Program-made: the position numbers and the translations under genes
Origin: Pyropia yezoensis
Taxonomy: Eukaryota > Rhodophyta > Bangiophyceae > Bangiales > Bangiaceae
DNA: 64,000 nt
Reading direction: 5' to 3'
Assembly: GCA_009829735.1 (NCBI GenBank)
Contig: CM020620.1
Location: 3,460,324-3,524,323 of the forward strand
In this document: piece by piece, positions 1 to 64,000 of the stretch
How the letters are laid out: the number at the start of each line of letters is the position of its first letter
How positions within the stretch are numbered: the stretch's first letter is position 1
Notes under the pieces: generated by a model
What the model was told of the DNA's origin: nothing
Databases searched by the model: none
The model's input: only the letters and a program-made list of their open reading frames with translations

Positions 1-1
1 G

Positions 2-751
2 AAGATTGAAGAAATCCTGCGAAACTTCGTGAACCATCATCAGGGTGATTGGGACCTCTTCCTTGTTGCTGCAGAAGTAGCTTACAACCGGTCACCCAAT
101 GCGGTCACGACGTACTCCCCATTCTTCCTGAACTACGGCTTTGAACCAAGGACAGTACCTGTCGACATCGTCGAGAGCAAGGAATCGAAACTACCAGCAG
201 TCTCAGATTGGCTAAGCAGTCTGCAAAAAGCTCAGGAGACTGCCATTACCGCTATCAAGAAGGCCAATGAGACGCGCTCGGCGTACGCTAACCGTCGACG
301 CCGACCATGTACGATCGCTGTCGACGACCTCGTGCTCCTGAGCACCAAGAACCTTATGCCGGACGCCTTCCAGGGCGCTCGCAAGTTGATGTCCAAGTTT
401 TCGGGACCATACCGAGTCACTGAAAACATCAATGATGTTACGTTCCGTCTGGATCTGCCTCAAGCAGTCCTTGATCGAAAGGTGCACAACGCCTTTCACG
501 CCAGTCTACTTAAGCCGTACAACGCTGATCCGTATGGTCGACTTCCTCCCGCTCCAGCTCCGGTAGCATTTCCGGACGGATCGGTTGAGTACGAAGTGGA
601 CTCCATTATTCGGTCACGAAAACGCCGTGGACGACTGCAGTACCTGGTCAAGTGGAAAGGCTGCGATGTCAGTGAGAACACCTGGCTAACCACGCAAGAC
701 CTCGACAACGCACCTGAGGTTCTCGACGCCTTCCTTCGACGCACGTCCTAA
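2..751 (+). CDS. Pol polyprotein, C-terminal part: integrase tail and chromodomain (partial)
   Basis: The frame is open from the window edge to TAA at 749-751, about 249 codons, so the true start lies upstream. The first part fits the end of a retroviral-type integrase core (AYNRSPNAVT, then FFLNYG). A basic linker and a GPYRV segment typical of the Ty3 integrase C-terminal domain follow. The last 55 residues form a canonical chromodomain with YEVDSIIRSR, YLVKWKG and ENTWL. Chromodomains of this kind bind modified histone tails and steer integration into heterochromatin. No stop or frameshift is seen in the visible part, so this copy may be fairly young. Confidence 0.85.
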   Translation, partial: KIEEILRNFVNHHQGDWDLFLVAAEVAYNRSPNAVTTYSPFFLNYGFEPRTVPVDIVESKESKLPAVSDWLSSLQKAQETAITAIKKANETRSAYANRRRRPCTIAVDDLVLLSTKNLMPDAFQGARKLMSKFSGPYRVTENINDVTFRLDLPQAVLDRKVHNAFHASLLKPYNADPYGRLPPAPAPVAFPDGSVEYEVDSIIRSRKRRGRLQYLVKWKGCDVSENTWLTTQDLDNAPEVLDAFLRRTS

Positions 752-761
752 GGGGGGGAGG

Positions 762-1568
762 TGTAAGGATTTCCCCCCTAATCCCATGCCTAATACTTAA
801 GGGATAATATCTGGGACCTCTCCTTACAGATCCTGCCGAATCAACTCCTGGCAACATGGATCAACTCCTTGTATTGTGGGGCATGACGCGGTGTACCTTC
901 CAGACGCAAGATGAGTCAGCCGCTGTCTCACGGTGTCTGCCGGCCGCACGACAGCAGCCATCGATAGCCCATCATGGCCTGTCGAAAGGCGCCACCGTCA
1001 GCACCCATGACGAGCCACATCTGCCACAGCTGGCGAGTCCGTTAAAATGTCCTCGCTGCAGCATTGCAGCGATGTGACTGGCTAGCCGGCTGGCCGATTC
1101 GGCCGACTCGATCGAATCGTGCTTACACGCCTCTCGGACCTTCGGGCCGACTGGCGTCTGGAGCCGGCTGGGGCGGCGCCCTAGACGCCGCACGCCGGAC
1201 CCCTTCGTTTGGGGCAAACTGGGGCTGCACTCCTTTAGTGCGCACGCCCGCCCATGCTTTGTTCTGAGAGCCATGCTTTGTTTTTGGGCCGTTTTGTGCC
1301 TACCGGTGGAGCGACGGGGAAACGCATGCTTTGGGGCACCTCGGGTGCCCCGACGCGAGTATATAGTGCGTGAGTGTCTGCGCCACCGGGGGAGACCGGA
1401 AGGGCAACCACAGACACAGACCAAAGACGACCTTCACCCTTTGAACCCTCTCGATCACCACCGACGTCGCGCCGTCCTCTTCCCCAGACCCACCACCGTC
1501 ACCACCTCCATCCTCTTCCCCGCACCCTGTCGCCCTATTGGCTGGCACGGGTCGCTGACACCATCACG
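762..1568 (+). repeat. 3' LTR of the family D chromovirus
   Basis: It begins with TGTAAGGATT directly after the purine tract that follows the pol stop. It carries a TATA-like box (GTATATAG near 1360). A pyrimidine-rich stretch (about 1420-1540) follows, as is common in R/U5. The right end is placed at one of several CA dinucleotides between 1560 and 1568. It cannot be fixed without the other LTR. Confidence 0.55.
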
Positions 1569-1919
1569 AGTACGTTGAGGGCTGCCCAAGTGTGGGTGGT
1601 TCCTCACACAGGGGGAGCAGCGCCCTTGCACCATGTCGTCGGTGAGGGGGTACGCGCAAGTGTGGTGGAGCGGGCGGGGGATGGGGGTTCAGGTGGCTCG
1701 TATCAGCACGACAGTGCGCCACGCACCACACAGCGCGTGCATTTTCTGGAGGGGCAGCCCCGCTTGGCGGCGGCAGGAGGTTGCGGGGAGTGGGCCGGCG
1801 CGACACCGTTGCAGGCCGTGTGTGGAGGGGAGGGGTCCTGCGGGGGCGGGCGCCCGGATGTGTGGAGCGAGGTTTCTGGCGTGGGGCTCCAAACAGGGGC
1901 CTCACGGCGGAGACCGGGC

Positions 1920-2170
1920 ATGCTGGGAACCGGAGCGCATGGCGGGGGAGGGTGGGACCAGGCAAGCATTCGGGAGGGGGGGTGGCATCAGGCACGCATG
2001 GGGGGGGGGGGGGGGGGGGACCAGGCACGCGTGGGGGGGGGGTGGGACCAGGCACGCATGGGGGGGGGGGGAGGGTGGGGCCAGGCACGCATGGGGGGGA
2101 CGGGGGTGGGAGCAGGCACGCATGGACGGGGTGCGTGGGACCAGGCACGCATGGGGGGGGGGGGCGCCGG
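1920..2170. repeat. G-rich minisatellite
   Basis: About eight degenerate copies of a roughly 20-35-base unit built on GGACCAGGCACGCATGGGGG, separated by runs of 8 to 14 G. Unit length varies mainly in the G-runs. The surrounding 1570-1919 is also strongly G-rich on the + strand but less regular. Long open frames across here on both strands are a by-product of the repeat (Gly/His or Pro/Val translations) and are not taken as genes. The G-runs could form G-quadruplexes. Confidence 0.8.
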
Positions 2171-2310
2171 CGGGGGTGAATAGCGCCATGTGACCCATCG
2201 TCGCTGTCCCCACGTCCCTGGCCGTCTGGGAGCGTCGCCGTCGTGCCCACCGCTACATTCTCCATGGTTGCTGAGCGGCGCTTCGTTCGCGCCCGCCCTA
2301 CGTCATCTAC

Positions 2311-2545
2311 AGGGGGCCACGCTGCCGTGGCCGCCGACGCTGTTCTCGCTCACATCGCCATCTTGACCTCTCCCCGCCCTCGTCAGGGCCACCGTGCTCG
2401 TGGGCGTGGCGCCGCTTTTCTGTAGGCGGCCAGGCGCACGTAGGCGTTCTTTCGTTGCTGTGTCGGCGGCCAGGCCGTCGTGGCCGCCGACGCCGTCTCT
2501 CCGTCCTCTCTGTTGGCGGCCAGGCTGCCGTGGCCGCCACCGCAG
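2311..2545. repeat. Imperfect repeats of a GGCGGCCAGG / GTGGCCGCC palindromic module
   Basis: Four degenerate modules of about 55-75 bases, each with GGCGGCCAGGC-like and/or CGTGGCCGCC-like arms that can pair with each other. The last one ends 11 bases before the ATG of the Harbinger-like transposase at 2556. They may be subterminal repeats of the DNA transposon or a simple local expansion. No terminal inverted repeat could be identified with confidence. Confidence 0.5.
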
Positions 2546-2555
2546 TCGATCAACC

Positions 2556-3997
2556 ATGTCTGGGCGAGGCGGTGGTGAAGGTGCGGGCGGGGATCGTGCA
2601 GGCTCGGGCCCTGCTTCTGGCGAAAGCCCCGCTAGCGCGGGTCCTCCCTCCCCTCCTCTGGACGCTGAACCAGGCGGCATGTGTTAGTCTGATGACTCTG
2701 ACGACGAGATGCTCGCCGTCGTTCTGGGCACTACAACCACCGCAGCTCTTGCAGCTCAGTGTCGTCTTGCGCTTCGACAGTCTGGGCCGCACAAGCGGCC
2801 AGGCTCTATCCCAGGCAAGCAGGGCAACAGAGACCGAGATTTTGACGTCGGCTATCGGGCTATTCTGAGAGACTATTTTGGCCTGGACGGGCGACCCCCA
2901 GTGTAATCTGAGGCCGACTTTGAGCGGCGTTTTCGCTTGCCTCGGGCCGTCTTTGAGTGCATCTACAGCGACATCAAGGACAAGCCCTTCTGGGCGCGCC
3001 GCATCAACGCCACCGGGCGGTCGCAAGCGTACCCTTTACAGAAGCTTGTCGCTGCATTTCGAGTGCTGGCGTACGGCGAGTCGTACAACCGGTCTGGTGA
3101 GTATGTGAGGTTGTCCCGCTCGACAGTGGCTGTAGCCACTACGAAGCTGGTGGACTTCATTGTCCACAAGTATGCACCTATGTACCTGCGGGCCCCCAAC
3201 GACGATGAGTTGGCGCACATCCTTCACCGCAACGCGCAGCGCGGCATGCCCGGATGCATGGGCAGCATTGATTGCTTCCACTGGCCGTGGCGGCAGTGCC
3301 CGCGAGGCCAGGCTGGGCAGTACCAGGACTACAAGGGCCGACGCTCTGTCACCATGGAGGTTGTTTGTGACGAGGACCTCTATATCTGGCACTGTTTTAT
3401 CGGCTGTGTGGGGAGCAACAACTATCTGAACGTGCTGAGGCAGTCGCCCCTGTTTCACGAGATCACGACCGGGGCGTGGCCGCCGGACCGGTTTGAGTAT
3501 GTGCTCAACGGCTGCAGACGCCGATTGCTGTGCTACCTAGCAGACGGCATTTACCCGCAGTACCCGATGTTTGCGCGACCTTTTGCCGTCGCGGTGACAC
3601 CGCAACAGCGCACATACAACAGGATGCAAGAAGCTCTGAGGAAGGACGTTGAACGTGTGTTTGCTGTGCTGACGAATCGCTTTCACATTGCACTATACCC
3701 CTCGCGTTTCTCGACTGTGACTCGGATGATTGCCACCGGTCGGGCCCTAGCAATCTTGCACAACATGGTCATACGAGAGCGTCGAGACGGATTTCTTTGG
3801 CGCTCACGCATGGCGGCCGGGGGTCGTGTCCCGGCCGCATTTCCATTGGGCGCATCTGCTGGAGGGGGAGACGGCGGGGGAGGTGGCGCAGCTCCCGCTG
3901 GGGGTCGTGACCCATCTGGCAGTTCTGCCGGTGTTGTAAGGGGCGCTCATGGGGACAGAGCCGCCCCGGATCGTCAAGCACGCTGTGGTCCAGCTCC
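2556..3997 (+). pseudogene. PIF/Harbinger-type transposase, 5' part (two nonsense codons, second catalytic Asp lost)
   Basis: One reading frame runs from ATG 2556 to the A1 insertion point and resumes at 13669. Motifs are those of HARBI1-like DDE transposases: GSIDCFHWPW with the first Asp (codon 3270-3272), HCFIGCVGSNN, LADGIYPQYP, and DVERVFAVL with the Glu (3651-3653). The second catalytic Asp of the usual GSNND-LNVL motif is Tyr here (TAT, 3423-3425). TAG at 2685-2687 and TAA at 2904-2906 interrupt the N-terminal part in frame, with clear coding sense on both sides. The family cuts and pastes its element with help from a Myb-like partner, which is also in this window. With a D-Y-E triad and two stops this copy is dead. 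Confidence 0.85.
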
Positions 3998-4360
3998 TGT
4001 AGCACAATAGGAATCCGTCGCACGTCCACTCTCAGGGAACACTCACCAAGGGGGATCGGCACCAACGTCACCGGGAGGCCAAGGTTGCTGTCCTTGGAGC
4101 GCAAGCCACGGGACCAAGATGGGAGCCCAAATGGGAGGGGTTTGTTGTTCTGCCTTGGCCGGCGGTGGATTCGCCGCCGGCCCCCTCGTTATAAACCCTC
4201 GGAGACACTACTAACTACCCTCCACCCCAAGATGCAAGTCCCTCTGGTCATACGTAACTTGTAGATACCGTGACCAGTACGGACTCTCAAATTGAAAGCC
4301 AAGGATTAGAAGTAGCCCCCCTTGCATTAGGGTCACAATACGGCCAACCATATTGCTAAA
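3998..4360 (-). repeat. A1 left LTR (3' LTR of the element)
   Basis: It starts with TGTAGCACAA on + and is over 99% identical to 13301-13663. Its inner edge reads TTGCTAAA, whereas the outer edge of the right LTR reads TTGCTACA. On the element strand a purine tract (AAGGGGGGGATA, just inside at about 4361-4373) precedes it, as expected for the plus-strand primer. It contains the hairpin and TATA described separately. Confidence 0.92.
4157..4196. promoter_or_regulatory. LTR hairpin next to a two-way TATA box (family A)
   Basis: Bases 4157-4182 form an inverted repeat with GGCCGGCGG and CCGCCGGCC arms. Six bases later GTTATAAAC (4188-4196) reads as a TATAA box on both strands. The same arrangement occurs in the right LTR (hairpin 13460-13485, TATA 13491-13499) and in A2 (TATA 37377-37385). 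In A2 the arms are a perfect 11 bp because one base change extends the pairing. On - this TATA could start the gag-pol RNA from the right LTR. On + it could start an RNA from the left LTR towards the antisense ORF. The promoter role is inferred. Confidence 0.5.
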
Positions 4361-4943
4361 TATCCCCCCCTTAGATTCGCCCCGTCCTCGGGTCGAGTTG
4401 CATTCGGGTTACCGAATGTAAGTGGGTCGCGTGACCGTTTACCAGTCGGGTGGGGCTTTGCGCCCTGTCGCGACAGACACCCCTTTTCGAGGTTGCCTGA
4501 GGGGGGTGCCCCCCTTTGTGTGGTACACACACGATCGGTTTTCCGGACCGTTAATTTCCCGATGCGGGTTTCTGTTCACGACCCCCCTTTCCGAGGGGTG
4601 TGCAAGCGGATCCGCCACCAGGTGTCTGGTGGTAGGGGAGCCCCTCTCGTGAGACGATTGAGTGGATGGCGGGGTTGCCCGCGTTGCGTGGGGGCGGTTG
4701 GGGGTGACCCCCCTGGTTGCCCCGTGTGGAGGGGGCGTGGCTCCGGTCCAGGTGCCTGGGTGGAGCGCCCTCGTAGCCCGGCTGGCGCGGGTCGTCCCGC
4801 GCTGCCGTATCTCTCGTGCTGAACTGTGTGGTTATAAGCGCGGGCGCCCGCGCTTCCCTGGCTCGTCCGCGCGAGCGTTCTTTGTACCGGGTCGAGCCGG
4901 CCTCGGCTTTTCTGCACGGGGCGCCCCTGCTACCCCGGTCATC
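4361..4943 (+). other. Leader between the A1 3' LTR and its antisense ORF
   Basis: No gene is seen in this 583-base stretch. It holds the presumed polypurine tract of the element on - (about 4361-4373) and a possible TATA (TTATAAG near 4832) about 110 bases before the ATG at 4944. In A2 the same place reads TCATAAG (near 38030), so this box is not strictly conserved. The stretch is otherwise well conserved between A1 and A2. Confidence 0.4.
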
Positions 4944-7313
4944 ATGTCGGACCCCCAGGTACCCGGGGGCGAGGACGACCTCCTGCTTGAGGAGGAGGAG
5001 GAGGTGATGGTGGACGACGTTCCCGTCTCTGCCACCGCCGCCGAGTGTTTCTTGGTGAGCTCGTCCAAAGACGAGGGCGACCGGGTGACCGTTCGCGTGG
5101 CTCCGGACGGTGCTCCGAGCGGTTTGTCGTCCGTGTGCAGCGGCACGACGGCTCCGTCGGGTGGCGGGCAACCGCGGGTAGCTGCTGCGTCTACCCCTAC
5201 TCCTCCGGCGGCCCGGATGGCTCCTGTCGCCGGTGCCGGCGCGGCTCAACCTCAAGACGGCGTCGCCGGCGTGTCGGGCGGTTATGGCGGCACCCCGACC
5301 GGGACGGCGGGTTAAGACGGCGCGGGTGCCCGCCCGGGTGGTTCATCCGCGGCTGCGGGTGACGGGTCTACCCCTGCTGCCCCCGAGGTGCCCCCGTCGG
5401 GCTCGGGTGGCGGCGTTGCTCTGCCCGCGGTGCCGCGGGCGTCTGGTGGTCAAGGTGGATCTACACCGATGGCAGTGGACTCCGGTAGTTACTCCGGGCG
5501 GGCGCCCGCCCTTCTTCTTCCTCCTCGGCCCCGTGCACCTCCGGCACCGGTCCATCTGCCGGTGGGGCTTCCCCCGGCGCCCCCGATTCTTCCTGGTCCT
5601 GCCCGGGTTGCCCCGTTGGGTGGCGGCGTCGCCGTGGCGGCGGGTCAACCCGCCATGTCGATGTCCGACTTGGTGGCTCGGGTTCGCGGCCTGACTGTGC
5701 AAGAGTCAATGGAGTCCGATGGGCGGATGCGGGTGGACTTCCACCTGCCCCATCCCCGTGGAGAGTCCTCCCGGCGCGTCAAGGTGGACCCGAGTTGGGA
5801 GCGGGAGTTGGTGCGGCTGGTCAACCAGCCGAACGCGGTGCGGGTGGAACACCATTGGATCCTGAGTCAGCCGGACGACCGGCATGCGCAGCTCTGGCGC
5901 ACCCGGGTGGGACGGGGTGAGGTCTACCTCGACCCCGCCTTCGGGGTATGCGACCTGATTGCTCCCGCGTTGCCGCGAGAGGTTGACTTCCCGGCTAGTG
6001 CACGGGGGATTGCGGCGGCGGCGGAGCCGGTTGCGTTTGGGGAGACGGTGGGCGATACCGGTCGGTATCCCGACCTTGATTATTACCCGGGGGTATCCCA
6101 GTATCTGACGTTGACGGCTCCGTGCCCGCCCATGGCGGGGCTGAAGTCGGCGTCGAGCTGGCGACGCAACCATGGTGTCATGGCGGATGCGTTCCGCACC
6201 GATATAAAGTGTGCGTTGCACACCGGTAACGGTCGCGCGCCGGTATACACTCCCGTGCGCCCGCCTCTGTGGCAGGAAGGGTGGGAGCCCGCCCCGGCTT
6301 TCCGGTTTGACACCGGCTCCCGTCCCCGATACTTCGGAAGTGTGTTGGCCTCCCGGCCTGTCCACCCGCTGCAGGGGACCTTCACCCTCGAGGTTACCCT
6401 CGGGCAGGCTTCCTCCTTCTTGCTGTCCGTCCGCCGGCAGGGGCGCCTGTTTCATCTTCCGACGGGTGTCCGTCGGCACATCGCGCAGTTGGGCGTGGAC
6501 CTGATAGCCGCCAAGACCGGGTTGGCCCGGGAGTTCGAGGCCCTGCTGGCTGTTCGCGATGCCGTGAACTGGGCTGGGGTGTTGGCCCTTCCCCCGTACC
6601 GGGACCCGCAGGCTGGGGCTTCCCCCTTGCCTCGTCACTCGTTGCGTATCCGGCGTACTCAGCCGGGTGAGCCCAATTGCCATGGGTGGGCGTCCACCGA
6701 GGCTGTTGCTGACCTGGGTATTCCCATGGTTATCCATGACCCTCTTCAGGTCCTTGCCCCGTGGTTCGGTAACCCGATACCGGCGGCGGTTGGCCGTCAT
6801 CCCCGAGAGTGGGGCTCTGCGGGTGGGGAGCGTGAGGTGTCCCGTCGTCGGGCGGAGCCCCGCCGGGGTTACGGTGGAGCCCCTTCGGTGGGGTCCTACC
6901 GGGCCTCATATCAGGCGCCACCGGCTCCGGTGGTGGCCGAGTCGGCTCCTCTGGCTCCTCTGGCTGCGCCAGTGTCCCCTCCCGCCCCTGTCATACAAGA
7001 CGGGAGTCCCCGTCTCTGGTATGAGGGCGTTGACGCCCTTGTTGCCCGCGCAATGCGGGAGAGTCTCTCTGTTAGCTGGGGGGATATCCCCCCAGGTGCT
7101 GCGCTGGTTGGGTCAGCGCGTTGCTTCGGTGGCGTGCTTGACCACCTCCAGAGAGCTCTGGAGGACGTGGAGGCTGGCCGCAGCACCCTCGTTCAGCTAT
7201 GCACCGAGGTAACTCGGGTGATTGACCGTCGTGAGATTGCCGACCGGTGGAGCACGGAGATATATGCGCTTACGCGTGAGTGGCCTCCCTCGGGCAGTGG
7301 GTCTACCCACTGA
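4944..7313 (+). pseudogene. Antisense ORF protein of family A (aORF-A), one nonsense codon
   Basis: A 789-codon frame on the strand opposite gag-pol starts at ATG 4944 (MSDPQVPGGE) and ends with TGA at 7313. The only break is TAA at 5313-5315, where A2 has CAA. The N-terminal 230 residues are acidic (an Asp/Glu run near residues 13-21) and then Pro/Ala/Gly-rich. A more globular part follows from about residue 235. A central block (about residues 415-505, with RPRYFGS and VRRQGRLFHLP) aligns with the antisense ORFs of families B and C. There is no signal peptide, membrane segment or known catalytic motif. Function is unknown. Because A1 and A2 carry different lesions, the ancestor was intact, which argues for a real gene. 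It converges on pol with a gap of 452 bases. Confidence 0.75.
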
Positions 7314-7765
7314 GGAGTGCTATTGTTTGTGAGGGAGAGGGCCCCGGTAACCCTTATGGTGGCCGGGTAGTAGTGAGTATGAACTCATCCCCCGCTGGGG
7401 CGTTTGCATAATACCATGCCTGCCATTGGGGAGTACCCCGTCCGACTTCTTCCGGTTGGTTCATGCTTGGGGAGGTCATCCTCCCTCACTTTGTGTCTTG
7501 GCTTGGGGAGGTCATCCTCCCGTGTAGGCCCCCTAGTTACTTCGACATTATCGAAGTTAGCCTTTACCTTTAAGTTAACTTATTAAGGTTCAGGTTTTAC
7601 TTAGTCATCTAAGCTTGACTCTACTTAGTTGCCTAAGCTTGGTTCGACTTAGAAACCTAAGTCTGACTTGACTTAGAAACCTAAGTCTGCCGTAACCATG
7701 TCACACCCTACTTAGCAGGTATAAGCCTCACCCCCCAACAGCCGAAGTCGGTGTCGGTTGGGTTG
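7314..7765. other. Convergent spacer between aORF-A and pol in A1
   Basis: No ORF is supported here. It contains a direct repeat of CTTGGGGAGGTCATCCTCCC (near 7469 and 7503), an AT-rich stretch (7555-7610), the palindrome array below, and a GC-rich imperfect hairpin (about 7735-7769, around CCGAAGTCGGTGTCGG). The part nearest pol is nearly identical in A2 (49850-49916), while the middle has diverged. It probably holds the 3' ends and poly(A) signals of both convergent transcripts. Confidence 0.5.
7600..7685. repeat. Array of four CTTAG-n4-CTAAG palindromes at exact 24-bp spacing
   Basis: Palindromes lie at 7600-7613, 7624-7637, 7648-7661 and 7672-7685. Each is CTTAG, four bases, CTAAG. A2 keeps two related ones at 49796-49810 and 49821-49835, 25 bases apart. 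The site is in the spacer between two convergent genes, so a role in 3'-end formation, protein binding or insulation is possible. None is proven. Confidence 0.7.
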
Positions 7766-10700
7766 TTACAGTTGGTGTCGTCGCCTCATGTAAGGCATGA
7801 GGAGTTGGCGGGGTATATTCGCCGCTTGTTCCCAGGTGGGTGAGTCGTATCCGACCCACATAACCTTGACGTACCAGGGTCCTGGTAGGTCCGGGTCGGT
7901 GTGTCCGACCACGCTCTCTACTTGGTATGGAATCCCATCCGGTCCCACCGGGTCATCTGACCGGTGGGTTGTAAGAGCTTCATGTACCAACCCAGCCGGT
8001 ACCGGCTGAGGCTGTTCCGGCTTCGGAGCAGGTGTCACATCGTTGAGGTTGATGCGTTGTATCTCCGTATCGGAGTGCAGGATGACAGAGTGATCATCTC
8101 TGTGTAAGATCTGGTACGGTCCCTTGACCGGTTGCATAAGCTTGTTCCCTCGGAACTTCTGGTGTCTGATATAGACCCAGTCACCTGTTACCAGGGTTGC
8201 GTTGCGCACCCGTAACCGGGCGTCGAAGTTCTTCTTGTATCGAAGTTGTGTTCTGTCAAGGGCACCCTTGAGCTTAGGAATCATCCACTATAGCTTGGCC
8301 CCGCTCGGGGTGTCGAGTCGAGACAGCGCGTCTCCGAGGTGGTGGGTTGACCCAGCCTTATACACGGTGCGGTAGTCGTGCTCGGCCATCTTCAGCCTCC
8401 ATCGGGCTAGCCTCCCATGGCTATCGGAATCCTTGTCACCAAGGTTGAGGAGCCATCGTAGGGGTTCGTGGTCGGACCTCACGATGAACCTGGAGCCCTC
8501 CAGGTATGGACGGAGCAGTTGCACTGCCCATATAACCCCGAGGCACTCACGCTCGGTGGCACTATAGTTACGCTCAGCCGGGTTGAGTGTCCGGCTGAAG
8601 TACCCTACCGGACGTAGGTCCGGGATAACGTTATCGGAACCGATCAACGTCTCTCCCTGTAACAGGGTGCATCCCACTTGTGTATCGCATGCATCGACAT
8701 CGATGACGAAGGTACCCCGTCTGTGCGGTAACGCAAGGACGGGTGGGGATAGTAGGGCTCGCTTCAGCGACTCGAATGCCTCCTCTTCGCTAGGCGAAGG
8801 GGGTTGGAGTACCTTGGGCAAGGTACTGCTCGTAAGAACCGTTAACGGTTTAGCAATCCGAGCGAAGTCCTTGACGAACCGTCGGTATACGTTGCACATT
8901 CCCAGGAAGCTCTTGAGCTGCGTCTGGGTGTTAGGGATCCGGGCATCCCGGAGTGCCCGGGTATTGGCTTCGAGTACCCCTAGTTTACCAGGGGTTACCT
9001 GGTGGCCCAGATACTCGACCGTCTGTTGGAAGAAGGCGCACTTCTTCAGACGCAGGGTTACCCCGGCGTTCCGCAAGAGGGTGAGTACCTCGTCAACATG
9101 TTGCACATGGTCATCCATGTTACGCGAGAAGACGATGACGTCATCGAGGTACACTAGGCAGTTACGCCACTTCACCCCCGACAGTATAATGTCGATAGCC
9201 CGCTGGAATGTAGCGGGGGCGTTGGACAATCCGAAGGGCATCCTTAGGAACTCGTACACTCCACTGTGACAGACGAATGCCGTCTTGGGGATATCCTCGT
9301 CCGCCACCGGGATCTGCCAGTATCCGGCAGTCGATGGTGGTAAACACCGTAGCTTCCCCCAGGGAGTCGATGCATTCATCCATCCTTGGTAAAGGGTATG
9401 TGTCCTTCTTGGTAACCAAGTTGAGGCGTCGATAATCGATGCAAAACCGAGGGGTTTGATCCTTCTTCGGTACGATAACGACTGGGGCACCCCACTCCGA
9501 CATCGAAGGTCGTATCACCTTCGCTTCACTCATCCTCTTCACTTCTCCATCAACGATCTCTCGTTGCATAGGTCCCGCTCGGTGCGGTTGCGACCGGGCG
9601 GGGCGTGCGCCTGGTACCAGGTCTATACGATGTTGGGTTGCCCCAATGGTACCCAAGGCCCCGCCTGTCCACATGACGTCGTGCTTTCTTAGCATCCGTC
9701 GTACCCCTTCGGCTACCGGAGGGGGAAGGTGGTCGAGGTCAGCCTCGGCCAGAGCCTGCGATGCTTCTTGGTCCTTTGGCGGCATGTCCACCGAAGGCGC
9801 CGATGGGTCAGGCTTCCCGTCATCGGGTTGCTGTCGCTCGGTGGTCTTGGCGACCGCCAGCACCTCAAGTGGTTCCACTTGACCTTCCTTGTCAGGGGTA
9901 AGGATATCTCCTTCGTAGAGTTCGGCAATCCCGAGGATAGTTCCCTTCGGGAGGGTGACTGCCTTACGGCGATAGTTCGCCATCACTAAGAGGGACGACC
10001 CTTCTGATGGGAGGTCTATGAGACCGTTGGCCATGGTCAACCCATGGCGCTTGTACGTCCGCAAGTTGGACTTGACTCTGCAGATGCCTGCGAGGTCACA
10101 GTTAACCGGGAGGACTGTCTCCGACAACGGCTCAAAGCGAGTTCGCTTGGCCAACCGAAGTGTCTTCGGCTCGACGCTTGCGTACACCTCAGCCACGTTA
10201 ACATGGCTCCCTTGTAGCGTCAGGTCCCTGACGATAGCCGTATGTCCTCGCTTCGTCCCGTCAGCTTCTTGAAGCTCGACGGTCCTCCGGCCTGGCTGGA
10301 TTGCATCCACGTGAACGTTGATGAAGGTGCACCCTAATATGCAGGGCACCGATAGGGTCCTACACACCCGGAAGTCGAGTTCCGTGGTGAGTTCCCCGAT
10401 GGTAACCCGCAGCGACATCGCTGCGGTCGTACGAATGAGGCGACCATTCGCGTCCTTGATGGTGGGTCCCCGAGTCACTCTGACTCGCGGAAGCCACTTG
10501 TCCGGGAGGGTATCCTTCCGGATAAGGTTGGGTCCAGCCCCTGTATCCAGTATAGGGTAGTACGATCGGGTCGACTGGGGGTCAACCCCCAGTGTGGCTG
10601 ATACCTTGATGTTCTCCAAGGTGAACAGCACGTGGCCTACACCGATAACCGGTGTAACTCGGGCATCCTGAACAGGGCCCTTGTCTGGTTCCATGTGACG

Positions 10701-10898
10701 GGGCTTCCCGTCCTCTCCTCCCGTTATCGGGAGGTTCTCATCATTCCCCTGACTCCGTGTCGTCGGGGCCGGAAGGTGTACCCGGGGATTGATGCGGCGC
10801 CGGCTCAAGCGCGCTCGCCGTGGGGCTTTCCCCGCGGTACTCCGGGGTGGCTTGCTTGGGTTACCCCAGCGCCCCTCGGTCATCCTTCCTCTTACTCG
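7766..10898 (-). pseudogene. A1 Pol polyprotein (protease, RT, RNase H, truncated integrase, chromodomain)
   Basis: Pol can be read from the frameshift site at 10898, or from ATG 10883 (MTEGRWGNPS). It has an aspartic protease motif ILDTGAG, RT with PRFCIDYRRLN and CLVYLDDVIVF, RNase H with VIDVDACD, TERECLGVIWA and HHLGDALSR, then the integrase tail and a chromodomain (VESVVGH, YVKVMWVGYDSPTWE). Compared with A2 there are three lesions. A 5-bp deletion near 9328-9330 shifts the frame inside RT, just after TTIDC. A 1,044-bp in-frame deletion at 8300/8301 removes the end of the RNase H linker plus the integrase zinc finger and catalytic core. TAG at 8288-8290 stands where A2 has TCG. The copy cannot make an active integrase. 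Confidence 0.88.
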
Positions 10899-13075
10899 TT
10901 TCCCGCCCTTGGTCGGGTGCTGTCCGCCGGGACATCCGGCTGAGGAGGTGCCTCCTCGACGGCCATTACTCCACCTGGAGCTGGCTGCCTACCGGGTGCG
11001 GGTCCGGGTGCTCTGGTAGGATACCCCCCGGTGGATGCCTTGCGTTGCACCGCTGCCCGCCGAGACTCCTCGGGGATGAGTGGGCAGGAAGACACCCAGT
11101 GCGGGGGATCCCCACACAACATGCATCCGGACGTACCGGTCCCCCCTTGAGTTCGCATCGGGGTAGCCCCGTAGCTGCGGTTGCCTCCCTCTGGCGCCCG
11201 AGTGCCTGCTCCTTGGTAGGCCTTGGGTCCTTGGGTCAACCGGAACATGGACTCCCCCAACCGGTTGGGTCGGCCCGCAATCTGCGGAGGTGCCTCCGTG
11301 CGCACCGCCCATGTTGGCAAGGGTTGGTGAGGGTTACCCGTCACTGGGGAGTACCCCGTAGTCCGTACGTACGGGACGCGACGTCCCGTGCCTTCGCTGA
11401 CCTGGAACTGGGTCCCCGCCGGAGCGATGTACGCTACCGTACCTTGCTCATCAATCACCGGCGTAGCCGGTAACAGCAGGTGGCCCTGCTGGTCAACCAG
11501 TGGTTCCTCCTCGCCCGTGGGGGCGTACTCGGTAGCCACCAGTACCGGTGCGGCCTTCCGTTCCATCTTGTCTTGCCTCGGTACCGGGGTAAGATTGAGC
11601 TTGCTCCCCTCACCCGTGGGCTTTGAGGCCAGAGCACACTCCGGGTGAAGCACCCGGTAGGCGTCCCCCAGGGACTTGCACGTATGCATCAGTCGACTGA
11701 AGTTCGTCCGTGCCGTGTTGGCGCCCCGTGCGGATATCCGCACGTAGTTGGGTACTCCTGCGAACAGGATGGCCCGTAGCTCCCCTTCGCCGAGGAGCTT
11801 CCCCAGCTCGTAGTCGAGCTCTTGAATCCGTCGTCCGAACATCTCCTCATCGTCCCAGCTCTGGGCGGTGGCAGTGCGCAGGGCCCGGTAGTGGTCCTCG
11901 CACTTGTCCTCACTGAGGTAACTGCTCAGCAGCTCCTTGAGAATCCCACGGTAATCCATGGGGGTGGCCGCAACCCTCATTCCCGGCATCGGGGATGCCT
12001 GGCGAAGGATGCCTCGCACCCGTTCATCAACAAAGAACGGGAGGATCTCCAGGGCCAGCCCCTCGTTAACGAGGGCCTTGTTCGCGGCTGCCTTGAAGCT
12101 AGTCAAGAAGCCGATGACTGCCAACGGGCGTCCGTTCGGCCCCCCGAACATAGGGACTCCCTTCATAAGGGTCTTCATAGAGCGGATCGCCCGATGCGAC
12201 GTAATACGCATCGATTCCGATACGGTGGTAGAGCGGTCCTCCAAACGATAACGTTCCGGAGTAAGAACCGACCGGAAGACCTCGTTGACGATCTCCGTAT
12301 CAGCGTCCTGGATATCCAGTCGCTTAGCCAGTTGATGAGCAAACTCATCGGACTCCATCAGCTTCAGTAGGCTCGCAGTTACCTGCGCGGTCATGGCTTC
12401 CACCACTGAAGATGGTACTTCAGGCGTCGGCACCTCGTGAACCCGAGTTGCCTGGCCTCCTTCGTCGTGGGGATACTGTGAGAGGGTACCCCCTCCCCCA
12501 ATAACCGACTGTCCACCGGCGTAAGTATCCGCCGGGTCGTGTCCGCGGAGTCCGCTTCGGGTGCTCCGAGCGTATCGCTCCGTGTGACTCCGTTCCAACT
12601 CTGCCGACGAGTCGGATCCATACCCCATTGTGTCCGGGGGCTGTCCGGGAGTTGCTGCGCCGGGGTCGACCCCGGTGGACTCCGAAAGTAGTCCGGCCGG
12701 TTCGAACCGTACCGGTGTGGGAGGAACACGACGGGGTCCCGTCGTGTGGCGTGTTGACATCAACACAGCCATTGCGTCCTCCGTCCGCTCTTGACGAGCG
12801 TCGAGTCCGGAAAACCGGGCCTCGATGCGGGCCTATGATGCCGTCAGGGAATCCCCTGGTGAAAGAGGCGGCAAAGTGCGGTCGGTCGATGACAGTTGAG
12901 GCGGGCCCCCGCCTCCTGCCGTCCGAGCCGTGCCAAACGTCGATCCGGCACCGGAAAGCATTGGCGTCTCAATGTTGTCGATCGGGTTCCCGATCCCGGT
13001 TCCCGTAGTCACCTCCGGAGTCGGCGTCGACGCCGATCCGTCATCTTGAACGTTCCCCGTCTCTTGGGTAGACAT
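10892..13075 (-). pseudogene. A1 Gag (capsid and zinc-knuckle nucleocapsid), one nonsense codon
   Basis: The frame runs from ATG 13075 (MSTQETGNVQ) to TAA 10892-10894, 728 codons, with one TAG at 12833-12835. A downstream ATG at 12772 (MAVLMSTRHT) opens the 626-residue remainder. The middle resembles Ty3-type capsid (helical region with PFFVDERVRGIL, YRGILKELLSSYL and EDKCEDHYRAL). Near the C-terminus CMLCGDPPHWVSSC is a C-x2-C-x4-H-x4-C zinc knuckle that would bind the genomic RNA. The TAG is most simply a changed CAG, but A2 has lost this part, so an original stop with initiation at 12772 is not excluded. Confidence 0.8.
10898..10904 (-). promoter_or_regulatory. -1 frameshift heptamer GGGAAAC at the gag/pol junction (A1)
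   Basis: In the gag frame it reads G GGA AAC, then GAG and the TAA stop. After a one-base backward slip the frame runs through ATG 10883 into protease. The pattern X XXY YYZ is the known retroviral -1 slip site. A2 has the same heptamer at 54098-54104. G-rich sequence downstream could fold, but no single convincing stem was found by eye. Confidence 0.65.
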
Positions 13076-13280
13076 AGTCACAATCAGTCAACCGACGTAA
13101 CAATCACCACGAATAAGAGAGCGAGGGGGTAGATTGGGGAGAGTAACAGTAGATCACAGTCAAAGGTAAAAACTCAACACAATCGATCAGGTCGCAACAC
13201 CACGAGTACAAGAAAAGGACCGGATCCCTATCCGTGTGCCAGGGCCGAAGACGGCGTCACCACAAGGGTGACGGAAACCC

Positions 13281-13299
13281 GTCCCCTGCTGCTTTACCA
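13281..13299 (-). promoter_or_regulatory. Primer-binding site of A1
   Basis: On the element strand, one base after the 5' LTR, comes TGGTAAAGCAGCAGGGGAC. It begins with TGG, as expected for pairing with the CCA end of a tRNA primer. Families B and C have almost the same site (TGGTGGAGCAGCAGGGG). The tRNA cannot be named from the sequence alone. Confidence 0.75.
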
Positions 13300-13300
13300 A

Positions 13301-13663
13301 TGTAGCACAATAGGAATCCGTCGCACGTCCACTCTCAGGGAACACTCACCAAGGGGGATCGGCACCAACGTCACAGGGAGGCCAAGGTTGCTGTCCTTGG
13401 AGCGCAAGCCACGGGACCAAGATGGGAGCCCAAATGGGAAGGGTTTGTTGTTCTGCCTTGGCCGGCGGTGGATTCGCCGCCGGCCCCCTCGTTATAAACC
13501 CTCGGAGACACTACTAACTACCCTCCACCCCAAGATGCAAGTCCCTCTGGTCATACGTAACTTGTAGATACCGTGACCAGTACGGACTCTCAAATTGAAA
13601 GCCAAGGATTAGAAGTAGCCCCCCTTGCATTAGGGTCACAATACGGCCAACCATATTGCTACA
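13301..13663 (-). repeat. A1 right LTR (5' LTR of the element)
   Basis: It runs from TGTAGCACAA to TTGCTACA, a 7-bp terminal inverted repeat (TGTAGCA and TGCTACA). The target copy GCTCC follows directly at 13664-13668. It carries the hairpin (13460-13485) and TATA (13491-13499) expected to start the gag-pol transcript on -. Confidence 0.93.
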
Positions 13664-13668
13664 GCTCC

Positions 13669-13863
13669 TCTACCCGTGATCGCCTCGCACGGTCACCCTC
13701 CTGTCGCCATGGAAGCGGCGCTTGCGCCTCCCGAGGGCTGGTATGCCCGCTCCCTCGCAGCCAGGGCAGCGACTACAAGTGCTCTTGAACATCAATCTCT
13801 TTGCCATGACATCGCCGCGCACGTCTGGAAGGACCGCGCAGCTCTTCTTGAGCCTTACTTGTA
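13669..13863 (+). pseudogene. PIF/Harbinger-type transposase, C-terminal part after the A1 insertion
   Basis: After removal of A1 and one GCTCC copy, the transposase frame continues here without a shift and ends at TAG 13861-13863 (last residues LLEPYL). The piece has a helical, charged character (RSLAARAAT, HDIAAHVWKDR), as in the C-termini of HARBI1-like transposases, where a short helix follows the DDE fold. It shows that the insertion hit the coding sequence and that the reconstruction is right. Confidence 0.85.
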
Positions 13864-13876
13864 GGCCATCTAAAGG

Positions 13877-13922
13877 TTTTTTTTTTTCCTGCTTGCGTTG
13901 GGCAGCAAGCAGGTTTTTTTTT
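13877..13922. terminator. T-tract, 9-bp hairpin, T-tract after the transposase stop
   Basis: Eleven T (13877-13887) are followed by CCTGCTTGC (13888-13896), an 8-base loop, GCAAGCAGG (13905-13913) and nine T (13914-13922). It begins 13 bases after the transposase stop. The shape resembles a Pol III or intrinsic terminator. In a eukaryotic Pol II gene its role is uncertain. Confidence 0.4.
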
Positions 13923-15265
13923 CCTATACTATTGCTCTTACTTGAGAGATGTCATGTTGGGTCAGCCGCCAAGTCCTGACCACCCCGGCGGTGTCAGCTC
14001 GGTGGTGTCCCCACCAACGACACAGCCCCCGTCGCCGCCGCGGCGGCTGCCCCCACCGCCGCCGCCGTCGGTGGTCGGCGGTCGGCCCGCGTCGCCGCCG
14101 CGGGAGCCAGTCCCATTGACGGCGGCGGAGGCGGGGGCAGCTGCCCAGGCCGCCGCCGCGGGAGCTCCCGCGGCGCTGGCGGCCATGGCGGTGGCCGCCG
14201 CAACGGCGGCGGCGGCGGCGGCGCGCCGAGCAACAGCCACCGACCCGCGGCTGCACAGGGGGCGAGGGGGGGGGGGGGGGGACGCGCGAAGTCACCGCGG
14301 GGCTGGTGGGTTGGCTGCCGCTGCTGCGACAGCGGCTGCAGCCGCCGCCGCCGCCGCAGCGGAGGCCTCTGCGGCGGGCGGCGGCAGCGGAGGTGGCGGT
14401 AGCGACGGCGGGGGCGGCGGCCGCACCCTCTGCCCCACACCTGGTGGTGCCGCAGCCGCCACGGCCGCCGCTGCCGCCGCTTCCGCCAAGGCCGTCCCCG
14501 CCGCCGCCGACGGGGAGCGTGCACACACTGCCGCCCGTGGTCGCCGCGTCGTGGTCGCGGCCGCCCAACGAGACGAGCACGTCTACTTCGTGGGCAGGGG
14601 GGGTGCTCGCCGACGCGTGGCTTGGCGACCGCCGCGAGCAGTCGCCGGCGTGTTATAAAGGGGGGCGGGGGGGACCCCGTCGTCCCTTGGGGGGGTGGGC
14701 GGGAGGGACGCCGGCGGCAGCATCGATCAGGACCTGATGGTGGGTGGCAGCCCAATCGCCGCTAGCGCCGCCCAGACGGCCCCCACCGCCCACGTCGACG
14801 GCGGCCGCTCGGCGGCGGCGGCGACGGCGCCGTTTGAGGCGACGGCCCCCCCTCACCCTCCCGGCGGCGCCCTCCGGGCACGGGCAGGGACGGTGACGAG
14901 TCGGGGGGCGGGGGGCGGGATGCCCCCCCCCCCCTCCTCCCTTCTCCGCAGCCCTTTCAGCACCCCCACTCGCCCCCCCCCCTGCTTGGCTCTGCCAACG
15001 CCACCGTCGCCGCCGCCGCCACCGCCAGGGTCGCTGCGCCCGCCGACGCAGACGCCGACAGGGAGGCGACCACGACGGTGGGGAGGCTCGACGACAGCGG
15101 CGGCGACGTGGATGGCGACGTGGACGGCGGCGTGGACGGCGGCGGCAAAGGAAAAAGACTTCTTCTGGAAGAGCCTGGAAAAAACCTCCGCCACTTCACG
15201 CACACACCACAGAAAAACACACACAGAAAAAGATGCAACAGAGGTACAAACAACAACTAACGCCC
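13923..15265. other. GC-rich low-complexity spacer between the two convergent Harbinger genes
   Basis: Dense GCC/GCG/CCG codon-like repeats and G- or C-runs (for example 14268-14281 and 14926-14935) give long Ala- or Pro-rich frames on both strands. None has a recognisable domain, so no gene is called. Part of it (15150-15260) is A/C-rich on +, that is T/G-rich on -, which suits the 3' untranslated region of the Myb-like gene ending at 15266. Confidence 0.5.
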
Positions 15266-16166
15266 TCACACAGTCACAGAGCCGGTCGAAAGGCCGCCGT
15301 CCGTCGACTCCTCTTCAGTAGAAACATCCAGCTTGCTAGGGTCCATGCCGGCCGCCGCGGCGGCCCGCTTCAGACTTCGCTCAAACGCACTCTGCTTCGT
15401 GGCCTGGGACCTCCTGCCCCGTGTCGCAGTCCGCGTCGCCGGTGCACGCCGCGGTCGCGGCTGTGAGAATGGCCGCCGCTTGCGCTGGCGCACGTTGCCG
15501 GCATCCCCGTCGCTGTCTGTGCCATTGTCGCCTCCAGGGAAAAGCGTCAACGCCGCATCCGCAACACGCGCTGTGACAGGCACGCCAGAGCGCGCTACTT
15601 CGTCGCTCGTCCCGCGCAGATCCGCACCGGCTGCGTCCGCGCGGGTCAACCTCTCCAAAGCCCTCGCGGCCGCCTCGTGGTACGCGGACTCAGCGTTGTC
15701 TGCCGGTTTCTGCTCGGCGGGAGCGGCCGGCACAACGGCGGCCGCGCCTTGATCGTAGAAGGCTGCTACATCAGCAACCGCTTCCAGCTCCATGCGGGCG
15801 GTCGGCACAAAAGCGGCCGCCGTCCCCGCGGCCACCACGTCAGCAGCCCCATAGCCGTTGCTCGTGCGCCTGCGCGCCCCATCGGTATTTCCCGCGCGGC
15901 CGGTGCGCAGTGTGGCATCCATCCCCACCTCGTCGTCCGTCTCCAAGCAAAAAACTGCTGGTGCGGCGCAGACTTCCGCAGTGGACGTCGCCGGCGCGGT
16001 GGGCGGCAGCGCAGGGGGAGACGCGCAGGGAGACGCAGACGGGGATTGCGCCTCGTCCAGAAAAGCACCACCCCCCGGTGCAGTATGCCCCAGACCGCCA
16101 CTGGCACCGTCAGAATCAGCGCGTGCGGCAGGGGAGCGCCTGGGCGTCGGGGGCGCCGGCAGATCA
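15266..16166 (-). pseudogene. Myb-like Harbinger partner gene, C-terminal part after the C1 insertion
   Basis: This open frame ends with TGA at 15266-15268. It joins in frame to the Myb part at 26726 when C1 and one copy of GGCAT are removed (the join reads SPDIDMP then DLPAPPTP). The joined tail is Ala/Pro/Gly-rich with a segment of possible helix (AYHEAAARALERLTRAD). A basic patch near the end (RQRKRRPFSQPRPRR) could be a nuclear localisation signal. No enzyme motif is present. It would be the tail of the DNA-binding partner of the transposase. Confidence 0.7.
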
Positions 16167-16171
16167 GGCAT

Positions 16172-16816
16172 TGTAGCGTAATGGAACCCAGATTCCCGGA
16201 CCCAGAAACCACAACCACACACTCAGAGACCACAGTCCGAAGCCCAGGAAGGAACAGGTAAGAGCCCTTGCTGATCCACTCGCCCGCCACGATAAGAGGC
16301 AAAGGTAAACAGGACAAAAGCCCGAGGGAGAAGGAACCCAAAGTACTGTTGATTTTACAAGATGGCCCCGGGGAGAACCCCGGAGCACCCCTCAAGAACC
16401 TCCCCCCCTGGCCCCTCCAGGGGCCCTGAGCGAGGCCCCCAGAGGGCGCCCCCAGCGGGCCAAGTGCCAGCAAGGCACCGGCCGCTCACCGGGCCAACAC
16501 ACAAAAAGCAAGCGAGATCCCCCCACACACAAATGTCAATCCCCCAAAAAAAACCCAGTGGGAAAAAGGGGAAAGACACGAAATCACGCAAGGAAAACAA
16601 ATGCGAAAAATCAAACAAATAACCCGAAGGTCAGTATGCCCCAACCCGGCAAGTCCACCGCTCCGGGTGACCAATCAGGGCACCGGGCGTGTCGCCACTG
16701 CCCCGGGCCACCGATGCAGGGATCCTCGGCCAGCGCGTGGTTCCACGTAACGCTGCCAGCCGGGTCCCAAGGCAGTCTCCCGGGTTCCAACGGTCCCAGG
16801 GGCTCAGAACGCCACA
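16172..16816 (-). repeat. C1 left LTR (3' LTR of the element)
   Basis: It runs from TGTAGCGTAA to AACGCCACA and has the same length as the right LTR. On the element strand a purine-rich AGTGAGGGGGCCA lies just inside (about 16817-16830) as a possible polypurine tract. No clear TATA box was seen. Confidence 0.92.
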
Positions 16817-17384
16817 TGGCCCCCTCACTAGGGCCGAGCGTCCCGCCGGCCACCAAGGAAACCGAGGAAAGGGACTGGGGAACGTCTGACAGTGTTACAA
16901 CAGGGCCACAACGAACGGGTTGTGGGGCCAGTGTCTGTCAACAGGGGCCCCCCGACAAGTGTCTCGTGCCAGGGGAACCCGTTCAGACTGGCCAGGGGCG
17001 GGTACAGGAGAGGTGCAGGCCACGCGCAGGGGAACCAAAGGGGGTGTGGCGCAGCCCGCGCCGGCCGCCCACCTGCGTTCCTCCTCCCCGTCGCCTCCCC
17101 ATGTGGCGCCGTACGCCAGGGGGGGTGACGCGGTGTAGGGGCACAGGCGGGGGCCAGCGAAACGTGGGCGCAGCCCTGGTACCATTTGGAACGCAGGGGG
17201 CCAGTGGATAAGAGCACCCTCACGGGTTCCCTCGTCCCCAGCACCCGGGTCCCATTGTACCATCGTCCCCGCGGCGCTTCCCGTGGTCACCTCGTTCTCC
17301 CCCGTTTCCTCGTTCCGCTTCTCCGTCTCCGTGCCCCCGTACCCCATCACCCGTACCCCCACGTTCCCCTCCACCCTGGCCCCT
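16817..17384 (+). other. Leader between the C1 3' LTR and its antisense ORF
   Basis: No gene is supported in these 568 bases apart from a possible GTG-started extension of the next ORF from 17283. The sequence is GC-rich and non-repetitive. It holds the presumed polypurine tract on - next to the LTR. Confidence 0.35.
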
Positions 17385-19130
17385 ATGGTTACCGGCAGCG
17401 CCGCGGCGGGTTCGCCTGCTGGCGCGGGCCCTGGGGCCCCTGAGCGACAAGGTGACCGAGCTGGGCAAGGTGTACCCGCTCCTGGGTCCGGGGTACCAGC
17501 TGGGCAAGGTGTACGCGATGCTGAAGGTGGCCCCGTTACTGGGCCAGACGTTCTCCCAATGGATCAAGAGGAAACGGGGGCGGGCCAGTCGTACGCGGCC
17601 ATAGTTGGCGTGGTTCCTGAGGACTTCGGATCCGAGTCGGTTACGGCGTGGCGTCGGGAGGAGGCGCGAGGTTGGGTTACTGGTACCCGGGCCCATGGGA
17701 TCCTTCGAGCCGTGGACGGGAGCTGTCCGGGTAACTCGTTTCGCAAGCAGATGGCGGTAATGCCGGATGCTCGGATCCCTGTCCTTGCGGACCGTTCCCT
17801 GTCGATCACGGTTGTACGGCACGCGGACGAGGTCGGGTACGTCGAACGGTTCAAGACGGTCCGCACGGAACTCCTCCAAGGGCCCCTACCTGCCGCACCT
17901 TCACCCTGTTACCTGATCGGGTCTCCCCCGTACCTGAACCGTCCCGGGTACCAAGTGACCCTACCTAGCCTGGTGTTCAGTCGGCACCATCGTGACAAGA
18001 GTCGGTTCCTGGTCGGGTGGCATCAACAAGAGTTCCCCAGTTGTTCCGCGACTACCCGTGGGCTCCATTACGTTCGGGTTCCGCACTGGTTCGAGAACGT
18101 GGAACTACCATACGGGGCCCTTGTGGAACTTCCTGCGGTCCAGTGTTACTTCACGGAACTTCTTCGTTCGTCGGACGCGTTCGCCTGGTACGTGTTTCGA
18201 ACGGAATGGGCTACCAACTGTGCTGTGTACCTGCTTGAGTTCGCCCGTCGGGAAGGTTACCTGGGCCTCTTCTCTCGGCCCCTGCGTACGTGGATCCAGC
18301 GTGTCGGTACCCGTACCATCTGTGAGGGTCCCGGTGGCGTGGACGAGGCCGCCGTGCGGGACCTGGACGCCCTTCTGACCCTTAGTGACCAAGTGGTTTC
18401 CGCCGCGGGGCTCCGTGCGCGTCTCCTCGCTTCCGAGAAACGTCGCAAGGATCGCGGTGTCTTCGTTCGGGTTCGGTTCGAGAGTCGGGACGGGGTATGG
18501 GCGGCCCTGGTAGACGAGGACCTGGCCCAACTGGACCTACCGTACTCATCGGACGTACTGGAAGGGCGTGAGATCCTCAGGGCCCAGGACGAGAACGCTG
18601 ATCAGTCGGACGAGGTGGTTCCCGCAGGTCCCTCTGGGTTCCCGGGCGCTCGGTCATCGGGGTCAGCTGGTCATCGTTCCAACCCTCCCGGGGGTCGTAC
18701 CGTGTACGTGGCTAACCTTCTGGACCATGGGGACGTGCCCGACGCGGAACTTATGGACCTGGAGGGAAACCTGTTTACCACGGCGGTTCTTGGGCTACGC
18801 AGTTTCTTTGGGGGTCCCGCGGACGTCCTTGCGAACGCTCATGTCGGGCCCCTGTTGTCGGCTTCGCTTCACGCGACTGTTAACCTTGGGGCCTGTGTAG
18901 CCGAGTGGACTTGTGCTCAAGGGGGCTCCAGTAACTCAGACTACAAAGGGCTATTGAACCTGGTTGACCGTAACGGGATCCGTGGGGACCTTGGTACCGA
19001 GTTGGGTAACGCCGAGGCGGCCGCGCGACGTGCCTGGACGGGGACCCAGGAAGGTTCTCGTGTCCGTGGTCGAGACGACATGGACGAGGAAGAGTCTTCT
19101 CGTCCCGACAGTCGTTTCCGTAGGTACTAG
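17385..19130 (+). CDS. Antisense ORF protein of family C (aORF-C), intact
   Basis: An uninterrupted frame of 581 codons runs from ATG 17385 (MVTGSAAAGS) to TAG 19130, opposite to gag-pol. It is open further upstream to a GTG at 17283. It is the only intact copy of this protein type in the window. The first 60 residues are Gly/Ala-rich. A central block (about residues 205-300) aligns well with family B: RFLVGWHQQEFP against YLVTSAQLEFP, VELPYG against VEVPYG, and ARREGYL against QRRGML. The C-terminus is acidic then basic (DDMDEEESSRPDSRFRRY). No signal peptide, membrane span or known fold is visible. Function is unknown; a nucleic-acid or Gag-binding accessory role is a guess. It survives intact in an element whose gag-pol has decayed. 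Confidence 0.8.
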   Translation: MVTGSAAAGSPAGAGPGAPERQGDRAGQGVPAPGSGVPAGQGVRDAEGGPVTGPDVLPMDQEETGAGQSYAAIVGVVPEDFGSESVTAWRREEARGWVTGTRAHGILRAVDGSCPGNSFRKQMAVMPDARIPVLADRSLSITVVRHADEVGYVERFKTVRTELLQGPLPAAPSPCYLIGSPPYLNRPGYQVTLPSLVFSRHHRDKSRFLVGWHQQEFPSCSATTRGLHYVRVPHWFENVELPYGALVELPAVQCYFTELLRSSDAFAWYVFRTEWATNCAVYLLEFARREGYLGLFSRPLRTWIQRVGTRTICEGPGGVDEAAVRDLDALLTLSDQVVSAAGLRARLLASEKRRKDRGVFVRVRFESRDGVWAALVDEDLAQLDLPYSSDVLEGREILRAQDENADQSDEVVPAGPSGFPGARSSGSAGHRSNPPGGRTVYVANLLDHGDVPDAELMDLEGNLFTTAVLGLRSFFGGPADVLANAHVGPLLSASLHATVNLGACVAEWTCAQGGSSNSDYKGLLNLVDRNGIRGDLGTELGNAEAAARRAWTGTQEGSRVRGRDDMDEEESSRPDSRFRRY

Positions 19131-19508
19131 GTTCGCGAGTGTATGAGGGTTCTGTGTGCGTGTTCCATGTGTTGACCCTACGTCTTGTTGCTTGGAGAGT
19201 CATAAAATTTCCACTGCTTCTTGTCATCCTCTTGGAAGTCCTGCTCCCTTCCAGTAAACCCCACTTTCTTGTAATCCCTGGATGGGAGGTGAGAGTAATG
19301 GGGAAAAGGGGGAAAGAGTCAACCCAAGGTTAACCAGAAACAGATTTCCAAGTAGCCCTCCTTTCAAAGGAAAACAATCTTTGCAGGAACTAAATGTTGC
19401 CCTTGGTGTCCCGAGTCGAACCACCAACCTGCCCACCTACTCGGGTGTTTCAACCAGCACTTGGTCTCGGGGAACCGGCTGACCAGGTCAAGGGTGCGGG
19501 GTCCAGGG
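19131..19508. other. Convergent spacer between aORF-C and pol in C1
   Basis: No gene is seen in these 378 bases. The spacer is more AT-rich than the coding parts (for example 19195-19260). It probably holds the 3' ends of both convergent transcripts. There is no CTTAG palindrome array of the family A kind. Confidence 0.4.
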
Positions 19509-22500
19509 TTAGCAACGGGGACACATGTCTGCACCCGGTTCAAGGTTCCAGGGCCACACATCATAGATAGCCTTGAACGATTCCAGTAGTACGATGGCCT
19601 CCTCCTCCCGCAGTGGAGGTTCGGTCCCAACGCGTTCACAGTACTGTGGCAAAAACCACAAGCACACACGGCACCCAAGTTGGGGCGGTGTGCTAGGGCT
19701 GCCTCCCGTGTCGGGGGAACCGGAAGAAGTGCAAGTCGCACACACTCTGTCCCTGTTGTGGGGCAAACCCCCCACGGACAAACAAGAGGATGGTGTGTGG
19801 TCCAACAGTTTCTTGGTCGGGACGGGGACGCAGGGCCAAGCCCCGCTGTCCCTCCCCTTATCCCCCCAGGGTCCACTCAGAATCTCGCCACTCAGAATCT
19901 CCCACCCCAGCACCTGCCCACCGGGCCACACGAAAATTCAAGACGATAAATGCAGAAAACCCTCAAATCCAAGTTGGATTTACTACTAAGCTAACTATCC
20001 CAAACTTAGGGAATATGGACCCAAATGCAGGGGGAGGAACGGATCAGGCTAGTGGCCTGCCGCCCCTTGCATGGCACGTGTTGCCCCCCTACCTGGGGGT
20101 CAATGCTGCCACAAGTACTGGATAACCTTGGCCCTGTCGAACTTGTGGTAAGGTTCCCAGGTATCCTCGGACTAGGCGTAACCCCACCAGCGTACCAAGA
20201 GCCAAAGGTTTTCTTCCTGGTCCCTGTCGTGCCCCAAGAAGCGTTCCCAAACAAAAGGGGGGCCAGAGTCCTCGTGGTCCAGGGGTACAACCGGTTCCTG
20301 CGGACCATGTAACATGGACGTGGAATCCGTCTGGCCAGAGGGTGTGGGTGCACGGGCCACATGGTCACTACTGACCCGGTCACGGATCCCTTCAACTAGT
20401 ACCGTGAACGTGTGCCCATCCCGGTCCACGATCCGATAGGGACCCTTGACCCTCTGGTCCAGTTTCTTCCGACTATCGTCGTTGGTATCCACGTACAGCC
20501 AGTCTCCCACGCGAAGGGTCTCGTTCACAGGCGTAACCCGTTTATCGTAACCCCGCTTGTACCGACGCTGGGCCAGGTCAAGGTTCTTGCGTAACGTAAA
20601 AGCTAGGTTCCTTAGGTGGGCCCGTCTCATCTCGCGTACCTGGCGTGCGTTGCCACCGCACTCCTTGGGATACGGGGACCCTGGGAGCCGGTCCAGTGCA
20701 AAGGTACGCACGCGTTCAGGGATAACGAACTCAAACGGGGCCACGCCGGTACTCTGTTGTGGCCTGGTATTGTACGCCACGGTAAGCACGGAAACCAATT
20801 CGTCCCACTGGTCCTGTTGGTCCTCAATGTACGTACGTAACTGGGCCACGATAGTACGGTTAAAGCGTTCCACTTGTCCCTGGGTCTGCGGATGGTACGT
20901 GGTAGACGTTACGTGTTTGATCCCAAGCATACTGCAGACGCCACGGAAGTGCGTGGACGCCAGCTGGGGCCCGTTGTCAGTCAGTAGCGTTTCCGGGGGC
21001 CCGTAAGAAGCGACCCACGTATCCAAAAAGGACGAGGCCACCACTTCCGCGTCCTGACTGCTAATGGGTACCACTCTGGTCAGCTTGGTAAACCTGTCCA
21101 CGATAACCGAAAGGTACTTGTTCCCGTTCACTGTCTCAGGCAAGGGTCCCAACAGGTTAAGGCAAACGTCCTTAAAGGGATCCGTTGCGGGGAACAGCTT
21201 CAACGGATTGGTACGTCGCCTTCCTTGAACCTTGCCCTTTGAACAAGCGGTACAGTTGGTAACAAAAGCGTGCACATCGGCCACCATAGTTTCCCAGTAG
21301 AACGCTCGTCTCATAGAGGTATACATCTTGTGAATCCCTGGGTGTCCCGCGTGGCCTGGTTCATGTTCCAAAGTCAGTACCTCCTGCTGTAGTTCCTTGG
21401 GGACCACTATCTGAACGGCTCAGTCCAGAGGAGCCAGTCGTACAAGTAACCCTTCAGGTGTTTCCCCGTACTGCGAGTTAGCGTTCCGGTTCATCTCTTC
21501 CTGAAGTTCCTTGCAACGCTTACCGTTCCCCTGAGCCTTGAGGATCCTGTCAATCGACAGCGGTGGGTACCTCTTGTGTGTCTTGAAGCTCGGGCGGACC
21601 CATCCGGTAACGAAGTTGGCCATGGTTAACAGGGAAGGTATCTCCTCAGGTATAGGTCCTCGGTCGTGTCCCGTAGTTTCTAGCCATGACATAAAGTCTG
21701 CAGCATGGTGGTGTTGACCAGGACGGGACTCAACGGTATAATGGTACTCAGCTAACCGGAGTCGCCAACGAGCCAAACGTCCATGGGCTCCGTCCATGTG
21801 TAACATCCACTTCAAAGCGGTGTGGTCCGTACGTACAACGAAGCGTGTCCCCTATAGGTACGGTCGTAACAAAAAGAGAGCCCAGACAACAGCGAGGCAC
21901 TCGCGTTCTGTGGTACTATAGTTCCGTTCCGCTTGTGTCAGGACCCTGCTCCAGTAACCCACGGGCTTCTAGGCCCCGTCCTCTTGTTTCTGTAGCAAAA
22001 CGCAACCAATCTGGGCAGCGCTCGCATCGGTATCCACAATAAACTGGCCCGAGCGTCGCGGAAGCGCCAGGATCGGTGTGTGGGTCAGACGGTACTTCAG
22101 TTCCTCAAACGCGTCCGTCTGAGCCGGAGTAAAAGGAGGCAGAGGGTCGGGTACCTTGGTACTTGTCATAGCCAACAGAGGGCGGGCAACCTGAGCATAG
22201 TCCTTAACAAAGCGACGGTAAACGTTACACATTCCCAGGAAACTGCGTAGGTCCTTCTTGGTTCTCGGTGTCTTGGCTTCCCGTAGCCCGACTAGGTTCT
22301 TCTCGTTCACGCGGAGCTGGCCCTTGCCGACGATATGGCCAAGGTACTCAACCTCGTCATGGAACAAAAAGCACTTGCTGGCCTTCAGGGAAACACCGGC
22401 CTTAGCGAGTAGCCCAAAGATCTCTTCCAGGTGCTCCAGGTGTTCCATAGGGTTCTTAGAGAAAACAATAATGTCGTCCAGGTACACGAGGCACGTCTTC

Positions 22501-24239
22501 CACTTAACCCCGGACAGGATCATGTCAAAGGCCCGTTGAAACGTAGCCGGAGCGTTTGTTAGACCAAAGGGGAGCCTGATGTACCGGAAGGCTCCTTCGT
22601 GACACGTGAACGTCGTCATATCCTGGTCCTCGGCAGCAACAGGGATCTGCCAGTAACCACAGTTCGCGTCCAGCATCGAAAATACGGTAGCCTCTCCCAG
22701 AAAGTTGATACAGTCGTCCATCCTTGGTAACGGGTACGTGTCCTTAACCGTCACATCGTTCAGTCTGCGGTAGTCAACACAGAACCGCGGGGTACCATCG
22801 GGCTTGGGGACCAAGACGACTGGGAACGACTACTCAGCCTGAGACGGCTCAATGACCCCGAGCTTGGTCTGCTTTTCCACTTGTTCCTTGTTCAGGTCCC
22901 GATGATGGAGCCCGGTACGGTACGGTTGGGAACGAATAGGCTTGGCCCCGTCCTTCAAAGTGATCCGGTGGGGTGTTACGTCAATACGTCCCAGTTGTCC
23001 GTCCCACAGACCCTTATAGCGTTCCAAAAGTTCACGTACAGCCTGGTGCAGTTCAGGCGGGATCAGCTCGTACGCCACCTTGAGCATCTTGACCGGGGTT
23101 CCGTCTGACGTCTTGCCCTTTGTATCCGGCTCGGGTACCGTGGTTCCATCGGATCCCTCAGGGGTCTCGCCCTCCGGTGACGACGCTTGCCCCGACGTGT
23201 TCCCTTGCTCTGTTCCCAGCGTAACAATAGGGTCGGCCACCTCACTAGGGGCCGGCAAGTAACCAGTGGGGACCTTGAGCACGGGTCCGTCGTACGGGAT
23301 AGCGAGGCCTACGGCGAAGTTCTCGGGCAAGTTGACCGCCCGGTTCGAGATGTTCATGATGTGGATCCAGAAGTTCCGCCGGGTCCGTACGTTAGCCAGG
23401 GCGTTATGCAGACGGAGCCCTTTCTTAGACATCTTGTGCGGTCGTTCATATAGTAAACAACGTCCGTTCGTTCCGCACTTGACGTAGACCGCTCGGAGGG
23501 ATGGGGGTGCCAAAGTTACACCCATGGAGAGGTACAGGGCAGAAGGATCTCGGCGTACAGGGTTACCCTTCACAGGAAAAGCGTTCTGGGTCTTTCCGTC
23601 CCACGTTCTCTTGGCGTAGGTCAGGAAACCCAGGTTCCAGAGCACAGACTCTGTTCCAGGGTAGATCGCCTTAACGTGTTCCTTATGAAAGTCCATCCCG
23701 AGGATCAACGGTACCGAGAGGGCCCTGACCACGAGGAACTCGAACTCCATCGGCTTCCCGTTCACGATCACCGATAGTTCCACGATCCCACGGGCCCGTA
23801 ACAATTGACCAGAGGCGTCACACACATGCGTCGACTTGGGGGTCCTTGACGCCAGTCGTCGCCACCCTTCAGGGAGGACATCCTCACGTACCACGCTTGG
23901 CCCTGCACGAGTGTCCAGAATAGCCGTAGTGTCCTTCGCTTCCTCCGTGTCCAGTCGAATCAAAGCGTTCAAAGCAAAGTTTCTCTTACGCAGTACAAGC
24001 AAGGTACCCTTGAACCAATAGGGCTTCTTCATTCCCATCCGACGTCGGAGCCCAGACTTGGATCGTCGTGCCAGAGAGGGCAAACAGGAACAAGGGTTTT
24101 TCAAAGTAATAGGAGACTCAGAACGTACAGGTATAACGGGGCCCTTAAAGATCTTGGAGAACCCCAACGCAGTTGCAAACGAGCAGGTACTACCCCGACG
24201 ATGGGGAGGGGACCGTTTCGATCCGCCCCCCGTTACTGT
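19509..24239 (-). pseudogene. C1 Pol polyprotein, one frame with five in-frame stops and a solo-LTR insertion
   Basis: From the slip site at 24239 to TAA 19509 the frame is continuous over 1,419 codons once the 469-bp solo LTR and one AGTAC are removed. Protease has ILDTRAG instead of DTGAG. RT has PRFCVDYRRLN and CLVYLDDIIVF. RNase H, an integrase with HPQTQGQVERFNRT, and a chromodomain (LLVRWWGYA, then SEDTWEP) follow. Stops are TAG 22830-22832, TAG 21969-21971, TAG 21852-21854, TGA 21420-21422 and TAG 20172-20174. Neighbouring residues match the other families at each one, so these are substitutions. The protein would normally be cut by its own protease into the replication and integration enzymes. 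This copy cannot make them. Confidence 0.88.
19645..20113 (-). repeat. Solo LTR of family B inserted in C1 pol
   Basis: It is a 469-bp LTR with the same ends as B1 and B2 (TGTGGCA and TGCCACA), flanked by AGTAC on both sides (19640-19644 and 20114-20118). There is no internal sequence. It lies inside the chromodomain codons of C1, and the frame closes up perfectly without it. A solo LTR is the usual product of recombination between the two LTRs of a full element. Confidence 0.93.
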
Positions 24240-25939
24240 TTTCCCGAGGGTCCCGGCTCCTGGGAACCGTCGTTTACTTGGTACCCTTGGTCCGCCTCGT
24301 CATCCGAGAGGTTTATCCCTTCACAAAGGGCCTGAACCATAGCAACCCGGATCTGACGATGGAACTGGCGGTCCGCGTTCGGCTTTACATCGGTACTCTG
24401 ACTCCGTCCACGAGTGGCCGCAAGGAACGAGTCCCGGGCCTGGAGAACCGCTTTCCGTTAGACCTCAGACAACATGGAACATTGATGGGCCATGTGACCC
24501 GGTTCCCAACAAAGGTAACAACGGTACGGGCGTCGACTGTCCATGGTACGTACTCCCACGAACTGGGGCGTGGGTCCCTTGAACCCAAACACTTGACCCG
24601 ACCCGTTCTTCTCAGTTTCCTTCTCGAGGGGGCCCTTAAGGATTGTAGAGGGGCCCATAGGATTAACAGCCATCAACGGGGACGAGTCCAACGAACGATT
24701 GGGCCTCGGTTCAGTGGGTCTGCGGACGGTTCCAGAGGGGCCAGCCTTGGTCACAGAGGACCCACGGGCCATCTTGATAACCTTGGTAGCCGCCTTGTTG
24801 TTGCCCGCAGTAAACGTTACCAGCTGCTGGTACGTACGGTCAGGGATATTGTAAACAAATGCGTCCGTACGTAGGTACTCAGGGAGCCCTTGAATCAGCT
24901 GCTGTTTCATGGTACCTTCGGTGTGGATGTTCCCACATAGTTCCGTCAGACCCCGTAAGCGTACCGCAATGGCCTCGATCCCCTCATCTGGTTCCTCAGC
25001 GGCCCGACTGAACTTGTACTGCGCCAGTGCCAACGCATGGGGTTCAGCGTACGTTTCAAGGAACCAGTTAACGGCCTCAGGGTAACTCGTGATCGACGCG
25101 CCACCTGATGCGCTTGAGGAGTCCGGAAGGGCCCGAGTGTACCACAGTTCCGCGTCCCCAGACAGGAAATGAGGGATCGCGTACAGGGCCATGCCCTCGG
25201 AAACCCCATTATCGTTACATGCCTTAACCAGTTTGCGGAGCCACGTGAACACCTTGAGGGCCTCTTTCCCAGAGATAGTAGGGTACCCAGCAAAAGAGTG
25301 TTTCATGTTACGAGCAACCCGTCCCATCTTACGTGCTTCTCGCGTTCCATTGGTCGATTTCTTGTTCCGTAGGCGATACGTACGAAAGTCCAGGACCCGA
25401 GCAAAACGATCATCGGAACACTTGATTACCTGGGGCTCGGTTCGTGTGTTCCGAATGGGTTCCAGGTCCTCCTCATCGAAGACGGATGAAAATGTGGTAC
25501 CAGAGGAAGAAGAGGAAGAGGAGCCACTCGAATGATGACGACGCCGGTGACGGCGGGAACGAGAACGATCGGAACGCCTGGTATCACGGGACCCACCCTG
25601 GCCAGCAGGACTCTGGCTCAGGGCCTGGAAAACAGTAGCCAAAATCTCATCTCGAAAAGTTTCCAGTGTGGACACAATGTCCGGGGACCCAGCAACAGTA
25701 GCCGAAGGTGGAACTCGGGTCCCTGACTCGGAACCCGCGTTCCCACGTAAATCCTGACCCATTGTAACCCGGATCCCACCCGGGGGCGCTGTCCCACGAC
25801 GAGGAATCCCTGTCGGCCCGCCTCCACCACGGTTCGACGGACCCGAGGGACCGCCGCGGCCACGGCCAGCGGGAGTAACCATCGAAACGTCCGACGGCGC
25901 ACCACGGCCCCGACCACCCGAAGGGACAGGGTCCGTCAT
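24233..25939 (-). pseudogene. C1 Gag, one nonsense codon
   Basis: The frame runs from ATG 25939 (MTDPVPSGGR) to TAA 24233-24235, 568 codons, with an in-frame TAA at 24458-24460 after the zinc knuckle. The N-terminus is Arg/Gly-rich (GRGRGAPSD, GRGRGGPSG), then Ser/Arg-rich. The capsid-like part (about residues 200-400) includes YAIPHFLSGDAELWY and NWFLETYAEPHALALAQYKF. CYLCWEPGHMAHQC is a CCHC zinc knuckle. About 75 residues remain open after the nonsense codon up to the slip site, which supports a simple stop mutation. Confidence 0.82.
24239..24245 (-). promoter_or_regulatory. -1 frameshift heptamer GGGAAAA at the gag/pol junction (C1)
   Basis: In the gag frame it reads G GGA AAA, then CAG and TAA. 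The pol frame is -1 and is open across the junction with no ATG required. Downstream G-runs and C-runs (GGGGGG, then CCCCTCCCC) within 35 bases could form a stem. It is in the same place as the sites of families A and B. Confidence 0.65.
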
Positions 25940-26057
25940 GTTGGCCGTGCGGCACTCGACCTGAACCAAACGATCTCGTTACCAGAAACGGGAACCAAGG
26001 AACCAAACGCCACAGAAAAAGAAGAGGGCTGTCCCGATATTGGGGAAGAGTAAAGCC

Positions 26058-26076
26058 CTCCCCTGCTGCTCCACCA
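26058..26076 (-). promoter_or_regulatory. Primer-binding site of C1
   Basis: On the element strand TGGTGGAGCAGCAGGGG begins four bases after the 5' LTR. It is the same tRNA-end complement as in family B and differs from family A at two positions. A short gag leader without an ORF lies between here and 25940. Confidence 0.72.
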
Positions 26077-26080
26077 TAAA

Positions 26081-26725
26081 TGTAGCGTAATAGAACCCAG
26101 ATTCCCGGACCCAGAAACCACAACCACACACTCAGAGACCACAGTCCGAAGCCCAGGAAGGAACAGGTAAGAGCCCTTGCTGATCCACTCGCCCGCCACG
26201 ATAAGAGGCAAAGGTAAACAGGACAAAAGCCCGAGGGAGAAGGAACCCAAAGTACTGTTGATTTTACAAGATGGCCCCGGGGAGAACCCCGGAGCACCCC
26301 TCAAGAACCTCCCTCCCTGGCCCCTCCAGGGGCCCTGAGCGAGGCCCCCAGAGGGCGCCCCCAGCGGGCCAAGTGCCAGCAAGGCACCGGCCGCTCACCG
26401 GGCCAACACACAAAAAGCAAGCGAAATCCCCCCACACACAAATGTCAATCCCCAAAAAAAAACCCAGTGGGAAAAAGGGGAAAGACACGAAAACACGCAA
26501 GGAAAACAAATGCGAAAAATCAAACAAATAACCCGAAGGTCAGTATGCCCCAACCCGGCAAGTCCACCGCTCCGGGTGACCAATCAGGGCACCGGGCGTG
26601 TCGCCACTGCCCCGGGCCACCGATGCAGGGATCCTCGGCCAGCGCGTGGTTCCACGTAACGCTGCCAGCCGGGTCCCAAGGCAGTCTCCCGGGTTTCAAC
26701 GGTCCCAGGGGCTCAGAACGCCACA
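26081..26725 (-). repeat. C1 right LTR (5' LTR of the element)
   Basis: It runs from TGTAGCGTAA to AACGCCACA, followed by target copy GGCAT at 26726-26730. About six differences from the left LTR were counted by eye (for example near 26091, 26312, 26425 and 26695). Confidence 0.92.
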
Positions 26726-27723
26726 GGCATGTCGATATCGGGAGACGCCGGCAAAGTTGGAGCCGCCGCTATTGCGGCCGCTTCGCCCGTTACGCGTGCA
26801 TCGCGCCCTGGCGTGGGCGACGCCGGCAAGTCAGGCAGGTCGAGAGTGGGTAACGCACGCCGTGGTTGGGCCGCCGCAATTCCGGCCGCCCCATCTCCCA
26901 TGCGTGCCGCGCGTCGGGCCAAAAACGCGGCCAGACGGTCCTGCGCCTCTATTCTGCGCCACGTTGCGGCTTCTGCCGTGTTCCGCACGTCTGGTCCGGT
27001 CCAAAACGCCTGGTCCATTTTGCCACGACTCACAACCAGGTAGCTCTCCAACACATTGGTGGTGGCAGCCGCCTGCCGCACCAAGGCCACCTCGGTCGTG
27101 CGTGCGGCCTTCGCGGCCCTTGTGCCGGTAGGGCGGCTCTGGAACTCACCCGCCCTCTTCGCGGGGTTCACGGCGCCTGCTTCATCGCCATTCGGGACGA
27201 CAAAGTCCTCTTCCTCGACACAGTTGCCCGGGATGGGCGGGTTGCCGGGTGGGCCGCCGCGTGCGCCGCCTGAGGCGGCCAGCGCGGCCGCCCCGCTGTA
27301 CTTGTCAATGACCCTCAGCACCTTCCAGCTATTTACCCAGGTGTCCGCCTTGTCCCTGTAGTGCAGCCCTTCCGCCTGTTCCCGCTGCCCTTGTATCGCT
27401 TGGTAGCCGATCGTCTTCTCAAACTCCGCCTTCGTCGCTTCAATCAGGTCCTCCTCAGAGGGATTTCCCGTCAGGTTTGCTCGCTTCACTCTCAGCCAGC
27501 ATTCTCCAAACGTCTGGCACCTCTTTCTGATGTGCTCCTTGAACTCCCTCTTCATTGCGGTGTCCGGCCGCTCCGACCATCCAGCGCTTGCGCCCAGTCG
27601 CGCCGCGTCTCTCCGCACCGACCGACGCACAATCTTCCCCACGTTGTGCCAAAAGATGTCCTTGTCCTGGTCGGTCCCAATGATTGGGTCCTGCTCCACC
27701 ACCAGCACAGCCTTGCAGACCAC
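26726..27723 (-). pseudogene. Myb/trihelix-like Harbinger partner protein, DNA-binding part
   Basis: The frame starts at GTG 27723 and runs into the C1 target site. The first 135 residues look like the Myb/SANT-like trihelix domain of PIF/Harbinger partner proteins and NAM-associated plant proteins: VVEQDPIIGTDQDKDIFW, CWLRVKRANLTGNPSEEDLI and WVNSWKVLRVIDKY. In that family this protein binds the element ends and brings the transposase into the nucleus. An in-frame stop lies just upstream of 27723, so the part has no ATG of its own. It is entered from the Pro-rich frame by a -1 shift at 27723, or a base has been lost there. It ends at the insertion of C1 and continues at 16166. Confidence 0.72.
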
Positions 27724-30141
27724 TCTGCGTTAGTGGTCCGTCCAGTTGGGTCCGCGCCACGCGGCGTCCCCTGCTCGCCCCCCGCCTCCTCTGCCTCGTC
27801 GGCCGCGGGCTCCACTGGTCTCCCCCCGCCGTGCAGAGGATGGGGAGGGGGCGGGTGCTGCTGCTCCGCGTCCTGCTCCCGACGGCTGCCCGCCGCGCGG
27901 TACGGCGACCGCGGGGGCGGCTCCTCCCGCTCCCGCGGCACCGCCTCCTGCTGCTGCCCGTCGCCGTTCCGGGTCTTCTGTGCCTGTCGCGGGTCTGCCG
28001 TCCGTTGCTGCGGCGGCGGCGCCACTTGGATGGCGTGCTGCGGGCGCACCGGCGCCGCCTGGGCTACTTGCTGCGGGGGCGGCTCCGGCGTCGCTTGCTG
28101 TTGCGGCTCCGCTGGCGCCGCCTGCGCAGCTGGCGGCTTCCCGGGATCGGTAGGTGCGCACCGTCCGTACTCGTGCTCTCCCGCCCCGACGCTGGGGCCG
28201 CCCTCCAGAAGGAGGGTGGGCCTCACTGGCCATACTGGGCTCTGAGCCAGCCCCCTCTGCTGGTGGTGACCCGGCCCCTCCAGCGGCCCCCCCTCGTGGT
28301 CGTGAGGCGGCCGCTGCTGCGACCCCCCCTGAGTATGCTCCTGCGGGCCGCCCTGAGCGTGGTGAGACGGCCGCTGCGGCGGCTCCCTCTGCTTCCCGTG
28401 ATGCGGCTGCTGCGGCGGCTTCTCTTGTTGGTCGAGCGGTGGCCGCTGCGGCGGCCCCCCTTGCTTGCCGCGCGGAGGCCGCAGCACGGGACGGCCGCGG
28501 TAGATCTCGGGCGCTTGCTGGGGCAACCCACCGCGGCAGTTGTCGGCCGGCCGCTGCGGCGGCCCGCCCCGATAGTTGTCAGGCGGCGGCTGGGGTGGCC
28601 CACCCCGGTAGTTGTCTGCGGGCCGCTGCGGCGACCCACCGCGGCAGTTGTTGGCCGGCCGCTGCGGCGGCCCGCCCCGATAGTTGTCAGGCGGCGGCTG
28701 GGGTGGCCAACCCCGGTAGTTGTCTGCGGGCCGCTGCGGCGACCCGCAATCGTTGTCGGGCGGCCGCTGCAGCAGCCCGCCCCAGTAGTCGTCGGTCGGC
28801 CGCTGGGGCGGCCCGCCCCTGTAGTCGTCGGCCGGCCGCTGCGTGTGCGGCCCGTACCAGTGGACGTCGGCCGGCCGCTGCGGCGGCCCACCCCAGTAGC
28901 TGTCGGGCGGCCGCCGGGGAGGTACGCCGCCGTAGATGTTAAGCGGGTGGTCGGTAGGACCGCGCCTGTCGTCTTCAGCTGGCCGCTGCGGCGGCCCGCT
29001 CCAGTAGTTGTCGGGTGGCCGCTGCGGCGGCCCCCCCCGATCGTTGTCGGACAGCCGCTGCGGCGGCCCGCCCTGGTACTTGTCGGCCGGCCGCTGGGGC
29101 GGCCCGCCGCGGTAGTTGTCGGGCGGGTGGTGGGTGGGACCGCCTCCGTAGTCGTCGGCTGGCCGCTGCGGTGGCCCGCCGCGATAGTTGTCGGGCGGCC
29201 GCTGGGGCGGCCCGCCGCAGTAGATGTTGGACGTGTGTCGGGGCGTACTGTCCCTGCAGTTGTCGGATGGCCGCTGCGGCGGCCCGCCCCAGTTGCTTTC
29301 TGTCGGCCGGTGGGGGGCCAGCTGCCCACCCCGGTAGTCGTCGGCCGGCTGCTGCGGCGGCCCGCCCGTGTAGTTGTCGGGTGGCAGCTGAGGCGGCCCG
29401 CCCCGGTAGTCGTCGGCTGGCCGCTGCGGCGGCCCGCCCCGGTAATCTTCCGGCGCCCGCTGCGACGCCCCACCTCGGACGCTTTTGGCTGGCCGCTGCA
29501 GCGGCCCGCCAAAGAGGTCAGGCCGCGGCCGCTGTGGCGCCCCGCCCGTGTAGTCTTCGGCCGGCCGCTGCGGCGGCCCGCCCCGATAGCTGTCAGGCGG
29601 CGGCTGGGGCGGCCCGCGGCGGTTGTCGCCGGCCGGCGGCTGCGGCGCCCCGCCCCTGTAGCGCTCGGGCGGCCGTTGCGGCGGCCCGCTACGGTATTCG
29701 TCGGGCAACTGCTGCGGCGGGCCCCTGCCTTGATATAACGGCCGTCGCTGCGGCGGTCCGCCGAAGTGGTCGATCGGCGGCCGCGGCAGTAGGCCGCCCA
29801 GAAAATCCGGCGGCGGGAGCGGGCTTGGCGGACCCCGCCGAGTCGGCCCACCTTCGCCTCCCCAGCCTCCCCGCTCGGGGGACCCAAAGCGCGGGCTCCC
29901 CCGTGATGGACCACCTCCACCTCCCCAGCCTCCCCACGAGGAGGACCCAATGCGCGGGCTCCCCCGCGACGGTCCGCCCCCCCCACCTTCCGGGCCTCCC
30001 CACGAGGAGGACCAAAAGCGCGGGCTCCCCCCCGACGGTCCACCCCCCCCACTTCCCGGGCCTCCACGTCGGGGGGATGCACGGCGTGAGCTCAGCGGCC
30101 TCCCCCGCCACGCGTGCTGCTGCTGTTGATGCTGCTGCTGC

Positions 30142-30180
<39 letters not shown>

Positions 30181-30545
30181 GGTGGCCGCCACCCTGCGCC
30201 CCCGCACGCCGAAGGCGGCGGGGGAGCGCCACGACCTTCGCGCACCCAATCCCACTGTTCCCAAGAGCGCGCAGCGCAAAGACAACCACACATGGGCGGG
30301 CACAGCGGATCGGTCGGCTCCCCCAGCAGGTCGCGACGACACCGTCCGCAGAGTCGACGAAGGCCCCGCCGTTTCTCACTCTTGGTCAAATACCGCCCAC
30401 GCCCTGCAGGCGGTCCTCCATGGGGCTCGCGCGGCGGCCGCCCCCCTCCTCCAGTTCCACTCCCGCCACCTCCTCCTGCTGAACGCCCATCACCCCCCCC
30501 TGGCGGGGGCTCCTGGCCGCCCGCACCCGCGCAGGACGCGTCCAT
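27552..30545 (-). CDS. Pro-rich repeat protein frame upstream of the Myb domain (unit I)
   Basis: The frame from ATG 30545 (MDASCAGAGG) is open for about 1,000 codons; an upstream GTG at 30638 is possible. It holds a Cys-rich patch (RRLCGRCRRDLLG, then CPPMCGCLC), a Gln tract from CTG repeats, and about 45 degenerate repeats of GGPPQRPADNYR, then a Pro/Gln/Ala-rich tail. Near its end it overlaps the Myb frame by 172 bases. A -1 shift at the codon TGG near 27721-27725 would give NAEW then VCKAVLVV, which suits the start of the Myb domain. It is probably the N-terminal part of the partner protein. The long frames on the opposite strand are mirror effects of the repeat. Whether it is expressed is unknown. 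Confidence 0.5.
28480..29760. repeat. Coding minisatellite of 36-42-bp units (unit I)
   Basis: Tandem degenerate units of the type GGCCGCTGCGGCGGCCCGCC plus a variable GTAGTTGTCG part encode GGPPQRP-DNYR repeats on -. The unit II copy lies at about 33541-34821. Sequence variants of the unit are shared by the two copies, so the array pre-dates the duplication. Confidence 0.85.
30117..30180. repeat. CTG/CAG triplet tract (unit I)
   Basis: A near-pure run of CTG on + encodes poly-Gln with a few His on -. The unit II tract (35178-35238) is one triplet shorter, which accounts for the 3-bp difference in unit length. Confidence 0.9.
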
Positions 30546-30645
30546 CCCACGCGCACACCGGGTGTGCTGCCGCTCTCCCCTTCCCCCCTCAGAATTGCCG
30601 GCGGGCCGCACACAGCGGCCCGCCAGCCGGGTGCACACTGAGACA

Positions 30646-31947
30646 GAGACTCAGATATAAAGTGACCCGACCGCACTCCAGCGTGCGAAGGAGGGTTCAC
30701 GATGCAGGGCGTCACGACACAGCCAGCAGACGCCCACTAGGAGCGGGCGTCGCGCATAAACGCAGGCCGCGACCGCGAGACGCCGCAAGGAAAGCGGCCT
30801 CTGCACGGTGTTCAACGTTGTTGGACAGTAGCATGGGAAACAGCGCGAGGGGGGACACCCGCGAGGGCGCCACAGCCCAGCCCCCCAGGCGCTGGCAGTG
30901 GGCTCGGCGGGAGCCGCCACGAGGGGCCGCACCAGAAGCGGCCTCCAACGACCCCAAAACGTATGTGCCCAGAGGGTGGCGCCGACTTGGGACGGCCGCT
31001 ACCACGGGAGGCCGCAGAAAAAGCGGCCTCCACAGGGTGTTCAACGTTGATGGACGGGGTTGGGGCACAAACCCAGGGGAGAATGCGAAGGGGGACCACC
31101 GCAGGGGGCACGGAGCACGACGCCGGGTGCTCTGACCAGGGGCCACCCTTGGTGGCCGGCACCCGTCGGGCGGCCTCCGTGGGGCGGCCGCGCCGCGGGG
31201 CGGCCGCGCCGCGGGGCGGCCGCGCCGCGAGGCGACCGCACCGCGAGGCAGCCGCGCCGTGCCGCCCGGCGAGGGGCTCTTCAGACGCTTGGTCGACGGC
31301 GGCGACGACTGGCGGCCGGCGTGAGAGCCCCCGCTCGCCACCACAACGCGGGCCGCGTGGCGCCCCCTCGACAGCTTTTGTCGGGCGCCCTGTCGCGCCC
31401 ACCGGATTCGCCCGCGGCCCAGCGGTAGTCCACCCTGGTCGTGCGTTACATTTTCCTTCTCTCGTGTTGCCTGCTGATTCATCTCGAACCGCCTGCAAGC
31501 GCGAGCAAGGCACGGGCCCCCTCAGCACGGTACCCCCCTTGCACGGAAAAGACATCCGGAAACTGCGGTTGCGGGTCAGCACCAGAACGCCCACGGCCAA
31601 CTGCGCTCCACGACCAAGAACCTGGACGACACAGGATGTGTGACACGCGTCGCTCATGGACGGCCCATGATGGGCCCCGCCATGACTGTCACGATTCCGA
31701 AACACCACCCTCTTGGGATACAGTCGGACAGTGACAGTTGACCTCTTCCACAAAGCGTGTGCCACATGATCTGGCACGTCGAGAATTACAGTGCGTATGA
31801 TTGTACGATCAAGGCGCCTTCGATCGACGAGGTCAACCATCGTCGACTGCCGTGCAAGGCGGGAGCGACAACATTGGCTATGCGTTGCAGGATGCCGCCT
31901 TGCATTCGGAGCCACGCAGGCGGCCCACGCCCTGGGAGACGAACCCA
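30646..31947. other. Upstream region of the Pro-rich/Myb gene (unit I)
   Basis: No convincing gene is seen. It contains two direct repeats of about 225 bp that share AGCGGCCTC and GGTGTTCAACGTTG (near 30790 and 31020). It also has a 16-bp tandem repeat GGGGCGGCCGCGCCGC (31181-31262, about five units) and a palindromic GGCCCATGATGGGCC (31661-31675). A weak TATA-like TTTATATC on - lies near 30655-30662. Frames of 200-380 codons on both strands are low-complexity and share no domain. The same features recur in unit II, 5,058 bases further on. Confidence 0.45.
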
Positions 31948-32784
31948 CTATCGAGGCGGGGCGGAGTCGAGGCGATCACGGAGCAATCTCCCTGCAACGT
32001 GAACGGCCCTAGCGGCTTCCACTGCAGAGATCCACTCCGTGTTCCGCACGTCTGGTCCGGTCCAAAACGCCTGGTCCATTTTGCCACGACTCACAACCAG
32101 GTAGCTCTCCAACACATTGGTGGTGGCAGCCGCCTGCCGCACCAAGGCCACCTCGGTCGTGCGTGCGGCCTTCGCGGCCCTTGTGCCGGTAGGGCGGCTC
32201 TGGAACTCACCCGCCCTCTTCGCGGGGTTCACGGCGCCTGCTTCATCGCCATTCGGGACGACAAAGTCCTCTTCCTCGACACAGTTGCCCGGGATGGGCG
32301 GGTTGCCGGGTGGGCCGCCGCGTGCGCCGCCTGAGGCGGCCAGCGCGGCCGCCCCGCTGTACTTGTCAATGACCCTCAGCACCTTCCAGCTATTTACCCA
32401 GGTGTCCGCCTTGTCCCTGTAGTGCAGCCCTTCCGCCTGTTCCCGCTGCCCTTGTATCGCTTGGTAGCCGATCGTCTTCTCAAACTCCGCCTTCGTCGCT
32501 TCAATCAGGTCCTCCTCAGAGGGATTTCCCGTCAGGTTTGCTCGCTTCACTCTCAGCCAGCATTCTCCAAACGTCTGGCACCTCTTTCTGATGTGCTCCT
32601 TGAACTCCCTCTTCATTGCGGTGTCCGGCCGCTCCGACCATCCAGCGCTTGCGCCCAGTCGCGCCGCGTCTCTCCGCACCGACCGACGCACAATCTTCCC
32701 CACGTTGTGCCAAAAGATGTCCTTGTCCTGGTCGGTCCCAATGATTGGGTCCTGCTCCACCACCAGCACAGCCTTGCAGACCAC
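31948..32784 (-). pseudogene. Truncated Myb-like protein of unit II with a chimeric tail
   Basis: It is identical to the Myb frame of unit I up to GPDVRNT. It then crosses the duplication junction at 32036 and reads about 30 unrelated residues (EWISAVEAARAVHV) out of the far end of unit I before a stop at 31948. The trihelix part is complete, the whole C-terminal region is missing. It is a by-product of the tandem duplication. Confidence 0.8.
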
Positions 32785-35202
32785 TCTGCGTTAGTGGTCC
32801 GTCCAGTTGGGTCCGCGCCACGCGGCGTCCCCTGCTCGCCCCCCGCCTCCTCTGCCTCGTCGGCCGCGGGCTCCACTGGTCTCCCCCCGCCGTGCAGAGG
32901 ATGGGGAGGGGGCGGGTGCTGCTGCTCCGCGTCCTGCTCCCGACGGCTGCCCGCCGCGCGGTACGGCGACCGCGGGGGCGGCTCCTCCCGCTCCCGCGGC
33001 ACCGCCTCCTGCTGCTGCCCGTCGCCGTTCCGGGTCTTCTGTGCCTGTCGCGGGTCTGCCGTCCGTTGCTGCGGCGGCGGCGCCACTTGGATGGCGTGCT
33101 GCGGGCGCACCGGCGCCGCCTGGGCTACTTGCTGCGGGGGCGGCTCCGGCGTCGCTTGCTGTTGCGGCTCCGCTGGCGCCGCCTGCGCAGCTGGCGGCTT
33201 CCCGGGATCGGTAGGTGCGCACCGTCCGTACTCGTGCTCTCCCGCCCCGACGCTGGGGCCGCCCTCCAGAAGGAGGGTGGGCCTCACTGGCCATACTGGG
33301 CTCTGAGCCAGCCCCCTCTGCTGGTGGTGACCCGGCCCCTCCAGCGGCCCCCCCTCGTGGTCGTGAGGCGGCCGCTGCTGCGACCCCCCCTGAGTATGCT
33401 CCTGCGGGCCGCCCTGAGCGTGGTGAGACGGCCGCTGCGGCGGCTCCCTCTGCTTCCCGTGATGCGGCTGCTGCGGCGGCTTCTCTTGTTGGTCGAGCGG
33501 TGGCCGCTGCGGCGGCCCCCCTTGCTTGCCGCGCGGAGGCCGCAGCACGGGACGGCCGCGGTAGATCTCGGGCGCTTGCTGGGGCAACCCACCGCGGCAG
33601 TTGTCGGCCGGCCGCTGCGGCGGCCCGCCCCGATAGTTGTCAGGCGGCGGCTGGGGTGGCCCACCCCGGTAGTTGTCTGCGGGCCGCTGCGGCGACCCAC
33701 CGCGGCAGTTGTTGGCCGGCCGCTGCGGCGGCCCGCCCCGATAGTTGTCAGGCGGCGGCTGGGGTGGCCAACCCCGGTAGTTGTCTGCGGGCCGCTGCGG
33801 CGACCCGCAATCGTTGTCGGGCGGCCGCTGCAGCAGCCCGCCCCAGTAGTCGTCGGTCGGCCGCTGGGGCGGCCCGCCCCTGTAGTCGTCGGCCGGCCGC
33901 TGCGTGTGCGGCCCGTACCAGTGGACGTCGGCCGGCCGCTGCGGCGGCCCACCCCAGTAGCTGTCGGGCGGCCGCCGGGGAGGTACGCCGCCGTAGATGT
34001 TAAGCGGGTGGTCGGTAGGACCGCGCCTGTCGTCTTCAGCTGGCCGCTGCGGCGGCCCGCTCCAGTAGTTGTCGGGTGGCCGCTGCGGCGGCCCCCCCCG
34101 ATCGTTGTCGGACAGCCGCTGCGGCGGCCCGCCCTGGTACTTGTCGGCCGGCCGCTGGGGCGGCCCGCCGCGGTAGTTGTCGGGCGGGTGGTGGGTGGGA
34201 CCGCCTCCGTAGTCGTCGGCTGGCCGCTGCGGTGGCCCGCCGCGATAGTTGTCGGGCGGCCGCTGGGGCGGCCCGCCGCAGTAGATGTTGGACGTGTGTC
34301 GGGGCGTACTGTCCCTGCAGTTGTCGGATGGCCGCTGCGGCGGCCCGCCCCAGTTGCTTTCTGTCGGCCGGTGGGGGGCCAGCTGCCCACCCCGGTAGTC
34401 GTCGGCCGGCTGCTGCGGCGGCCCGCCCGTGTAGTTGTCGGGTGGCAGCTGAGGCGGCCCGCCCCGGTAGTCGTCGGCTGGCCGCTGCGGCGGCCCGCCC
34501 CGGTAATCTTCCGGCGCCCGCTGCGACGCCCCACCTCGGACGCTTTTGGCTGGCCGCTGCAGCGGCCCGCCAAAGAGGTCAGGCCGCGGCCGCTGTGGCG
34601 CCCCGCCCGTGTAGTCTTCGGCCGGCCGCTGCGGCGGCCCGCCCCGATAGCTGTCAGGCGGCGGCTGGGGCGGCCCGCGGCGGTTGTCGCCGGCCGGCGG
34701 CTGCGGCGCCCCGCCCCTGTAGCGCTCGGGCGGCCGTTGCGGCGGCCCGCTACGGTATTCGTCGGGCAACTGCTGCGGCGGGCCCCTGCCTTGATATAAC
34801 GGCCGTCGCTGCGGCGGTCCGCCGAAGTGGTCGATCGGCGGCCGCGGCAGTAGGCCGCCCAGAAAATCCGGCGGCGGGAGCGGGCTTGGCGGACCCCGCC
34901 GAGTCGGCCCACCTTCGCCTCCCCAGCCTCCCCGCTCGGGGGACCCAAAGCGCGGGCTCCCCCGTGATGGACCACCTCCACCTCCCCAGCCTCCCCACGA
35001 GGAGGACCCAATGCGCGGGCTCCCCCGCGACGGTCCGCCCCCCCCACCTTCCGGGCCTCCCCACGAGGAGGACCAAAAGCGCGGGCTCCCCCCCGACGGT
35101 CCACCCCCCCCACTTCCCGGGCCTCCACGTCGGGGGGATGCACGGCGTGAGCTCAGCGGCCTCCCCCGCCACGCGTGCTGCTGCTGTTGATGCTGCTGCT
35201 GC

Positions 35203-35238
<36 letters not shown>

Positions 35239-37093
35239 GGTGGCCGCCACCCTGCGCCCCCGCACGCCGAAGGCGGCGGGGGAGCGCCACGACCTTCGCG
35301 CACCCAATCCCACTGTTCCCAAGAGCGCGCAGCGCAAAGACAACCACACATGGGCGGGCACAGCGGATCGGTCGGCTCCCCCAGCAGGTCGCGACGACAC
35401 CGTCCGCAGAGTCGACGAAGGCCCCGCCGTTTCTCACTCTTGGTCAAATACCGCCCACGCCCTGCAGGCGGTCCTCCATGGGGCTCGCGCGGCGGCCGCC
35501 CCCCTCCTCCAGTTCCACTCCCGCCACCTCCTCCTGCTGAACGCCCATCACCCCCCCCTGGCGGGGGCTCCTGGCCGCCCGCACCCGCGCAGGACGCGTC
35601 CATCCCACGCGCACACCGGGTGTGCTGCCGCTCTCCCCTTCCCCCCTCAGAATTGCCGGCGGGCCGCACACAGCGGCCCGCCAGCCGGGTGCACACTGAG
35701 ACAGAGACTCAGATATAAAGTGACCCGACCGCACTCCAGCGTGCGAAGGAGGGTTCACGATGCAGGGCGTCACGACACAGCCAGCAGACGCCCACTAGGA
35801 GCGGGCGTCGCGCATAAACGCAGGCCGCGACCGCGAGACGCCGCAAGGAAAGCGGCCTCTGCACGGTGTTCAACGTTGTTGGACAGTAGCATGGGAAACA
35901 GCGCGAGGGGGGACACCCGCAAGGGCGCCACAGCCCAGCCCCCCAGGCGCTGGCAGTGGGCTCGGCGGGAGCCGCCACGAGGGGCCGCACCAGAAGCGGC
36001 CTCCAACGACCCCAAAACGTATGTGCCCAGAGGGTGGCGCCGACTTGGGACGGCCGCTACCACGGGAGGCCGCAGAAAAAGCGGCCTCCACAGGGTGTTC
36101 AACGTTGATGGACGGGGTTGGGGCACAAACCCAGGGGAGAATGCGAAGGGGGACCACCGCAGGGGGCACGGAGCACGACGCCGGGTGCTCTGACCAGGGG
36201 CCACCCTTGGTGGCCGGCACCCGTCGGGCGGCCTCCGTGGGGCGGCCGCGCCGCGGGGCGGCCGCGCCGCGGGGCGGCCGCGCCGCGAGGCGACCGCACC
36301 GCGAGGCAGCCGCGCCGTGCCGCCCGGCGAGGGGCTCTTCAGACGCTTGGTCGACGGCGGCGACGACTGGCGGCCGGCGTGAGAGCCCCCGCTCGCCACC
36401 ACAACGCGGGCCGCGTGGCGCCCCCTCGACAGCTTTTGTCGGGCGCCCTGTCGCGCCCACCGGATTCGCCCGCGGCCCAGCGGTAGTCCACCCTGGTCGT
36501 GCGTTACATTTTCCTTCTCTCGTGTTGCCTGCTGATTCATCTCGAACCGCCTGCAAGCGCGAGCAAGGCACGGGCCCCCTCAGCACGGTACCCCCCTTGC
36601 ACGGAAAAGACATCCGGAAACTGCGGTTGCGGGTCAGCACCAGAACGCCCACGGCCAACTGCGCTCCACGACCAAGAACCTGGACGACACAGGATGTGTG
36701 ACACGCGTCGCTCATGGACGGCCCATGATGGGCCCCGCCATGACTGTCACGATTCCGAAACACCACCCTCTTGGGATACAGTCGGACAGTGACAGTTGAC
36801 CTCTTCCACAAAGCGTGTGCCACATGATCTGGCACGTCGAGAATTACAGTGCGTATGATTGTACGATCAAGGCGCCTTCGATCGACGAGGTCAACCATCG
36901 TCGACTGCCGTGCAAGGCGGGAGCGACAACATTGGCTATGCGTTGCAGGATGCCGCCTTGCATTCGGAGCCACGCAGGCGGCCCACGCCCTGGGAGACGA
37001 ACCCACTATCGAGGCGGGGCGGAGTCGAGGCGATCACGGAGCAATCTCCCTGCAACGTGAACGGCCCTAGCGGCTTCCACTGCAGAGATCCAC
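32037..37093. repeat. Tandem duplication of about 5.06 kb, unit II
   Basis: It is the second copy of 26976-32035, nearly identical. The right-hand break lies where GATCCAC is followed by GCGCAGG (37094) instead of T-CCGTG. Ninety-three bases of unique flanking DNA then lead to A2 at 37187. Confidence 0.92.
32613..35603 (-). CDS. Pro-rich repeat protein frame (unit II)
   Basis: This is the second copy of the frame at 27552-30545, starting at ATG 35603. It has one Gln codon fewer in the CAG tract and is otherwise identical by eye, including the same overlap and -1 relation to the Myb frame (GTG at 32784). That the frame relation is the same in both copies shows only that it existed before the duplication. 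The gene lacks a normal 3' end here. Confidence 0.45.
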
Positions 37094-37186
37094 GCGCAGG
37101 CCCACAGACTGCAGGTCTCCGAGTACGCCATGGCGCCGCAGAGGCCGCATCATGCGCATTGGCAAATATCGCGGAACGATTATAGC

Positions 37187-37549
37187 TGTAGCACAACAGG
37201 AATCCGTCGCACGTCCACTCTCAGGGAACACTCACCAAGGGGGATCGGCACCAACGTCACCGGGAGGCCAAGGTCGCTGTCCTTGGAGCGGAAGCCACGG
37301 GACCAAGATGGGAGCCCAAATGGGAGGGGTTTGTTGTTCTGCCTTGGCCGGCGGTGGATTCACCGCCGGCCCCCTCGTTATAAACCCTCGGAGACACTAC
37401 TAACTACCCTCCACCCCAAGATGCAAGTCCCTCTGGTCATACGTAACTTGTAGATACCGTGACCAGTACGGACTCTCAAATTGAAAGCCAAGGATTAGAA
37501 GTAGCCCCCCTAACATTAGGGTCACAATACGGCCAACCATATTGCTAAA
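37187..37549 (-). repeat. A2 left LTR (3' LTR of the element)
   Basis: A 363-bp LTR from TGTAGCACAA to TTGCTAAA, with a handful of differences from A1 (for example near 37196, 37275, 37290, 37362 and 37512). It has the same inner edge AAATATCCCCCC as A1, and the LTR hairpin here has perfect 11-bp arms. Confidence 0.92.
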
Positions 37550-38139
37550 TATCCCCCCCTTAGATTCGCCCCGTCCTCGGGTCGAGTTGCATTCGGGTTA
37601 CCGAATGTAAGTGGGTCGCGTGACCGTTTACCAGTCGGGTGGGGCTTTGCGCCCTGTCGCGACAGACACCCCTTTTCGAGGTTGTCTGAGGGGGGTGCCC
37701 CCCTTTGTGTGGTACACACACGATCCGTTTTCCGGACCGTTAATTTCCCGATGCGGGTTTCTGTTCACGACCCCCCTTTCCGAGGGGTGGCGCAAGCGGA
37801 TCCGCCACCAGGTGTCTGGTGGTAGGGGAGCCCCTCTCGCGTTACCGAGTGAATGGGGGCGGCCGCTCCCGCTTTTCGCGGGGGCAGTTTCGGGGTGAAC
37901 CCCTCTTGGTTGCCCCGTACGGGGGTGTGGCCCCGGCCCGCCCAGGTGCCTGGGTGGAGCGCGTTCATAGCCTCGTGGAGCGCGGGTCGACCCGCGTGCC
38001 TGCGGCGCTTCTCGTGGCCGTTTGTGGTCATAAGCGCGGGTGCCCGCGCTTCCCTGGCTCGTCCCAGTTGTCCCACTGTACCGGGTCGTGGCCGTCGACG
38101 GCTTGTCTGACGGGCCGCCCCTGCTACCCTGGTTTCACC
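37550..38139 (+). other. Leader between the A2 3' LTR and its antisense ORF
   Basis: No gene is seen. It matches 4361-4943 of A1 closely near the LTR and near the ORF, with more differences in the middle (37840-38030). It holds the presumed polypurine tract on - at 37550-37562. Confidence 0.4.
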
Positions 38140-38572
38140 ATGTCGGATCCCCAGGTACCCGGGGGCGAGGACGACCTCCTGCTTGAGGAGGAGGAAGAGG
38201 TGATGGTGGACGACGTTCCCGTCTCTGCCACCGCCGCCGGGTGCTTCTTAGCGAGCTCGTCGGAGGACGAGGACGACCGGGTGACCGTTCGTGTGGCCCC
38301 GGAAGGAGCGCCGGGCGGGTTGTCGTCCGTGTGTAGCGGCACGACGGCTCCGTCGGGTGGCGGACAACCGCGTGCAGCGGTGGCCTCTACCGCTACTCCT
38401 CCGGCGGCCCGGATGGCTTCTGTCGCCGGTGCCGGCGCCGCTCTACCTCAAGACGGTGTCGCCGGCGTGGCGGATGGTAGTGGCGGCACCCCGGCCGGTT
38501 CGACGGGTCAAGACGGCGCGAGTGCCCGCCCGGTTGGTGTGTCCGCTGCGGTGGGTAGCGGGTCTACCCGTG
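38140..38572 (+). pseudogene. aORF-A of A2, 5' part before the B1 insertion
   Basis: The frame from ATG 38140 (MSDPQVPGGE) matches A1. It stays open where A1 has its nonsense codon (CAA here) and runs into the CCGTG target of B1. The Asp/Glu run and Pro/Ala/Gly-rich region are conserved. With B1 removed the frame continues at 47792 without a shift. Confidence 0.82.
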
Positions 38573-39041
38573 TGTGGCAAAAACCACAAGCACACACGGC
38601 ACCCAAGTTGGGGCGGTGTGCTAGGGCTGCCTCCCGTGTCGGGGGAACCGGAAGAAGTGCAAGTCGCACACACTCTGTCCCTGTTGTGTGGCAAACCCCC
38701 CACGGACAAACAAGAAGATGGTGTGTGGTCCAACAGTTTCTTGGTCGGGACGGGGACGCAGGGCCAAGCCCCGCTGTCCCTCCCCTTATCCCCCCAGGGT
38801 CCACTCAGAATCTCGCCACTCAGAATCTCCCACCCCAGCACCTGCCCACCGGGCCACACGAAAATTCAAGACGATAAATGCAGAAAACCCTCAAATCCAA
38901 GTTGGATTTACTACTAAGCTAACTATCCCAAACTTAGGGAATATGGACCCAAATGCAGGGGGAGGAACGGATCAGGCTAGTGGCCTGCCGCCCCTTGCAT
39001 GGCACGTGTTGCCCCCCTACCTGGGGGTCAATACTGCCACA
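38573..39041 (-). repeat. B1 left LTR (3' LTR of the element)
   Basis: It runs from TGTGGCAAAA to ATACTGCCACA, with a 7-bp terminal inverted repeat. On the element strand it is preceded by the purine tract CTGAGGAGAGGGGAG (39042-39056). Confidence 0.93.
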
Positions 39042-39379
39042 CTCCCCTCTCCTCAGTTTCGACCGACCCGGTCGGCCCTGTGAGGGGGTGCGTAAACGCA
39101 CGTCTCGGCGTTGGGGGCGCGACTTGCTGTCCCCCATCGAGTACGTAACACGGATGTGGAGGCGGTCACGTTGACCGCCCCTCTCCTCAAGCTTGCCCAC
39201 TCGGCAGCTTGCTCTCCTCAGTTCACACTTCACCATCACCACCACCTCCCCTTCACCTTCCACTGGGCCGCCCCACGCTGGGGAGGCCACCCGTATACCC
39301 ACGATCCGAGTCCCCCTCAACTCGAGGCGGGTCTCGTGCTGCGATAGCCAGAGCGTCTCTCCCCAACTTGGGGAGAGCC
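39042..39379 (+). other. Leader of the B1 antisense ORF with three short hairpins
   Basis: Inverted repeats lie at 39063-39075 (CCGAC, GTCGG), 39088-39101 (GTGCGT, ACGCAC) and 39161-39179 (GGCGGTCA, TGACCGCC). No ORF is supported, although the frame of the next gene is open upstream to 39209. B2 keeps the same features at its right end with a few changes. Confidence 0.5.
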
Positions 39380-41160
39380 ATGGCGACTCCGGGAGTGGAG
39401 ACGGACTCTCTTGACGAGCGCATGGAGGACACCTCCTACGGTGCAGCACCCGCCGGGACTTCCGGCGGGGGCTCCGCGATCGCTCCGGGGGACGGGACTC
39501 CCGCGTCACCCGGCTTTGGGTTGACGGCGGGGTCTCCCCCGGAGGCGGGACAAGTTGTCCCGCGTGAGGCCTTGGGGCGGTGGTTTTACCCCGCTTGGCC
39601 TCTTTATGAGGAGGGGTTGACTGTTCTTCGCTGTGGCCGACTTGGCGCAGCGATGGGCCGGGTATGGGATTGCCTACGGGAGAAGTATCCCCGTAGGGTC
39701 GGGTTCCCGGCCGGCTTCAGGACGGACCAGTTTGCCTTCCTGGACGACGAGGAGGTTGAGGACGTCCAACGTGCCAAGGCCATGGTGGACCGCGGGGGAA
39801 CTATCCCAGGTCCCGGCGACTTGCCGACCTTCACGTGGGACGCTGTGGCAACTCGCCCACCGTACCTCCACGAGGCCGTTCCGCACACTCATCACTTTGA
39901 TGTGCGGATGGAGAAAGACTTCCGGCGAGGTCCCTACTTGGTGACCTCGGCTCAACTTGAGTTTCCTCAACAGTCTGCTGCCAGTAAGGAGCAGTACTAT
40001 CCGAAGAAGCCCGAGTGGTGGCCTCAAGTTGAGGTCCCGTACGGGTTCCCGGCGTTGTTGCCACGGTTGCTTGACCACTTCGGCTCCGTCATGTTGACGG
40101 CTGCCCCTGATCACCTGGTGTGGGCCATGTTGGCCACCCAGTGGCTCCTCGAGGTCATGTCGACCTGGGTGTCCTGTGTTCAGCGGCGGGGGATGCTCTG
40201 GCATCTCCCCCTCCGGCTCATCCAGGGTTTGGAACAGCTCACCCCTCAGCTAGTTGCTGAGGGGTGCTCATCAGGACAACTCACTCTACTTGAGGAGATG
40301 CTCCGGCTCCATGAGTTTATCGAGTGGGAGAGCATTGAGCACAAGTTGCGCCGCCCCACTCGTGGGCCCAAGGACGATGGCGCACTTCGCCAGTTCGTGT
40401 GGGTCGCTCGTGAACTTCACGACGGCCGTGTGGTCCTACGAGAGGGGTTGGGCATCGGGGACTACCCGTATGCCCCGGGGGTGGATCGCCACACTGCGCC
40501 ACCCCCGGACAAGCCCATAGTTATGGCCGTGCCGTCCTATGATGACCACATGACTCAACCCACTGCGGGAGCCCCAAGTTGGTGTTGCCGCCCACGCCTC
40601 TTACCTCAGAGATGATGATCACCACGTTGGTGCGCACCATTTCCTGGTTGGCCGCGTCGACCGCAACCCTACAGAGTTCCGAGACTCCTCAACTTGAGGA
40701 GCGCGTTCGTACTGCAGTGGCGACCGCGAGTTGCGAGTCGGTGGCGGAGTTTACGACAGCCGAGTTGGCTCGTATTGGGGCTATTATGCCCCAGCCAGCC
40801 CCACTTGGGCGTGGCAAACGTCGCGCGAGCCGGGCATACTCGCCTCCTCGCCGTCGTCGCCGACACTCGCGGCGCTCTCCCTCCGTGTCGGAAGACGAGT
40901 TGTCTTACTCCGTCTCGGAGTCCTCTACCCCGTCGGAGACGGAGTCTGTCCAGCGTCTGCGTCGCAAACTTGCGCGCAAGACCAGGCAGAAGAGTGGCCA
41001 CGGTCGGCGCCACTTGCGCGACCGTGAGGGGCGCGACGGTTCCGACTTGGAGCCGCCGCCCCCTCCAACGAGTGGAGACCGTTATCGGCGTGGGTCTCGC
41101 CGCTCGCCTCCACGGGAGGGCGAGGGCCGTGGAATGGGAGAGTCTAGCATGCGTGCCTAG
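39380..41160 (+). pseudogene. Antisense ORF protein of family B (aORF-B) in B1, 163-bp deletion
   Basis: It starts at ATG 39380 (MATPGVETDS) and ends at TAG 41160. A 163-bp deletion near 40578, between CCCCAAGT repeats still present in B2, shifts the frame after AGAPS. Without the deletion the length would be 647 codons, as in B2. The central block (about residues 180-290) contains YLVTSAQLEFP, VEVPYGFPALLP and QRRGMLWHLPLRLIQ and matches family C. The C-terminal 100 residues are Arg/Ser-rich (SPPRRRRRHSRRS, ESSTPSETES), like RNA-binding or splicing-type tails. No membrane or enzyme motif is visible. Function is unknown. Confidence 0.75.
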
Positions 41161-41271
41161 TTGGCAGCTGCCTTTGTTGTGAGAGTGTGAGGGTTAGGGC
41201 TGTAGTTAAAAGCCACTCTGCGTACCACTTCGACTTGAAGCACTCTCTTGGCACTGTTGCTCGGCCTTCCC

Positions 41272-44200
41272 TCACGTTGAGGGAGGGCTGTTAGGGTCTA
41301 TCTCATTCCGGGCACAGTACGCCCGGACCTTCTCAGCGGGAAGGTCCTCCACATACTCCCACGTATCATCCTTGGCTTTGTAGCCAAACCAACGCACCCT
41401 CAACATGAGGCGGTCAGTGTCTTCATCCCATCCGTGGTCGATGAACTTATCGAACACGTACTCCTGCGGGCCCTGTTTGGCCGCAGGCAGTGAGGGGAGG
41501 CGCCATGACTCCAACGCACGTGCCCAAGCTGGGTCGCCTTCAGGCGGTGGTGCAACTTTGACCACGTCCTGTCCGTTCACTGTGCGGACCCCATCGTCAC
41601 TTTCGATGATGAAGCGCCGCCCATCAGTACGAAGGACCTGGTACGGTCCCTTCGTCTGGAATACCAGCTTACCCCCAGTTGGGGTGTGCGAGTGTACCAG
41701 CACCCAGTCACCCTGCTCGGGGACATGTTTAGCATTGCGCACCTTTTTGTCAAAGGTACGCTTGTAGCGCTTTTGTGCTTTGTCCATCTCAGCCCTGACT
41801 TTAGGGATGAGGTTTTCAAGCCTAGCGGCGAACTCCGCCTTACTCTCAGTAGGAGTAGGCGTACTGCCACCATCCTCCCTAGTTGGGAGCGACCGCCGCA
41901 CGGCAATAGACCACACGCGACGGGGGGTCACAAAAGCGAGGGGTACTTCCCCTGTAGATGAGTGAACCTGCGAATTGTAGGCAGTAGTAAGGATAGAAAT
42001 GTATTGGTCCCACGTCTTCACGTGCTCACTCACATAGTGGCGCAGCTGCCTAACAATAGTTCTGTTGAAGCGCTCCACCTGCCCATTAGTTTGTGGGTGG
42101 TAGGGGGTGGCATAGTTTGCCTTAACCCCCAACATATCCAGCACTCCCTGAAACAGTACGGACGCAAATTGCGGTCCATTGTCCGATAATGTACTATCTG
42201 GGATGCCATACGCGGCAACCCAGTGATCTAGGAAGGCTGACACGACCGACATGGCCGTGATCTCTGCCAGTGGGATCGCTCGCGTAAGTTTCGTGAAGCG
42301 GTCACAGATGACCAGGAGGTACTGGTTGCCCTCCTCGGTCACGGGCAGTGGCCCAAGGATGTCCATCGCCAACGCGGCGAAGGGCTCCTTGGCCGGGAAC
42401 AATAGCATAGCCGTACTAGGCCGCCGTTCCATCAGACGGTTCTGTGCACAACTTGTGCAGGCAGCCACCCAACTGTAGATGTCCACCACCATGGACGGCC
42501 AGTAGTACCTGGTCCTCAGGGTCTGGTACAGTTTACTAGACCCCAGGTGTCCACCCGTGGGGCCGTTGTGCTCCCTCTCAAGGATACTGTCCTTGAGGGA
42601 TGCGGGGACGACAAGTTGTTCGGTCCCCTGGAATACCCCCCTCCTCATGAGGAGGCCATCGTCTCCCAGAAAGAAGCGCGTCTCAACCACCGTATCCAGT
42701 ATATCCCTCTGCGACTTGCAGAAGGGATCCTCGGCCTGGGCCTTCACCACCTCGTCCAGGGACAGGGGCAAGTACTTCTTGTTCCCTGGCGCCTCGGGGT
42801 TCAACGCCTGACCCGAGCGCGTGACTACCCCCACAATGGGGATGTCCTCATCGACTGGGTTAGTGTCCAGCCCCTCGGTAGGTACCCGAGAGAGGCCGTC
42901 GGCAAGGGCATGTTGCCTGCCAGGTCGGTACTCAATGTCAAAGTGGAAGGGTGCCAGTCGCACCCTCCACCGGTTGAGACGAGTGTTCGTACAGTCCGTC
43001 TTAAAGATGAACTGCAACGCGCGGTGGTCACAGCGGATGAGGAACTTCTCACCCCCCAGGTAGTGACGAAGTGACGTCACCGCCCACACCACTGCGAGTC
43101 CTTCCAACTCGGTGACTCCGTAGTTCTTCTCGGCCGAGTTCAGCCCCTTACTAAAGTATCCCACCGGCAAGTACTCCTTGTCCGGCTGCTGCTGAAGCAA
43201 CACACAACCAAGTTGGTCGTAGCTAGCGTCCACATCCAGGATGTAGTGGCCTCCCAACCTGGGAATAGCCAAGATGGGGGGCTTCAGCAGAAGGTCCCGA
43301 AGAGTCTCAAAGGATTCCTGCTCCACCCGACTTGGGGGAGGCAGGTTCTTCGGTAGCGTTGAGCTCACTAGCTCATTCAACGGCTTCGCCACCTTGGCGA
43401 AGCCCTTGGTGAAACGTCGGTACACGTTACACATCCCGAGGAAGCTCCTCATCTGGGTCTGGGTCCGGGGGTACTGAGCCTTACGTATGGCCCTCAAGTT
43501 CTTCTCGTTAACACTGAGACGCCCCGGACGGACAACATGTCCCAAGTACTCCACCTCTTGAGTGAAGAGGTGGCACTTACTCGCCTTCAGTGACACACCG
43601 GCGTCAGCAAGTAGCTTGAACACCTGGCCAAGATGGCCAATGTGTTCCTCCGGACTTCGGGAGAACACAATGATATCGTCTAGGTACACAAGACAGATCT
43701 GCCACCGTACTCCGGCCAGAATCATGTCCATAGCGCGCTGGAAAGTTGCCGGCGCGTTACACAGACCAAACGGTAGGCGTTTGCACTGGTAGGTACCACA
43801 GTGACAGGTAAAGGTAGTTTTATGCCTGTCCTCCGGGGCAATGGGAATTTACCAGTACCCCGCGTTACAGTCCAGGGTAGAGAACACGTTTGCCTCCCCC
43901 AGGGAGTCCAGACAGTCATCCATCCTAGGTAGGGGATAACTGTCCTTCACCGTGCTCTCGTTGAGCTTACGGTAGTCGATACAAAACCGGGGGGTCCCAT
44001 CAACTTTGGGGACGATAACCACCGGACTCGCCCACTCGGCGTTGCTGGCCTCGATCACATTGAGGGCCTCCATGCGAGCAACTTGCTCCTTAACGAGGGC
44101 CCTTGAAAGAGGTCCTCCCCTATACAGTTGTTGGCGTATAGGGGGTACACCGGGCTTCAACTCGATCCGGTGTTGGGTGGCTCTCATGAGTCCCAATTGA

Positions 44201-45258
44201 CCATCCCACAGCTTGTGATATTGGTCCAAGAGGCGTTCAACTTGAACCCTCAACCGGGGGGGAACACCCTCCATGTTCACATGGAGCCGAGGAGAGGTGG
44301 CCGACTTGGCTTGATGCTTCTCCTTTCCGGACTTCGGGTCGCTCCTTGCGCCCGCGTTGAGGGTGACCGCTACTACCGGTCCCTCATGTTGGTCGATATA
44401 GCCGAACTTGGCTCCCGACTTGAAGTACTTGGGCGTCGGACTCAGGTTCATCACCTGGATCCTCCACGGGACTCCGGCTTTGGAGTCCATCGTGCCAAGG
44501 GCAACATGCACTTGGTGCTTGCGAGCAAGACGGGGGTTAGGGTGCACCAACTCGTTCCCCGAAAAATCAGTTACAACGTCAACGTGCGCCACCGAGTTGG
44601 GGGGCAACGTGACTTTGCGGGCTAAACGCAGGGTAGCAGTAAACCCTTCCCTCACAGAGCAAACAGGCTTCGACTGTGAGACTGTCACAGGAGCCACAGA
44701 CTTTCCCTTACCAAGGATGGGGATAGTCTCCCCATTCATCAACTTGACCCAGTACTCGGGGCCACAGATCAAAGGCACTTGTGTAACAACATAAGGGGTA
44801 CCCAGAAGCAGGGGTACCGATATATTCTCAACTACGCCATAGGTCACGTCGACCTCATGGGTCCCCAACCTAGTTGGTAGGGTCACGGCACCAACGATGG
44901 GAAGTACCCCACCATTGATGTCAATCATATGGTCAGCTTTGGACCTCCAGCGTTGGAGCTTCACCTCCTTTGGTAATAGCGACTTGCGTATCAAGGAGGC
45001 TCCTGACCCGGTATCAAGCACGATACGGGCACAACAGGCGCGGCCGGGGGCAAGTTGCACCCGTCCAGCCACCTGGAAGTTCTCACCCGTCAGCACCGCG
45101 ATGACCCGACGTGGGTTTACGTTTTTGGGGAGTCCTACCCGAGGTGGGCGGACTCCCTTAGGTCGCCGCAGTATCCGACACGGTTGGTTCGTCCTCCTGG
45201 CCCACTTGGCCGAGGCTGCCGTTGTGAGCTTCGGACGACCAGCCCCAACGGTCATTCG
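41272..45258 (-). pseudogene. B1 Pol polyprotein, one nonsense codon
   Basis: The frame from the slip site (45258; ATG 45255) to TGA 41272 has 1,329 codons, the same as B2. The only break is TAA at 43849-43851 in RT, where B2 has CAA (NAGYW then IPIAPED). Protease has VLDTGSGASLIRK, RT has CLVYLDDIIVF, and RNase H has ILDVDASYDQ and HALADGLSR. The integrase has an HHCC finger, AMDILGPLP, LSDNGPQF and NGQVERFN. A chromodomain (LRVRWFGYKAKDDTWE) ends it. One change would restore it in principle, but the copy as it stands is broken. Confidence 0.9.
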
Positions 45259-45264
45259 TTTCCC
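45219..45264 (-). promoter_or_regulatory. -1 frameshift signal of B1: heptamer plus stem-loop
   Basis: GGGAAAC lies at 45258-45264, the gag stop TGA at 45252-45254, and a stem-loop at 45219-45251 follows. Relative to B2 one stem base changed from A to G, which turns an A-U pair into a G-U pair, so the stem is kept. Confidence 0.68.
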
Positions 45265-47198
45265 GCCGACTTGGCGTCCGAATCTGAGGGCGGGGAGGAA
45301 GACGACGAGTCCGAGGACGACGTGTCCGCCTCCTCCGCCGAGGGTGTGGCGACCGCAACGACCGGTCGAGACCCACCCTCGCGGCGTGAACGTACTTCGC
45401 TCGTAGCCGACTTCTTACTCGCATTCCTAACAAGTTGTTGGATGCGTTTACTCAACTTGGGGCAGTTATATGCCCAGTGTCCATCGGAGTTGCAGTTCCA
45501 ACACCGATGGTCCGGTCCGGGAGGGGTCTTCCCAACTGGGGAAGACGAAGGGATACCCTGGGAAGTTCCCACGGCAGCTACCACCCTCTCCTTGCGGATT
45601 CGGCGTGCCTCTCTCAACTCTCTGGCCTGGCGCGCCTCCTCCCGTTCCTTGGCCAACTCGGCCTGACGCTCCTGGCGTTGTTCCTCCCGCAACTTGCGGT
45701 AGGCCTCGCCTCTGCGATAGGCGAACCTGGCCAACTCGGCCAGGGTCGCCCGGGTAGTGTTATGCTCCCGGGTCTCCATCCGGACTGACCAATGGAGTCC
45801 CTCCACAAACCGACTCTTCACCACAGCTTGTGGATGAAGAAACCCACAAAGATTGTTGAGCTTACGGACTCGCTCCGCAAAGGACAACTCGTCCTCCGCC
45901 TCTTCCTGATGGGCTTGCGTAAGCTTCTCGACTTGAGAAGCCAACGCTGCCTCATCAACCATGGCTCTCAACAACCAGTTGACGAGCTCCAAATAGGACG
46001 TCACCTCCCCAGCGCCTCCACTTGAGGAGCTGGGCATGACGGACATAAGTTCTGTCCGCAGGTCGCCCTTCGTAAACTCCTGTAGCATGTAAAAAGCCAT
46101 GCCTTCACTTATGGCATTGTCGTCACAGGCTTTTGTGAAACGACGTAGGAACTCAAAGACACGGAGGGGGGGAGTTCCGTCCCACTCCGCTTTGTGCCCA
46201 AAAGAATGAAGTGCATTCTTCTTGGCACGGCCCATGGCTCGGGCCTGGTCAGGACCATACGCCACCGACTTGTTGTGGAGGGCGTAGGTCTCACAGTCAA
46301 AGATCCTCTGGTAGACCGGGTTGGCTACCTGGATCTTGGGCGGCACCTCACGTTGAGGGAACAGCCGCTGTGGCAATGGGGTAAGTCCACCCTCAGTGCC
46401 TGTAGTCTGCTACGGCGAGCTTGGTGTAGCCGCCGGCGTTTCCGAGGGGAACTCCCCCGTGAAGGGCGTACGCCCCACCGCGTATGGTGTGGCTTCCTCG
46501 TTGGGAGTCACAGGTGTCGCCCCCAGTTCGGGGCGACCCGAGGTAGGCGTCAGGAGAGATTCCCCCTGCGCCTGTGAGCTCGAAAGCCCCAATCCGGTCT
46601 GGACATTAAGGCCATCTGGCAAACTCGCCACAATCTGATTCAGAATAGTATTCGTCATCGTGACCACCAGGTCCGGCAAAGTCTGCCGCAACACATTGGT
46701 CGCCTCCCGACGGACAGTTTCCGCGAGGAGTGGATTGACGACTCCAGTTGAGTCTCGGTCCGCCTCCGGGAGTCCACCTGAGGGGTAACCACGTTCCTCA
46801 GGGGTCTCAACCGGGGGCATGGGCGCGAGCCCATCGCCGACCAACGGAGGTCCACCGTCCTCCGAAAGCCTAGTTGGCGACGACTCCAAGCCAAAGTTGG
46901 CTCCAACCCGAGTGGAACCCGCGGGGACAGTCCTCACCCCTTGGGACGTTCCCGTTGAGTATACCACGCGGTGGCCAGACTTCGGCCCACCCACATCAGA
47001 AGTGTCACCCGAGTGAACTCCCGACTGAGTCGGGGTGGCCTGTTGCCCACCCGTACTTCCAGTCCTGCTGGCTTGAGGGACCTCTAGTCCCTCTGCGACC
47101 CCAGGTAAACCCACCTGTGTCTCACCAGTATTCAAAGGCACTGAAGTACGTGCGTCACCCGTGTACTCCCCGGACGACGGGGGGTCCGAGCTAGCCAT
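45252..47198 (-). pseudogene. B1 Gag, one nonsense codon
   Basis: The frame from ATG 47198 (MASSDPPSSG) to TGA 45252 has 648 residues, as in B2. TAG at 46410-46412 replaces a Tyr codon after ATPSSP. The N-terminal third is Pro/Gly/Thr-rich. The capsid-like part includes FLRRFTKACDDNAISEGMAF. A long charged coiled-coil segment (RKLREEQRQERQAELAKERE) precedes the zinc knuckle CWNCNSDGHWAYNC. The C-terminus is Ser/Asp-rich (SSSDSSSSSPPSDSD). The TGA overlaps the pol ATG. Confidence 0.88.
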
Positions 47199-47296
47199 GT
47201 TGGCTGACGATCCGTATGACACGGTCCAAGACCACCGTTCCTCTGAGACAGAGGGCCCCCTACACCCGGGTGCACCCGGAGGTAAAGTTTACCTCT

Positions 47297-47315
47297 GTCC
47301 CCTGCTGCTCCACCA
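47297..47315 (-). promoter_or_regulatory. Primer-binding site of B1
   Basis: On the element strand TGGTGGAGCAGCAGGGGAC starts two bases after the 5' LTR. It is identical to the B2 site (55519-55537) and almost the same as in C1 and A1. Confidence 0.78.
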
Positions 47316-47317
47316 AA

Positions 47318-47786
47318 TGTGGCAAAAACCACAAGCACACACGGCACCCAAGTTGGGGCGGTGTGCCAGGGCTGCCTCCCGTGTCGGGGGAACCGGAAGA
47401 AGTGCAAGTCGCACACACTCTGTCCCTGTTGTAGGGCAAACCCCCCACGGACAAACAAGAAGATGGTGTGTGGTCCAACAGAGTCTTGGTCGGGACGGGG
47501 ACGCAGGGCCAAGCCCCGCTGTCCCTCCCCTTATCCCCCCAGGGTCCACTCAGAATCTGCCCACTCAGAATCTCCCACCCCAGCACCTGCCCACCGGGCC
47601 ACACGAAAATTCAAGACGATAAATGCAGAAAACCCTCAAATCCAAGTTGGATTTACTACTAAGCTAACTATCCCAAACTTAGGGAATATGGACCCAAATG
47701 CAGGGGGAGGAACGGATCAGGCTAGTGGCCTGCCGCCCCTTGCATGGCACGTGTTGCCCCCCTACCAGGGGGTCAATACTGCCACA
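47318..47786 (-). repeat. B1 right LTR (5' LTR of the element)
   Basis: It is a 469-bp LTR directly before target copy CCGTG (47787-47791). Eight differences from the left LTR were counted by eye, five of them as adjacent or paired changes. Confidence 0.93.
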
Positions 47787-47791
47787 CCGTG

Positions 47792-49466
47792 CTGCCCCCG
47801 TGGTACCCTCGTCGGGCCCGGGTGGCGGCGATGCTCTGCCCGCGGTGCCGCGGACGCGTGATGGTCAAGAGTTATCTACCCCGATGGCAGTCGACTCCGG
47901 GAGCTACTCCGGGCGGGCGCCCGCCCTTCTTCTTCCTCCTCGGCCTCGTGCACCTTCGGCACCGGCCCATCTGCCGGTGGGACATCCCCCGGCGCCCCCG
48001 ATTCTTCCTGGTCCTGCCCGGGTTGCCCCGTTGGGTGGCGGCGTCGCCGTGGCGGCAGGTCAACCCGCCATGTCGATGTCCGACTTGGTGGCTCGGGTTC
48101 GAGGCATGACTGTGCAAGAGTCAATGGAGTCCGCTGGGCGGATGAGGGTGGACTTCCACCAATCGCGTCTCTCTGGAGGGACTTCCCGCCGCTTCAGGGT
48201 GGACCCGAGTTGGGAGCGGGAGTTGGTGCGGCTGGTCAACCAGCCGAACGCGGTGCGGGTGGAACACCATTGGATCCTGAGTCAGCCGGACGACCGGCAT
48301 GCGCAGCTCTGGCGCACCCGGGTGGGACGGGGTGAGGTCTACCTCGACCCCGCCTTCGGGGTATGCGACCTGATTGCCCCCGCGTTGCCGCGGGAGGTTG
48401 ACTACCCGGCTAGTGCTCGGGGGATTGCGGCGGCGGCGGAGCCGGTTGCGTTTGGGGAGACGGTGGGCGATACCGGTCGGTATCCCGACCTTGATTATTA
48501 CCCGGGGGTATCCCAGTATCTGACGTTGACGGCTCCGTGCCCGCCCATGGCGGGGCTGAAGTCGGCGTCGAGCTGGCGACGCAACCATGGTGTCATGGCG
48601 GATGCGTTCCGCACCGATATAAAGTGTGCGTTGCACACCGGTAACGGTCGCGCGCCGGTATACACTCCCGTGCGCCCGCCTCTGTGGCAGGAAGGGTGGG
48701 AGCCCGCCCCGGCTTTCCGGTTTGACACGGGGTGTTGGCCCTTCCCCCGTACCGGGACCCGCAGGCTGGGGCTTCCCCCTTGCCTCGTCACTCGTTGCGT
48801 ATCCGGCGTACTCAGCCGGGTGAGCCCAATTGCCATGGGTGGGCGTCCACCGAGGCTGTCGCTGACCTGGGTATTCCCATGGTTATCCATGACCCTCTTC
48901 AGGTCCTTGCCCCGTGGTTCGGTAACCCGATACGGGCGGCGGTTGGCTGTCGTCCCCGAGAGTGGGGCTCTGCGGGTGGGGAGCGTGAGGTGTCCCGTCG
49001 TCGGGCGGAGCCCCGCCGGGGTTACGGTGGAGCCCCTTCGGTGGGGTCCTACCGGGCCTCATATAAGGCGCCACCGGCTCCGGTGGTGGCCGTGTCGGCT
49101 CCTCTGGCTCCTCTGGCTGCGCCAGTGTCACCTCCCGCCCCTGCCATACAAGACGGGAGTCCCCGTCTCTGGTATGAGGGCGTTGACGCCCTTGTTGCCC
49201 ACGCAATGCGGGAGGGTCTCTCTGTTAGCTGGGGGGATATCCTTCCAGGTGCTGCGCTGGTTGGGTCAGCGCGTTGCTTCGGTGGTGTGCTTGACCGCCT
49301 CCAGAGAGCTCTGGAGGACGTGGAGGCTGGCCGCAGCACCCTCGTCCAGCTATGCACCGAGGTAACTCGGGTTATTGACCGTCGTGAGATTGCCGACCGG
49401 TGGAGCACGGAGGTATACGCGCTTACGCGTGAGTGGCCTCCCTCGGGCAGTGGGTCTACCCACTGA
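47792..49466 (+). pseudogene. aORF-A of A2, 3' part after the B1 insertion, 262-bp deletion
   Basis: The frame continues that of 38140-38572 and matches A1 to FRFDTG. There about 262 bp are missing relative to A1 (6314-6575), which removes the conserved VRRQGR block and shifts the frame. The correct frame resumes around 48732 and ends at TGA 49464-49466 (GSGSTH). The lesion is not shared with A1, whose only break is a nonsense codon upstream. The intact ancestor would have about 790 codons. Confidence 0.82.
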
Positions 49467-49916
49467 GGAGTGCTATTGTTTGTGAGGGAGAGGGCCCCGG
49501 TAACCCTTATGGTGGCCGGGTAGTAGTGAGTATGAACTCATCCCCCGCTGGGGCGTTTGCATGATACCAATGCCTGCCATTGGGGAGTACCCCGTTTGAC
49601 TTAGTCGTGGCTTGCCTCGGTTCTTTTCCGCCTCCCCCAACCCATCCTGGTTGGTTAATACTCATGAAGGTCAACCTTCTTGGTCCGTCACTTGCCTCCT
49701 GGCTGAAGGTTTACCTTGGTGTAAGCCTTAGGTTACTTTGAGATTATCGGAGTTAGTCATCTCCTTCAAGTAAACTTGTAAAAGTCTGTAGCTTACTTAG
49801 TTTGCCTAAGTCCGCTCCAACTTAGTGAACCTAAGTCTTGCCGAGTCCATGTGACACCCTACTCAGTAGGTATAAGCCTCACCCCCCAACAGCCGAAGTC
49901 GGTGTCGGTTGGGTTG
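49467..49916. other. Convergent spacer between aORF-A and pol in A2
   Basis: No gene is seen. It corresponds to 7314-7765 of A1. The ends are conserved and the middle has changed, with only two CTTAG-type palindromes (49796-49810 and 49821-49835). The imperfect hairpin around CCGAAGTCGGTGTCGG beside the pol stop is kept. Confidence 0.5.
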
Positions 49917-52900
49917 TTACAGTAGGCGTCGTCGCCTCATGTAAGGTATGAGGAGTTGGCGGGGTATATTCGCCGCTTGTTCCCAGGTGGGTGAGTCGTA
50001 TCCGACCCATATAACCTTGACGTACCAGGGTCCTGGTAGGTCCGGGTCGGTGTGCCCGACCACGCTCTCTACTTGGTATGGAATCCCATCCGGTCCCACC
50101 GGGTCATCTGACCGGTGGGTTGTAAGAGCTTCATGTACCAACCCAGCCGGTACCGGCTGAGGCTGTTCCGGCTTCGGAGCAGGTCTCACATCGTTGAGGT
50201 TGATGCGTTGTATCTCCGTATCGGAGTGCAGTATGACAGAGTGATCATCTCTGTGTAAGATCTGGTACGGTCCCTTGACCGGTTGCATAAGCTTGTTCCC
50301 TCGGAACTTCTGGTGTCTGATATAGACCCAGTCACCTGTTACCAGGGTTGCGTTGCGCACCCGTAACCGGGCGTCGAAGTTCTTCTTGTATCGAAGTTGT
50401 GTTCTGTCCAGGGCACCCTTGAGCTTAGGAATCATCCACGATAGCTTGGCCAACCAAGCTAGGTGGATGCGTTCGGCCGGTCGGCCCTTCGGTGTATCAT
50501 ACCGAGTGCACCTGCCGGGTGGCAGCGTTAGGTTACCGACCCCTAGTGGCATGACCCACTCCAGTGGGGCGATGTTTGTGCTCCGATGTGGCCTGGCATT
50601 GTATGCCAGGGTGAGTACGGACAGAAGCCTGTCCCAAGTGTTCGTGTGCTCGGCCACGTAGCATTGGAGCATCTTGACGATGGTGCGGTTGAACCGCTCC
50701 ACTTGCCCGTTGGACTGCGGGTGGTAGTCGGATGCCCGACGGGGTTCGATACCGAACATGCCCAGGACCTTAGTGCAGAATGCTGACGTAAGGTTTGCTC
50801 CGTTGTCGGAGAGGAGTTGCTTCATGACTCCGTATGCACTGATCCAGTGGTCAACTACTGCGTTCATGATGGTTTATGCCGTATCATTCGGGATGGCTGC
50901 CGCTCGTGACAGCTTAGTGAATCGGTCTGACATGACTAAGATGTACCTGTTCCCTTGTTCCGTTACCGGAAGTGGCCCGAGTATGTCAATAGCGACCTGC
51001 TCGTTGGGCCCGTCCGGTGGGAACAGTTTCATGGCAGACGCCTGACTATGTAGACTCATGCGGTTACGTGCACAGGGGTGGCATCCCCTTACGTGGTCGA
51101 CCACGTCGACGGCCATTGCTGGCCAGTAGAAGAACCTTCGCATTGCTGCGAACATACGTGAACCCCCCGGGTGTCCGGCTGTAGGGTTCTCGTGTTCTCG
51201 TATCATGACGGCTTGCCGCAAGGACACGGGAACCACGACTTGATGTCGTCCATCGGCGGGTGCCCGCCGGTATATGGGTCCGTCTTCATTCTCGGAGAAG
51301 ATGCCGGCCGTACCGGCCAGGAGGTTAGCGCGATGGCGTCTACAGTCGTCGTCATTGGCTTGTGCCTCGCGGAAGTCCGCGAGAGTCAGTGGGCATGCTC
51401 GGTGTGCCATGGTATGGTCAACCATACCTTGGGTGGCGTTACCCACCATGCAGACCGGTACCACCGGGATTTCCTCGTCCACCGGGCGGGTATCCCCGCT
51501 CGGGGTGTCGAGTCGAGACAGCGCGTCTCCGAGGTGGTGGGTTGACCCAGCCTTATACACGGTGCGGTAGTCGTGCTCGGCCATCTTCAGCCTCCATCGG
51601 GCTAGCCTCCCATGGCTATCGGAATCCTTGTCACCAAGGTTGAGGAGCCATCGTAGGGGTTCGTGGTCGGACCTCACGATGAACCTAGAGCTCTCCAGGT
51701 ATGGGCGGAGCAGTTGCACTGCCCATATAACCCCGAGGCACTCACGCTCGGTGGCACTATAGTTACGCTCAGCCGAGTTGAGTGTCCGGCTGAAGTACAC
51801 TTCCGGACTTAGGTCCGGGATAACGTTATCGGAACCGATCAACGTCTCTCCCTGTAACAGGGTGCATCCCACTTGTGTATCGCATGCATCGACATCGATG
51901 ACGAAGGTACCCCGTCTGTGCGGTAACGCAAGGACGGGTGGGGATAGTAGGGCTCGCTTCAGCGACTCGAATGCCTCCTCTTCGCTAGGCGAAGGGGGTT
52001 GGAGTACCTTGGGCAAGGTACTGCTCGTAAGAACCGTTAACGGTTTAGCAATCCGAGCGAAGTCCTTGACGAACCGTCGGTATACGTTGCACATTCCCAG
52101 GAAGCTCTTGAGCTGCGTCTGGGTGTTAGGGAACCGGGCATCCCGGAGTGCCCGGGTATTGGCTTCGAGTACCCCTAGTTTACCAGGGGTTATCTGGTGG
52201 CCCAGATACTCGACCGTCTGTTGGAAGAAGGCGCACTTCTTCAGACGCAGGGTTACCCCGGCGTTCCGCAAGAGGGTGAGTACCTCGTCAACATGTTGCA
52301 CATGGTCATCCATGTTACGCGAGAAGACGATGACGTCATCGAGGTACACTAGGCAGTTGCGCCACTTCACCCCCGACAGTATAATGTCGATAGCCCGCTG
52401 GAATGTAGCGGGGGCGTTGGACAATCCGAAGGGCATCCTTAGGAACTCGTACACTCCACTGTGACAGACGAATGCCGTCTTGGGGATATCCTCGTCCGCC
52501 ACCGGGATCTGCCAGTATCCGGCATTGCAGTCGATGGTGGTAAACACCGTAGCTTCCCCCAGGGAGTCGATGCATTCATCCATCCTTGGTAAAGGGTATG
52601 AGTCCTTCTTGGTAACCAAGTTGAGGCGTCGATAATCGATGCAAAACCGAGGGGTTCGATCCTTCTTCGGTACGATAACGACTGGGGCACCCCACTCCGA
52701 CATCGAAGGTCGTATCACCTTCGCTTCACTCATCCTCTTCACTTCTCCATCAACGATCTCTCGTTGCATAGGTCCCGCTCGGTGCGGTTGCGACCGGGCG
52801 GGGCGTGCGCCTGGTACCAGGTCTATACGATGTTGGGTTGCCCCAATGGTACCCAAGGCCCCGCCTGTCCACAAAACGTCTTGCTTTCTTAGCATCCGTC

Positions 52901-54098
52901 GTACCCCTTCGGCTACCGAAGGGGGAAGGTGGTCGAGGTCAGCCTCGGCCAGAGCCTGCAGTGCTTCTTGGTCCTTTGGCGGCATGTCCACCGAAGGCGC
53001 CGATGGGTCAGGCTTCCCGTCATCGGGTTGCTGTCGCTCGGTGGTCTTGGCGACCGCCAGCACCTCAAGTGGTTCCACTTGACCTTCCTTGTCAGGGGTA
53101 AGGATATCTCCTTCGTAGAGCTCGGCAATCCCGAGGATAGTTCCCTTCGGGAGGGTGACTGCCTTACGGCGATAGTTCGCCATCACTAAGAGGGACGACC
53201 CTTCTGATGGGAGGTCTATGAGACCGTTGGCCATGGTCAACCCATGGCGCTTGTACGTCCGCAAGTTGGACCGGACTCTGCAGATGCCTGCAAGGTCGCA
53301 ATTAACAGGGAGGACTGGCTCCGACAACGGCTCAAAGCGAGTTCGCTTGGCCAACCGAAGTGTCTTCGGCTCGACGCTTGCGTACACCTCAGCCACGTTA
53401 ACGTGGCTCCCTTGTAGCGTCAGGTCCCTGACGATAGCCGTATGTCCTCGCTTCGTCCCGTCAGCTTCTTGAAGCTCGACGGTCCTCCGGCCTGGCTGGA
53501 TTGCATCCACGTGAACGTTGATGAAGGTGCACCCTAATATGCAGGGCACCGATAGGGTCCTACACACCCGGAAGTCGAGTTCCGTGGTGAGTTCCCCGAT
53601 GGTAACCCGCAGCGACATCGCTGCGGTCGTACGAATGAGGCGACCATTCGCGTCCTTGATGGTGGGTCCCCGAGTCACTCTGACTCGCGGAAGCCACTTG
53701 TCCGGGAGGGTATCCTTCCGGATAAGGTTGGGTCCAGCCCCTGTATCCAGTATAGGGTAGTACGATCGGGTCGACTGGGGGTCAACCCCCAGTGTGGCTG
53801 ATACCTTGAAGTTCTCCAAGGTGAACAGCACGTGGCCTACACCGATATCCGGTGTAACTCGGGCATCCTGAACAGGGCCCTTGTCTGGTTCCATGTGACG
53901 GGGCTTCCCGTCCTCTCCTCCGGTTATCGGGGGGTTCTCATCATTCCCCTGACTCCGTGTCGTCGGGGCCGGAAGGTGTACCCGGGGATTGATGCGGCGC
54001 CGGCTCAAGCGCGCTCGCCGTGGGGCTTTCCCCGCGGTACTCCGGGGTGGCTTGCTTGGGTTACCCCAGCGCCCCTCGGTCATCCTTCCTCTTACTCG
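49917..54098 (-). pseudogene. A2 Pol polyprotein, near intact with one nonsense codon
   Basis: From the slip site 54098 (ATG 54083) to TAA 49917 there are 1,394 codons with one TAA at 50874-50876, where CAA is expected (NDTA then TIMNAVVDHW). Protease has DTGAG at residues 113-117. RT, RNase H and the HHCC finger (GCHPCARN) follow. The integrase core has AIDILGPLP, LSDNGANLT and NGQVERFNRT. The chromodomain (VESVVGH, YVKVIWVGYDSPTWE) is last. It is the fullest family A pol in the window and the reference for the A1 deletions. Confidence 0.9.
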
Positions 54099-55047
54099 TT
54101 TCCCGCCCTTGGTCGGGTGCTGTCCGCCGGGACATCCGGCTGAGGAGGTGCCTCCTCGACGGCCAGTACTCCACCTGGAGCTGGCTGCCTACCCGGTGCG
54201 GGTCCGGGTGCTCTGGCGGGATACCCCCCGGTGGATGCCTTGCGTTGCGCCGCTGCCCGCCGAGACTCCTCGGGGATGGGTGGGCAGGAAGACACCCAGT
54301 GCTGGGGATCCCCACACAACATGCATCCGCACGTACCGGTCCCCCCTTGAGTTCGCATCGGTGTAGCCCCGTAGCTGCGGTTGCCTCCCTCTGGCGCCCG
54401 AGTGCCTGCTCCTTGGTAGGCCTTGGGTCCTTGGGTCAACCGGAGCATGGACTCCCCCAACCGGTTGGGTCGGCCCGCAATCTGCGGAGGTGCCTCCGTG
54501 CGCACCGCCCATGTTGGCAAGGGTTGGTGAGGGTTACCCGTCACCGGGGAGTACCCCGTAGTCCGTACGTACGGGACGCGACGTCCCGTGCCTTCGCTGA
54601 CCTGGAACTGGGTCCCCGCCGGAGCGATGTACGCTACCGTACCTTGCTCACCAATCACCGGCGTAGCCGGTAACAGCAGGTGGCCCTGCTGGTCAACCAG
54701 TGGTTCCTCCTCGCCCGTGGGGGCGTACTCGGTAGCCACCAGTACCGGTGCGGCCTTCCGTTCCATCTTGTCTTGCCTCGGTACCGGCGTAAGATTGAGC
54801 TTGCTCCCTTCACCCGTGGGCTTTGAGGCCAGAGCGCACTCCGGGTGAAGCACCCGGTAGGCGTCCCCCAGGGACTTTCACATATGCATCAGTCGACTGA
54901 AGTTCGTCCGTGCCGTGTTGGCGCCCCGTGCGGAAATCCGCACGTAGTTAGGTACTCCTGCGAACAGGATGGCCCGTAGCTCCCCTTCGCCGAGGAGCTT
55001 CCCCAGCTCGTAGTCGAGCTCTTGAATCCGTCGTCCGAACATCTCCT
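54092..55047 (-). pseudogene. A2 Gag, 3' part, cut by B2
   Basis: The C-terminal 318 codons of gag are present, from the B2 target site (CTCCT 55043-55047) to TAA 54092. TGA at 54878-54880 replaces the Cys codon of A1 (LMHTCKSL). The zinc knuckle (CMLCGDPQHWVSSC) is intact. The N-terminal part is expected on the far side of B2, outside the window. The slip heptamer is at 54098-54104. Confidence 0.85.
54098..54104 (-). promoter_or_regulatory. -1 frameshift heptamer GGGAAAC (A2)
   Basis: It is identical in sequence and position to that of A1: G GGA AAC, GAG, TAA in the gag frame, with pol in the -1 frame. Confidence 0.65.
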
Positions 55048-55516
55048 TGTGGCAGTATTGACCCCCAGGTAGGGGGCAACACGTGCCATGCAAGGGGCGG
55101 CAGGCCACTAGCCTGATCCGTTCCTCCCCCTGCATTTGGGTTCATATTCCCTAAGTTCGGGATAGTTAGCTTAGTAGTAAATCCAACTTGGATTTGAGGG
55201 TTTTCTGCATTTATCGTCTTGAATTTTCGTGTGGCCCGGTGGGCAGGTGCTGGGGTGGGAGATTCTGAGTGGCGAGATTCTGAGTGGACCCTGGGGGGAT
55301 AAGGGGAGGGACAGCGGGGCTTGGCCCTGCGTCCCCGTCCCGACCAAGAAACTGTTGGACCACACACCATCTTCTTGTTTGTCCGTGGGGGGGATTGCCC
55401 CACAACAGGGATAGAGTGTGTGCGACTTGCACTTCTTCCGGTTCCCCCGACACGGGAGGCAGCCCTCGCACACCGCCCCAACTTGGGTACTGTGTGTGCG
55501 AGTGGTTTTTGCCACA
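55048..55516 (+). repeat. B2 5' LTR
   Basis: A 469-bp LTR, the reverse complement of the B1 type, from TGTGGCAGTA to TTTTTGCCACA. The target CTCCT precedes it. No clear TATA box was seen; a CATTTATCG motif near 55208 is a weak candidate. Confidence 0.93.
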
Positions 55517-55518
55517 TT

Positions 55519-55537
55519 TGGTGGAGCAGCAGGGGAC
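55519..55537 (+). promoter_or_regulatory. Primer-binding site of B2
   Basis: TGGTGGAGCAGCAGGGGAC starts two bases after the LTR. It is the complement of a tRNA 3' end that finishes ...GCTCCACCA. A leader of about 100 bases without an ORF leads to the gag ATG. Confidence 0.8.
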
Positions 55538-55635
55538 AGAGGTAAACTTTACCTCCGGGTGCACCCGGGTGTAGGGGGCCCTCTGTCTCAGAGGAACGGT
55601 GGACTTGGACCGTGTCATACGGATCGTTAGCCAAC

Positions 55636-57582
55636 ATGGCTAGCTCGGACCCCCCGTCGTCCGGGGAGTACACGGGTGACGCACGTACTTCAGTGCCTTT
55701 GAATACTGGTGAGACACAGGTGGGTTTACCTGGGGTCGCAGAGGGACTAGAGGTCCCTCAAGCCAGCAGGACTGGAAGTGCGGGCGGGCAACAGGCCACC
55801 CCGACTCAGTCGGGAGTTCACTCGGGTGACACTTCTGACGTGGGTGGGCCGAAGTCTGGCCACCGCGTGGTATACTCAACGGGAACGTCCCAAGGGGTGA
55901 GGACTGTCCCCGCGAGTTCCACTCGGGTTGGAGCCAACTTTGGCATGGAGCCATCGCCAACTAGGCTTTCGGAGGACGGCGGACCTCCGTTGGTCGGCGA
56001 TGGGCTCGCGCCCATGCCCCCGGTTGAGACCCCTGAGGAACGTGGTTACCCCTCAGGTGGACTCCCGGAGGCGGACCGAGACTCAACTGGAGTCGTCAAT
56101 CCACTCCTCGCGGAAACTGTCCGTCGGGAGGCGACCAATGTGTTGCGGCAGACTTTGCCGGACCTGGTGGTCACGATGACGAATACTATTCTGAATCAGA
56201 TTGTAGCGAGTTTGCCAGATGGCCTGAATGTCCAGACCGGATTGGGGCTTTCGAGCCCACAGGCGCAGGGGGAATCCCTCCCCACGCCTATCTCGGGTCG
56301 CCCCGAACTGGGGGCGACACCTGTGACTCCCAACGAGGGAGCCACACCATACGCGGTGGGGCGTACGCCCTTCACGGGGGAGTTCCCCTCGGAAACGCCG
56401 GCGGCTACACCAAGCTCGCCGTACCAGACTACAGGCACTGAGGGTGGACTTACCCCAGTGCCACAGCGGCTGTTCCCTCAACGTGAGGTGCCGCCCAAGA
56501 TTCAGGTAGCCAACCCGGTCTACCAGCGGATCTTTGACTGTGAGACCTACGCTCTCCACAACAAGTCGGTGGCGTATGGTCCTGACCAGGCCCGAGCTAT
56601 GGGCCGTGCCAAGAAGAATGCACTTCATTCTTTTGGGCACAGAGCGGAGTGGGATGGAACTCCCCCCCTCCGTGTCTTTGAGTTCCTACGTCGTTTCACA
56701 AAAGCCTGTGACGACAATGCCATAAGTGAAGGCATGGCTTTTTACATGCTACAGGAGTTTACGAAGGGAGACCTGCGGACAGAACTTATGTCCGTCATGC
56801 CCAGCTCCTCAAGTGGAGGCGCTGGGGAGGTGACGTCCTATTTGGAGCTCGTCAACTGGTTGTTGAGAGCCATGGTTGATGAAGCGGCGTTGGCTTCTCA
56901 AGTCGAGGAGTTTACGCAAGCCCATCAGGAAGAGGCGGAGGACGAGTTGTCCTTTGCGGAGCGAGTCCGTAAGCTCAACAATCTTTGTGGGTTTCTTCAT
57001 CCACAAGCTGTGGTGAAGAGTCGGTTTGTGGAAGGACTCCACTGGTCAGTCCGGATGGAGACCCGGGAGCATAACACTGCCCGGGCGACCCTGGCCGAGT
57101 TGGCTAGGTTCGCCTACCGCAGAGGCGAGGCCTACCGCAAGTTGCGGGAGGAACAACGCCAGGAGCGTCAGGCCGAGTTGGCCAAGGAACGGGAAGAGGC
57201 GCGCCAGGCCAGAGAGTTGCGAGAGGCACGCCGAATCCGCAAGGAGAGGGTGGTAGCTGCCGTGGGAACTTTCCAAGGTACCTCGTCGTCTTCCCCAGTT
57301 GGGAAGACCCCTCCGGGAACTGATCATCGGTGTTGGAACTGCAACTCCGATGGTCACTGGGCATATGATTGCCCCAAGTTGAGTAAACGCATCCAACAGC
57401 TTGTTAGGAATGCGAGTAAGAAGTCGGCTACGAACGAAGTGCGTTCACGCCGCGAGGGTGGGTCTCGACCAGTGGTGGCGGTCGCCACACCCTCGACGGA
57501 GGGGGCGGACACGTCGTCCTCGGACTCGTCGTCGTCCCCTTCGCCCTCAGATTCGGACGCCAAGTCGGCGGGAAACGAATGA
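55636..57582 (+). CDS. B2 Gag (capsid and nucleocapsid), intact
   Basis: It has 648 residues from ATG 55636 (MASSDPPSSG); a GTG 24 bases upstream is less likely. Gag builds the virus-like particle and packages the RNA. Residues 1-260 are a low-complexity Pro/Gly/Thr/Ser-rich part. A capsid-like helical domain (about 270-450) holds VYQRIFDCETYALHNKS, FLRRFTKACDDNAISEGMAF and LELVNWLLRAMVDEAALA. A coiled coil of Arg/Glu/Gln (about 495-545) follows. The zinc knuckle CWNCNSDGHWAYDC (C-x2-C-x4-H-x4-C) is near residue 575, then a Ser/Asp tail. The stop overlaps the pol ATG (ATGA), six bases after the slip heptamer. Confidence 0.9.
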   Translation: MASSDPPSSGEYTGDARTSVPLNTGETQVGLPGVAEGLEVPQASRTGSAGGQQATPTQSGVHSGDTSDVGGPKSGHRVVYSTGTSQGVRTVPASSTRVGANFGMEPSPTRLSEDGGPPLVGDGLAPMPPVETPEERGYPSGGLPEADRDSTGVVNPLLAETVRREATNVLRQTLPDLVVTMTNTILNQIVASLPDGLNVQTGLGLSSPQAQGESLPTPISGRPELGATPVTPNEGATPYAVGRTPFTGEFPSETPAATPSSPYQTTGTEGGLTPVPQRLFPQREVPPKIQVANPVYQRIFDCETYALHNKSVAYGPDQARAMGRAKKNALHSFGHRAEWDGTPPLRVFEFLRRFTKACDDNAISEGMAFYMLQEFTKGDLRTELMSVMPSSSSGGAGEVTSYLELVNWLLRAMVDEAALASQVEEFTQAHQEEAEDELSFAERVRKLNNLCGFLHPQAVVKSRFVEGLHWSVRMETREHNTARATLAELARFAYRRGEAYRKLREEQRQERQAELAKEREEARQARELREARRIRKERVVAAVGTFQGTSSSSPVGKTPPGTDHRCWNCNSDGHWAYDCPKLSKRIQQLVRNASKKSATNEVRSRREGGSRPVVAVATPSTEGADTSSSDSSSSPSPSDSDAKSAGNE

Positions 57583-57615
57583 CCGTTGGAGCTGGTCGTC
57601 CGAAGCTCACAACGG
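57570..57615 (+). promoter_or_regulatory. -1 frameshift signal of B2: GGGAAAC heptamer and 11-bp stem-loop
   Basis: The heptamer is at 57570-57576 (G GGA AAC in the gag frame). Six bases later CCGTTGGAGCT (57583-57593) pairs with AGCTC and CAACGG (57604-57608 and 57610-57615), with one bulged A at 57609 and a 10-base loop. Slip site, short spacer and strong stem match known retroviral -1 frameshift signals. The ATGA overlap could in addition allow re-initiation. Confidence 0.75.
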
Positions 57616-60600
57616 CAGCCTCGGCCAAGTGGGCCAAGAGGACGAACCAACCGTGTCGGATACTGCGGCGACCTAAGGGAGTCCGCCCACCTCGGGTGGG
57701 ACTTCCCAAGAACGTAAACCCACGTCGGGTCATCGCGGTGCTGACGGGTGAGAACTTCCAGGTGGCTGGACGGGTGCAACTTGCCCCCGGCCGCGCCTGT
57801 TGTGCCCGTATCGTGCTTGATACCGGGTCAGGAGCCTCCTTGATACGCAAGTCGCTATTACCAAAGGGGATGAGGCTCCAACGCTGGAAGTCTAAAGCTG
57901 ACCATCTGATCGATATCAATGGTGGGGTACTTCCCATCGTTGGTGCCGTGACCCTACCAACTCGGTTGTGGACCCATGAGGTCGACGTGACCTATGGTGT
58001 AGTTGAGAATATATCGGTACCCCTGCTTCTGGGTACCCCTTATGTCGTAACACAAGTGCCTTTGATTTGTGGCCCTGAGTACTGGGTCAAGTTGATGAAT
58101 GGGGAGACTATCCCCATCCTTGGTAAGGGAAAGTCTGTGGCTCCTGTGACAGTTTCACAGTCGAAGCCTGTTTGTTCTGTGAGGGAAGGGTTTACTGCTA
58201 CTCTGCGTTTAGCCCGTAAAGTCACGTTGCCCCCCAACTCGGTGGCGCACGTGGATGTTGTAACTGATTATGCGGGGAACGGGTTGGTGCACCCTAACCC
58301 CCGTCTTGCTCGCAAGCACCAAGTGCATGTTGCCCTGGGCACGATGGACTCCAAAGCCGGAGTCCCGTGGAGGATCCAGGTGATGAACCTGAGCTCGTCG
58401 CCCAAGTTCTTCAAGTCGGGGGCCAAGTTCGGCTATATCGACCAACACGAGGGACCGGTAGTAGCGGTCACCCTCAGCGCGGGCGCAAGTAGCGACCCGA
58501 AGTCCGGAAAGGAGAAGCATCAAGCCAAGTCGGCCGCCTCTCCTCGGCCCCAGGTAAACATGGAGGGTGTTCCACCCAGGTTGAGGGTTCAAGTTGAACG
58601 CCTCTTGGACCAATATCACAAGTTGTGGGATGGTCAATTGGGACTCATGAGAGCTACCCAACACCGGATCGAGTTGAAACCCGGTGCGCCCCCTATACGC
58701 CAACAACCGTATAGGGGGGGACCCCGTTCAAGGGCCCTCGTTAAGGAGCAAGTTGCTCGCATGGAGGCCCTCGATGTGATCGAGGCCAGCAACGCCGAGT
58801 GGGCGAGTCCGGTGGTGATCGTCCCCAAAGTTGATGGGACCCCCCGGTTCTGTATCGACTACCGTAAGCTCAACGAGAGCACGGTGAAGGATAGTTATCC
58901 CCTACCTCGGATGGATGACTGTCTGGACTCTCTGGGGGAGGCAAACGTGTTCTCTACCCTGGACTGTAACGCGGGGTACTGGCAAATTCCCATTGCCCCG
59001 GAGGACAGGCATAAAACTACCTTTACCTGTCACTGTGGTACCTACCAGTGCAAGCGTCTACCGTTTGGCCTGTGTAACGCGCCGGCAACTTTCCAGCGCG
59101 CTATGGACATGATTCTGGCCGGAGTACGGTGGCAGATCTGTCTCGTGTACCTAGACGATATCATTGTGTTCTCCCGAAGTCCGGAGGAACACATTGGCCA
59201 TCTTGGCCAGGTGTTCAAGCTACTTGCTGACGCCGGTGTGTCACTGAAGGCGAGTAAGTGCCACCTCTTCACTCAAGAGGTGGAGTACTTGGGACATGTT
59301 GTCCGTCCGGGGCGTCTCAGTGTCAACGAGAAAAACTTGAGGGCCATCCGCAAGGCTCAGTACCCCCGGACCCAGACCCAGATGAGGAGCTTCCTCGGGA
59401 TGTGTAACGTGTACCGACGTTTCACTAAGGGCTTCGCCAAAGTGGCGAAGCCGTTGAATGAGTTAGTGAGCTCAACGCTACCGAAGAACCTGCCTCCCCC
59501 AAGTCAAGTGGAGCAGGAATCCTTTGAGACTCTTCGGGACCTTCTGCTGAAGCCCCCTATCCTGGCTATTCCCAGGTTGGGAGGCCACTACATCCTGGAT
59601 GTGGACGCTAGCTACGACCAACTTGGTTGTGTGTTGCTTCAGCAACAGCCGGACAAGGAGTACTTGCCGGTGGGATACTTCAGCAAGGGGCTAAACTCGG
59701 CCGAGAAGAACTACGGAGTTACCGAGTTGGAAGGACTCGCAGTGGTATGGGCGGTGACGTCACTTCGTCACTACCTAGAGGGTGAGAAGTTCCTCATCCG
59801 CTGTGACCACCGCGCGTTGCAGTTCATCTTCAAGACGGACTGTACGAACACTCGTCTCAACCGGTGGAGGGTGCGACTTGCACCCTTCAACTTTGATATT
59901 GAGTACCGACCTGGCAGGCAACATGCCCTTGCCGACGGCCTCTCTCGGGTACCTACCGAGGGACTGGACACCACCCCAGTCGATGAGGACATCCCCATCG
60001 TGGGGGTAGTCACGCGCTCGGGTCAGGCGTTGAATCCCGAGGCGCCAGGGAACAAGAAGTACTTGCCCCTGTCCCTGGACGAAGTAGTGAAGGCCCAGGC
60101 CGAGGATCCCTTCTGCAAGTCGCAGAGGGATACCCTGGATACAGTGGCGGAGACGCGGTTCTTCCTGGGAGACGATGGCCTCCTCATGAGGAGGGGGGTA
60201 TTCCAGGGGACCGAACAACTTGTCGTCCCCGCATCCCTCAAGGACAGTATCCTTGAGAGGGAGCATAACGCTCCCACGGGTGGACACCTGGGGTCTAGTA
60301 AACTGTACCAGACCCTGAGGACCAGGTACTACTGGCCGTCCATGGTGGTGGACATCTACAGTTGGGTGGCTGCCTGCACAAGTTGTGCACAGAACCGTCT
60401 GATGGAACGGCGGCCTACTACGGCTATGCTATTGTTCCCGGCCAAGGAGCCCTTCGCCGCGTTGGCGATGGACATCCTTGGGCCACTGCCAGTGACCGAG
60501 GAGGGCAACCAGTACCTCCTGGTCATCTGTGACCGCTTCACGAAACTTACGCGAGCGATCCCACTGGCAGAGATCACGGCCATGTCGGTCGTGTCAGCCT

Positions 60601-61562
60601 TCCTAGATCACTGGGTTGCCGCGTATGGCATTCCGGATAGTACCCTATCGGACAATGGACCGCAATTTGCGTCTGTACTGTTTCAGGGAGTGCTGGATAT
60701 GTTGGGGGTTAAGGCAAACTATGCCACCCCCTACCACCCACAAACTAATGGGCAGGTGGAGCGCTTCAACAAAACTATTGTTAGGCAGCTGCGCCATTAT
60801 GTGAGTGAGCACGTGAAGACGTGGGACCAATACATTTCTATTCTGACCACTGCCTACAATTCGCAGGTTCACTCATCTACCGGGGAAGTACCCCTCGCTT
60901 TTGTGACCCCCCGTCGCGTGCGGTCTATTGCCGTGCGGCGGCCGCTCCCAACTAGGGAGGATGGTGGCAGTACGCCCACTCCTACTGAGAGTAAGGCGGA
61001 GTTCGCTGCTAGGCTTGAAAACCTCATCCCTAAAGTCAGGGCTGAGATGGACAAAGCACAAAAGCGCTACAAGCGTACCTTTGACAAAAAGGTGCGCAAC
61101 GCCAAGCATGTCCCCGAGCAGGGTGACTGGGTATTGGTCCACTCACACACCCCAACTGGGGGTAAGTTGGTGTTCCAGACGAAGGGGCCGTACCAGGTCC
61201 TTCGTACTGATGGGCGGCGCTTCACCATCGAAAGTGACGATGGGGTCCGCACAGTGAACGGACAGGACGTGGTCAAAGTTGCACCACCGCCTGCAGGCGA
61301 CCCAGCTTGGGCGCGTGCTTTGAAAACGTGGCGCCTGCCCTCGCTGCCTGCAGCCAAACAGGGCCCGCAGGAGTACGTGTTCGACAAGTTCATCGACCAC
61401 GGCTGGGATGAGGATACTGACCGCCTCATGTTGAGGGTGCGTTGGTTTGGCTACAAAGCCAAGGATGATACGTGGGAGTATGTGGAGGACCTTCCTGCTG
61501 AGAAGGTCCGGGCGTACTGTGCCCGGAACGAGATAGACCCTAACAGCCCTCCCTCAACGTGA
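57579..61562 (+). CDS. B2 Pol polyprotein (protease, RT, RNase H, integrase, chromodomain), intact
   Basis: It has 1,327 residues from ATG 57579; by frameshifting it would be fused to Gag from 57576. An aspartic protease motif DTGSG lies at residues 81-85. RT runs from about 400 (PRFCIDYRKLN, YLDD at 524-527). RNase H begins near 670 (ILDVDASYDQLGCVLL, TELEGLAVVWA, HALADGLSR). The integrase has an HHCC finger (about 893-940, CTSCAQN) and a DDE core (AMDILGPLP, LSDNGPQF, NGQVERFNKT). The C-terminal chromodomain (about 1265-1325) holds YVFDKFIDHG and LRVRWFGYKAKDDTWE. The set copies RNA into DNA and inserts it, with the chromodomain probably steering to heterochromatin. All catalytic residues are present. 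Confidence 0.94.
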   Translation: MTVGAGRPKLTTAASAKWAKRTNQPCRILRRPKGVRPPRVGLPKNVNPRRVIAVLTGENFQVAGRVQLAPGRACCARIVLDTGSGASLIRKSLLPKGMRLQRWKSKADHLIDINGGVLPIVGAVTLPTRLWTHEVDVTYGVVENISVPLLLGTPYVVTQVPLICGPEYWVKLMNGETIPILGKGKSVAPVTVSQSKPVCSVREGFTATLRLARKVTLPPNSVAHVDVVTDYAGNGLVHPNPRLARKHQVHVALGTMDSKAGVPWRIQVMNLSSSPKFFKSGAKFGYIDQHEGPVVAVTLSAGASSDPKSGKEKHQAKSAASPRPQVNMEGVPPRLRVQVERLLDQYHKLWDGQLGLMRATQHRIELKPGAPPIRQQPYRGGPRSRALVKEQVARMEALDVIEASNAEWASPVVIVPKVDGTPRFCIDYRKLNESTVKDSYPLPRMDDCLDSLGEANVFSTLDCNAGYWQIPIAPEDRHKTTFTCHCGTYQCKRLPFGLCNAPATFQRAMDMILAGVRWQICLVYLDDIIVFSRSPEEHIGHLGQVFKLLADAGVSLKASKCHLFTQEVEYLGHVVRPGRLSVNEKNLRAIRKAQYPRTQTQMRSFLGMCNVYRRFTKGFAKVAKPLNELVSSTLPKNLPPPSQVEQESFETLRDLLLKPPILAIPRLGGHYILDVDASYDQLGCVLLQQQPDKEYLPVGYFSKGLNSAEKNYGVTELEGLAVVWAVTSLRHYLEGEKFLIRCDHRALQFIFKTDCTNTRLNRWRVRLAPFNFDIEYRPGRQHALADGLSRVPTEGLDTTPVDEDIPIVGVVTRSGQALNPEAPGNKKYLPLSLDEVVKAQAEDPFCKSQRDTLDTVAETRFFLGDDGLLMRRGVFQGTEQLVVPASLKDSILEREHNAPTGGHLGSSKLYQTLRTRYYWPSMVVDIYSWVAACTSCAQNRLMERRPTTAMLLFPAKEPFAALAMDILGPLPVTEEGNQYLLVICDRFTKLTRAIPLAEITAMSVVSAFLDHWVAAYGIPDSTLSDNGPQFASVLFQGVLDMLGVKANYATPYHPQTNGQVERFNKTIVRQLRHYVSEHVKTWDQYISILTTAYNSQVHSSTGEVPLAFVTPRRVRSIAVRRPLPTREDGGSTPTPTESKAEFAARLENLIPKVRAEMDKAQKRYKRTFDKKVRNAKHVPEQGDWVLVHSHTPTGGKLVFQTKGPYQVLRTDGRRFTIESDDGVRTVNGQDVVKVAPPPAGDPAWARALKTWRLPSLPAAKQGPQEYVFDKFIDHGWDEDTDRLMLRVRWFGYKAKDDTWEYVEDLPAEKVRAYCARNEIDPNSPPST

Positions 61563-61673
61563 GGGAAGGCCGAGCAACAGTGCCAAGAGAGTGCTTCAAG
61601 TCGAAGTGGTACGCAGAGTGGCTTTAAACTACAGCCCTAACCCTCACACTCTCACAACAAAGGCAGCTGCCAA
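61563..61673. other. Short convergent spacer between pol and aORF-B
   Basis: It is 111 bases long, the same in B1 (41161-41271). Transcripts of pol and the antisense ORF must overlap here at their 3' ends. No palindrome array is present. Confidence 0.5.
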
Positions 61674-63618
61674 CTAGGCACGCATGCTAGACTCTCCCAC
61701 TCCACGGCCCTCGCCCTCACGTGGAGGCGAGCGGCGAGACCCACGCCGATAACGGTCTCCACTCGTTGGAAGGGGCGGCGGCTCCAAGTCGGAACCGTCG
61801 CGCCCCTCACGGTCGCGCAAGTGGCGCCGACCGTGGCTACTCTTCTGCCTGGTCTTGCGCGCAAGTTTGCGACGCAGACGCTGGACAGACTCCGTCTCCG
61901 ATGGGGTAGAGGACTCCGAGACGGAGTAAGACAACTCGTCTTCCGACACGGAGGGAGAGCGCCGCGAGTGACGGCGACGACGGCGAGGAGGCGAGTATGC
62001 CCGGCTCGCACGACGCTTGCCACGCCCAAGTGGGGTTGGCTGGGGCATAATAGCCCCAATGCGAGCCAACTCGGCCGTCATAAACTCCGCCACCGACTCG
62101 CAACTCGCGGTCGCCACTGCAGTACGAACGCGCTCCTCAAGTTGAGGAGTCTCGGAACTTTGGAGGGTTGCGGTCGACGCGGCCAACCAGGAAATGGTGC
62201 GCACCAACGTGGTGATCATCATCTCTGAGGTTAGAGGCGTGGGCGGTAACACCAACTTGGGGTATACCGTCAGGAGGGTGGCCCCCAAGTTGGGAGACAC
62301 CGGTGTGGATGACTCCACGGCCACGCTGATCGGGATGTTCCCGTGAGGCTGGAAAGGAACAGGAGGAAGCGGAGGGGCACGCCGAGGTGGCGGTACCCGG
62401 GTGTAACTGCGACCCCGACTTGGGGCCCCCGCAGTAGGTTGAGTCATATGGTCATCATATGAGGGCACAGCCATAACTATGGGCTTGTCCGGGGGTGGCG
62501 CAGTGTGACGATCCACCCCCGGGGCATACGGGTAGTCCCCGATGCCCAACCCCTCTCGTAGGACCACACGGCCGTCGTGAAGTTCACGAGCGACCCGTAC
62601 GAACTGGCGAAGTGCGCCATCGTCCTTGGGCCCCCGAGTGGGGCGGCGCAACTTGTGCTCAATGCTCTCCCACTCGATAAACTTGTGGAGGCGGAGCATC
62701 TCCTCAAGTAGAGTGAGTTGTCCTGACGAGCACCCCTCAGCAACTAGCTGAGGGGTGAGCTGTTCCAAACCCTGGATGAGCCGGAGGGGGAGATGCCAGA
62801 GCATCCCCCGCCGCTGAACACATGACACCCAGGTCGACATGACCTCGAGGAGCCACTGGGTGGCCAACATGGCCCACACCAGATTGATCAGGGCCAGCCG
62901 TCAACATGACGGAGCCGAAGTGGTCAAGCAACCGTGGCAACAATGCCGGGAACCCGTAGGGGACCTCAACTTGAGGCCACCACTCGGGCTTCTTCGGGTA
63001 GTATTGCTCCTTACTGGCAGCAGACTGCTGAGGAAACTCAAGTTGAGCCGAGGTCACCAAGTAGGGACCTCGCCGGAAGTCCTTCTCCATCCGCACATCA
63101 AAGTGATGAGTGTGCGGATCGGCCTCGTGAAGGTACGGGGGGCGAGTTGCCACCGCGTCCCAAGTGAAGGTCGGCAAGTCGCCGGGACCCGGGATAGTTC
63201 CCCCGCGGTCCACCATGGCCTTGGCCCGCTGCACGTCCTCGACCTCCTCGTCGTCCAGGAAGGCAAACTGGTCCGTCCTGAAGCCGGCAGGGAACCCGAC
63301 CCTACGGGGATACTTCTCCCGTAGGCGGTCCCATACCCGACCCATCGCTGCGCCGAGTCGGCCACAGCGAAGAACAGTCAACCCCTCCTCATACAGAGGC
63401 CAAGCGGGGTAAAACCACCGCCCCAAGGCCTCACGCGGGACAACTTGTCCCGCCTCCGGGGGAGATCCTGCCGTCAACCCAAAGCCGGGTGACGCGGGAG
63501 TCCCACCCCCCGGAGCGATCGCGGAGCCCCCGCCGGAAGTCCCGGCAGGCGCTGCACCGTAGGAGGTGTCCTCCATACGCTCATCGAGAGAGTCCGTCTC
63601 CACTCCCGGAGTCGCCAT
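61674..63618 (-). pseudogene. Antisense ORF protein of family B (aORF-B) in B2, one-base frameshift
   Basis: It runs from ATG 63618 (MATPGVETDS) to TAG 61674 and would be 647 codons without one extra base near 62884-62888 (CAATCTG where B1 has CACCTG). It contains the part deleted in B1 (GRSYTRVPPPRR to VSPNLGATLL). The same central block and Arg/Ser-rich tail are present. It lies opposite to pol, converging with a 111-base gap. The lesion differs from that of B1, so the shared ancestor was intact. Confidence 0.78.
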
Positions 63619-63945
63619 GGCTCTCCCCAAGTTGGGGAGAGACGTCCTGGCTATCGCGGCACGAGACCCGCCTCGAGTTGAGGGGGACTCGGATCGTGGG
63701 TAAACGGGTGGCCTCCCCAGCGTGGGTGGCCCCGTGTAAGGTGAAGGAGAAGTGGTGGTGGTGGTGAGGTGTGAACCGAGGAGAGCAAGCTGCCAAGTGG
63801 GCAAGCTTGAGGAGAGGGGCGGCCAACGTGACCGCCTCCACATCCGCGTTACGTACTCAAGGGGGGACAGCAAGTCGCGCGTCCCCCCCCAACGCCGAGA
63901 CGTGCGTTTACGCACCCCCTCACAGGGCCGACCGGGTCGGTCGGA

Positions 63946-63961
63946 ACTGAGGAGAGGGGAG
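63946..63961 (+). promoter_or_regulatory. Polypurine tract of B2
   Basis: ACTGAGGAGAGGGGAG abuts the 3' LTR that starts TGTGGCAG at 63962. It primes plus-strand DNA. The region 63619-63945 is the leader of the antisense ORF and holds hairpins like those of B1, with some mismatches. Confidence 0.75.
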
Positions 63962-64000
63962 TGTGGCAGTATTGACCCCCAGGTAGGGGGCAACACGTGC
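63962..64000 (+). repeat. B2 3' LTR, first 39 bases
   Basis: It is identical over 39 bases to the start of the 5' LTR at 55048. The rest lies beyond the window. Confidence 0.92.

Follow-up and report, generated by a model that had tools for sequence, protein, structure and literature searches.

Results

Antisense ORFs and carrier elements in the window

The window analyzed here is a stretch of 64,000 nucleotides of Pyropia yezoensis (assembly GCA_009829735.1, contig CM020620.1, positions 3,460,324 to 3,524,323 of the forward strand). The genome comprises 107,475,971 bases; its three large contigs measure 43.6, 34.3 and 29.4 Mb. For this species the genome paper gives 65% GC and 48.0% repeats, mostly LTR retrotransposons (PMC7423979). 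The GC content of the window amounts to about 56-73% per 4-kb block. Comparison of the window with itself revealed three element families, A, B and C (Table 1). The ORF under study belongs to element B and lies in a plus-strand frame that is open from 17139 to 19127. Its coordinates in a preliminary description of this DNA were matched exactly by the ORF listing.

Table 1 Features of elements A, B and C in the window (positions counted from the first letter of the window)
Feature	Position	Strand	Remarks
Element B antisense ORF	17385..19130	+	581 codons; first ATG at 17385, stop ends at 19130
Core of the B antisense protein	17871..18575	+	portion aligned with A and C, largely also with E
Element B 3' LTR (TG..CA)	16172..16816	-	left flank GGCAT (16167-16171)
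Element B 5' LTR	26081..26725	-	right flank GGCAT (26726-26730)
Element B primer binding site (TGG..)	26060..26076	-	complement of tRNA 3' end
Element B pol, interrupted frames	20175..24299	-	RT 21972-22829, integrase 20175-21419
Element B gag	24461..25978	-	Retrotrans_gag 21.6 bits, CCHC 16 bits, both below Pfam cut-offs
Lone C-family LTR copy	19645..20113		between B pol and B antisense ORF
Element A antisense ORF, C-terminal 614 codons	5469..7310	+	frame open from 5316
Element A 3' LTR	3997..4358	-	partner LTR 13300-13661
Element A gag and pol, broken frames	7769..12832	-	
Element C antisense ORF, frame-broken	39380..40615	+	411 codons here, 647 codons in other copies
Element C 3' LTR	38573..39042	-	partner LTR 47318-47787
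Element C gag and pol	41275..46409	-	
Antisense ORF of second C copy	62740..63999	-	ends at window edge; gag-pol 55546-61559 on +
Antisense ORF of second, broken A copy	47683..49362	+	A copy split by the first C copy

All three belong to the Ty3-type LTR retrotransposons. For element B an LTR pair, a tRNA primer site and a 5-bp target duplication, given by the direct repeat GGCAT on both sides, were found. The domains follow the order RT-RNase H-integrase in A and C and are present in pieces in B. A protease match was weak and restricted to A (20.6 bits, below the cut-off). In all three elements the TGG-type primer site adjoins the right LTR; hence, the strand of gag-pol is the sense strand. 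As gag and pol of B lie on the minus strand and the ORF on the plus strand, the ORF is antisense. The LTRs of a pair differ at 3 of 362 positions in A, 6 of 645 in B and 8 of 470 in C, pointing to recent insertion. Repeated flanks are also seen for A (GCTCC) and C (CCGTG) if the LTR ends are shifted by 1-2 bases from the limits given by the repeat finder.

ORFs of 580-790 codons had been described for all three families. The antisense orientation and the position between pol and the 3' LTR hold for each of them, but the window copies of A and C are frame-broken, with 665 and 488 codons. The N-terminal part of the A ORF lies outside the frame of 5469..7310 in the window copy, and the open C frame extends from 39149 to 40612 on the plus strand. 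Copies elsewhere in the genome have frames of 825 (A) and 724 codons (C), corresponding to about 789 and 647 codons from the in-family ATG. The second C copy is inverted and extends from 55048 to the window end. Two further regions of the window were assigned. Positions 1-1612 are the 3' end of an element of the canonical chromodomain family F, and 26976-37093 is a 5.06-kb tandem duplication (99.9% identical, GC about 72%), each unit of which contains 36-bp repeat arrays and long overlapping open frames on both strands.

Homology of the antisense proteins

BLASTP among the window ORFs connected B with C (2.6e-10) and C with A (1.3e-5). A first profile comparison was colinear for all pairs (B-C 3.9e-8, B-A 3.2e-5, C-A 1.7e-5), and profiles with more members gave P = 6.5e-9 (B-C), 6.9e-6 (B-A) and 3e-6 (C-A). 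The profile scores of these pairs were 54-75, compared with at most 22.7 in column shuffles (eight each). The homology of the A, B and C proteins, which had been proposed from the window, is confirmed by these significant and colinear profile matches.

Furthermore, four RT loci of other kinds were sampled (L056, L057, L058 and L059). In two of these, D (L058) and E (L059), pol is followed downstream by long antisense frames matching B or C. Profile comparison gave P values of 1.8e-12 for D-E, 9.8e-5 for B-E, 1.3e-4 for C-E and 0.0055 for C-D. A-E was marginal (0.059), and no direct profile match was obtained for B-D (P 0.67) and A-D (0.29); D is thus linked to the protein family through E and C. 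Of the previous count of three families, A, B and C hold, but with D and E at least five exist. The pol segments of A-E are 45-65% alike. The loci L056 and L057 represent family F, with 28-38% pol identity to A-E. No antisense homologue was found in the 6.5-kb stretches of L056 and L057; for L056 this refers to a short stretch up to position 3040, past which other inserted elements lie.

Between pol and the 3' LTR, at least five families share one homologous protein gene in antisense orientation. That these ORFs are real, homologous genes is in our view almost certain.

Protein searches yielded three homologues for B, one for C and nine for A. Seven homologues of the A type (P0008-P0014) are hypothetical proteins of Pyropia vietnamensis with 41-51% identity, one of them spanning 98% of the query. 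P0001, P0002, P0005 and P0006 share 96-98% identity with copies in the genome and thus probably derive from the same or a very close species. The support across species therefore concerns mainly the A type.

A remote homologue of the D protein was observed at L069:24-3245 (1074-codon frame, 26% identity, E 1.7e-11). The approximately 6 kb fetched downstream of it gave no match to the pol set. This locus is possibly a sixth family, a remnant or a host copy.

Domains of the carrier elements

The elements had been called chromoviruses. This label holds for family E with a Chromo domain of 38.6 bits (Pfam cut-off 25.1), but C (20.0), D (19.3) and A (14.6) remain below the cut-off, and the B integrase frame gave no Chromo match at E<=1. 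The canonical family F scored 55.0 bits.

The pol of D (L058, residues 991-1060) ends, after a chromodomain-like stretch, in a Dam-type DNA adenine methyltransferase (PF05869, 29.2 bits; cut-off 28.1). No Dam match was detected in the pol tail of L059 (family E). Dam-type domains are known from DIRS elements. Among the best-ranked literature matches there was no report of this domain in Ty3 elements.

Association with one RT type

The 150 RT matches listed were divided into 27 of D/E type and 123 of F type by the first model position matched (1 versus 2 to 4). RTs of known family agree with this split, with position 1 for A, B, C, D and E and position 3 for F. A homologous ORF on the other strand, at most 7 kb downstream, was found for 19 of the 27 D/E-type RTs listed and for 2 of the 123 F-type RTs. 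On the same strand the counts were 0 of 27 and 1 of 123, and upstream on the other strand 3 of 27 and 3 of 123. One of the two F-type exceptions is an F element nested inside a B copy on contig C2. It sits 116 bases past the last codon of the B ORF and has the same F end as window positions 1-1612. Eight of the 27 D/E-type RTs had no antisense ORF among the matches listed, which is not proof of absence. The count was based on 71 of 72 B, 91 of 91 C and 69 of 69 A matches, the best 46 of 83 E matches and the best 6 of 60 matches of a further list.

With support of 48-66 the RT tree leaves the branching of A, B and C unresolved and does not allow A, B, C and D-E to be rooted, so that a single gain of the gene is unproven. 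We consider it likely that the ancestor of the clade acquired the gene a single time and that it was then inherited vertically along with the element.

Open frames and purifying selection

The longest frames of B (663 codons), C (724) and A (665) were reached by none of 300 dinucleotide shuffles each, the best shuffled frames being 404, 490 and 478 codons, respectively; for C, the complete locus L023 of 4374 bases was shuffled. Of the matched stretches, 87 of 91 (C), 55 of 69 (A), 42 of 72 (B) and 47 of 83 (E) contained no stop. The query for C was the shortened form found in the window; four rows of the E list belong to D. Stops inside the match occurred in 30 of the 72 B and 36 of the 83 E matches.

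The dN/dS ratios were calculated by the Nei-Gojobori method. Among C copies the ratio was 0.14 (253 pairs of 23 copies; range 0.03-1.15). For B, 0.25 was obtained within B2 (10 pairs; range 0.19-0.59) and 0.43 within B1 (28 close pairs; range 0.36-1.26). The values were 0.24 for B1 against B2 (40 pairs) and 0.26-0.33 for B3/B4 against other B copies; synonymous distances above 1 in these two comparisons are rough. Sixteen chosen pairs gave 0.12-0.37 for A (ten pairs), 0.12-0.20 for E between subfamilies (four pairs), 0.58 for one close E pair with 23 changes, and 0.21 for D (one pair). The B set comprised eight B1 and five B2 copies of L001-L020 plus L051 and L053; seven broken or partial loci of L001-L020 as well as L052 and L054 were left out. 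For C, of 30 loci the 23 whose ORF has exactly 647 codons were used.

As control, the remaining frames of the same alignments were evaluated and gave ratios of at least 1.09, except for the minus frame sharing the third position (0.26-0.50). The latter contains on average 14.6-23.5 stops per copy in B and C; for the pairs of D and E the number is 5-9. In the three sense frames over the ORF the mean number of stops per copy was 4-23.5 in four comparisons of B and C and 1-9 in the D and E pairs. The third codon position takes 69% of the substitutions in C.

Ratios below 1 were thus found among the copies, and the frame control points to the antisense frame. The antisense frame is kept by purifying selection in five families. 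For the C copy pair of the window, pN/pS was 0.073 for the antisense ORF, 0.064 and 0.269 for parts of pol and 0.168 for gag; constraint on the C antisense ORF is about equal to that on gag-pol in the same copy pair. The A copy pair of the window, of which the second copy is broken, gave 0.53 for the ORF and 0.41-0.87 for gag-pol. Constraint is weak in some pairs, namely at the upper ends of the B1 and C ranges, in the close E pair and in this A pair.

Comparison of L001 and L016, representing B1 and B2, showed LTRs of 93-98% identity, pol ends of roughly 75-88% and antisense proteins of just 63-64%. This pattern looks like LTR exchange by recombination between diverged interiors.

Properties of the antisense proteins

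The forms measured have 528-942 residues. No Pfam family reached its cut-off in the antisense proteins tested, and the window ORFs of A, B and C gave none at E<=1. Unrelated matches below the cut-off were RGS12_usC in one of 14 members (E 0.2, search at E<=10) and Ribosomal_uS5m_N in the family E protein (E 0.15). Pfam matches were absent for D, B4 and L069 as well as for the full-length forms of A and C. A PDB sequence search with the core alignment gave a single match, to flagellin (E 4). AlphaFold models were poor, with mean pLDDT of 37.2 and 53.7. The latter value belongs to the core model (235 residues, 11 sequences), in which residues 101-180 reach about 60-82. At this low confidence the core is predicted to be helix-rich, with several helices ending in a beta hairpin. 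Searches of these models with Foldseek against BFVD and PDB and with VIA-align returned nothing convincing.

The N-terminus of the antisense protein is of low complexity and in A strongly acidic. The proteins of C and D have pI values of 9.3 and 10.8 and basic clusters mostly near the C-terminus, with RS dipeptides. Those of A, B and E have a pI of 5.5-6.4 and one or no basic cluster; the A homologue of P. vietnamensis has a pI of 9.2 and no basic cluster. As basic and RS-rich tails occur in C and D alone, nuclear location is not a shared sequence feature. No membrane helix was detected in nine proteins, the highest hydropathy over 19 residues being 0.98-1.62.

Two candidate identities were rejected. 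A duplicate of Gag was discarded since the antisense core, when compared by hhalign with the joint Gag alignment of A, B and C, gave P 0.42. An env-like ORF does not agree with the antisense orientation and the lack of a membrane segment (maximum hydropathy 1.62).

Discussion

Comparison with known antisense genes

Antisense ORFs at this place are known from Ty3 elements of plants. The aORF of Retand-type elements likewise lies in antisense orientation between pol and the 3' LTR. Its TRP28 domain (Transposase_28, PF04195) was not found here: the genome scan at E<=10 gave 0 matches, and the 14 members had none; the two are set apart by this one domain. The previous statement that the algal ORFs are unlike those of Retand types is therefore borne out for PF04195. 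Furthermore, Retand is described as a non-chromovirus lineage of flowering plants, whereas the carrier here is red-algal. Gene23 of maize Grande and the antisense ORFs of rice RIRE2 and of PvRetro13 share position and strand with the algal gene. Their hosts are flowering plants, and the likeness is one of description alone. In general, the arrangement is known from Retand, Grande and RIRE2, but the protein family (compared with TRP28), the host and the carrying clade differ. The word 'alga' occurs 0 times in the text of PMC7264820. No report of antisense ORFs in red-algal retroelements was among the best-ranked literature matches, a search whose scope did not extend to the supplements of the P. 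yezoensis genome paper.

Outside plants, HBZ and APH-2 of HTLV-1 and HTLV-2 are described as nuclear regulators whose gene lies in antisense at the 3' end of the LTR retroelement (PMC11963269). The position of the algal gene at the 3' end of an LTR element is comparable. The bZIP of HBZ was not found in the algal proteins, and Pfam detected no other known DNA-binding domain above cut-off. HBZ is also smaller than the algal antisense proteins. The env-like third ORFs of plant elements are extra ORFs between pol and the 3' LTR as well, but they lie on the sense strand, whereas the algal gene is antisense and has no membrane segment.

Function and origin of the gene

A working protein had been suggested from conservation, and as far as codon patterns can tell, dN/dS and the frame control support this suggestion. 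On balance, we regard a bona fide accessory gene of one red-algal Ty3 clade as the best explanation overall, albeit by a modest preference. Selection is visible among young, near-identical copies; hence, it should work via element spread, which suggests that the protein benefits the element itself.

As the ORF is read in the direction leading away from the 3' LTR, the simplest source of its mRNA would be an antisense promoter in or next to this LTR, and a transcript starting there would supply the message. According to PMC7264820, antisense transcription of HTLV starts in the 3' LTR, and the protein of Grande gene23 is nuclear, its RNA coming from an upstream antisense promoter. Between B1 and B2, identity falls from 93-98% in the LTR to about 85% and then 50% along the leader from the LTR to the ATG, with mostly 55-79% in the ORF. 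This profile would fit a shared control region or, equally, a recombination tract.

The product would be a soluble, non-membrane protein acting on the life cycle of the element itself. The likeliest site would be the nucleus, where it may regulate transcription of the element, RNA handling or integration. Comparable functions have been proposed in the literature for the Retand and Grande antisense proteins and for retroviral HBZ; such a nuclear regulatory role of the algal protein is conceivable, at somewhat less than an even chance. We put forward still more tentatively the full reading that a third antisense gene defines the clade, was gained before the A-E split and has since been retained and encodes a trans-acting nuclear regulator of a new protein family, perhaps of new fold, which arose independently in another eukaryotic lineage and is convergent with HBZ and Retand.

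It is rather unlikely, but the most serious of the alternatives, that the protein is a structural or replication accessory serving packaging, as RNA chaperone or in nuclear import of the integration complex. Constraint on the C ORF about as strong as on pol and the absence of a membrane segment agree with this, and the basic, RS-rich tails of C and D would fit RNA or DNA binding. Such a protein would have to be supplied together with gag-pol, and an antisense transcript is not an obvious means for this. In addition, A, B and E are without basic tails, and similarity to the Gag of the elements is lacking in the comparison given above.

Recent or repeated capture of a host gene appears improbable. 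Transduction is offered as an origin in the plant literature (PMC11963269, PMC7264820), and the homologue at L069 shows no pol match in the downstream stretch covered. This locus may itself be a remnant or a sixth family. Against capture, the gene keeps its place and strand in five families with diverged pol segments, and the homology spans this deep divergence; no Pfam family was over cut-off, and no relative was found among solved structures.

Another explanation is that the antisense RNA itself matters, by self-limitation through dsRNA or by transcriptional interference, the ORF being secondary. Antisense transcripts of this kind are discussed for retroelements in PMC7264820. A role of the RNA predicts no codon pattern and is disfavored as the sole role, because dN/dS is mostly 0.12-0.43 and substitutions in C are in excess at third positions; we consider it very improbable. 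A chance frame in GC-rich DNA or the shadow of a sense gene is ruled out for practical purposes by the shuffles of all three stretches, the stop-filled sense frames, the homology across families, the frame control and dN/dS, even though a GC content of about 62% makes long frames commoner and another part of the window (26976-37093) also contains long overlapping frames.

Significance

The A-type homologues in P. vietnamensis suggest that some hypothetical proteins of this species are element genes; as P0008-P0014 carry this designation, its gene counts may include such genes. Antisense third genes have been known from Ty3 elements of flowering plants and from deltaretroviruses. Here a further family of such genes, unrelated as far as the comparisons above reach, is found in a red alga, across an element clade and under measured selection. 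If the preferred reading of an accessory gene is true, LTR elements would have acquired antisense genes of this kind repeatedly and in one and the same position, and it becomes testable whether this antisense position next to the 3' LTR is what matters functionally.
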